Source of the DNA: an uncultured Porphyromonadaceae bacterium
Lineage (GTDB): Bacteria; Bacteroidota; Bacteroidia; Bacteroidales; Muribaculaceae
Assembly: GCA_947175695.1 (NCBI GenBank)
Contig: CAMWNT010000013.1
Span: forward strand, 1-36,411
Direction of reading: 5' to 3'
Length of the DNA: 36,411 nt
The stretch's first letter is position 1; every line of letters begins with the position of its first letter. The notes under the pieces were generated by a model that was given only the letters and a program-made list of their open reading frames with translations, did no database searches and was not told the DNA's origin. The translations under genes were made by a program, and so were the position numbers. Below are positions 1 to 36,411 of this stretch, piece by piece.

Positions 1-17
1 ACCTAAAACCTAAAAAG

Positions 18-506
18 ATGGATCTTACATATCTCAACGAAGAGATGCCGAAACTCCATCATTCGATGCCCGTGCAGCTTCGTTTCAACGACATCGACAT
101 CCTCGGCCATCTCAACAATATAGTCTACTTCTCCCTCTACGATCTCGCCAAAGCCCGCTATCTGGAATATCTTTATGGCGGAGAGATCGATTTCTCCAAA
201 GTCGAAACAGCCATAGCCAATGTCAACTGCACATATATAAAGCAGATCAAATTCGGCGAGGAAATCGAAGTTCGCACCCGCGTGCTCTCCGTCGGCGACC
301 GAAGCTTCACGCTCCGTCAGGCGCTTGTGGAGAAGTCTTCGAATGAAATCCGATCGGTGTGTGATTCGGTCATGGTGTGTTTCGATCCTGCCACCGGCAA
401 ATCAGCGCCGATGAGCACCCGACTCCGCGCCGCGCTCGACCGCGCCACAGCCGACGACGCCGACGCTCCGAAGGAGAATGACAGTCGCGCCGCGACCAAT
501 AGATAA
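18..506 (+). CDS. Acyl-CoA thioesterase, hot-dog fold (YbgC/FcbC-like)
   Basis: A 162-residue single-domain protein. Residues 22-50 carry the 4-hydroxybenzoyl-CoA thioesterase signature: RFNDIDILGHLNN, with the candidate catalytic Asp at 25 or 27 and the HLNN turn at 31-34, followed by the long central helix. These enzymes hydrolyse acyl-CoA or acyl-ACP thioesters in the cytosol; the acyl substrate cannot be read from sequence. The last 25 residues are Ala/Asp-rich and probably disordered. The ATG at 18 is the first in frame and follows an A-rich stretch with no Shine-Dalgarno, as is usual in Bacteroidetes. The stop codon directly abuts the next open frame, so the two genes are probably cotranscribed. 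The upstream flank lies outside the window. Confidence 0.85.
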   Translation: MDLTYLNEEMPKLHHSMPVQLRFNDIDILGHLNNIVYFSLYDLAKARYLEYLYGGEIDFSKVETAIANVNCTYIKQIKFGEEIEVRTRVLSVGDRSFTLRQALVEKSSNEIRSVCDSVMVCFDPATGKSAPMSTRLRAALDRATADDADAPKENDSRAATNR

Positions 507-548
507 ATGCTTGAGCCAACCCAACAACTTCAACTCGCAACTATATAT

Positions 549-1178
549 ATGTCAGAAATAAACGTATCGGTCGAGTCGCTCGTTGACATCATCAACGCAG
601 AGGCCGACGCAGTAAAAAATATCCCCGTCGGAGAAGAATACGAACGCGCTGTCCGACTGATTGTCGACCATGTCAATCGTCGTGGCGGCAAGCTCGTGGT
701 CAGCGGCATGGGCAAAGCCGGACAGATCGGCATGAACATCGCCACGACATTCTGCTCCACCGGCACTCCCGCCGTGTTTCTCCATCCCTCCGAAGCCCAA
801 CACGGCGACCTCGGCATCCTTCAGCCCGACGATCTCCTGCTGCTAATCTCCAACTCCGGGAAAACCACCGAGATCCTTATGCTCATAGAGCTCGCCAAAG
901 CATTGAACCCATCTATCCCGCTGATTGTTATAACAGGTAACGACTCGAGTCCGCTCGCCGCCATGGCCGATGTGACACTCTTCACGGGAGGACGCCCGGA
1001 AGTATGCCCCTTCGGGCTGACACCGACAACATCGACAACGACAATGACCGTCATCGGCGATCTCCTCGTTGTGGCCACGATGAAAGCGATCGGATTCACT
1101 GTGGCCGACTATGCCAAGCGCCACCACGGCGGCTATCTCGGCTCGGCCGCCGCTGCGGCAAGCCGCCCGGGCCGCTGA
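549..1178 (+). CDS. SIS-domain sugar-phosphate isomerase, KdsD/KpsF-like without CBS domains
   Basis: About 209 residues from the ATG at 549. An in-frame ATG at 507 would add 14 residues that do not look like the family, so I prefer 549, but this is not certain. The protein is a single SIS domain: nucleotide/sugar-phosphate loop GMGKAGQIG near residues 53-61, the STGTPAVFLHPSEAQHGDLG segment at 70-89, SNSGKT at 101-106, the PTTSTT phosphate-binding run at 159-164, and HHGG near 192-195 where KdsD enzymes have HPGG. KdsD interconverts D-ribulose 5-phosphate and D-arabinose 5-phosphate for Kdo synthesis. The usual C-terminal CBS pair is absent. The exact substrate is inferred from the family, and another aldose-ketose isomerisation is possible. 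Confidence 0.8.
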   Translation: MSEINVSVESLVDIINAEADAVKNIPVGEEYERAVRLIVDHVNRRGGKLVVSGMGKAGQIGMNIATTFCSTGTPAVFLHPSEAQHGDLGILQPDDLLLLISNSGKTTEILMLIELAKALNPSIPLIVITGNDSSPLAAMADVTLFTGGRPEVCPFGLTPTTSTTTMTVIGDLLVVATMKAIGFTVADYAKRHHGGYLGSAAAAASRPGR

Positions 1179-1260
1179 GCCCCTGACAAGCCCCGCATGC
1201 TACTCTCCGGGCAATCCTCCGGAAAGTATCCACCAACACGCTTAACTCATTCTATATAAT

Positions 1261-2403
1261 ATGACCCAGATTCAGCTTCCGCTCAACCTCAAGGAATTCA
1301 ATCGGAAATCCGACGAATATAAGATCCTCGCCAACGCTGAGAAAAACCGCGCCACAACGGCCACACTCATGGCTGAAGACCGATTCCTCGACGCTCTCGA
1401 ACGCACCGTCTCCACAATGCGCGAACTTCGCGATTTCCCCGATATCGCCAATCGCGAATTCCGCACTATTTTCAGCGCGATCCTCTTCGATCTCGCCGAA
1501 ATCCACTTCATGCTCAAAGACTACAACCGCAGCGAAAAAGAGCTCGAGACCCTCTTCAAGGTGCTCACCCAGCTCGCTAAGGACGATCCCGAGCGCTATG
1601 GCCAGTTCCATATCCTCGCCATGGAACTCGCAGCCCGCATCATCCGCTCCCGAAAGAAGACGATCGAGATGCTCATGAAGCAGAAGCAACTGACCGAATC
1701 ACTCTACGAAAAGGTCAACTCCGGAGTTGCCTCCGCCACCGACCGCCTTGCAGAATCGCTGCGCAAGGTCGGCGAGCTGATGGCATCGTCGGGATCATAT
1801 AAAGAAGCGCTGAAATTCTATTCCGAAGCGATCAAATTCTCGAAGATGCGCTCCGGCGGCGTCGGCCGTAAAGAGATCCGCATGACCATCGAGATGGCCG
1901 AAATCATGAGCCGCGTCAAGACGATGCGCGAACGCGCAAAGCGCCTGCTCGCAGCCGTGCTTCCCCGCGCGATCGCCCTCGAGACAGTCGAACTCGAAGA
2001 AGATATCGTCGCTCTGATGGAGATGATCGATGTGCTCGAACATCAGCCGACCCGCTGGAAAGCCTTCACTCAATCGATGTCGCGCTATATGACCAAGGCC
2101 AACGAACTCGCCCGCCGCATGGAGAAAAAAGCCGCCAAGGCCGCCGGTGGTGTGGCTGAATCCGTAGCCAAGGCCGCCGGCGATCTGGCCGACACAATGG
2201 CCGAAGTGGCCGACAAGGCGGAAGCCGCAGCCGAGACCCTCGCCACAGAGGCCAAAGAAGCCGCCGAAAAGGTAGGCGAAGTCGCTGAGAATGTGGCCGT
2301 AAAAGCCAAAACCGCTGCCGAAAAGACCAACGATATCGCAGATAAAGTAGCCGACAAGGCCAATGATATCGCGAAGAAGGCCTCTGAATCTTCCAAAGAA
2401 TAA
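1261..2403 (+). CDS. Helical (TPR-like) protein with LEA-like amphipathic tail
   Basis: A 380-residue, all-helical protein with no signal peptide. Residues 35-285 contain helix pairs resembling divergent tetratricopeptide repeats, for example around 176-195 (GSYKEALKFYSEAIKFS). Residues 286-380 are a low-complexity run of Ala, Lys, Glu and Asp with a roughly 11-residue rhythm (AAEKVGEVAENVAVKAKT and similar), like LEA-type or apolipoprotein-like amphipathic helices. No catalytic motif is visible. A TPR-type gene beside ribH is, as I recall, common in Bacteroidales. The ATG follows an 82-bp spacer after the isomerase gene, and ribH starts 29 bp downstream. The function is unknown; a scaffold or stress-protective role is speculation. 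Confidence 0.75.
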   Translation: MTQIQLPLNLKEFNRKSDEYKILANAEKNRATTATLMAEDRFLDALERTVSTMRELRDFPDIANREFRTIFSAILFDLAEIHFMLKDYNRSEKELETLFKVLTQLAKDDPERYGQFHILAMELAARIIRSRKKTIEMLMKQKQLTESLYEKVNSGVASATDRLAESLRKVGELMASSGSYKEALKFYSEAIKFSKMRSGGVGRKEIRMTIEMAEIMSRVKTMRERAKRLLAAVLPRAIALETVELEEDIVALMEMIDVLEHQPTRWKAFTQSMSRYMTKANELARRMEKKAAKAAGGVAESVAKAAGDLADTMAEVADKAEAAAETLATEAKEAAEKVGEVAENVAVKAKTAAEKTNDIADKVADKANDIAKKASESSKE

Positions 2404-2432
2404 TCCTCTAACCGAATTGATCATACCCCGCA

Positions 2433-2927
2433 ATGTCGACAATACTTAACACCAACGGCACCGAACTGACTGTGCCTGCCGTCTACGATCCCAATCTGTT
2501 TCGATGCGATATCGTCACAGCCGAATGGAACTCCGACATCACCTACGCGCTGCGCGACGGCGCGCTCGAAACCCTCCTCAAAGGGGGCGCACGGCGTGAA
2601 AACATCAACCTCTACAGTGTCCCCGGCACTGTAGAGCTGGTCAACGCCGCCGGTGTGTTGGCGCGTCGCCGCCCGGACGCAGTGATAATCATCGGCTGCG
2701 TCATCAAAGGTGATACTCCCCACTTCGACTATGTCTGTCAGCAAGCCGCCGAAGGGGCCGCCATCATCAACGCCCGTGGGGAAACGCCCCTCATCTTCGG
2801 CGTCATCACCGTCAACACCCTCGAGCAGGCGCAGGAGCGCGCCGGCGGCGTCTTGGGCAACAAAGGCTCCGAAGCTGCCGTCGCCGCCATAGAAATGGCC
2901 AACTTCCACCAAAGCATCTCACTGTAA
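2433..2927 (+). CDS. ribH: 6,7-dimethyl-8-ribityllumazine synthase
   Basis: Catalyses the penultimate step of riboflavin synthesis: condensation of 5-amino-6-ribitylaminouracil with 3,4-dihydroxy-2-butanone 4-phosphate. The 164-residue length is normal for the family, which forms cytosolic pentamers or 60-mer shells. Family features seen are the aromatic stacking residue W32 in AEWNSDIT, the PGTVE loop at 64-68, IGCVIKGDTPHFDYV with the catalytic His at 97, and a C-terminal GNKGSEAA motif. It is the last gene of the 18-2927 group. No terminator is obvious before the AT-rich region that follows, and no FMN riboswitch is visible in front of it. Confidence 0.95.
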   Translation: MSTILNTNGTELTVPAVYDPNLFRCDIVTAEWNSDITYALRDGALETLLKGGARRENINLYSVPGTVELVNAAGVLARRRPDAVIIIGCVIKGDTPHFDYVCQQAAEGAAIINARGETPLIFGVITVNTLEQAQERAGGVLGNKGSEAAVAAIEMANFHQSISL

Positions 2928-3010
2928 CGCAAGCACTTGACATCTGCTTCAACACCCGAAACACCGACCCCTCACAGAGCGCCCGGATTGTTAACGGATG
3001 TTAAATAATG

Positions 3011-3051
3011 CAAACCACATCAATTTTTTGTTTAAAAAACATTGTGGTTTG
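3011..3051. promoter_or_regulatory. Long inverted repeat overlapping a promoter (candidate operator)
   Basis: Perfect 9-bp arms CAAACCACA (3011-3019) and TGTGGTTTG (3043-3051) enclose an inner T6/A6 pair (3024-3029 and 3034-3039). The right arm overlaps the -33 element of the lipoprotein promoter, so a repressor or activator site is plausible. There is no T-run after the dyad on the plus strand, so it does not look like a terminator for ribH. Confidence 0.5.
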
Positions 3052-3071
3052 AAAAATAAGATGTAAATTCG
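3042..3071 (+). promoter_or_regulatory. Bacteroidetes-type promoter of the small lipoprotein gene
   Basis: TTG at 3042-3044, a 19-nt spacer, then TAAATTCG at 3064-3071, one base off the TAnnTTTG consensus. Transcription would start near 3078, giving an AT-rich leader of about 45 nt before the ATG at 3125. Inferred from consensus and spacing only. Confidence 0.6.
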
Positions 3072-3124
3072 CATCGTTTTTGATAGCAAACGAAATTGTT
3101 TTATTATTTTAAATTTTAAACGAC

Positions 3125-3331
3125 ATGAAGAAAGTTGTTCTCGCTCTCGCTGTTATCGCCAGCGTAGCACTCGTATCTTGCTCCTCCAAGGAGGCAGCTG
3201 CTACTGACACTGCAGACACTACAGTTGTTGCAACTGAAGAAGTTGCTGACAGCACTGTTGCTGCTGATAGCGTTGTTGCTGACAGCGTAGTTGCTGACAG
3301 CGCTGTTGCTGAAGCTCCCGCAGCTGAGTAA
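3125..3331 (+). CDS. Small lipoprotein with VADSV pentapeptide repeats
   Basis: A 68-residue protein. The N-terminus is a lipoprotein signal: MKK, a hydrophobic core, then the lipobox LVSC with the lipidated Cys at about residue 19. The mature part is about 50 residues of Ala, Val, Thr, Asp, Glu and Ser and is strongly acidic. It contains VADS/VAADS units, and the DNA under them repeats in about 15 bp (GTTGCTGACAGCGTA and variants, about 3240-3315). Codons are unusual for this window (GTT, GCT, ACT instead of GTC, GCC, ACC), typical of a highly expressed gene. It is monocistronic: own promoter upstream, strong terminator downstream. No function is recognised; it may be an abundant envelope lipoprotein. 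Confidence 0.8.
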   Translation: MKKVVLALAVIASVALVSCSSKEAAATDTADTTVVATEEVADSTVAADSVVADSVVADSAVAEAPAAE

Positions 3332-3386
3332 GTAACCCTTACTCGTCAGTAGAATTTCGACGAGAGAAATCTCCAAAGGAAATTCC

Positions 3387-3429
3387 CGACCGACACTTAC
3401 CTTCAGGGTTTGTGTCGGTCGTCTTTTTT
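3387..3429 (+). terminator. Rho-independent terminator
   Basis: A perfect 10-bp stem CGACCGACAC (3387-3396) / GTGTCGGTCG (3412-3421) is followed by TCTTTTTT. It sits 55 bp after the small lipoprotein stop codon. Confidence 0.88.
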
Positions 3430-3589
3430 ATACACCCTCCTCTTCACTCCTCTTCTCTCCTCATCCTCCTCAGAACTCCCGGCACTCCTCAGCCTCCTCA
3501 GCACTCCCGACACACCCGTCCATCTCTGTAACTCATAGCTCTCTTACTTCTCCCGGTACTCCCTGTCTTCCCTGCCGCTCACAACGCAG

Positions 3590-3636
3590 ATCGCCCCGCG
3601 ATTTCCCGACGTTGAATCGGGAGATCGCGGGGCGAT
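3590..3636. repeat. Strong GC-rich inverted repeat, possible terminator of the minus-strand operon
   Basis: Arms of about 20 nt: 13 perfect bp (3590-3602 with 3624-3636), one G-T wobble, then 6 more bp (3604-3609 with 3617-3622) around a 7-nt loop. It lies 47 bp beyond the stop codon of the minus-strand coiled-coil gene, where a terminator is expected. There is no T-run on either side, so it is not a classical intrinsic terminator. Confidence 0.55.
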
Positions 3637-3683
3637 TCGTGTATTGGTCGACGGCTGAGGCTCAATGCGTCAGCCAAATTGAG

Positions 3684-4601
3684 TTACTTCTCCATATTGA
3701 AATGGCGCGATGCGAGACGCGCGCCGTCGCAGAACACTTCGACTGTGTAGTCGCCCGGTGTCAGCGTCGTAGCCACCTGGCAATAGATCTGCACATGAGT
3801 TTCGCCATTGTCGTACTCCACAGTCTTCGAGCCACTCGACTGAAGCGTAGCACCGTCATAGCTGAACGAAGGACCGCTGCCAATAAGCGAACCGTCGGGC
3901 GACACAACGCGCAGATAGACTGTCTTCGCACCTGCGGCAGCCGTACTGTTGGGGTTGATCGTAAACGACGCACCAAGCGACTTAGCTTTGCCTATCTTCT
4001 TCTCAGCCTTACCCTTCTTATTGTAAGCCTGGAAACTGAGACCGCTGATGCTGAGCTTCTTCGCCTTCGCCACAGTCTGCGTCAGTTCGGCATTGTCGCG
4101 CTCCACAGTCTGCGCTCTCGAAGCGAGCTGCTCATTGCGCTGGTTGACCTGCTCGATCTCCTTACGCAAGCCCTCATTCTCCTCGCCGAGACGCTTGATC
4201 TCCTCAAGATAATGGCGCACGATCTTCTTCAGCGACGCGATCTCCGACTCGAGCTGCTTGATGCGGGCCTTATTGCGATTGTTGGAAGCCTTCTCCGACT
4301 CCAGATCGCGGAGCAGCCCCTCCACCTTCATGCGGGCCTGATTATACTGCTGCACAAGCGAATCATTCTTCAGATACACCTGCTGATCCTCATACTGCGA
4401 GAAATCGGCGTTAAGCTGGTTAAACTCCTGAGTCAGTTGCAATCGGTCGTTGGCCAATGCCAGGGAATCAGCCCTGGCGATCGCCGCGTCGGCGGCATCA
4501 GCCTGACGTGTGTTGCTTGTCAGCAGCAAAATCAGCATGACTGCCATTGCCGCGAATACTCCGACGCCTCCCCAGAGTATGATCTTGTGATTCCTGTCCA
4601 T
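3684..4601 (-). CDS. Membrane-anchored coiled-coil protein
   Basis: A 305-residue protein. A single N-terminal transmembrane helix (about 7-28) follows a short basic N-terminus, so the rest is probably periplasmic. Residues about 35-175 form a long coiled coil rich in Gln, Glu, Asn and Lys. Residues about 176-305 form a predicted beta-rich domain ending in GDYTVEVFCDGARLASRHF, of a kind seen in Bacteroidetes hypothetical proteins. The start is 3 bp after the transglycosylase stop codon, so it is the last gene of the parA-parB operon and probably translationally coupled. No enzymatic motif is seen. A structural or division-related envelope role fits the neighbours but is inference. Confidence 0.75.
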   Translation of the reverse strand: MDRNHKIILWGGVGVFAAMAVMLILLLTSNTRQADAADAAIARADSLALANDRLQLTQEFNQLNADFSQYEDQQVYLKNDSLVQQYNQARMKVEGLLRDLESEKASNNRNKARIKQLESEIASLKKIVRHYLEEIKRLGEENEGLRKEIEQVNQRNEQLASRAQTVERDNAELTQTVAKAKKLSISGLSFQAYNKKGKAEKKIGKAKSLGASFTINPNSTAAAGAKTVYLRVVSPDGSLIGSGPSFSYDGATLQSSGSKTVEYDNGETHVQIYCQVATTLTPGDYTVEVFCDGARLASRHFNMEK

Positions 4602-4604
4602 GGC

Positions 4605-6449
4605 TTATTTCTTTTTCTTTTTGGTTGTGGATTTCTTGCTCTTGGCGGAAGACTTCTTGGTTGTGCTCTTCTTAGATGAGCTTGCGGAAGACTTCTTCTT
4701 CTTCGAAGTCGAAGCGGCGCTACCCTTGGCGGGCACCTTCAGAGTTTTGCCGGCCCGAATATTATCATCCTTGAGATTATTGGCCTTTTTGAGTTCCTCG
4801 ACAGTGACGCCATGCTTCTTGGCGATGGTGATCAGCGATTCGCCTGACTTGATCTCATGCTCCTTAGGCTTGGCTGGAGCGGCCTTCTTCTTCGTTGTGG
4901 CGGCAGTCGTCGACTTTGTGGATTTCGTAGAAGTCTTCTGAGTGCCTGTCTGCTTGGCGGGTGCCGACTGCTTTGTGGAGGTCGATGTCTTGGCCGGAGC
5001 GGCCGCTGTCGACTTCGTAGCCGCTGGCTTACGATTCGCCTTTACAGTCGATTCGGCCACCGACGTCTCGATGCGCAGCTTCTGACCGGGACGCACAGCA
5101 TTGCGACGCAACGAATTCCAGCTTCTGATATCCGACACCTTTACTTTATAGAGCTCGGCGATATCGTTGATTGTCTCGTTTGATCCGACGGTATGCGTCA
5201 CAGTGCGCACCTGCGCCGTCATCCCGCTGTTGTCGCGGGCGGGCACAGCCACCGGAGCCGCCTCCTCATCGTCGGCGTCGGCGAATTCCGGTTCTGCGGC
5301 GAGCAGGGGTGTTTCATCATCATCCTCGGCGGCGATGCCATCGGCGAAAGAATCACCGGGATTGGCGTCGATACGGCGTGCATATTTTGCTGATTCATAA
5401 GCAAGAATCTCCGGTTCGCTCATTATATATGCCTGCGCCTGCTGCGACGGAAGTATGAGCATATACTGGCGTGTCGGTGTGCCGGGAATGACGTCGGCGC
5501 GGAACTGCGGATTGAGAATACGCAGCTCCTCCTTCGGGATATCAAGCACTTGGGAGATCTGATCGAAATGCACGCGGGTAGAGATGCCGACAGTGTCGGT
5601 CACGAGCGGACGCGTCGGGAGCACTGGAGAGATATTATGCTCCTTATAATAATTCATCACATAATTGGCGGCGATAAACATCGGCACATAGCCGCGTGTC
5701 TCCGGACTTAGATACTGATAGATGCTCCAGAAATCCTGCTGCTTCGGATCGCCTCCGGCGCGACGGATGGCCTTGTTGACATTACCCGGGCCACAGTTAT
5801 AGGCGGCGATTGCAAGGCTCCAGTCGCCATATGTGTCGTAAAGATCGTGGAGGAGCTTCGCGGCTTTTGCCGACGACTTATAGGGGTCGCGACGCTCATC
5901 GACGAGCGACGACACTTCCAGATCATAGCCCTTCGCGGCGGCCGGCATAAACTGCCAGAGACCGCCCGCACCCGAACGCGACACTGCGTTGGGATCGAGC
6001 GCCGATTCGATAATCGGCAGATACTTCAGCTCCTGGGGGAGCTGCTCGGCTTCGAGAGCCTGCTCGAAGATCGGCATATAATAGGTGCTCAGTCCGAGGA
6101 GCGACGCCACCATCGCGCGCCCCTTGACCATATAGCGATCGATATAGCTTCTGACGATCTGGTTGAAGGGGAGGTCGATGACTGTCGGCAACTCGGCGAG
6201 ACGCTGGCGGATCACTTCATCGGAAGTGGAGGGATTGGCCGAGGTGCGATAGCGGTCGTCGGTGTCGGTATAGTTTTTGATATACCACGACTCGAGCAAC
6301 TTACGGGCATCCGTCTCGAAACTTTCGGGATATATAATGGCGTCGTCGGTGATCGATTCTTTCAGATCGAGCACATTTGCGTTACTCTTGGCCCAGGCCG
6401 GGGATATGGCCGCGAGCGCGATGCTTAATATGACGAGTTTACGTTTCAT
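4605..6449 (-). CDS. LysM-containing membrane-bound lytic murein transglycosylase (MltD-like)
   Basis: Cleaves the MurNAc-GlcNAc bond of peptidoglycan with 1,6-anhydro formation. The 614-residue protein has a signal peptide (MKRKLVIL...AWA, cleavage near residue 20), then an SLT/GH23-type domain at about 105-250. That domain has the catalytic Glu148 in YLPIIESALDP, GAGGLWQFMPAAAKGY at 160-175 and the AAYNCGPGNV motif at 215-224. A divergent LysM-like segment lies at about 294-336. Clear LysM repeats lie at about 418-462 and 531-573, separated by an Ala/Ser/Thr/Lys linker. The last 35 residues are almost pure Lys, Ser and Thr. It belongs to the parA-parB-DUF5683 operon and is followed 3 bp later by the coiled-coil gene. 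Confidence 0.9.
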   Translation of the reverse strand: MKRKLVILSIALAAISPAWAKSNANVLDLKESITDDAIIYPESFETDARKLLESWYIKNYTDTDDRYRTSANPSTSDEVIRQRLAELPTVIDLPFNQIVRSYIDRYMVKGRAMVASLLGLSTYYMPIFEQALEAEQLPQELKYLPIIESALDPNAVSRSGAGGLWQFMPAAAKGYDLEVSSLVDERRDPYKSSAKAAKLLHDLYDTYGDWSLAIAAYNCGPGNVNKAIRRAGGDPKQQDFWSIYQYLSPETRGYVPMFIAANYVMNYYKEHNISPVLPTRPLVTDTVGISTRVHFDQISQVLDIPKEELRILNPQFRADVIPGTPTRQYMLILPSQQAQAYIMSEPEILAYESAKYARRIDANPGDSFADGIAAEDDDETPLLAAEPEFADADDEEAAPVAVPARDNSGMTAQVRTVTHTVGSNETINDIAELYKVKVSDIRSWNSLRRNAVRPGQKLRIETSVAESTVKANRKPAATKSTAAAPAKTSTSTKQSAPAKQTGTQKTSTKSTKSTTAATTKKKAAPAKPKEHEIKSGESLITIAKKHGVTVEELKKANNLKDDNIRAGKTLKVPAKGSAASTSKKKKSSASSSKKSTTKKSSAKSKKSTTKKKKK

Positions 6450-6508
6450 TTCTATGTCATGGAGAGGTTTACACGGTTAAGAGGAGATGATGGGGCGGAG
6501 AGATGCTG

Positions 6509-7354
6509 TCAGAAAGTCAGAGCCCAGTTGAGTCCGGGGGTCGGACGCCTGACGCCGGGGGCCGACATGATCGTCGGAGCGACATCCAGACTTATATCGT
6601 CGGAGATATCGAAATGCGAGAGAGAGGCATCGACATAGGCGTCGAGCATAGCGAGGAGATAGAGACCGACGCAGCATATGATGCAGAGATCGCGGTTTCT
6701 GCGGTAGTAGTCTTTTCGGCTTTTGAGCGTCTGTGAAAGCCACGTCTTGTCGAGCGAGTCTTCATCGACGGTCGGGGGGAAGAAGTCGAGATAAGACTTT
6801 GTGTCGGGGTCGTCGTCCATGATGTCGGAATATGCGAGCTGATAATCCTGATACATCCTGGCGTTCCAGCTTGTGCCATAGCCGAGGCCCATATATCCCG
6901 CCACAATGATGGGGAGTTTCCAATAGCGGCGGTTGTAGATCTGGCCGAGGCCCGGGAAGAGAGCGCTGAGCCACACGGCACGCGTCGGACTGGGATTGAA
7001 CACCTTCTTGCCGTCGAGTCCATATGGAGAGTCGGGATCGACCACCACAGTCAGCGGGCCCTCCTCGATCGGAGCCGCCGTCGCCGTGGAATCGGCCTCG
7101 GCGCGGGGCGCCTCGACTTCTAATATGGCGTCGAGTTCGGGCATTTCCATAGCTTCTTCATCTGCGGAGCCGCTCTCCGACTGCATCTCGGGCTCGGCCG
7201 CGCCGGGGCGCATGGAGCGACTCGCTATTGAGTCGACCGCTGCCGCCACGCGAGCCTCCGTCATGGCGTTGACTTCCGGAATCCGGGCCGCGTCGCAGGC
7301 GATCGGCAACAGGATGACTCCTATAAGGAAACAGGCCAGTGACTTCATTATCAT
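6509..7354 (-). CDS. DUF5683-domain protein
   Basis: A 281-residue envelope protein. The first ATG overlaps the parB stop codon (ATGA); a second ATG at 7348 is equally plausible. A signal sequence (about residues 3-23) is followed by an acidic, Ala-rich disordered stretch to about 120. The DUF5683 core at about 128-245 includes PSPTRAVWLSALFPGLGQIYNRRYWKLP, hydrophobic segments, and an SYLDFFPPT stretch. Short hydrophobic helices suggest membrane association. Molecular function is unknown. The fixed position between parB and a LysM transglycosylase in Bacteroidetes suggests a link between chromosome partition and envelope growth, which is inference. Confidence 0.82.
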   Translation of the reverse strand: MIMKSLACFLIGVILLPIACDAARIPEVNAMTEARVAAAVDSIASRSMRPGAAEPEMQSESGSADEEAMEMPELDAILEVEAPRAEADSTATAAPIEEGPLTVVVDPDSPYGLDGKKVFNPSPTRAVWLSALFPGLGQIYNRRYWKLPIIVAGYMGLGYGTSWNARMYQDYQLAYSDIMDDDPDTKSYLDFFPPTVDEDSLDKTWLSQTLKSRKDYYRRNRDLCIICCVGLYLLAMLDAYVDASLSHFDISDDISLDVAPTIMSAPGVRRPTPGLNWALTF

Positions 7355-8223
7355 TTCAGGCGTTCGAAGAGAGCCACGAGCTTCTGGAGTTCGTCGTCGG
7401 ATTCAAACTTCAGCGTGATCGACCCGCGGCCATCCTCCTTACGCTGGAATTTGACCGGAGTCGGGAAATAATTGGAGAGTTCATTGGCAAAGAAGCCGTA
7501 GTCACCCAGGCTCGAGGCGGGAGCCTTGCGGGGGGGCGGAGTCGCGCCGGAGTTGATCTCACGGGCCATTTCCTCGACGCGACGCACACTCAGTCCCTCC
7601 TTCAGAATCAGATTGTAGAGACGGAGCTGCTGCTTGGGATTGTCGACCGACAGCAAGGCGCGGGCATGGCCCATGTCGAGCTTGCGGTCGCGCAGTCCGA
7701 TCTGGATTTCAGCGGGGAGTTTGAGCAGGCGAAGGTGATTGGCCACAGTCGCACGCTTCTTGCCGAGGCGTTCGGAAAGGCGTTCCTGAGTCAGATGATA
7801 CGTATCGATCAGTTTTTTGAAAGCGAGAGCCACTTCTATGGCGTTGAGATCTTCACGCTGGATATTTTCGATGAGCGCCATTTCAGTGACCTCGGAATCG
7901 GAGGCTGTGCGCACATATGCCGGCACACTTGTCAGTCCGGCCATTGCGGCGGCACGCCAACGGCGTTCGCCGGCAATGATCTGATATCGGCCGTCGGAAT
8001 TGAGTCGGAGCGAGAGGGGCTGGATGATGCCGAGTTCGCGGATCGACATGGCGAGTTCTCCGAGAAGTTCTTCGGAGAATGTCGTGCGAGGCTGTCCGGG
8101 ATTGGGATCGATCATGTCGATCTCTATTTCGTTGATGGCCGAGGATCCGTCGGTGCGAATCTCAGTCATTGAGATGAGCGAATCGAGTCCGCGGCCAAGG
8201 GCGTTTCGTTTGTTTGGTGTCAT
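7351..8223 (-). CDS. parB: Chromosome partition protein ParB (Spo0J-like CTPase)
   Basis: A 290-residue protein of normal length. It opens with the typical GRGLDSLIS segment (residues 10-18). The N-terminal CTP-binding ParB domain has GERRWRA at 85-91 and ENIQRED at 119-125. The central helix-turn-helix for parS recognition is at about 150-195 (LSERLGKKRATVANHLRLLKLP), and the C-terminal dimerisation region ends in LVALFERLK. ParB loads at parS sites and spreads as a CTP-gated clamp to organise the origin region. No convincing parS copy was found in this window. parA lies 131 bp upstream and DUF5683 overlaps downstream by 4 bp. Confidence 0.95.
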   Translation of the reverse strand: MTPNKRNALGRGLDSLISMTEIRTDGSSAINEIEIDMIDPNPGQPRTTFSEELLGELAMSIRELGIIQPLSLRLNSDGRYQIIAGERRWRAAAMAGLTSVPAYVRTASDSEVTEMALIENIQREDLNAIEVALAFKKLIDTYHLTQERLSERLGKKRATVANHLRLLKLPAEIQIGLRDRKLDMGHARALLSVDNPKQQLRLYNLILKEGLSVRRVEEMAREINSGATPPPRKAPASSLGDYGFFANELSNYFPTPVKFQRKEDGRGSITLKFESDDELQKLVALFERLK

Positions 8224-8354
8224 TGTTCTGAAGTGAGTCTAAACTCTTTGGGTAGGGCGCCGACAACGGCGCGAGGAGGGATATGGAGACGATGGGAATT
8301 TGGGGAAGGCGGGAAATGAGCCGGGGCATCGGCCAAAGCATCATTCAGGGGCCG

Positions 8355-9137
8355 TCAGGCTTTGCTTTTGCTTTTGCGATGGCGCGATATCAGCTCGCGC
8401 GAGAGCTGGCCATAGGCGATCGCGCCGCGGCTGTCGGGATCATAGAGAATCACGGGCAGACCATGACTCGGCGATTCGGAGAGCTTGATATTGCGGGGGA
8501 TGACAGTCTTAAACACCATGTCGCCGAAGTGGCCTTTCAGTTCTTCGTAGATCTGATTGGCGAGGCGGAGACGGGCGTCATACATTGTCAGCAGGAAGCC
8601 TTCTATTTCCAGAGTGGGCTTCAGCCGCGATTTTATGATGCGGATAGTATTGAGCAACTGGGAGATTCCTTCGAGGGCGAAGTATTCGGCCTGCACCGGG
8701 ATGATGACAGAATCGGCGGCTGTCAGGGCGTTGACGGTGATCACACCCAGCGACGGGCTGCAGTCGATCAGTATATAGTCGTAGTCGTTTTTGATGCGTG
8801 TGAGCACACGCATCATCATGCGGTCGCGGTCGGGACGATTCATCAATTCCACTTCCGCGCCCACGAGATCGATTCGCGAGGGGATTATCGAGAGCCCTTC
8901 CACGCAGGTGTCGATCACTGCGTCGGCAGGGGGATAGTCGTCGACAAGACACTCATAGACACTCACATCGGATGTCGCCGGGTCGATTCCGAGGCCACTC
9001 GTAGCGTTGGCCTGCGGGTCGGCATCGACAAGGAGCACCCGCTTGCCGTCGCGGGCAAGGCACGATCCGAGATTGAATGCCGTGGTCGTTTTCCCCACTC
9101 CACCCTTTTGGTTGGCTATAGCTATGATTTTTCCCAT
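8355..9137 (-). CDS. parA: Chromosome partition ATPase ParA (Soj-like)
   Basis: A 260-residue Walker-type ATPase that dimerises on ATP, binds DNA nonspecifically and moves ParB-parS complexes. The deviant Walker A motif KGGVGKTTT is at residues 11-19, followed by LLVDADPQANATSGLG at 35-50 (switch I region) and a Walker B-like YILIDCSPSLG at about 121-131. There is no N-terminal helix-turn-helix, so this is the chromosomal (small, type Ib-like) form. It is the first gene of the minus-strand operon. The promoter -7 element ends only 4 nt before the ATG, so the mRNA may be leaderless. Confidence 0.95.
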   Translation of the reverse strand: MGKIIAIANQKGGVGKTTTAFNLGSCLARDGKRVLLVDADPQANATSGLGIDPATSDVSVYECLVDDYPPADAVIDTCVEGLSIIPSRIDLVGAEVELMNRPDRDRMMMRVLTRIKNDYDYILIDCSPSLGVITVNALTAADSVIIPVQAEYFALEGISQLLNTIRIIKSRLKPTLEIEGFLLTMYDARLRLANQIYEELKGHFGDMVFKTVIPRNIKLSESPSHGLPVILYDPDSRGAIAYGQLSRELISRHRKSKSKA

Positions 9138-9141
9138 ACTG

Positions 9142-9172
9142 CAAATTAACTAATATTCCACGACATAGCCAA
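9142..9172 (-). promoter_or_regulatory. Promoter of parA, close enough for a leaderless transcript
   Basis: On the minus strand: TTG (9172-9170), a 20-nt spacer, then TTAATTTG (9149-9142), one base off TAnnTTTG. The parA ATG begins at 9137, 4 nt after the box. Just upstream, TCTTAAAAT occurs twice 10 bp apart (9181-9189 and 9191-9199, plus-strand reading), possibly a regulator site. Confidence 0.5.
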
Positions 9173-9287
9173 CTTTGAAATCTTAAAATCTCTTAAAATA
9201 ATTGGTTGTCTTATATTTTTGACCGTTTTTAACTTGCATTCTGTCAGGCATTCCGGCCCGCGACGCCAGGGGCTCCATACGTCGGCG

Positions 9288-10694
9288 TCAGCCGGCGGCT
9301 CCGGCAACGCCCCTTTCGAAGCGACGGATAGCCCAGCGGAAGCTCCACCACAGGCCGGCCGATGCGACGAAGAGTGCCACCGAGAAACTATAGTAGACGC
9401 CGACATTGCCAAATCCGAGCCCCTTGGCAAACCAGAGCATGACCGGCACTCCGATGATGATATAGCTGACAACGGCCACCCAAAGAAGCGGGCGCACTTC
9501 GGATGTGCCGCGAAGGGCGTTGGCATAGTTGAGCTGCACGGCATCGCCGTATTGATAGAGTATCAGCGGAAAAATCAGTGGGATAGCCGCTTGCTCCACA
9601 AGCTTGTCGGGAGTGAAGAAGCCTATCAAGGACGCCGAGAAAAAATAGAAGCCGATCGAGGCCAAAGTGGCAAGTAGAAGCGTCAGATGCAATCCGGCAA
9701 GGGCAATCCGCCTGACTCCCGTGAAATCGGATGTGCCGGTCAGATTGGCGACTCTGATCGATGTCGCCACACTGATCCCCATATAGATCATGAAGCCAAG
9801 CTGAGAGAGTGTGACAACGACCTGATACGAAGCCAGCTGAACAGTGCCAAACCAACCGCTGACAACCCCTCCGAAGCTCCACATAAAGCATTCAATTCCG
9901 CTCTGCACCATCACGGGAAACGACGTCAGCCATACGCGCTTGCAATCGGCGCTCATCCGCCCCCGGACGCGACCCCGCCAGCCACGGATGTAATCGCGGC
10001 GGCTGCGGCTGAAAAAATAGACGCCGACCATAGTCAGCATCGCCGCATAACGGGCCGTCATAGTGCTGATGCCCGCGCCCAGAAGACCAAGCCGCGGGAA
10101 GCCCATCTCACCGTTGATCAGCAACCAATTGCCTATGATATTCAGCACATTGCTGCCGATTATGATCCACATCGGCGTCGAAGTGTCGGTGCAGCCGTTG
10201 GATGTCTGTTGAAAAGCGTTGAATATCGCCATCGGCAGAAGCGACGAAAGCATCACCAGATAATATGGACGCGCAAGCGGAAGCAGCTCCGACGGCTGCC
10301 CGAAGCGATCGAGAAAGAAATATATTCCGCCGAAAATGAATGTAAAAAGAGCCGACAGCATCACATTCGACACCACTCCCGCCTTCATCATTTCCCCAAG
10401 CCGCGACCGATCTCCCTTCGAATAGAGCTGGCCGATCAGCGGAGTCAGGCCGTTGCCGAAGCCCAATTGCATGACAGTCACGACCATAAAAAGCGAGTTG
10501 ACGAAGGCGGCCGCCCCGAGTTCGCGAGTGCCACACCGGCCGACCATCACTGTGTCTGCAAACGACACGACGATGATGCCCAGCTGAGTGATCATCACCG
10601 GCAGCCCGAGCTTAAGAAGATCCTTATATTCAGCTTTATACTTGGAAGCAAGATTGAGCAATCCTCCGAATCTATTGATTCCTCTTATTACCAT
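9288..10694 (-). CDS. MATE-family multidrug/Na+ or H+ antiporter
   Basis: A 468-residue inner-membrane protein with about 12 hydrophobic helices in two homologous halves. The first half opens with LLKLGLPVMITQLGIIVVSFADTVMVGR, the usual MATE TM1 and following loop, and continues with LGFGNGLTPLIGQLYSKGDR. MATE proteins export cationic drugs or metabolites in exchange for Na+ or H+. The substrate cannot be assigned from sequence. The length is normal. It is transcribed toward parA but 150 bp away, with its own promoter-like sequence, so it is probably a separate unit. The ATG at 10694 gives a 30-residue basic lead before TM1, and a later start is possible. Confidence 0.92.
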   Translation of the reverse strand: MVIRGINRFGGLLNLASKYKAEYKDLLKLGLPVMITQLGIIVVSFADTVMVGRCGTRELGAAAFVNSLFMVVTVMQLGFGNGLTPLIGQLYSKGDRSRLGEMMKAGVVSNVMLSALFTFIFGGIYFFLDRFGQPSELLPLARPYYLVMLSSLLPMAIFNAFQQTSNGCTDTSTPMWIIIGSNVLNIIGNWLLINGEMGFPRLGLLGAGISTMTARYAAMLTMVGVYFFSRSRRDYIRGWRGRVRGRMSADCKRVWLTSFPVMVQSGIECFMWSFGGVVSGWFGTVQLASYQVVVTLSQLGFMIYMGISVATSIRVANLTGTSDFTGVRRIALAGLHLTLLLATLASIGFYFFSASLIGFFTPDKLVEQAAIPLIFPLILYQYGDAVQLNYANALRGTSEVRPLLWVAVVSYIIIGVPVMLWFAKGLGFGNVGVYYSFSVALFVASAGLWWSFRWAIRRFERGVAGAAG

Positions 10695-11111
10695 TTTAAC
10701 GTCACTTAGGATTAGATTGATTGAAATTGGAATACGACTGCAAATTTCGGAATTAAATGCGACATTGCCAAAACTTTCCCTACTTCCCGCCGCAGCTAAG
10801 GGCTATCCCCCAACTCATCCTCACATTTCCCACCAAAAATTTCATCAATATAATATGCATAGAGTTGCATATATGCATCTTTTTTTATATCTTGCGGCCG
10901 ATTTTCGATAGGCTAACCTCAAAGAACGTTTGGACTCATGAAAGATCTATCCTTTCATCCGAACACCCTCTTGTCCGGATTCCGCCATATTTAAAATTCA
11001 ATCGGAAGCCTCCACTCTTCCGACCCCATGACAATTCAAAGTCACCATATGGTCACAGTTACTATATGCATTTAAATATCAACCAATTATAACCAACCTT
11101 TAAAACAACCA
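10695..11111. other. AT-rich divergent intergenic region
   Basis: This separates the MATE gene (minus) from the first giant protein gene (plus). It holds a good minus-strand promoter (10741-10771) and a weaker plus-strand promoter candidate: TTG at 10865-10867, 20 nt, then TATCTTGC at 10888-10895. It also holds a perfect 7-bp hairpin TCGGAAG/CTTCCGA at 11002-11023 and a palindrome ACCATATGGT near 11043. If the weak promoter is real, the mRNA leader is about 200 nt. No convincing small gene is seen. Confidence 0.55.
10741..10771 (-). promoter_or_regulatory. Promoter of the MATE gene
   Basis: Minus-strand reading: TTTTGG with TTG at 10771-10769, a 20-nt spacer, then GAAATTTG (10748-10741), one base off TAnnTTTG. 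It lies about 45 bp before the MATE start codon. Confidence 0.5.
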
Positions 11112-14100
11112 ATGAAACGGAACATTTACGCAATCAAGTTTGCAGCCGTGATGATGAGTGTCGTCGCGGCGCTACCGGCGTGGGCCGTCGAGCACCAGCG
11201 TGTGCCCGCCACACCACCGTTCCAGTCGGCTGAAGACCTGCAGTTGAAGAAGGAACGCCAAGGCTTCCTCAACTTCATCGGAGATCTCCGCTCCCACAGC
11301 CGCAACGCGCAAGTGGCGAAAGAATCTTCACAAGCTCCTGCAGTCGCACAACGTCCTGCAAAAATCTACCGCGCTCCCTGGGAGCCGGAAGCATCACTCT
11401 TCGGTGTCGTGCCACAAGTGTTCGGCATGTCATCCTATTATGACGCTTACTGGGGCTCGATCGACATCGTCAACGGCATGTCGACCCCCATCTACCGCGG
11501 CATCGTGTTCACCAACCGCGAAGACTGCTTCATGCAGGGCGGCGTAGTGCGCGACGGCATTCTCTATATCCCCTGTGTCGACTATGGCGAGGAAGGCATG
11601 GTCACTCAGGAATTCACCATCGCATGGCGACGCTACGACCTGAATCTCGGCAAAGAGCTCTCCCAGCTCAACTTCGGCAATAGCGAAGAGGGCATGAAAA
11701 TGTTCATGTACGGCATGACATACGATCCCTCCAACGACATAATTTATGGTCTGAGCTACGACAACTCCACCGAAATCGGCGGCGGCCTCTGCATGATCGA
11801 CGCCTCAAAGCCCGAATCGCAGTGGACTCCCGTCACTATCGCCAATGTCGGCGGCACCGCCACCGACTGGATGTCGATGATCTGCTACTGCCCCCTCGAC
11901 GAGACCCTCTACGGCCTCTCGACCAACGGCATTCTCTATACTCTCGACGTTGACTCGAAAAACCGTGTCCCCGTCAAGGAATTCGATCCCGACGACATGT
12001 ATGAATACGGCTGCTTCCCCTCCCTGATGGAGTCGACTCCGGCCATCTACAGTCCGCGCGACAAATCGATCATCTTCATCACGTCCGACCAAAGCGGCAA
12101 CGCATTCGGCAATTCGATCGACATGGAGAGCTATGACGGCTATGCACTGCGCGAGTTCGCTCCGATGCAGACCATCACGACTCTCTATTGCACCGACCCC
12201 TATGCTGATGAAGAGGGCCCCAATGTGGTCGAAAATCTCACCATCGACTTCGCCGACGCATCCCTCAGCGGCACATTCTCATTCACTGCGCCGACCACTC
12301 TCTTCAACGGCCTGCAGATCTCCGGCTCTATCGACGCCCATCTGCTTGTCGACAAAGAGGAAGTGTTCTCGACTACTGTCGGAGCCGGCGAACCTGTCAG
12401 CGGCAATCTGACTCTTGAACAGGGAATGCACACATTCACCGTCTATTGCACATACGGCGACAATAAAGGAGCGGAGACAACCCGCAAAATCTATGTCGGC
12501 AACGATGTGCCCATGGCTCCGACTTCGCTGTCATATCTCAACGGCACCCTCTCATGGAAAGCTCCCGCCGCTCTGGGCGTAAACTCCGGATATCTCGATC
12601 TTTCCGGCGCGACATATAACGTATATGTCGACGGCGAACTCCAAAACGCCGCTCCCATTTCCGGATGCTCTTACGCGATCGACCTCGCTGTCGGCGAAAC
12701 CAAACGCCGTCAGCTTCAAGTCAGCATCGTAGCCAATGGTGTGGAATCGGGTCTCTCCGAGGCGCTCTCACGCACATGCGGCAAAGGATTCGAACTCCCC
12801 TACACCACCGCTCCCACCACATCCGAATCGAAGCTGTTCGAGACTTACAACATCAACAACGACGCATATTACTTCCAGCACTGGTCGCTGACCAACCAGG
12901 ATCCCTACTGGCTGATCTCCACTACAGATTATACTGTCAGCCCCGACGACTGGTTGATCATGCCCCCCGTCTATCTCGAATCGGCCGACGATATCTACAC
13001 TCTCGTTGTCGCTTATGAAAACGCTCGTGCGAACCCGATTCAGAAAGACAACCTCGACATCTGCATCGGCACCGACCCGACGCCCGAGGCCATGACAAAC
13101 GTCATCTACTCCCACAGAGAGCACATCCAGGCCACCTATACCGACCTCAGCGCCAAATTTGTGGTAGAACGCCCCGGCACCTACTACATCGGCTTCCACT
13201 CACTCCCCGGCGACGACACATTCTATCGCGGCATCAAGCTGAAAAACTTCCGTCTCAGCGCTGAAGGCGGCTCCTCCACCGCTCCCGGCGAAGCCACCGA
13301 CGTGACGCTCACCGCAGCTCCCCTCGGCGAACTCTTCGTCACTATCGACGCCACTCTCCCCACTGTCGACATGAGCGGAAGAACTCTTGATCCCTCCGAC
13401 GATCTCACACTGACCGCCGCATGCGGATCCGACTCACGCACAGCCACCGGCAAACCCGGCGACAAAGTGGAACTCATCATCCCCGTGGATATCGACGGCT
13501 TCAACGATGTGCATATCTCGGTAGCCAACTCCAAAGGCCACGGCAACGCTCGCCTCTACACTGTATACGCAGGTATCGACAATCCCCTCCCCCCGGCCAA
13601 CGTCAAAGGCGTCATCTCAGAAGACAATCTCAGCATGACTGTCACATGGGATGCAGTCGGCAATGTCGGCGAACATGGCGGATATGTGGATGTCGACGAC
13701 GTCACCTACGACTTCTACAACGGCTCGACAACAGGATTCAATCGCGTCGGAACAGCCGGAAAGAATCTCAGCTACACTTATCGCGGTGTGCTCGGAAACC
13801 AGATCCAGGTCAATGTCGGCCCGGTAGCCGTCAACTTCGTCGGCACATCCAGCAACGGCACATTCATCACCGAGACTCTCGGCTCGCTCAACAAGATTCC
13901 CATGATCGAAGAATGGGGCATGGCTGCCTTCACCTACAACAAATGGGTAGGCTCCACTACAGCGCCTTACAACTTCGTCACCTGGAGCCACTGCACCGAG
14001 GCTTCCTCCGAACTGGGCGACATCACATTCAACGGCGGCGCCCTCCGCGCCACTAACGCCGGCGCATCAAAAGCCCTCGGCCAGCTCATCGCTCCGCGCC

Positions 14101-15839
14101 TGACTACCCGCGACGTCAACCACGTCAAAGCGGTCATGACCTACTGGAACTACGCCAAGGCCGGCCACATGGAACTCTGGGGCCGCACCTACGAAAACCA
14201 GGAGCCCGTCAAAATCGCCGAGCTTGATCCCTCGCGTCCCGCCGTCGGCGAATGGGTGGAATGGGAAGTTGTGCTCCCCGAAGAATTCTGCAATCAGGCC
14301 TGGATCCAGGTCAATGTCCGCTGCGAAATCGCTTCGGATGAAAGCGTAGTGCTCGAAAACTACCAGATCCTCCAGAATGTGGAATACGACCTCCAGGTCA
14401 GCAACGTTACCGCTCCCTACTGCGCAGTGGTCGGCGAGACTCCGACATTCAACGTCGTGGTCAACAACGCGGGCGCCGAGACAATCTCCGGCAATCTCAA
14501 TGTCGAACTCATCGCCGACGGTGATATAGTGCTCGAGACTGTGTCGACTCCGATCGAACGCCTCAGCTCCGGCAAAGACTTCGAATTCGACGCATCCTTC
14601 AAGATGCTCGAAAGCTACACCAAATACGACTTCATCGAAGTTCGCGCCACAACCGAAGCCGCCGATGATGAAAACAAGACCAACAACGAGGCTTCCGCTG
14701 AATTCCTCCTTTATGAGCACACTGTGCCCGTAGTTCGCGACCTCAGCGCCGTCCGCGCCGACAACGGCCAGGATGTCAACCTCACATGGACAACTCCCGA
14801 CAACACCTACAGCTCGATCGAGTCGTTTGAAGTGTCGCAGCCGCTGGCCAACACCGAAGAGATCGGACGTTGGATCAACGTCGACATGGACGGAATGGCT
14901 CCCTTCACTATCCAGGGCAACCGCTGGAGCGGCGACGAAGATCCTTCGGCGTGGGTGGTATACAACGCCAAAGACCGCAACACTATGTCGGACGAGCACC
15001 TCTCGCCCCACTCCGGCGACCAGATGCTCCTCTGCCGCTCGATCCAGTATGAAGACGGCGAATATCCGACCCGCAGCTTCGACTTCCTTGTGTCGCCCGA
15101 AGTCAAGGGTGGCTCGAAAGTGACCTTCTGGATGAACACGATCAGCTCCACTTATGCCGAGACAATCGACATCTACTACTCCACAACCGACACCAACCTG
15201 ACCGGCACCGAGTTCGACCTGACCAACAAAGACCAGGGCCCGACAGAGTGCGGATCGTTCAAGCTCCTCCGCCACTTCACCAAGTCAGGCTCCGAGGGCT
15301 GGGAGAAGTGTGAGTTCACACTCCCCGCTGACGCCAAGCACTTCGCATTCGTCTACGCTTCGTTCGGCATGTTTGCCGCGATGATCGACGATGTCGAATA
15401 CGAACCCGTCACTCCCGGCACAGTCGACATCGACTCCTACGACGTATTCATCAGCTATGCAGGCGAAACTCCCCAATGCATCGGCCGCGAAGTGACAGGC
15501 ACTTCCTACACTCACGTGACCGGCCACGACCGCGCCGCCACATACTACGTTGTGACCAACGTCTACGACGGCGAATATCGCTTCCAGGGCCCGCTTTCCA
15601 ACCCGGCAAGCGTCGATGGCAGCGGAGTCAACGAGCTTGAAGGCGGACGCTTCGTAGGCGGAGGCAAGGGTCGCATCCTTGTCGGAGGCGCCGAAGGCGT
15701 GGCATGCCGCATCTTCGATGCCGAAGGCCGCACAATCAATGTGGCGACTATCAGCTCCGACCGCCAGGTGTTCATCGTCGACGCAGGCATCTACCTTGTG
15801 CAGCTCGGCGACGACACTGTCAAAGTAATCGTCAGATAA
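11112..15839 (+). CDS. Giant secreted multidomain protein A (propeller, Ig/FnIII, cleaved-adhesin-like, CARDB-like)
   Basis: A 1575-residue protein with a signal peptide (MKRNIYAIKF...AWA, cleavage near 25). Residues about 90-355 look like a beta-propeller-type repeat region (MTYDPSNDIIYGL, CYCPLDETLYGLSTNG). Ig/FnIII-like domains follow (about 370-555, again 725-940). A cleaved-adhesin/choice-of-anchor-J-like jelly roll lies at about 559-718, another beta domain at 935-1085, a CARDB-like domain at 1092-1196, and a second jelly roll inside FnIII at about 1235-1435. The last 60 residues (ending VDAGIYLVQLGDDTVKVIVR) resemble C-terminal sorting domains of type IX secretion substrates. No catalytic motif is recognised. 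Same architecture as 25592-30415. Probably surface-bound or secreted; ligand unknown. Confidence 0.85.
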   Translation: MKRNIYAIKFAAVMMSVVAALPAWAVEHQRVPATPPFQSAEDLQLKKERQGFLNFIGDLRSHSRNAQVAKESSQAPAVAQRPAKIYRAPWEPEASLFGVVPQVFGMSSYYDAYWGSIDIVNGMSTPIYRGIVFTNREDCFMQGGVVRDGILYIPCVDYGEEGMVTQEFTIAWRRYDLNLGKELSQLNFGNSEEGMKMFMYGMTYDPSNDIIYGLSYDNSTEIGGGLCMIDASKPESQWTPVTIANVGGTATDWMSMICYCPLDETLYGLSTNGILYTLDVDSKNRVPVKEFDPDDMYEYGCFPSLMESTPAIYSPRDKSIIFITSDQSGNAFGNSIDMESYDGYALREFAPMQTITTLYCTDPYADEEGPNVVENLTIDFADASLSGTFSFTAPTTLFNGLQISGSIDAHLLVDKEEVFSTTVGAGEPVSGNLTLEQGMHTFTVYCTYGDNKGAETTRKIYVGNDVPMAPTSLSYLNGTLSWKAPAALGVNSGYLDLSGATYNVYVDGELQNAAPISGCSYAIDLAVGETKRRQLQVSIVANGVESGLSEALSRTCGKGFELPYTTAPTTSESKLFETYNINNDAYYFQHWSLTNQDPYWLISTTDYTVSPDDWLIMPPVYLESADDIYTLVVAYENARANPIQKDNLDICIGTDPTPEAMTNVIYSHREHIQATYTDLSAKFVVERPGTYYIGFHSLPGDDTFYRGIKLKNFRLSAEGGSSTAPGEATDVTLTAAPLGELFVTIDATLPTVDMSGRTLDPSDDLTLTAACGSDSRTATGKPGDKVELIIPVDIDGFNDVHISVANSKGHGNARLYTVYAGIDNPLPPANVKGVISEDNLSMTVTWDAVGNVGEHGGYVDVDDVTYDFYNGSTTGFNRVGTAGKNLSYTYRGVLGNQIQVNVGPVAVNFVGTSSNGTFITETLGSLNKIPMIEEWGMAAFTYNKWVGSTTAPYNFVTWSHCTEASSELGDITFNGGALRATNAGASKALGQLIAPRLTTRDVNHVKAVMTYWNYAKAGHMELWGRTYENQEPVKIAELDPSRPAVGEWVEWEVVLPEEFCNQAWIQVNVRCEIASDESVVLENYQILQNVEYDLQVSNVTAPYCAVVGETPTFNVVVNNAGAETISGNLNVELIADGDIVLETVSTPIERLSSGKDFEFDASFKMLESYTKYDFIEVRATTEAADDENKTNNEASAEFLLYEHTVPVVRDLSAVRADNGQDVNLTWTTPDNTYSSIESFEVSQPLANTEEIGRWINVDMDGMAPFTIQGNRWSGDEDPSAWVVYNAKDRNTMSDEHLSPHSGDQMLLCRSIQYEDGEYPTRSFDFLVSPEVKGGSKVTFWMNTISSTYAETIDIYYSTTDTNLTGTEFDLTNKDQGPTECGSFKLLRHFTKSGSEGWEKCEFTLPADAKHFAFVYASFGMFAAMIDDVEYEPVTPGTVDIDSYDVFISYAGETPQCIGREVTGTSYTHVTGHDRAATYYVVTNVYDGEYRFQGPLSNPASVDGSGVNELEGGRFVGGGKGRILVGGAEGVACRIFDAEGRTINVATISSDRQVFIVDAGIYLVQLGDDTVKVIVR

Positions 15840-15881
15840 AACCCTGTCAGACAATCTGACATTATCTCGATATCCAATTAT

Positions 15882-15934
15882 GATGGCCGCTCCCACCCCG
15901 CAATCGCGGAGGGGAGCGGCCATCTCTCTTTTTT
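15882..15934 (+). terminator. Rho-independent terminator
   Basis: A 13-bp stem GATGGCCGCTCCC (15882-15894) / GGGAGCGGCCATC (15912-15924) is followed by TCTCTTTTTT. It ends the transcript of giant protein A. A small 5-bp hairpin (15846-15860) precedes it. Confidence 0.88.
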
Positions 15935-15978
15935 CGGCAATACCTAACCGAACATGATGATGATTTTCACTTCGATTT

Positions 15979-16009
15979 TTGATTTTAAACAATTTTTCAA
16001 CTAAATTTG
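15979..16009 (+). promoter_or_regulatory. Promoter of the TolC-HlyD-ABC-2 operon
   Basis: TTG at 15979-15981, a 20-nt spacer, and a perfect TAAATTTG at 16002-16009. The start codon is about 98 bp downstream, so the leader is roughly 90 nt. No specific regulator motif is recognised in it. Confidence 0.65.
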
Positions 16010-16106
16010 TAATTTATAATATCAAATATGAGTATGCCTGCGTGTAACTTCCATACTCCCTTCAATTTTAAAACCCATTTTCGTCTCTCCCAATAAGCTT
16101 GAATCT

Positions 16107-17552
16107 ATGAAAAATTGCCTGTATGCCGGCGCGATAACTGCGGCATTGGCGATGACCGCGACGTTTACGGCTCATGCACAGGTCAGCATTGACTCTTGCC
16201 GAAATATGGCACTGCGCAACAACAAGATCCTTAAAATGGCCGACGAGGCTGTAAAGGGAGCCGGATACGAACGGAAATCCGCTTTCGCCGCCTATCTTCC
16301 CGGAATCGACTTCACCGGCGGATACACCTACAACCAACGCCAGATCGCATTACTCGGCGAAGACGCCAAGCTCCCCACTATGAGCTTCGATCCCGCCACC
16401 CAGACTTTCAAATACAACATCCTGACGACTCCCGATGGAACTCCCGTCACCGACCCCTCTACCGGCGGCTACATCCCGACCGAGGTAGCGCTCATTCCAA
16501 AAGAGGCGATGACTTTTGATGTCCACAACGTCTTCGCCGGAGCCTTCACCCTCACCCAGCCCATCTTCATGGGCGGCATGATCAAGGCAATGAACGATAT
16601 CACGAAATATGCCGAGAATATCGCTGTTGCCACCAAAAACGCGGCCGTACAGGATGTCATTCTCGGGGTCGACCAGGCCTATTGGGGCGTTGTGTCGCTT
16701 GGCGAGAAGAAACGTCTCGCCGAAAGCTTCGTCAATCTCGTCGACTCGCTGCGCTTCAATGTCAACGCCATGCTTGAGCAAGGAATCGCGACCCGCTCCG
16801 ACCTGCTGACAGTAGATGTCAAGCTCAACGAGGCCAAAGTGATGCTGACAAAAGTCGACAACGGCCTGACTCTCTCCAGGATGGCGCTCGCCCAGATCTG
16901 CGGACTCCCCGTAGACTCCCGCCTTCAGCTTGCCGACGAAGGGGGAGCCGACATCGCGACTACCGTCGCTCCGCATTCCTACAACATGGAAGATGTCTAC
17001 GCCCGCCGCAACGACCTGGAAGTGGTCAGACAAAGCATCAACATGCTCGGATCACGCGAGAAACTCGCCATGGGCGCGATGCTCCCGAAAGTGGCCGCTT
17101 TCGGAATGTATGAATTCTCCAACCCGAATGTAATCAACGGATTCGAAAAGAAATTCGGCGGCGGATTCAGCGTCGGAGCCACAATCACAATCCCGCTCTG
17201 GCACTGGGGACAGCACTACAACCACTATCGGGCAACCAAAGCCACGACCAACGCTCAGCGCCTCATGCTTGAAGATCTCGAAGAGAAAATCAATCTCCAA
17301 GTCAGCCAGGCCACTTTCAGCTTCAACGAAGCGCTTAAAACGTATAACACGGCCTGCTCCAACATGCAGAGCGCCGAAGAAAACCTCCGCTCGGCTCAGC
17401 TCGCCTACCGCGAAGGGCTGATGACCACCGACGACGTAATCGCCGCCCAGACCGCCTGGCTTGCCGCAAATTCCGAAAAGATCGACGCCCAGATCGCAAT
17501 CCGCCTCTGCGACGTCTACCTCTCGAAAGTGCTTGGCACTCTCGGCGAATAA
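16107..17552 (+). CDS. TolC-family outer-membrane efflux protein
   Basis: A 481-residue outer-membrane channel subunit. The signal peptide MKNCLYAGAIT...AHA is cleaved before Gln25. The mature protein has the two long alpha-helical/coiled-coil repeats of the OEP family, with heptad-rich helices at about 170-260 and 385-470, and beta-strand regions near 60-130 and 340-375 that would build the barrel. The C-terminal helix ends in IAIRLCDVYLSKVLGTLGE. The trimer would dock on the HlyD-like adaptor encoded 68 bp downstream to make a trans-envelope duct. It is the first gene of the operon and follows a clear promoter. The exported substrate is not evident. Confidence 0.92.
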   Translation: MKNCLYAGAITAALAMTATFTAHAQVSIDSCRNMALRNNKILKMADEAVKGAGYERKSAFAAYLPGIDFTGGYTYNQRQIALLGEDAKLPTMSFDPATQTFKYNILTTPDGTPVTDPSTGGYIPTEVALIPKEAMTFDVHNVFAGAFTLTQPIFMGGMIKAMNDITKYAENIAVATKNAAVQDVILGVDQAYWGVVSLGEKKRLAESFVNLVDSLRFNVNAMLEQGIATRSDLLTVDVKLNEAKVMLTKVDNGLTLSRMALAQICGLPVDSRLQLADEGGADIATTVAPHSYNMEDVYARRNDLEVVRQSINMLGSREKLAMGAMLPKVAAFGMYEFSNPNVINGFEKKFGGGFSVGATITIPLWHWGQHYNHYRATKATTNAQRLMLEDLEEKINLQVSQATFSFNEALKTYNTACSNMQSAEENLRSAQLAYREGLMTTDDVIAAQTAWLAANSEKIDAQIAIRLCDVYLSKVLGTLGE

Positions 17553-17620
17553 TTCTCTGACACTCCGCCAATCGGAGCGCATCTCTAGTTATCTTTAATC
17601 ATTTATCATTCATAAATGCA

Positions 17621-18634
17621 ATGGCTACCGACAATCTTAACAACGACTCTCTGGAGGTGAGCAAAAAAGACCGCATGCTCATTCTCACTCTCATATGCGT
17701 GGTGCTCGTCATCGCGGCCCTCGCTGTCTGCGGATTTCTGTTTATGAAGCAAGGCCCCGACACGGTGCAGGGCCAGGGCGACGCCACCGAAGTGCGCATC
17801 TCCGGCAAACTCCCAGGCCGTGTGGTCGAAATCTTTGTCGAAGAGGGGCAACACGTCAAAGAAGGCGACACACTTGTGCATATCCATTCATCGCTGGTCG
17901 ACGCAAAACTCTCTCAGGCCAAGGCGATGGAGACTGTAGCTTCGGCCGCCGACCATAAGGTCGATGCCGGCACACGCTCGCAGATCGTAGCCGCGGCCAA
18001 AGATCTCTGGACTCAGGCCCAGGCCGCCAGCGGCATCACTGAAAAGACTTATCGACGCCTCGAGAACCTCTACAACCAGGGGGTGGTCAGCGAGCAGAAA
18101 CGCGATGAGGCAAAGGCCGCATATGACGCCGCAAAGGCCGCCGAAAGCGCGGCCCGCTCGCAATATGAGCTCGCTCTCGCAGGTCCTCAGAAGGAAGACA
18201 AAGAGGCCAGCTCGGCCATGGTCACAGTAGCCAAAGGGGGAATCAAAGAGGTCGACGCGCTTCTTGAAGACAGCTATCTCCTTGCTCCCTGCGACGGCGA
18301 AATCACGGTCATCTATCCCAACGTCAGCGAACTTGTGGCCACAGGCGCGCCGATCATGACGCTTCAGAAAGACGACCATTGGGCGGTGTTCAATGTGCGC
18401 GAGACTCTCCTCAAAGACATCACTCTGGGCAAAGAGCTCAAAGTGTATATCCCGGCGCTCGACACGACGGCCCAAATGAAAGTGTTCTACATCAAAGATC
18501 TCGGCACCTATGCCAACTGGCAGGCCACAAAATCCACCGGCGACTTCGACGCCCGCACATTCCAGATAAAAGCACGTCCGGAGAAGGCCATCCCCAATTT
18601 CCGTCCGGGCATGTCGGTTGTGCTCAAAGACTGA
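17621..18634 (+). CDS. HlyD/EmrA-like membrane fusion (periplasmic adaptor) protein
   Basis: A 337-residue adaptor. It has a cytoplasmic N-terminus, one transmembrane helix at about 19-42, and a biotinyl/lipoyl-like half-motif EVRISGKLPGRVVEIFVEEGQHVKEGD at about 56-82. A coiled-coil hairpin follows (about 95-210, Ala/Gln/Glu-rich), then the second lipoyl half (LLAPCDGEITVIYPNVSELVATGAPI) and a beta-barrel domain to the end. It bridges inner-membrane permeases and TolC. The architecture and size match the YbhG/EmrA type that serves ABC-2 permeases. The gene lies 68 bp after tolC, and the permease gene begins 53 bp downstream at a GTG codon. Confidence 0.9.
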   Translation: MATDNLNNDSLEVSKKDRMLILTLICVVLVIAALAVCGFLFMKQGPDTVQGQGDATEVRISGKLPGRVVEIFVEEGQHVKEGDTLVHIHSSLVDAKLSQAKAMETVASAADHKVDAGTRSQIVAAAKDLWTQAQAASGITEKTYRRLENLYNQGVVSEQKRDEAKAAYDAAKAAESAARSQYELALAGPQKEDKEASSAMVTVAKGGIKEVDALLEDSYLLAPCDGEITVIYPNVSELVATGAPIMTLQKDDHWAVFNVRETLLKDITLGKELKVYIPALDTTAQMKVFYIKDLGTYANWQATKSTGDFDARTFQIKARPEKAIPNFRPGMSVVLKD

Positions 18635-18687
18635 GCGACAGCGAATAAGTTGCCGCTAAACATTCATCACATTTAAGTTTCAACAGT

Positions 18688-19845
18688 GTGAGTCCTTTTT
18701 GTGAAATATTCAAGAGAAGCGTTCTGCAGCTGGTGCGTCGCCCTGTCTATTGGGTAGCGATGTTTCTGCTGCCGCTTTTCGTGTTTCTCTTTCTGTCGTC
18801 GCTCATGGCCGAGGGACTGCCGCAGAAAGCTCCGGCCGGAGTGATCGACAACGACGGCTCGCCGCTGTCACGCAAGATCACGCAGAATCTCAACGGCATG
18901 CAGATGGTCGATATCACCGCCATGCCCGAATCCTTCACCGAAGCGCGCCATATGATGCAAGAGGGGAAAATCTACGGATTCTTTCTCATCCCCCACGATT
19001 TCGAAGCCGACCTGCTCGCGGGCCGTTCGCCGGAGATATCGTTCTATACCAACATGACATATTTCGTGCCTGCGTCGCTTCTCTTCAAGACCTTCAAGAC
19101 TACGGCCCTATTTGCCAAGGCGGGAGTGGCGTCGGAGGTGATCAGCAGTGTCGGATTCACTCAGAATCCGTCGCCGCTGCTCCAACCGGTCAATATTGTG
19201 ACTCGCCCGATATCGAATCCCGAACTCAATTACGCCATATATCTCTGTGTGTCGTTTCTACCCGCGACGCTGCAGCTTATGATAATCCTCGTCACATGCT
19301 TCAGCCTCGGACAGGAGATCAAATACCACGCCTCGCGCCGGCTTCTTGAGATGGCCCGCGGCTCGATCGTGAGAGCCATCTATGCCAAACTGCTGCCGCA
19401 GACTCTCATATGGACGGTCATCGTCATTTTCATGGAGTCGTGGCTTTTCCGATGGCAAGGCTATCCGATGCATGGCTCGTGGTGGTGGCTGACTCTTTCG
19501 GAGATTCTCTTCGTGTTGGCATCGCAGGGGTTCGGGCTGATATGCTTCGGCATATTCCCCAATCTTCGCCTATCGCTTTCGATGGGAGCGCTGATCGGCA
19601 TTCTGTCGTTCTCGGTGGCGGCGTTTTCGTTTCCGGTGGAAAGCATGTATCCCGCGATCGGCATTTTCAGCTGGGTTGTTCCGATCCGTTATAACTATCT
19701 GATCTACGTAGATCAGGCACTTAATGGAATCGACATCTATTATTCGCGCTATTGGTTTGCGGTATATTTCATTTTCATCGTGCTCCCATTTGCCCTGATG
19801 CCGCGCCTGAAGCGGGCGTTCGCGCAGCAGGCTTATGTGCCATAA
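18688..19845 (+). CDS. ABC-2 type transporter permease (first of a pair)
   Basis: A 385-residue inner-membrane protein of the YbhS/YhhJ type. One N-terminal transmembrane helix (about 22-42) is followed by a large extracytoplasmic domain (about 45-180), opening with the conserved APAGVIDNDGSPLSRKI. A cluster of five C-terminal helices runs from about 185 to 380. I choose the GTG at 18688 because the upstream frame is closed and this gives the usual short basic lead (FKRSVLQLVRRPVYW). It works with the second permease as a heterodimer. No ATP-binding subunit gene lies in the operon, which is unusual against the E. coli YbhGFSR system. Export of drugs or envelope lipids/polymers is possible. 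Confidence 0.88.
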   Translation: MSPFCEIFKRSVLQLVRRPVYWVAMFLLPLFVFLFLSSLMAEGLPQKAPAGVIDNDGSPLSRKITQNLNGMQMVDITAMPESFTEARHMMQEGKIYGFFLIPHDFEADLLAGRSPEISFYTNMTYFVPASLLFKTFKTTALFAKAGVASEVISSVGFTQNPSPLLQPVNIVTRPISNPELNYAIYLCVSFLPATLQLMIILVTCFSLGQEIKYHASRRLLEMARGSIVRAIYAKLLPQTLIWTVIVIFMESWLFRWQGYPMHGSWWWLTLSEILFVLASQGFGLICFGIFPNLRLSLSMGALIGILSFSVAAFSFPVESMYPAIGIFSWVVPIRYNYLIYVDQALNGIDIYYSRYWFAVYFIFIVLPFALMPRLKRAFAQQAYVP

Positions 19846-19864
19846 TCCTCAATTTGAATTTTCT

Positions 19865-21070
19865 ATGAAGAAATTTTTCAGAGAATATTACGACACCTTC
19901 CTCCGCGAAGGAAGGATGGTGAAGGGGGATATCGGCATCCTCATTTTCTTCATCCTCCTCCCTTTGGCCTATCCGATTGTGTATTCGCTTATCTACAATC
20001 CGGAGTTGGTCAGAGACGTGAAGATGGTGGTGGTCGACCACGACCGCACTCCCCTTTCGCGCGAGCTGACACGACGCCTCGACGCTACCGAAGGGATCCG
20101 ACTCATCGGATATGCTTCCGATCTTTCTGAAGCGCGGCGTGCGATCGACAGCCACAAAGCCTATGGCATCCTTGAGATTCCGGAGGGATTCGCCCGGCGC
20201 GCCGGACGTCTGGAGCAGGCGAATGCAGTGATGTATTGCGAGATGTCGTTGCTTCTGCGTTATCGCGCCATCCTTGTCGGCGCCACCGACGTCATGCAGG
20301 ATCTGGGCGCCACGCTGACCACCGAACGCATCGATGAAATCGCTCCCCTGGCCGAGACAATCACGGCAGGCGCCGACCTCATGCCGATCCACAACGTCAC
20401 CATGGGCAATCTCGAAAGCGGCTTCGACTCCTTCATCATGCCCGGCATCCTGATATTGATCCTTCAGCAAAGTCTGGTGCTGGCCGTCGGAATGTGTGGC
20501 GGAGCATCGCGCGAGCACCCCTTCCGCAGTTGCTACGCTCCGTTCGGCGCGACCCGCCCTATCATCGCGTCGATTCTTGCGCGCACCACTCTATTCCTGA
20601 TGATAGCGCTCATCCCGACACTATATATCATCCACTACGTCCCGCTGATGTTCCGCTTCCCGATGGCCGGAAACATATTTGAGGAGATCCTGTTTATCCT
20701 CCCGATGATGCTTTCATCGATCATGCTCGGAATGATATTCCAGGGTGTCGTCAGAGAGCGCGAAAGCGTTTTCCTGCTGTGGGTTGTGACGTCGGTGATA
20801 TTCCTCTTCCTTTCAGGTCTGACATGGCCCCGCTATGCCTTCCGGGCGCCTTGGCTCTTCCTGTCGGACTGTGTGCCGGCCACATGGGGCGTAGAGGGCT
20901 TCATCCGGATGAACACCAATGGCGCATCGCTCTCGCAGGTCGGCGAGTCATATCGCAATCTTTGGATCCTGACCGGGGTCTATGCGATCGGAGCATATGT
21001 CGTGCAGCGTTTTGTGCAATATCCCGCCGTGCGCAGGCATGCCGGGCAAAGTGTTTCAGCATCATGTTGA
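19865..21070 (+). CDS. ABC-2 type transporter permease (second of a pair)
   Basis: A 401-residue inner-membrane protein from the ATG at 19865 (MKKFFREYYD). An upstream in-frame ATG at 19835 overlaps the previous gene and adds ten uncharacteristic residues. It has the same topology as the neighbour: one helix, an extracytoplasmic domain opening with VKMVVVDHDRTPLSRELTRRL, then about five helices in the C-terminal half. The shared VDHD/IDND-x-TPLSR motif shows the two are paralogous. They should form the heterodimeric core that joins the HlyD-like adaptor and TolC. The stop codon overlaps the start of the acyltransferase gene, indicating translational coupling. Confidence 0.88.
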   Translation: MKKFFREYYDTFLREGRMVKGDIGILIFFILLPLAYPIVYSLIYNPELVRDVKMVVVDHDRTPLSRELTRRLDATEGIRLIGYASDLSEARRAIDSHKAYGILEIPEGFARRAGRLEQANAVMYCEMSLLLRYRAILVGATDVMQDLGATLTTERIDEIAPLAETITAGADLMPIHNVTMGNLESGFDSFIMPGILILILQQSLVLAVGMCGGASREHPFRSCYAPFGATRPIIASILARTTLFLMIALIPTLYIIHYVPLMFRFPMAGNIFEEILFILPMMLSSIMLGMIFQGVVRERESVFLLWVVTSVIFLFLSGLTWPRYAFRAPWLFLSDCVPATWGVEGFIRMNTNGASLSQVGESYRNLWILTGVYAIGAYVVQRFVQYPAVRRHAGQSVSASC

Positions 21071-21975
21071 GCCTTCTTTTCAAGATAATGTCGAAAGTGC
21101 CCCTGCGCATCAACTATGCTTTGGGGAGCTTTGCGACATGGACGCTTCACTCCGTGGCGCGCTATCGCCGGAAAGTCGTGGAATCCAACATTTCATCATC
21201 CTTTCCGGAGAAAACGCCCGACGAAATACGCCGCATCACCCGCGACTTCTATCGCTTTCTCGGCGACTACTTCGTAGAGACAATCGCCATGGCCACAATG
21301 AGTCGCGACGAAATGCGGCGTCGCATGCGCTTCGAGAATGTCGAGGAGGTCGACGCCATGCTTGCCGAGGGTCGCGATGTCAGCCTTATGCTCGGCCACT
21401 ACTGCAACTGGGAATGGTGTAGCTCTATTCCGCTTCACATGACATCCCCGTGCAGGGCGATGCAGATCTATCATCCTCTTTCCAATAAAGATGCCGACAA
21501 GGCATTCCGAATGCTCCGGGGGCGCTTCGGCGCGACATCCGTGGCCATGGTCGACACGCTACGCGCCATTGTCGCCACGCGCCGCGACGGCATACCCGGA
21601 ATCACCGGATATATAGCCGACCAGGCTCCGCTCTACGAGAGTGTCCGACTCTTTGTGGACTTCCTCAACCATGACACTCCCGTGCTGACCGGGGCTGAAA
21701 AAATCTCGCGGCGCATCGGAGCCGCCATGTTCTATTGCGATATGAGACGCGAGCGACGAGGCCACTATGTCTGTCGATTCGTGGCCATGACCCCCGACGC
21801 ATCAAAAGAGGAGCCATTCGCCATGACCCGACTCTACTGGCAACTCCTCGAGCAATCAATCCGGCGGCAACCCGAACTATGGCTATGGAGCCACCGCCGC
21901 TGGAAACGCACCCGCGAAGAGATGTTCAGACTGCTTGGCGAAGAAGCGGCCCTCCGCAATCTCTCATCCCTCTGA
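21064..21975 (+). CDS. Lysophospholipid/lipid A-type acyltransferase (LpxL/HtrB family)
   Basis: A 303-residue protein from the ATG at 21064, which overlaps the permease stop codon; the frame is open further upstream but that part is inside the permease gene. An N-terminal hydrophobic stretch with MLSLLFKIMSKVPLRINYALG (membrane anchor) is followed by the family pattern VVESNISSSFPEKTPDEI and the catalytic HX4E motif H112-YCNW-E117. ITGYIADQAP and a VDFLNHDTPVLTGAEKISRR-like stretch follow. Members transfer an acyl chain from acyl-ACP to lipid A precursors or other envelope lipids on the inner leaflet. It is the last gene of the export operon, and the MsbA-like gene follows 207 bp later. The acceptor lipid is not certain. 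Confidence 0.9.
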   Translation: MLSLLFKIMSKVPLRINYALGSFATWTLHSVARYRRKVVESNISSSFPEKTPDEIRRITRDFYRFLGDYFVETIAMATMSRDEMRRRMRFENVEEVDAMLAEGRDVSLMLGHYCNWEWCSSIPLHMTSPCRAMQIYHPLSNKDADKAFRMLRGRFGATSVAMVDTLRAIVATRRDGIPGITGYIADQAPLYESVRLFVDFLNHDTPVLTGAEKISRRIGAAMFYCDMRRERRGHYVCRFVAMTPDASKEEPFAMTRLYWQLLEQSIRRQPELWLWSHRRWKRTREEMFRLLGEEAALRNLSSL

Positions 21976-22182
21976 CGCGTCCCCGCGTCGGGCGACTTCG
22001 CCGGCCACAATTCGCTCTCCTTTTCTCAAGAATATTGACATCCATAATACTATAAGGCAAATATCCCGGCGATTTTGCCGTTGAATTTAAATAAAGAATG
22101 TCCCGTTTAAAACCGGGCATTCGCATAAACGGCTTAAATCCGACCGTTTCCCTAATTTCGCTTAACCACTGACCCTTCGACA

Positions 22183-24081
22183 ATGAAAGATTTGATGACC
22201 CTGATCAGGCGCTTCGCCTGGAAATACAAGAAAGCATTCTTTTTGAGTGTCTTCTTCAATGTCATCACCTCCCTCTTCACCATCTTCTCATTCGCATTTC
22301 TGATACCCATTCTCCAGATACTCTTCGGCCTCGACGACGCCACCTATGAGTTCATGCCGTGGAGCTGGGACAATATCAAAGAAATCGCGATCAACAACTT
22401 CTACTACTTCACCAACCTGCTCATCACCGACTTCGGGCCGGCCACGACCCTGGCTATCCTCTCCTCGATACTCATCGTGATGACAGTCATGAAGACCGGC
22501 ACGTACTATCTATCCGACTACACCATCCTGCCGCTGCGCCACGGCGTTGTGCGCGACATCCGCAACGCCATGTATGCCAAGATACTCGCCCTTCCGATCG
22601 GATTCTTCACTCTTGAGCGCAAAGGGGATATTATCGCCCGCCTTTCGGGGGATGTGGCGGAAGTGGAGTCGTCGGTGCTCGCATCGGTGCTGTCGCTGAT
22701 CCGCTATCCGATCATGATCGTCATTTATCTGGCGGTGATGATCTATGTGTCGTGGCAACTGACGCTGTTTGTGCTCCTTCTGCTCCCCATTTTCGGATGG
22801 ATCATGGGCTCGATCGGGCGCAGGCTGAAATCGCGCTCGATGGCCGCCCAGAATCTATGGGGCGACATTCTCTCCTCGACCGAAGAGACAATCGGCGGAT
22901 TGCGTGTGGTCAAAGCCTTTAACGCCGAAGACAAGATGCGGCGCCGCTTCGAAGCGCAGACCCAACGATACTACGACCTCTGCAATTCGATCCAACGACG
23001 CGTTTCGCTCGCCCACCCCGTCAGCGAGACTCTCGGCACCCTCGCCGTGGCCATCGTGCTCTGGTTCGGCGGGAGCCTGATCCTCTCCGGCTCTTCATCG
23101 ATCGACGCGGCGCAGTTCATCTACTACATGGTGATCTTCTACAGCATCATCAATCCGGCCAAGGAATTCTCGAAGACAAGCTATACTGTGCAGAAAGGCG
23201 CGGCGGCGCTGACCCGAATCGATCGTATTCTCGACGCCGAGAATCCCATCAAAGACCCCGCCAGCCCGGAAGCGCTCCCGCCGCGGTCGGAACGCGGCAG
23301 CGAGATCGAGCTGCGCGACGTCACCTTTTCCTACGACGGCGTACGCAATGTGCTCGACCATGTCTCACTACACGTGCGACCCGGGCAGACTGTAGCCATT
23401 GTCGGCCAGTCGGGGTCGGGCAAATCGACATTGGTCGACCTCGTGCCCCGCTTTTGGGATGTCACTTCAGGGCAAGTGCTTGTCGACGGCATCGACATAC
23501 GCCGCCTGCGTGTGGCCGATCTTCGCTCGCTGATGGGCAATGTCAATCAGGAAGCCATACTGTTTAACGACTCGTTTTTCAACAACATCGCCTTCGGAGT
23601 GGCCGATGCCACGGAAGAGCAGGTGATCGCCGCCGCCAAAATCGCCAACGCCCATGACTTCATCATGGCCACCGAGCATGGCTACGCCACATGCATCGGC
23701 GACCGCGGATCGCGACTCTCCGGCGGCCAGCGACAACGCGTCAGCATCGCCCGCGCGATACTGAAGAATCCGCCGGTGCTCATCCTCGACGAAGCCACAT
23801 CGGCTCTCGACACTGAAAGCGAGCGACTCGTACAAGAGGCTCTCGAAAACCTCATGCGCGACCGCACCACCATCGTCATCGCCCACCGCCTCTCCACCAT
23901 CACCGGTGCCGACCTCATATGCGTCATGCATGAAGGACGCATTGTCGAAAGCGGCACCCACGACCAACTCCTCGCCCGCCACGGCCACTACCACCGGCTC
24001 GTAATGCTCCAGCAAGCCACGTCGTCGGAGAATGCAGCCACTCAGCCTCAACACGTCTTTACCAATACCCCCACCATATGA
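22183..24081 (+). CDS. ABC exporter, fused permease-ATPase (MsbA-like)
   Basis: A 632-residue half-transporter that would homodimerise. Residues about 1-350 form the six-helix exporter membrane domain. The nucleotide-binding domain at about 365-610 is complete: Walker A GQSGSGKST at 408-416, signature LSGGQ at 512-516, Walker B VLILDE at 532-537 with catalytic Glu537, and the switch His in IAHRLST near 568. MsbA-type proteins flip lipid A-core or other lipids, while similar proteins export drugs or peptides. The location after an LpxL-like acyltransferase supports a lipid role. A weak promoter-like TAATTTCG lies at 22153-22160. The stop codon overlaps the purN-like start by ATGA. Confidence 0.93.
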   Translation: MKDLMTLIRRFAWKYKKAFFLSVFFNVITSLFTIFSFAFLIPILQILFGLDDATYEFMPWSWDNIKEIAINNFYYFTNLLITDFGPATTLAILSSILIVMTVMKTGTYYLSDYTILPLRHGVVRDIRNAMYAKILALPIGFFTLERKGDIIARLSGDVAEVESSVLASVLSLIRYPIMIVIYLAVMIYVSWQLTLFVLLLLPIFGWIMGSIGRRLKSRSMAAQNLWGDILSSTEETIGGLRVVKAFNAEDKMRRRFEAQTQRYYDLCNSIQRRVSLAHPVSETLGTLAVAIVLWFGGSLILSGSSSIDAAQFIYYMVIFYSIINPAKEFSKTSYTVQKGAAALTRIDRILDAENPIKDPASPEALPPRSERGSEIELRDVTFSYDGVRNVLDHVSLHVRPGQTVAIVGQSGSGKSTLVDLVPRFWDVTSGQVLVDGIDIRRLRVADLRSLMGNVNQEAILFNDSFFNNIAFGVADATEEQVIAAAKIANAHDFIMATEHGYATCIGDRGSRLSGGQRQRVSIARAILKNPPVLILDEATSALDTESERLVQEALENLMRDRTTIVIAHRLSTITGADLICVMHEGRIVESGTHDQLLARHGHYHRLVMLQQATSSENAATQPQHVFTNTPTI

Positions 24082-25229
24082 GAAAAATCGCCATCTTCGC
24101 TTCCGGCGAAGGCTCCAACGCCGAAAACATATATCAGTTCTTCCAGAAAGGCAACCGCGTGCGCGTAGCCTTGATCATCTACGACCGCGAAGAGTCAGGC
24201 ATCGCCCGCCGCGTCAAGGAAATGACAGGCGTGCGCGCCGTCTACATCGCCCCCGAAGATTGGACATCAGCGCCACAGCGCATTCTCGACCTGCTGGCCG
24301 ATGAAGAGATCGAACTCATCGCCCTGGCCGGATTCCTCCGGATGGTGCCTCAGGCGATCACCCACGCCTACGCCGGCCGCATTCTCAACATCCACCCCTC
24401 GCTTCTCCCCGCCTATGGCGGCAAAGGAATGTATGGCATGAATGTCCACCGCGCCGTCATCGAAGCCGCGGAGGCGAAATCGGGAGCGACCGTGCATTAT
24501 GTCTCCGATGAACTTGACGGAGGCGATATCCTCATGGCGCAAGAAGTCGACGTCACGCCCGACGACACTCCCGAATCGCTCTGCGCCAAAGTGCGCCTTG
24601 CCGAATTCGAGCTCTATCCCCGCGCAATAGCCATGGCGTTGCTACGCATTCCCCCGCGTATCAACGTTGACCCGGCGGCAAGCGCCGCAACTGCCGAAGC
24701 CGAGTCGGCATCTCAAGAACCCACACCCGCACCGGCTCAGACGGAGACCGCGATTCCCCGCGCGGCCGACGTCAATCCTCCGGCCATTCCCGGACTGACA
24801 CCCCCCGCCACTCCGGCAGAAGAATGGGCCCAAACTCTGGGAGTGCGCTATGACGCAGGCAAAGTCAAAGACGCTCTCGGCGCCAATCCCGATGTCGAGC
24901 AGGAAGCCCCGGGAGTGACAATCGTCGAAATCGACGGCACACCTCGCGCGACTTCCCCCGCCGGGGCGCCGCGCGACTCCGATGCGACCGACCGCGAAAT
25001 GCCCCCGACATATCTTGTATGGTCAATTGTCGTCACCCTCCTTTGCTGCATCCCGGCCGGAATTGTGGCCATCATCTATTCATCGCAAGTCAGCTCAAAA
25101 TTCTATGCCGACGATCTCGCCGGAGCGCGCCGCGCCTCCGAACGCGCACAAATCTGGATCATAGTGAGCTTCGTGACGGGAGTGCTCTTCCAGTCGCTAT
25201 ATCTCCCTGTAGCTCTGCTTTTCAACTGA
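24078..25229 (+). CDS. purN: Phosphoribosylglycinamide formyltransferase fused to a CD225/dispanin-like membrane domain
   Basis: 383 residues, nearly twice a normal PurN. Residues 1-195 are a complete GAR transformylase: ASGEGSNAENI at 8-18, catalytic N104 and H106 in RILNIHPSLLPAYGGKG, and D147 in SDELDGGD. It transfers formyl from 10-formyltetrahydrofolate to GAR in purine synthesis. Residues about 196-308 are a Pro/Ala/Thr/Glu-rich linker. Residues about 309-383 match the CD225/dispanin pattern: PPTYLVWSIVVTLLCCIPAGIVAIIYS (helix 1), a GARRASERAQIW loop and a second helix to the C-terminus. The frame is unbroken, so the fusion is real in this sequence. ATGA overlap with the ABC transporter gene indicates translational coupling. 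Membrane tethering is inferred. Confidence 0.9.
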   Translation: MRKIAIFASGEGSNAENIYQFFQKGNRVRVALIIYDREESGIARRVKEMTGVRAVYIAPEDWTSAPQRILDLLADEEIELIALAGFLRMVPQAITHAYAGRILNIHPSLLPAYGGKGMYGMNVHRAVIEAAEAKSGATVHYVSDELDGGDILMAQEVDVTPDDTPESLCAKVRLAEFELYPRAIAMALLRIPPRINVDPAASAATAEAESASQEPTPAPAQTETAIPRAADVNPPAIPGLTPPATPAEEWAQTLGVRYDAGKVKDALGANPDVEQEAPGVTIVEIDGTPRATSPAGAPRDSDATDREMPPTYLVWSIVVTLLCCIPAGIVAIIYSSQVSSKFYADDLAGARRASERAQIWIIVSFVTGVLFQSLYLPVALLFN

Positions 25230-25303
25230 ACGAATTCGAGCGATATAGATCCACATCCCAAATTATATCGCTTCAAAAACACGCCCTCGGCCGCAAGATT
25301 TAT

Positions 25304-25333
25304 TTGCAGATTGAATAAATTTTATTAACTTTG
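25304..25333 (+). promoter_or_regulatory. Promoter of giant protein B
   Basis: TTG at 25304-25306 (within TTTG), a 19-nt spacer, and a perfect TAACTTTG at 25326-25333. The transcription start is expected near 25340. Confidence 0.65.
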
Positions 25334-25526
25334 CGACCGAGGGTGCACTATATCCGGACATCGCCATCCTCCGGGATTCCGTCCCTGCCCGGCGATGACA
25401 ACAAGGAGCGGCTCATCATGCCAAGCTGCCTACATGCGCTCAATCATCGGAGCGCCGACACCGGCCACAATCCATAGTCGGATTCATTAATTTAGAGTTC
25501 CTTCATGCGAATTAATCGATCCACAC

Positions 25527-25560
25527 AGAATCATGTATAAAACGATTTTACACAGATTCT
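25527..25560. repeat. Nested inverted repeat in the leader of giant protein B
   Basis: Outer arms AGAATC (25527-25532) and GATTCT (25555-25560) enclose an imperfect inner palindrome around TGTATAAAACGATTTTACA. It lies 31 bp before the ATG and could form an RNA hairpin or bind a regulator. Confidence 0.4.
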
Positions 25561-25591
25561 ACCATAACTATCATATTCAATAACTTAACTC

Positions 25592-28500
25592 ATGAGAAAA
25601 AGTTACATTACATCCGTCGCAGGCACACTCGCCGCAGTGGTGCTTGCAGCAACGGGAGCCGTGTACGCAGCTCAGACAGACTGGGCTCCGCTACGCTCAA
25701 ACGAGCCGGCTCATCCGAGTAGTGTCAAGTATGAGGAATCGCCTATCTCGAAGGCGCTTGGTCGCAAGCCGGAGCGCAACGCGCTCAATCAGGTTGTGCC
25801 CCTCCGCGACGGCGAACACACGCTTCCGGCTATGCGTAGCCAAAAGATGCGTCCTCAATCGATCTTCCGTTCGCCGGAAGCTCCGCGCGGCAACTGCTAC
25901 GCAGTGGTCAATCGCTACACCGAAATGGAATATGCCCATCAGGCTTATGTCGGCCCGCTCGATCTCACCACAGGGCGCCTGACACGCCTTTACTCCGGAG
26001 CTGTCTTCTGCCCCTATATCGGCGACGACTACCTCTATCAGGGCAACTCCTATCGCAAAGGACAGATCATATGTCCCAACTACACCAACATCTCCGAGAC
26101 TCTCTACGGCGCAAGCTGGACACTCGTCGATATCGAAACCGGCGAAATCACTGACAAAATCAACTTCAACGACCAGCTCGCCGACGCTTATAGCGTCACC
26201 TACGACCCCGACCGCGATATCTTCTACACTATCGCCATCGACATGAACAACAGCGAGGGCGACAGCTATTTCGGCATCGTCAATCCTAACGGCGCAACCG
26301 GATGGGAATATTATGCCGGTGGCCGCCTCGAAACTAAAAACAATCAGAAACCCTTCATCGCCGCGATCGCCTACAATCCTGTCGACAAGCAGGTGTATGC
26401 ATTCGACAACAACAACTACGTCTACTCCATCGAATGGGACGGCCCGCTCGGCATGAAACACCCCGAATACACTCTCGTATCGGTCGGCGAAATCTACATG
26501 CCCGACGAGAGCGTGCTCTTCGAGTGTGACTCCAACGACCCCATGGCCGGCCAGATCACTTATAGCCCCATGGACGAGATGTTTGTTGCCATATATCGCG
26601 ACAACCGCTATCGCGTCAACCGTATCGTCTACGTTCACCCCGAAACTTTCGAAGCATTCATCGGCGCCGACGTCAAGGCCGACTCTACGCCTTTCGTATG
26701 TTCGATCTTCTGTGTCGACGACATGGCTTCGTCGGACGCTCCGATGCTCGCTCCGACACCTGCGATCAACTTCACCGACGGCAGCCTCTCCGGCTCTATC
26801 GCCCTCTCGACGCCCACAGAATCCTTTATCGGTCTTGACCTTTCGGGCAAAACGCTGAAGGCTGTCACTAAAATCGACGGCGAGATCAAAGACGAACGCA
26901 ATGTCACCGCAGGCCAGACGTTCACTCTCAACCTCACTCTCGAACAGGGCCTCCACTCATTGGAATTCACCACCGAGATCAACGGCGAGACAAGCCCCGT
27001 CAACACGGTGCCCTTCTATGTCGGCTTCGATGCCCCCCAGGCTCCGACCAACATCCGTCTTGACCTCAACCACCTGACATGGGACGTTCCCGCCCAGCCC
27101 GGCGTCAACAAAGGATATGTCGACATCGACGATATCACATATGATGTCTACCTCAACGACGTGAAGCAGAACTCACAGCCCCTCACCGTCAACGAATTCG
27201 ACATCACTGTGCCCGCTACTATGGCTTACTCCGACATCGCGGTCACAGCAACTTCCCACGGCCAGACTTCTCCCAAAGGCTCTATCAAGGAGATCTTCGG
27301 CAAGGCGTTTGAGCTCCCCTTCCTCCAGGCGCCCACCAAAGAACAGAGCTCGCTCTACACAATCGTCAACGCCAACAACGACTACCGCACATTCTACTAC
27401 GGCACCAACAGCGGCGTCGAAGGAATGATCTTCCTTTGCGGTTACACCGACGATGCCGACGACTGGTTGTTCCTCCCCGCGATCAACTTCCCCGACAATA
27501 AGAAGCTCTATAGCTTCGAGGCTGATCTGCGAGGCGTTTACACCGATCTTTTGACAGCAGAATCCTTTGAAGTGTATCTCGCCGACCGCGCCACTGTAGA
27601 AAGCGCGCTCAAAGGCACTCAGATCTATGCCGACTACAACCTCAAAGTGTCGGCCGCCACTATCCGCCATCACAACATGACGTTCGCTGTGCCCGAAGCC
27701 GGCGACTACTACATCGCCATCCATATGGTGTCGACTCGCGAACAATCATCGCAGGGTCTGACATTCCACAACTTTGAGGTCAAGGCTCTCGACGGCTCGA
27801 CTTCGGCTGTGCCCGGCGAGCCCACGAATGTCACTGTCGTGCCCGCTCAATTCGGCGAGCAGATGGTCACTGCCACCGCAACTCTCCCGACTGTCGACAT
27901 CCTCGGCAATCCCCTCCCGGCTGACGAAGACATCACTCTGACTCTCACATATGCCGACGACGCCGGCTACACCTACAGCCAGCAAGTCACCGGCAAACCG
28001 GGCGAAACTGTCAGCGTCTCCAATGGCGGCGACCGCGACGGCTTCATCTACTACACCCTCACCCCGAGCAACAGCCACGGACCAGGCTATGCCCGCTCCT
28101 ATCGCGTATACGTCGGCGTTGACATTCCTCTCGCCCCGAGAAACATCCAGGGTGTTCCGTCGGCCGACAACCTCTCGCTCAATCTGACGTGGGAAGCTCC
28201 CGAAGAAATCGGTAAGAACGGCGGTTACATCGACCTCTCCGCTCCCGACTTCAAATACACCGTATATGTGAAAAGCGGCACATCCTACAACAAGATCGCC
28301 GACACACGCGACCTCGCCTACACCTTCTATCCCTTCGGAGCCGAAGGCACCGGCAAACTTGAAAGCTATCTCGTCGGCCCCGGCGCAAGCAACTCCGCAG
28401 GCCAGTCGCAGAATTCACTGTTTGTCTCCGAAGTGCTCGGCCAGCCGCTCGAACTCCCCCTCAAGGAGGAATGGAACAGCAGCCTCTTCAACTACTCCCC

Positions 28501-30415
28501 CTACAACTTCCTCACTACCGGCGCATATAGCGCATCCGACTGGGCAAGCGCCGGCACAACTCTCGGCCTTGGAATCGGCGATCCTTCTGTCATCGAAGGC
28601 TGCATCTTCACATTCTCCGCAGCCGGACACACCCTCTCGAGGCTTATCCTTCCGAAGGCAACTACGAAGGGCATCATGAAGGTGAACTTCATCCTCAAAT
28701 ACTGGGATTTCGCTGAAGCTCCCCAGACAATCCGCATCTTCGGCCGCAGCGATAAGACCAACGAGGAAACTCTGATCAGCGAAATCACCACCAACCGTCC
28801 CTCCAAGGGCGAATGGGTCGAAGCTGAAATTCCCCTGACTGAAAACTTCATCGACAGCAACTGGGTGCAGCTCCTCGTTGAAACCGAACTCTTCGGCGGC
28901 GAACACGAATATCTCGTGCTCGACAGCTTCCAGCTTATGCCCGACGCTGACTACGACCTCAAGCTCACTACACTCTCCGGCCTGACTCAGGCCACTATCG
29001 GCGACGTCCTCACCTACGACGTCACTGTAGCCAACGCCGGCCGCGAACGCCTCGGAGCTCCCCTCTCGATCCAGCTTATCGACAAAGCCACCGACAAAGT
29101 GCTCGCTTCCGACAATGTGCAGATCGACGCTCTGACAAGCAACCAGACATTCGACTACTCCGCCACATTCCAACTTGACGGCACATTCAGCAAAACAGAG
29201 AATGTCATCGTCCGCGCATCTATCGATGCTGAAGACGAAAACCTCTCCAACAACTCCCGCGAGCTCCAGCTCTCCATCATGCCCTCGCAGCTCCCCGCTG
29301 TCGACGATCTCGAGGCTACTCTCAACGACGACGGCACTGTGGCTCTGACCTGGAGCGCTCCCTCGGCCACTTACGGCAACTTCGATAACTTCGACGCCTA
29401 CAAGCCCTTCCAGACCACCGAGACACTCGGCTTCTGGCAGAACAAAGACCTCGACGGAATGCAGCCCATCTACTTCCAGAACCAGGCTACCGGCGCTCCC
29501 CTCGTTTGGGAGAACAGCGAATCGCCCTGCGCATGGATGGTCTACGACTATGAGGCGATGGGCGCTCCCGAAGCCCGCATCAAGCCCCACTCCGGAAATC
29601 AGGCCATCATGGCTCGCTGCGGAATGTATCCCGACGAGAATGTGCCTGTGCAGTCGTCGAAGTGGCTCATCTCGCCCGAAATCGTGCCCCAGTCGGCTCT
29701 CTCGTTCTGGTATAGCACATTGACCACCGACTATAAGGAATTCGTAGAACTCTGGGTATCGGAGACTCCCAACGGAGAGGGTTATCTTGATCCGACCGAC
29801 TCCCGCCTCCCCGCAGGCAAGTGTGGCACATTCACCAAAGTGACATCCTTCTCCAAGATGGGTGCCGAAGACTGGGAATATGTGACCTATCGCTTCAACA
29901 GCCGCACACGCCAGTTCGCACTCCGCTATTGCTCCTACGACAGCTTCTGCGCAGTAATCGACGACATCTCCTTCACTCCGGCCAACATGCTGACCCGCAC
30001 TCCCGCCAGCTACTCCGTATATCGCTGCGAGCTCGACGGCTCCAACCCCGTCATGATCGCTGAGAACATCACGGCTACAAGTTTCACCGACACCAACTTC
30101 AACGACGCTGCCTACCGCTACTACGTTGTCGCCAACTCCGACATCGACGGCCACCTCGCAGCAGGCGCTCCCTCGAACCACGTAACTGTGATCGGATCGT
30201 CAGTCGATGAAATTTCCGGTGATGTCGCAGTCGTTGCAGGCAAGGGTGTGATCAACGTCATCAACCTCGCCGGACAGGAAACTGTCATCGCGGCAGCCGA
30301 CGGCAAGATCGTCGCTAAGGCAGTCAACGCATCCGCCCACTCCGCATATGCCGTAGAATCCGGCGTATACGTTGTGACAGTCGGACGTCGCTCATACAAA
30401 GTCATTGTGAAATAA
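25592..30415 (+). CDS. Giant secreted multidomain protein B, paralogue of protein A
   Basis: A 1607-residue protein with the same domain order as 11112-15839. It has a signal peptide (cleavage near residue 27, GAVYAA) and a propeller-like region about 90-390 (VTYDPDRDIFYTIAID, IAYNPVDKQVYAFDNNNYVYSI). Ig/FnIII-like domains follow, then a cleaved-adhesin-like jelly roll at about 572-733 (FELPFLQAPT parallels FELPYTTAPT in A). It continues with further FnIII and beta domains, a CARDB-like domain at 1120-1228, a second jelly roll at about 1330-1475, and a C-terminal sorting-like domain ending GVYVVTVGRRSYKVIVK. No catalytic residues are recognised. Proteins A and B flank the transport operons and probably arose by duplication. 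Export, possibly by a type IX-like system, is inferred. Confidence 0.85.
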   Translation: MRKSYITSVAGTLAAVVLAATGAVYAAQTDWAPLRSNEPAHPSSVKYEESPISKALGRKPERNALNQVVPLRDGEHTLPAMRSQKMRPQSIFRSPEAPRGNCYAVVNRYTEMEYAHQAYVGPLDLTTGRLTRLYSGAVFCPYIGDDYLYQGNSYRKGQIICPNYTNISETLYGASWTLVDIETGEITDKINFNDQLADAYSVTYDPDRDIFYTIAIDMNNSEGDSYFGIVNPNGATGWEYYAGGRLETKNNQKPFIAAIAYNPVDKQVYAFDNNNYVYSIEWDGPLGMKHPEYTLVSVGEIYMPDESVLFECDSNDPMAGQITYSPMDEMFVAIYRDNRYRVNRIVYVHPETFEAFIGADVKADSTPFVCSIFCVDDMASSDAPMLAPTPAINFTDGSLSGSIALSTPTESFIGLDLSGKTLKAVTKIDGEIKDERNVTAGQTFTLNLTLEQGLHSLEFTTEINGETSPVNTVPFYVGFDAPQAPTNIRLDLNHLTWDVPAQPGVNKGYVDIDDITYDVYLNDVKQNSQPLTVNEFDITVPATMAYSDIAVTATSHGQTSPKGSIKEIFGKAFELPFLQAPTKEQSSLYTIVNANNDYRTFYYGTNSGVEGMIFLCGYTDDADDWLFLPAINFPDNKKLYSFEADLRGVYTDLLTAESFEVYLADRATVESALKGTQIYADYNLKVSAATIRHHNMTFAVPEAGDYYIAIHMVSTREQSSQGLTFHNFEVKALDGSTSAVPGEPTNVTVVPAQFGEQMVTATATLPTVDILGNPLPADEDITLTLTYADDAGYTYSQQVTGKPGETVSVSNGGDRDGFIYYTLTPSNSHGPGYARSYRVYVGVDIPLAPRNIQGVPSADNLSLNLTWEAPEEIGKNGGYIDLSAPDFKYTVYVKSGTSYNKIADTRDLAYTFYPFGAEGTGKLESYLVGPGASNSAGQSQNSLFVSEVLGQPLELPLKEEWNSSLFNYSPYNFLTTGAYSASDWASAGTTLGLGIGDPSVIEGCIFTFSAAGHTLSRLILPKATTKGIMKVNFILKYWDFAEAPQTIRIFGRSDKTNEETLISEITTNRPSKGEWVEAEIPLTENFIDSNWVQLLVETELFGGEHEYLVLDSFQLMPDADYDLKLTTLSGLTQATIGDVLTYDVTVANAGRERLGAPLSIQLIDKATDKVLASDNVQIDALTSNQTFDYSATFQLDGTFSKTENVIVRASIDAEDENLSNNSRELQLSIMPSQLPAVDDLEATLNDDGTVALTWSAPSATYGNFDNFDAYKPFQTTETLGFWQNKDLDGMQPIYFQNQATGAPLVWENSESPCAWMVYDYEAMGAPEARIKPHSGNQAIMARCGMYPDENVPVQSSKWLISPEIVPQSALSFWYSTLTTDYKEFVELWVSETPNGEGYLDPTDSRLPAGKCGTFTKVTSFSKMGAEDWEYVTYRFNSRTRQFALRYCSYDSFCAVIDDISFTPANMLTRTPASYSVYRCELDGSNPVMIAENITATSFTDTNFNDAAYRYYVVANSDIDGHLAAGAPSNHVTVIGSSVDEISGDVAVVAGKGVINVINLAGQETVIAAADGKIVAKAVNASAHSAYAVESGVYVVTVGRRSYKVIVK

Positions 30416-30452
30416 ACCCGACGCGGAATCCATTCCGCACGCTATCCATAGG

Positions 30453-30489
30453 ATCCCCCGCACGCTCCTGCGTCGCGGGGGATTTTTTT
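30453..30489 (+). terminator. Rho-independent terminator
   Basis: A perfect 9-bp stem ATCCCCCGC (30453-30461) / GCGGGGGAT (30475-30483) is followed by a run of seven T. It ends the giant protein B transcript. A second small hairpin, GCGGAAT/ATTCCGC (30423-30438), precedes it. Confidence 0.9.
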
Positions 30490-30522
30490 ACATCTTTACG
30501 AAAGCTTCTCGATTTTTTTTTG

Positions 30523-30530
30523 TAATTTTG
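30523..30530 (+). promoter_or_regulatory. -7 element of the putative steroid/bile-acid reductase operon
   Basis: A perfect TAATTTTG about 63 bp before the ATG at 30594 and just after the preceding terminator. No good -33 TTG is seen at the right spacing (TTTACG at 30495-30500 is the nearest), so expression may need an activator or be weak. Confidence 0.45.
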
Positions 30531-30593
30531 CATATTTCGGAATCATGCGCCTCCCTGCGACTGACAGATCCCGACGGGGCCGGCGTCATAATC

Positions 30594-31400
30594 ATGCCGA
30601 TTTTTTCTAACAAGATCCCGCAAATTACAGTGTTTTCATCTACAATATATTTCACGGTGCTCGCGCTGATGGTGGTGCTTGCCTGCATCGTATTCATCGC
30701 TCTGCAACGCATCACCCCCGGCTATGGAATAGCCTACGACCGTAAATGGGGGCCCGCCATCAGCAATCGCCTCGGATGGATCATCATGGAGGCGCCCGTG
30801 TTTTTCGCCATGCTCGCCATGTGGCTCCTTTCGCCGCGTCGCGGCGAGCCGACCCTCATAGTGATGACCTCACTCTTCCTGCTCCACTATTTCCAACGGT
30901 CGTTTATCTTCCCGCTCCTGATAAAGGGGAAAAGCAAAATGCCCCTATCCATCATCCTCTCCGGAATCACATTCAATATGCTTAACGGATATATGATCGG
31001 CGGATGGTTTTTCTATCTCAACCCCGCGCCTCAATATCCGGTGGAATGGCTCTATTCGCCGCTCTTCATTCTGGGATGCGTCGTTTTCTTCATTGGGATG
31101 GCGATCAATATCCATTCCGATGCCATCATCCGCTCGCTCCGCAGTCCGGGAGACACGCGACATTACATTCCGCGTGGCGGGATGTACAGATATGTCACTT
31201 CCGCCAACTATCTTGGCGAACTGACCGAATGGGTCGGCTTCGCCATCCTGACATGGAGTCTGCCCGGAGTCGTGTTCGTATTATGGACATTCGCCAACCT
31301 CGCTCCCCGCGCCCGCGCCACTCATAAAAAATATATTTCAATGTTTGGCGAGGAATACTCTTCACTCAACCGCCATTACATCATCCCCTTCATATATTAA
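30594..31400 (+). CDS. Steroid 5-alpha-reductase-like membrane reductase (SRD5A family)
   Basis: A 268-residue polytopic membrane protein from the ATG at 30594; a TTG 66 bp upstream is also in frame but lies inside the promoter box. Six or seven hydrophobic segments are visible. The C-terminal half carries the 3-oxo-5-alpha-steroid 4-dehydrogenase pattern: SPGDTRHYIPRGGMYRYVTSAN, then NYLGELTEWVGFAI (NADPH-site region) and the closing FGEEYSSLNRHYIIPFIY, which parallels the Y-x-x-Y-x-x-x-R-x-x-x-I-P-F end of the family. Such enzymes reduce the delta-4 double bond of 3-keto steroids to 5-alpha products with NADPH. It is followed 2 bp later by an ene-reductase and then an SDR, which supports bile-acid or steroid reduction. 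Exact substrate is inferred. Confidence 0.88.
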   Translation: MPIFSNKIPQITVFSSTIYFTVLALMVVLACIVFIALQRITPGYGIAYDRKWGPAISNRLGWIIMEAPVFFAMLAMWLLSPRRGEPTLIVMTSLFLLHYFQRSFIFPLLIKGKSKMPLSIILSGITFNMLNGYMIGGWFFYLNPAPQYPVEWLYSPLFILGCVVFFIGMAINIHSDAIIRSLRSPGDTRHYIPRGGMYRYVTSANYLGELTEWVGFAILTWSLPGVVFVLWTFANLAPRARATHKKYISMFGEEYSSLNRHYIIPFIY

Positions 31401-31402
31401 AA

Positions 31403-32629
31403 ATGCTTTTCACTCCGGCCAATATAGGACCCGTCGCTCTGCGTAACCGCACCATCCGCTCGGCAGCCTTCGAGGGTATGGGACGCGACAACAATCCGAC
31501 CCCCATGCTGCGCGACTACCATTGGAGCGTCGCCGAAGGGGGAGTCGGCATGACAACTCTCGCATATGCCGGCATCTGCCGCTCGGCTCTTTCATTCGAC
31601 TCACAGCTATGGCTCCGCCCGGAGATCATCGCCCCGCTGCGGGAAATCACCGACGGCATCCACTCCCGTGGCGCCAAGGCATCGATCCAGATCGGACATT
31701 GCGGCAATATGACTCATATCCGCACAGCAGGCGGAATTCCCGTAGCTCCCAACACCGGATTCAACCTCTACTCCCCGACAATCTGCCGCGGGCTTAAGAA
31801 AGACGAGCTCATAGCTTTGGCACGTGATTTCGGCCAAGCCGTCAATACAGCCCGCGACGCCGGATTCGATTGTGTCGAAGTGCACGCCGGCCACGGCTAT
31901 CTCATCTCCCAGTTTCTTTCCCCCTACACCAACCGCCGACGCGATGAATTCGGAGGCTCGCTCGAAAACCGCATGCACTTCATGCATCTATGTCTCGACG
32001 AAGTGATGCGTCAGGCCGGCAACGACATGGGCGTCATCGTCAAGACCAATATGCGCGATGGCTTCAAAGGGGGACTTGAGATCGACGACTGCCTGACTGT
32101 CGCCAAGGCGATCGAACAGCATGGAGTCCACGCGATGGTGCTCTCGGGCGGATTCGTCAGCAAAGCGCCGATGTATGTCATGCGCGGCGAAATGCCCATC
32201 CATACAATGACCCACTATATGAAGCAGCTATGGCTCAAATATGGAGTCCGTCTCGCCGGGCGCTTCATGATCAAGCCCGAACGCTTCGAGCCCCTCTACT
32301 TCCTCGACGACGCCCGCAGATTCCGCGCCGAGCTTAAAATGCCGCTGATCTATGTCGGAGGCGTCATCGACAGGCCGGGAGCAGAGAAAGTGCTCGCCGA
32401 AGGCTTCGAATTCGTGCAGATGGGACGCGCGCTGCTCAACGAGCCCGACTTCGTCAACCGGATGAAGGCCGACACCACCCACCGCTGCGGATGCGACCAC
32501 GTCAACTACTGCATCGCCCGAATGTATAGCCTCGAAATGGCTTGCCACAAACACATGAATCCCGACGACCTCACTCCCGGCATACGCCGGGAGATCGAAA
32601 AGATCCGGGAGCGCGATCGCCGGAATTAA
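31403..32629 (+). CDS. NADH:flavin oxidoreductase, Old Yellow Enzyme family (BaiCD / 5-beta-reductase-like)
   Basis: A 408-residue FMN TIM-barrel protein. Seen are LFTPANIGPVALRNRTIRSA at the start, IQIGHCGNM at 95-103, the catalytic block VEVHAGHGYLISQFLSP with H161 and H164 and Y166, NRRRDEFGGSLENR at 177-190, and the phosphate-binding VGGVIDRPG and QMGRALLNEPDF segments near 318-350. Four Cys (362, 364, 370, 381) near the C-terminus recall the 4Fe-4S site of 2,4-dienoyl-CoA reductase but with different spacing. The C-terminal FAD/NAD domain of BaiCD/BaiH is absent. In this context the likely reaction is reduction of a delta-4-3-keto steroid to the 5-beta product. It starts 2 bp after the 5-alpha-reductase-like gene. 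Confidence 0.9.
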   Translation: MLFTPANIGPVALRNRTIRSAAFEGMGRDNNPTPMLRDYHWSVAEGGVGMTTLAYAGICRSALSFDSQLWLRPEIIAPLREITDGIHSRGAKASIQIGHCGNMTHIRTAGGIPVAPNTGFNLYSPTICRGLKKDELIALARDFGQAVNTARDAGFDCVEVHAGHGYLISQFLSPYTNRRRDEFGGSLENRMHFMHLCLDEVMRQAGNDMGVIVKTNMRDGFKGGLEIDDCLTVAKAIEQHGVHAMVLSGGFVSKAPMYVMRGEMPIHTMTHYMKQLWLKYGVRLAGRFMIKPERFEPLYFLDDARRFRAELKMPLIYVGGVIDRPGAEKVLAEGFEFVQMGRALLNEPDFVNRMKADTTHRCGCDHVNYCIARMYSLEMACHKHMNPDDLTPGIRREIEKIRERDRRN

Positions 32630-32676
32630 TTCCGCGATACGCCCCATCACCGACGATATCAAAACCCACTCCAATT

Positions 32677-33462
32677 ATGACAGCTGTTGTGACCGGCGCG
32701 TCGGGTGGAATCGGACTCGAATTCTGCCGCGCCCTCGCCCGATTGAAACACGACCTCGTCATGGTCAGCATCGACGACACTCCGCTTGTAGAGGCCGCCG
32801 CCGCGATAGCCTCCGACTTCGGAGTAAAGACCTATCCGCTGACTATCGACCTTTGCCGCGAGGATGCCCCCGACCGGATATTCGCATTTCTTCAAAATTT
32901 AGGCCTCGATCCCGACATACTCATCAACAACGCCGGAATATTTTCATTCGCCGAAGTGACTGATATTCCGGAGGCCAAAATCGATGCATTCATCAGTCTC
33001 CACGTCAGGGCAACAACCAATCTGTCGGTCAAATTCGGGCGTTTTTTCCGCAAGAAAGGAGCGGGATATATTCTCAACATGAGCTCCATGTCGTGCTGGA
33101 TGCCGATGCCCGGGCTGGCGATGTATTCCTCGACCAAAGCATATATCCGTGCGTTTTCGCGCGCGCTTCACTACGAACTGCGCGACTACGGAGTCAATGT
33201 GATGGTGGCTTGCCCCGGCGGAATAGCCACCGATCTATTCGGACTTCCCGACAATCTCAAGCGGCTCGCGCTGCGAATCGGCGCGATCGAACGCCCCGAC
33301 CGCTTCGCCCGCAACGCCATAAAACGCCTCTTCAAAGGGAAAGCGCAATACATCAACGGGCTGACCAATCGATTGGCCATACTCATGATCGGCATGACGC
33401 CGCGCGCGGCCAGAATGCAGGTCAAACGCCGCCTCCTCGACCGCGGCATAAGCCGCCCCTGA
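32677..33462 (+). CDS. Short-chain dehydrogenase/reductase, candidate hydroxysteroid dehydrogenase
   Basis: A 261-residue classical SDR from the ATG at 32677; the frame is open further upstream but overlaps the preceding gene. The cofactor loop TGASGGIG is at 6-13 and NNAG at 84-87. Catalytic residues are Ser136/137 (NMSS), Tyr150 and Lys154 (YSSTK), and the ACPGGIATDLFG motif is at 178-189. The tetrad position usually held by Asn appears as His109 (SLHVRATTN). SDRs of this type oxidise or reduce alcohols with NAD(P); a 3-alpha- or 3-beta-hydroxysteroid role fits two upstream steroid-reductase-like genes but the sequence alone does not prove it. A hydrophobic, basic C-terminus may give membrane contact. 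Confidence 0.88.
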   Translation: MTAVVTGASGGIGLEFCRALARLKHDLVMVSIDDTPLVEAAAAIASDFGVKTYPLTIDLCREDAPDRIFAFLQNLGLDPDILINNAGIFSFAEVTDIPEAKIDAFISLHVRATTNLSVKFGRFFRKKGAGYILNMSSMSCWMPMPGLAMYSSTKAYIRAFSRALHYELRDYGVNVMVACPGGIATDLFGLPDNLKRLALRIGAIERPDRFARNAIKRLFKGKAQYINGLTNRLAILMIGMTPRAARMQVKRRLLDRGISRP

Positions 33463-33514
33463 GGAATCTTTTCGCTCTCCCCCTAAACTGAAAACTGAAA
33501 AACGACTCTCTGAA

Positions 33515-34783
33515 ATGGATCTCCCGATAATCTCCGACGACGTCAGGCGCATCAAACAACGCTTCTCAATCATCGGCAACTCCCCGGCACTGATCAACGC
33601 GATCGAACGCGCTGTGAAAGTGGCGCCGATCGATCTGTCGGTGCTCGTCACCGGCGAAAGCGGCGCCGGCAAGGAGTTCTTTCCACGCATCATCCATAAC
33701 TGCGGCTCTCGCAAACATCGCAAATATATCGCTGTCAACTGCGGCGCAATTCCGGAAGGCACTATCGACTCCGAACTCTTCGGACATGAAAAAGGATCAT
33801 TCACCGGAGCAGTGGCCACCCGCAAAGGCTATTTCGAAGAGGCCGACGGCGGCACAATCTTCCTCGATGAAGTGGCCGAGCTTCCGCTGACAACCCAGGC
33901 GAGGCTGCTGAGAGTGCTCGAATCAGGCGAGTTCTTAAAAGTCGGTTCATCAAGCGTGCAACACACCGATGTGCGCATTGTCGCCGCCACCAATGTCGAC
34001 CTTCTGCGCGCCGTGGCAGCCGGGAAATTCCGCGAAGACCTCTACTATCGCCTGTCGACCGTCATCATCGATGTGCCCAACCTCCACGACCGTGGCGACG
34101 ACGTGTTGCTCATAGCACGCAAATTCGCCTCCGATTTCGCCGAAAAATATCTGACACGCCCCATTACATTCTCCGATGAGGCCCGAAGGGCAATGACCCT
34201 CTATCGCTGGCCCGGCAATGTCAGACAGCTCAAAAACGTTGTCGAGCAACTCGCTCTCTTCAATGCCGGCGAAGAGATCTCTCGCGCCGACCTGCTCAAT
34301 CTCCTCCCCATCGCTTCCGGCGAAGCGTCAGGCCATAGCAATGTACCCTACGCCGACTCGCATTCCTACGAGCAGGAACGCGAATTTCTATGGCAGACCC
34401 TCTTCGCCCTAAAAAGCGAGATCGCAGAGCTGAAAGAGATTATCGCAACATCCACCACCGCCGATATCGATCGGCGCCACACTACGGCCTCAACCGAATT
34501 CACGCGTCCATCCGCCGCTATTCCGGCCAAGCTTCCGCCCCGCCCCTCGGCCAAGGATCTTCTTTCTCCCTATCCCGAGGCTGACGGCATTGTAGTGACT
34601 TCCGACGGAAGCTCCAATTATGCCGACAACGACGCTCCGGCGCTGACCCTCGAAGAGGCCGAACGCGAAGCCGTCGCCGCCGCTCTGCGACGCAACAACG
34701 GCGATAAAAAACTGACTGCTCAACAACTCAACATATCTCCCCGGACTCTCTATCGAAAAATACGTGAATATGGGCTCGACTGA
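33515..34783 (+). CDS. Sigma-54-dependent transcriptional activator (NtrC-type AAA+ with Fis HTH)
   Basis: A 422-residue activator. It has no receiver or sensory domain: the AAA+ domain begins at about residue 16. Walker A is GESGAGKE at 47-54, the sigma-54 contact loop is GSFTGA at 94-99 (canonical GAFTGA), and Walker B is GGTIFLDEV at 112-120. RIVAATN and FREDLYYRLS follow in order, and YRWPGNVRQLKNVVEQL marks the end of the domain near 250. A Ser/Thr/Pro-rich linker leads to a C-terminal Fis-type HTH at about 379-422 (LTAQQLNISPRTLYRKI). In Bacteroidetes this gene sits directly before lptE and secG, as here. Activity is probably set by expression or a partner protein. Targets are not visible in the window. 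Confidence 0.92.
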   Translation: MDLPIISDDVRRIKQRFSIIGNSPALINAIERAVKVAPIDLSVLVTGESGAGKEFFPRIIHNCGSRKHRKYIAVNCGAIPEGTIDSELFGHEKGSFTGAVATRKGYFEEADGGTIFLDEVAELPLTTQARLLRVLESGEFLKVGSSSVQHTDVRIVAATNVDLLRAVAAGKFREDLYYRLSTVIIDVPNLHDRGDDVLLIARKFASDFAEKYLTRPITFSDEARRAMTLYRWPGNVRQLKNVVEQLALFNAGEEISRADLLNLLPIASGEASGHSNVPYADSHSYEQEREFLWQTLFALKSEIAELKEIIATSTTADIDRRHTTASTEFTRPSAAIPAKLPPRPSAKDLLSPYPEADGIVVTSDGSSNYADNDAPALTLEEAEREAVAAALRRNNGDKKLTAQQLNISPRTLYRKIREYGLD

Positions 34784-35351
34784 ACGCCATCATACCCCGA
34801 GTGCACAACGCCTCGGGCGCTTCTTCACCACCCGCCGACGCAACTTCATTATGTGCGTCTCACTCGTGATGCTCCTCATGACGATCCTGACGTCATGCCG
34901 GATCAGCTATAAATTCAACGGGTCGGCTATCAATTACGATGTCTACAAGACCATCAACGTCACGGAATTCCCGATCCGCGCGGCCCTCGTCTATCCCCCG
35001 CTGCAACAAGAATTCCAAAACCAGCTGATGGACGCCATCACCCGACAGACGCGCCTGCAGATCGTCGACGGCAATGCCGACGGCGAAATGACCGGTGAAA
35101 TCACCGGCTACAACCTCTCCCCGCAGGCTGTCGGAGAAGACGCTTACGCCACTGAGACGCGACTGACAATCACAGTCCATATCAAATACACCGACCACAA
35201 CAATCCGGCCAACAACATCGACCAGAACTTCTCGGCCTATCGCCAGTTTAGCTCCGACCTTCTGCTGATCGATGTGCAAGACGAATTATGCCAGCAGATA
35301 TGCGAAGAGCTTGTGGATCTGATCTTCAACGCCACGCTCGGCAACTGGTAG
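34770..35351 (+). CDS. lptE: LPS assembly lipoprotein LptE
   Basis: A 193-residue outer-membrane lipoprotein that partners LptD in LPS insertion. The ATG at 34770 overlaps the regulator gene, giving a long basic n-region (TTRRRNF), a hydrophobic core and the lipobox ILTSC with the lipidated Cys at residue 43. Another ATG at 34851 leaves almost no n-region. The mature domain matches Bacteroidetes LptE: ISYKFNGSAINYDVYKTINV, then PLQQEFQNQLMDAI, MTGEITGYNL and a conserved C-terminal helix. Overlap with the upstream regulator gene suggests translational coupling, and the hypothetical gene follows 40 bp later. Confidence 0.88.
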   Translation: MGSTERHHTPSAQRLGRFFTTRRRNFIMCVSLVMLLMTILTSCRISYKFNGSAINYDVYKTINVTEFPIRAALVYPPLQQEFQNQLMDAITRQTRLQIVDGNADGEMTGEITGYNLSPQAVGEDAYATETRLTITVHIKYTDHNNPANNIDQNFSAYRQFSSDLLLIDVQDELCQQICEELVDLIFNATLGNW

Positions 35352-35391
35352 GCCCTCCATCATCCCCTCAAATTTAGCGCTTCCAAAAGAT

Positions 35392-35997
35392 ATGTCACCG
35401 ACCGATCTTCTTGAAAAATATCCATACTTCGCCTATGCGGCTCTCAAGGCCATCCCCAACGCCCCTGATGAAGAGACGCGCAGTCGGCTGCGGCGCATTG
35501 TAGCCGTCAACGTCGGCGACCCGGCCGATCTTGCCGAAATACTCGGTCTTAATTCCGAATCACTCGCCGATCTCTATCCGGGCAACACACCCCGCAACGT
35601 CTCTACCGTCGACACCATCGACACGTTTCTCACCCACTTCGGCAGCCCGACTCCGGCGCCGACTCCCGCCATCGACTATCTCTCCACTCTTGACGATCGT
35701 CAGGCATCCGAGTCAGCTCCCGCCCCCGACGACTCCACCTCATCGGCCATCGACTCATTTCTCAAGGCTGTGCCTCCACCCACGCCAAAAAGTACTCGCC
35801 GGAAGCCTGTAGCTACCGAAGAATCCCCGGCGCTGACAGAGTCATTCGCCCGCATTCTCATAAAAAACGGGAATTATACCAAAGCTTTGGAAATTATTGA
35901 GGAATTAAATTTGAAAAATCCCGAAAAAAGTATTTACTTTGCAGATCAAATGCGTTTCCTCAGAAAATTGATTATCAATAACTCCAAACGCAATTAA
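35392..35997 (+). CDS. Conserved Bacteroidetes hypothetical protein between lptE and secG
   Basis: A 201-residue protein without signal peptide. Residues 1-65 are a helical segment opening MSPTDLLEKYPYFAYAALKA. Residues about 66-140 are a Pro/Ala/Ser/Thr-rich disordered linker. Residues about 145-195 form a TPR-like helix pair: LTESFARILIKNGNYTKALEII, then LNLKNPEKSIYFADQMRFL. The same end-segment type is present in proteins located before secG in related genomes (recollection). The last third has noticeably more A/T than the first. Function is unknown; the TPR-like end suggests protein binding. Confidence 0.75.
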   Translation: MSPTDLLEKYPYFAYAALKAIPNAPDEETRSRLRRIVAVNVGDPADLAEILGLNSESLADLYPGNTPRNVSTVDTIDTFLTHFGSPTPAPTPAIDYLSTLDDRQASESAPAPDDSTSSAIDSFLKAVPPPTPKSTRRKPVATEESPALTESFARILIKNGNYTKALEIIEELNLKNPEKSIYFADQMRFLRKLIINNSKRN

Positions 35998-36102
35998 TAA
36001 AAACCGAAAAAATCCGGATTCCAATGCCGTCAAGCGTGCTGCAATCGGCGTCGCAATCGGCATCGGACTCCGCAATATCGTATAATCACAATTTTCAATA
36101 AA

Positions 36103-36411
36103 ATGTATATCTTTCTCAGCATCCTCATCGTAGTGGCCTGTGTGCTCCTCGTCTGCGTAGTGCTCATCCAGAAATCAAAAGGTGGCGGTCTCGCCTCCGA
36201 TTATTCCGGCGGCAACCAGTATCTGGGCTATCGCAAAACCACCGACTTCATTGAAAAAGCCACATGGGGCCTGGCAATCTTCATCTGCGTTGTCAGCATT
36301 TGCGCTTCATTTGCAATCCGCACTCCGCTGACTTCGTCGTCGATCGCTTCGCAGCCTGTGCAGACTACTTCCGCACCCGCTCCCGCATCGACTCCGGCAC
36401 CCGCTCCCGCA
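36103..36411 (+). CDS. secG: Preprotein translocase subunit SecG (partial at window end)
   Basis: An open frame of 103 codons runs off the window edge. The protein starts MYIFLSILIVVACVLLVCVVLIQKSKGGGLASDYSGG, the SecG signature: first membrane helix, then the LIQKSKGGGL loop. The second helix is at about 58-76 (WGLAIFICVVSICASFAI). SecG assists the SecYE channel in protein export. The tail from about residue 85 is Ser/Thr/Pro/Ala-rich with APAP units, as in many Bacteroidetes SecG. The 105-bp gap before it contains a two-copy 12-bp tandem repeat at 36041-36064. Confidence 0.93.
   Translation, partial: MYIFLSILIVVACVLLVCVVLIQKSKGGGLASDYSGGNQYLGYRKTTDFIEKATWGLAIFICVVSICASFAIRTPLTSSSIASQPVQTTSAPAPASTPAPAPA

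Follow-up and report, generated by a model that had tools for sequence, protein, structure and literature searches.

The locus considered here, three genes on a contig of an uncultured Porphyromonadaceae bacterium (GTDB Muribaculaceae; GCA_947175695.1, contig CAMWNT010000013.1), raises the question of whether two putative steroid ring reductases encoded side by side act as competing branches or as successive steps, and what the third enzyme contributes to the product. The window, that is, the whole stretch of DNA analysed (positions 1–36,411), carries a trio that probably forms a steroid A/B-ring “flattening” unit, in which a 5BR-type enzyme would lead to the delta-4 form, 5AR to the 3-oxo-5-alpha form, and SDR-A would act on the hydroxyl, leaving a 3-oxo-allo or allo end product (Table 1). 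Steroid A/B-ring chemistry, already proposed by a sequence-only reading of the locus, is retained as the best interpretation, with 5AR and the OYE orthologous to genes of the Parabacteroides and Odoribacter clusters.

Table 1. Features of the trio and its upstream region, in window coordinates.
Feature	Position	Strand	Details
5AR, membrane steroid 5-alpha-reductase (Steroid_dh)	30594..31400	+	268 aa; catalytic pair E66 and Y99; M65 for the usual Q
5BR-type OYE (FMN barrel)	31403..32629	+	408 aa; without FAD/NAD(P) domain; C-terminal C364-x-H366-x3-C370-x10-C381
SDR-A, classical short-chain dehydrogenase	32677..33462	+	261 aa; differs from the SDR in the Parabacteroides-group clusters examined
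Candidate -7 promoter element, TAATTTTG	30523..30530	+	match to TAnnTTTG; suggestion only

The three ORFs are as closely set as that reading had described, with gaps of 2 bp and 47 bp, and their Pfam matches are, in gene order, Steroid_dh (5.5e-45), Oxidored_FMN (1.6e-48) and adh_short (4.7e-38). A start further upstream is possible for the first ORF, at a TTG at 30528. The candidate promoter element fits the -7 consensus of Bacteroidota, and is put forward only as a suggestion because a strict two-box promoter pattern has no match there. The trio is kept in all 18 same-genus neighbourhoods taken, while the flanking genes vary. The sigma-54 regulator and LptE genes were rejected as parts of the system, being near the trio in only 4/18 of these regions, some of which end at contig edges, and the large secreted protein was set aside on the same count (4/18).

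The first gene, read earlier as an SRD5A-like membrane reductase, bears out that description: its Steroid_dh score is 153.5 bits against a curated Pfam cut-off of 22.6, and its best PDB matches are 7c83 (PbSRD5A, 174.5 bits) and 7bw1 (SRD5A2, 152.6 bits). Twelve of the 16 published PbSRD5A residues scored are identical, the 16 being the QEY motif and 13 hydrogen-bonded NADPH contacts, a subset of those in the PbSRD5A paper. Ten of the 13 contacts are kept, with R34, Y177 and H230 differing, and E54/Y87 of PbSRD5A correspond to E66/Y99. QEY is the signature motif of SRD5A-type steroid 5-alpha-reductases (PMC7815742), and in human SRD5A2 the substitutions Q56A/L are inactivating; in the window the E and Y are kept and the Q is replaced. 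The resulting M-E-Y is found at all 167 loci with a 5AR match, P. massiliensis included, some of these loci being the same gene. In a tree of 64 rows chosen by the analyst, the window protein falls with Parabacteroides and Odoribacter in one clade of 44 rows (support 100/99), which supports its assignment as the ortholog of the 5AR in their clusters.

The second gene was expected to be an ene-reductase lacking the C-terminal flavin domain, and Pfam indeed finds the FMN barrel alone. Its score against the BaiCD model (642 positions) is 177 bits, below the NCBIfam equivalog cut-off of 825, with the best stretch at positions 4–261 and a second stretch also passing; the full two-part architecture of BaiCD is not present. 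Residues H161, H164 and Y166 are conserved in 79/79 relatives, and in the C-terminal motif the three Cys are invariant and the His nearly so. The P. massiliensis genome gives a sole match at E<=1e-20, to which the protein is 63% identical; the window gene directly adjoins 5AR, as its counterpart does in the Bacteroidota isoalloLCA cluster; identity, synteny and the single P. massiliensis match together support orthology with the OYE of the Parabacteroides and Odoribacter clusters.

According to reviews (PMC10382948, PMC10672800, PMC12916643), P. merdae and other Bacteroidota convert 3-oxoLCA to isoalloLCA by 5BR, which yields 3-oxo-delta-4-LCA, then 5AR and then 3-beta-HSDH, and a cluster of the three genes is reported in P. 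merdae, O. laneus and B. dorei. One review presents 5-beta-reductase activity of the OYE in the cluster as a hypothesis. By analogy with these relatives, the 5BR-type FMN enzyme of the window would convert a steroid in both directions between the 3-oxo-5-beta and the 3-oxo-delta-4 state, and 5AR would then use NADPH to saturate the delta-4 double bond on the alpha face, with E66/Y99 acting on the C3 ketone, to give a 3-oxo-5-alpha product. SDR-A would have one of this steroid's hydroxyls as its target, most probably that at C3, and may either open the route (3-alpha-OH to 3-oxo) or close it as 3-alpha-OH. In this scheme the direction of flow and the substrate are inferences, as are the site at which SDR-A acts and its stereochemistry.

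Bile acids are a likely substrate. Bile-acid activity of Bacteroidota 5ARs is reported in a review, in which disruption of the P. merdae 5AR abolishes the allo products, namely alloLCA derivatives. A bile-salt-hydrolase-family gene is present in the window's own genome, but the family occurs in 44/46 genomes of the genus, including three without 5AR, which counts against reading it as a sign of the substrate. The same 5-alpha/5-beta chemistry directed mainly at another substrate, such as plant, protozoal or host sterols, or steroid hormones, is rather unlikely against this reported activity, and it draws its force from the forestomach: of 80 named loci, five bear the rumen, reticulum or abomasum in their titles, sites at which no bile acids would be expected, and 5AR and 5BR are linked in all five. 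These MAGs may be non-residents there, yet such carriers mean that bile acids should not be claimed as the sole substrate. Distant 5ARs (~40% identity) in many other Bacteroidales families also speak for a main substrate other than bile acids.

The third gene is a classical SDR, as anticipated, both by its adh_short match and by N84, S137, Y150 and K154, each present in 49/49 aligned SDR-A proteins. The clusters hold two unrelated SDRs, SDR-A and SDR-B, separated in a tree by a 100/100 split, and the window protein is SDR-A, sharing only ~22% identity with the cluster SDR of P. massiliensis on the opposite side. SDR-B is the only SDR in the 10 Parabacteroides-group clusters examined and is likely the 3-beta-HSDH of Parabacteroides, the P. 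merdae gene being assigned from how the clusters of its genus are laid out. A search of the window's own assembly, which is 88% complete, gave no SDR-B ortholog (best match 25%, 26.8 bits). The sequence-only reading had recognised a set of 5AR, 5BR and 3-beta-HSDH; the first two stand as orthologs of the published genes, whereas neither an assignment of the third as 3-beta-HSDH nor an isoallo product is supported, since SDR-A takes the third place and the assembly gave no SDR-B ortholog. A 3-oxo-allo or allo product (3-oxo-5-alpha or 3-alpha-hydroxy-5-alpha), rather than isoallo, is therefore predicted.

SDR-A could instead be a non-homologous equivalent of SDR-B, itself a 3-beta-HSDH, in which case the window would make isoallo products. 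In most clusters it fills the same position behind 5BR, and the Odoribacteraceae, which are listed for 3-beta activity, include an Odoribacter sp. whose cluster holds both SDRs. This alternative is nonetheless unlikely: the two occur together in 33/95 scored clusters and so are not simple substitutes, and P. merdae is a reported isoalloLCA maker, while the Parabacteroides-group clusters examined hold SDR-B alone and no SDR-A ortholog was found in the four genomes of this group searched whole. Moreover, Alistipes onderdonkii is listed only for 3-oxoalloLCA, and the Alistipes-titled clusters with enough flank, A. onderdonkii not among them, are A-only in 8/8 cases, four more having been dropped for short flanks. 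Against the main reading of the trio itself, no close HSDH appears among the best 60 of 507 PDB matches of SDR-A, 7-alpha-HSDH chains reaching only ~53 bits. Cofactor choice, sought at the end of beta-2, was dropped, as these positions vary.

How the two reductases relate is judged from their co-occurrence. Among 80 named relatives, the best-scoring of at least 574 found, 5AR and 5BR are linked (within ~2 kb) in 75. In a family sample of 297 Muribaculaceae genomes, 5BR is present in 85/85 that are 5AR-positive and in 1/212 that are 5AR-negative, and in one genus (g21) where the genes are not adjacent both are still present in 10/10 5AR-positive genomes. Across 393 genomes of the order, 46 of the 47 with an operon-clade 5AR carry 5BR, and where a 5BR match is strong and full-length, some 5AR accompanies it in 53/54. 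The pairing is restricted to the operon clade, as the distant 5ARs are mostly without 5BR: where the 5AR match in an order genome is ~100–220 bits, a strong 5BR match is present in only 8/43 cases. The two enzymes look like an obligate pair rather than a switch, and the best fit is a serial route with a delta-4-3-ketone as intermediate. The earlier proposal of a stereochemical switch or electron sink, in which 5AR and 5BR compete for one 3-oxo-delta-4 substrate from other bacteria and their balance sets the 5-alpha/5-beta output, agrees with reviews that describe reduction of delta-4-3-ketones by enzymes of both types from other organisms, and with the NADPH dependence of solved 5AR relatives. 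However, alternative branches should be separable, and the 5BR of relatives is reported in these sources to run towards the delta-4 compound; with the pair together in every 5AR-positive family genome, the switch is improbable and less likely than serial steps. Chance placement of an unrelated OYE or SDR beside 5AR is ruled out by the co-occurrence, the linkage in relatives and the retention of the trio throughout the same-genus neighbourhoods.

Taken more broadly, and tentatively, the Bacteroidales may possess a modular steroid C5-epimerase, with an obligate 5BR and 5AR core and plug-in SDR-A (perhaps 3-alpha-specific) and SDR-B (3-beta-specific) repeatedly gained or lost, so that the SDR set would predict the flat bile acid or sterol made; the A-only Muribaculaceae form would be an allo, not isoallo, producer able to start from 3-alpha-hydroxy bile acids. 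From the A/B split follows a simple and testable way of reading the product from the genes, and the flattening route is extended to the Muribaculaceae, which are common in animal guts. Reviews credit isoalloLCA, and more weakly 3-oxo-alloLCA, with promoting regulatory T cells, and describe inhibition of Gram-positive pathogens by isoalloLCA. Metagenome profiling by the presence of a 5AR cluster would miscount A-only clusters as isoalloLCA producers, provided that SDR-B is the 3-beta-HSDH.

This kind of cluster is already published, and the Muribaculaceae form, with SDR-A as its third gene, differs from it; no description of the latter was noticed in the portions of the literature searched (including PMC12292970, PMC12692668, PMC10382948, PMC8777643, PMC9750977 and PMC12916643), which is not proof of absence. 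The window 5AR belongs to the same sequence family as PbSRD5A and human SRD5A2 and shares their catalytic E and Y and most of the NADPH contacts scored, but has M for the Q of QEY and lies in a separate Bacteroidales clade. With BaiCD/BaiH-type ene-reductases and 2,4-dienoyl-CoA reductase (FadH), the OYE has the FMN barrel in common; it lacks their FAD/NAD(P) domain, and has three Cys and a near-invariant His where FadH carries four Cys. The Firmicutes bile acid 5-alpha-reductases BaiP/BaiJ catalyse the reaction predicted for the window 5AR, 3-oxo-delta-4 to 3-oxo-allo, but are different proteins, said in the abstract of their paper to differ from the membrane-associated Bacteroidetes 5ARs (PMC9645264). 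Closest is the Bacteroidota isoalloLCA cluster, with an orthologous 5AR and one-domain OYE, the same gene order and an SDR in third place, from which the window departs in that this SDR is SDR-A.

The trio near the window's end, encoding a membrane steroid 5-alpha-reductase (5AR), a one-domain FMN ene-reductase (OYE, or 5BR) and an SDR of the type termed SDR-A, was confirmed as three close genes, with open reading frames and gaps of 2 and 47 bp as the sequence-only reading had claimed, and all three Pfam families that it named were matched. The nearest flanking gene is 178 bp away on the upstream side and 52 bp away on the downstream side, and the genome's assembly (87.9% complete) has a single 5AR copy. 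A terminator-like stem (such sites number 4 in the region, against 2.8 expected from shuffles) and TAATTTTG, which fits a Bacteroidota -7 element, together make a separate transcript beginning at 5AR plausible.

Genes, candidate signals and other features of the window
Feature	Positions	Strand	Description
5AR gene	30594-31400	+	ORF; Steroid_dh far over Pfam cut-off
OYE gene	31403-32629	+	ORF; Oxidored_FMN far over Pfam cut-off
SDR gene (SDR-A)	32677-33462	+	ORF; adh_short far over Pfam cut-off
Terminator-like stem	30465-30481
TAATTTTG	30523-30530		Upstream of 5AR; candidate -7 element
Very large protein	11112-15839		1575 aa; DUF6383 at the C-terminal end
Very large protein	25592-30415		1607 aa; DUF6383 at the C-terminal end
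Fusion protein	24078-25229		Formyl_trans_N fused to C-terminal CD225 (interferon-induced transmembrane-like) domain; ABC exporter gene adjoins

Neighbourhoods were taken from 18 of the 35 other 5AR-positive genomes of the same genus. The trio is intact in all of them, accompanied in three by SDR-B, an unrelated SDR, and the flanks differ between regions (sigma-54/LptE genes in 4, a large secreted protein in 4, MatE/ParAB in 2, an ABC exporter in 1). The functional unit is the trio (plus SDR-B in 3/18), with the remaining window genes outside it. At three loci from other species of the genus (L183, L184, L196) the trio adjoins MatE/ParAB or ABC exporter genes that lie ~9-25 kb from it in the window (3684-21070 compared), which suggests local movement of the trio. 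A homologue of the large DUF6383 proteins, whose matches in relatives fall at the same places, lies directly upstream of the trio in three of the 18 regions; a fourth region has it 3.5 kb downstream.

The trio is a real cluster of a known kind and is probably functional. P. merdae, O. laneus and B. dorei are the Bacteroidota given for the isoalloLCA-making cluster in reviews including PMC10382948, which also reports twenty other Bacteroidota strains forming 3-oxo-alloLCA and the loss of alloLCA derivatives on disruption of P. merdae 5AR. In that review 5AR is clustered with two further genes, one for a predicted 3-beta-HSDH and one for an NADH:flavin oxidoreductase put forward as the hypothetical 5-beta-reductase. 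The step order is given as 5BR, 5AR, then 3-beta-HSDH (PMC10672800, PMC12916643).

Within the operon clade the 5AR-5BR pairing is strict. Across 297 Muribaculaceae genomes, 5AR occurs in 85 (36/40 in the window's genus, its own genome counted) and OYE (E<=1e-60) in 86, namely every 5AR-positive genome (G147 by partial match) and G001. Genus g30 has ~4 kb between the genes in both 5AR-positive genomes; genus g21 has them on separate contigs in nine of ten genomes, and in the tenth ~82 kb lies between them. The g21 separation is not an effect of contig breaks, because six of the nine (G020, G080, G110, G123, G136, G165) have at least 6.9 kb of 5AR-free contig upstream of OYE. An order-level sample of 393 genomes was divided into operon-clade 5ARs (>=240 bits) and distant 5ARs (~100-220 bits), a strong OYE match being full-length with at least 418 bits. 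OYE accompanies operon-clade 5AR in 46 of 47 genomes (G442 in two pieces), G297 being the only one in which it was not found. Conversely, 53 of the 54 genomes with strong OYE have some 5AR, operon-clade in 45 and distant, on a different contig, in eight; only G582 has none. Strong OYE occurs in just eight of 43 genomes with distant 5AR, and a weaker match in nine more. None of the 18 stretches surrounding a distant 5AR (L152-L169, of which some stop at a contig end) contains OYE, which does lie near 5AR at operon-clade loci L170 and L171. Strict pairing is thus confined to the operon clade. In three genomes of family f75 (G370, G473, G564) an OYE of 37-39% identity sits ~9 kb from distant 5AR and may represent a less strict form of the pairing. 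Among the named loci, the best 80 of at least 574 ranked against a Coprobacter-type 5AR, 75 have the two genes linked; of the five unlinked, three have OYE elsewhere in the genome and two (L083, L120) come from genomes without it. In-frame stops in 5AR matches at L057 and in G297 (C68:11938-12744, C64:2237-3016), which has another match without stops, perhaps mark decaying copies.

The sequence-only reading took 5AR and 5BR for a stereochemical switch. Genes for alternative branches should each be lost on their own, yet pairing is strict, and serial steps would fit this better.

The third gene comes from more than one family. SDR-A and SDR-B are separated by a 100/100 split in the tree, and the SDRs of the window and P. 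massiliensis share ~22% identity; the closest PDB match of SDR-B is 3rd5, followed by protochlorophyllide reductases. Layouts among the best 80 of at least 574 named loci are 5AR-5BR-A (29), 5AR-5BR-A-B (28), 5AR-5BR (12, with six, L064, L086, L092, L100, L106 and L113, ending within 3.3 kb of 5AR), 5AR-5BR-B (4), 5AR-A-A (2), 5AR alone (2), and 5AR-5BR-A-B-B, A-5AR-5BR-B and 5AR-B (1 each). Widening the set to 106 clusters and excluding 11 with short flanks left 95, in which the SDRs within 6 kb of 5AR were A in 43, AB in 33, B in 11 and neither in 8. On the 5AR tree, no fewer than 16 changes are needed to explain linked SDR-B, of which well-supported branches force 8, and no fewer than 8 to explain linked SDR-A, with 5 forced. 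This modularity and the strict pairing of the operon clade, both computed here, are new.

SDR-B is absent at the window's cluster, where a sigma-54 regulator gene comes next. No SDR-B was found in the genome's assembly (~12% of the genome missing) at E<=1e-15 with an Odoribacter query, and the SDR-B of G708, a single 4.38-Mb contig, gave at E<=1e-5 a best match of just 25% identity and 26.8 bits. The latter query scored at most 41.3 bits in each of 12 further genomes with A only (from Alistipes, Millionella, Muribaculaceae and forestomach MAGs) and at least 139 in five AB genomes. In the genus as a whole, SDR-B occurs in 6/36 5AR-positive genomes, always close behind 5BR.

The Parabacteroides-group clusters examined carry only the other family. 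SDR-B (E<=1e-30) occurs in 20/38 genomes of the genus of G400 (G582 is among the other 18), and layouts there were sampled from the carriers. Eight regions together with L094 (P. massiliensis) and L104 gave 5AR-5BR-SDR-B in nine of ten and SDR-A in none. In the tenth (L174, from G702), 5BR and SDR-B are kept and 5AR is absent from the 13 kb taken. Whole-genome searches of four genomes of this genus with Odoribacter SDR-A found at best 27% identity and 61 bits, against at least 196 bits in seven SDR-A carriers. SDR-B of G707 (same genus) is 100% identical to that of P. massiliensis, at the same contig position, and that of G708 95% identical.

PMC12692668 lists A. onderdonkii (taken here from that listing), B. 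theta and P. goldsteinii for 3-oxoalloLCA; 3-beta activity is credited there to O. laneus, Odoribacteraceae, P. merdae and P. distasonis. Taken with the layouts, the published reports suggest that SDR-B is likely the 3-beta-HSDH and SDR-A something else. Against this, P. goldsteinii, a Parabacteroides, is listed there for 3-oxoalloLCA only, and P. distasonis for both 3-alpha and 3-beta activity (PMC12692668). A 3-beta-HSDH role for the window's SDR, as first read, is not supported, and its cluster is a variant form without the likely 3-beta-HSDH.

Bile acids would be the first-choice substrate, since activity on them is reported for this cluster type and the genome has a bile-salt-hydrolase-family gene (PF02275), as do 44/46 genomes of its genus. 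PF02275 also includes other amidases, and does not track 5AR, being present in G086, G150 and G189, all without 5AR. Sterols are a live alternative, with five loci among the 80 named ones (the best of at least 574) from MAGs whose titles mention rumen, reticulum or abomasum; the bile-acid activity reported for the cluster type stands against it.

The window's 5AR clusters with Muribaculaceae rows in the tree. The family sample includes G013, whose 5AR shares its contig coordinates with that of Heminiphilus faecis (L082), a species that NCBI taxonomy assigns to Muribaculaceae, which points to a Muribaculaceae genome as the origin of the window. At L127, titled Pseudoflavonifractor (Bacillota), the cluster's 5AR groups with Heminiphilus faecis, which probably reflects a wrong title or a mixed bin. 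The closest PDB matches of the window's 5AR are PbSRD5A and human SRD5A2. Each of sixteen residues from PMC7815742 (QEY and 13 hydrogen-bonded NADPH contacts) could be assigned a position in it; 12 match, among them the catalytic E and Y, and mismatches are Q53, R34, Y177 and H230. Whereas PbSRD5A and human SRD5A2 have QEY, the window's 5AR has M-E-Y, a real departure since Q56A and Q56L abolish human SRD5A2 activity (PMC7815742). M-E-Y is found at 167/167 loci with a 5AR match (among 171 loci; some share one gene), distant 5ARs of ~40% identity included, and is compatible with activity because P. massiliensis, from a genus with reported 5AR activity, shares the M.

The OYE is, as first read, an ene-reductase without the C-terminal flavin domain: at 408 aa it is shorter than the BaiCD model (642 positions), scores 177 bits, far under the 825-bit cut-off, and aligns best over positions 4-261, the FAD/NAD(P) domain being absent from its clade. 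Among 79 relatives H161, H164 and Y166 are invariant, as are C364, C370 and C381, with H366 in 76/79 and Cys at C362 in just 39. FadH-type enzymes have four Cys at the corresponding site, whereas the window's OYE clade keeps one, possibly for an iron-sulphur cluster or zinc, of three Cys plus His.
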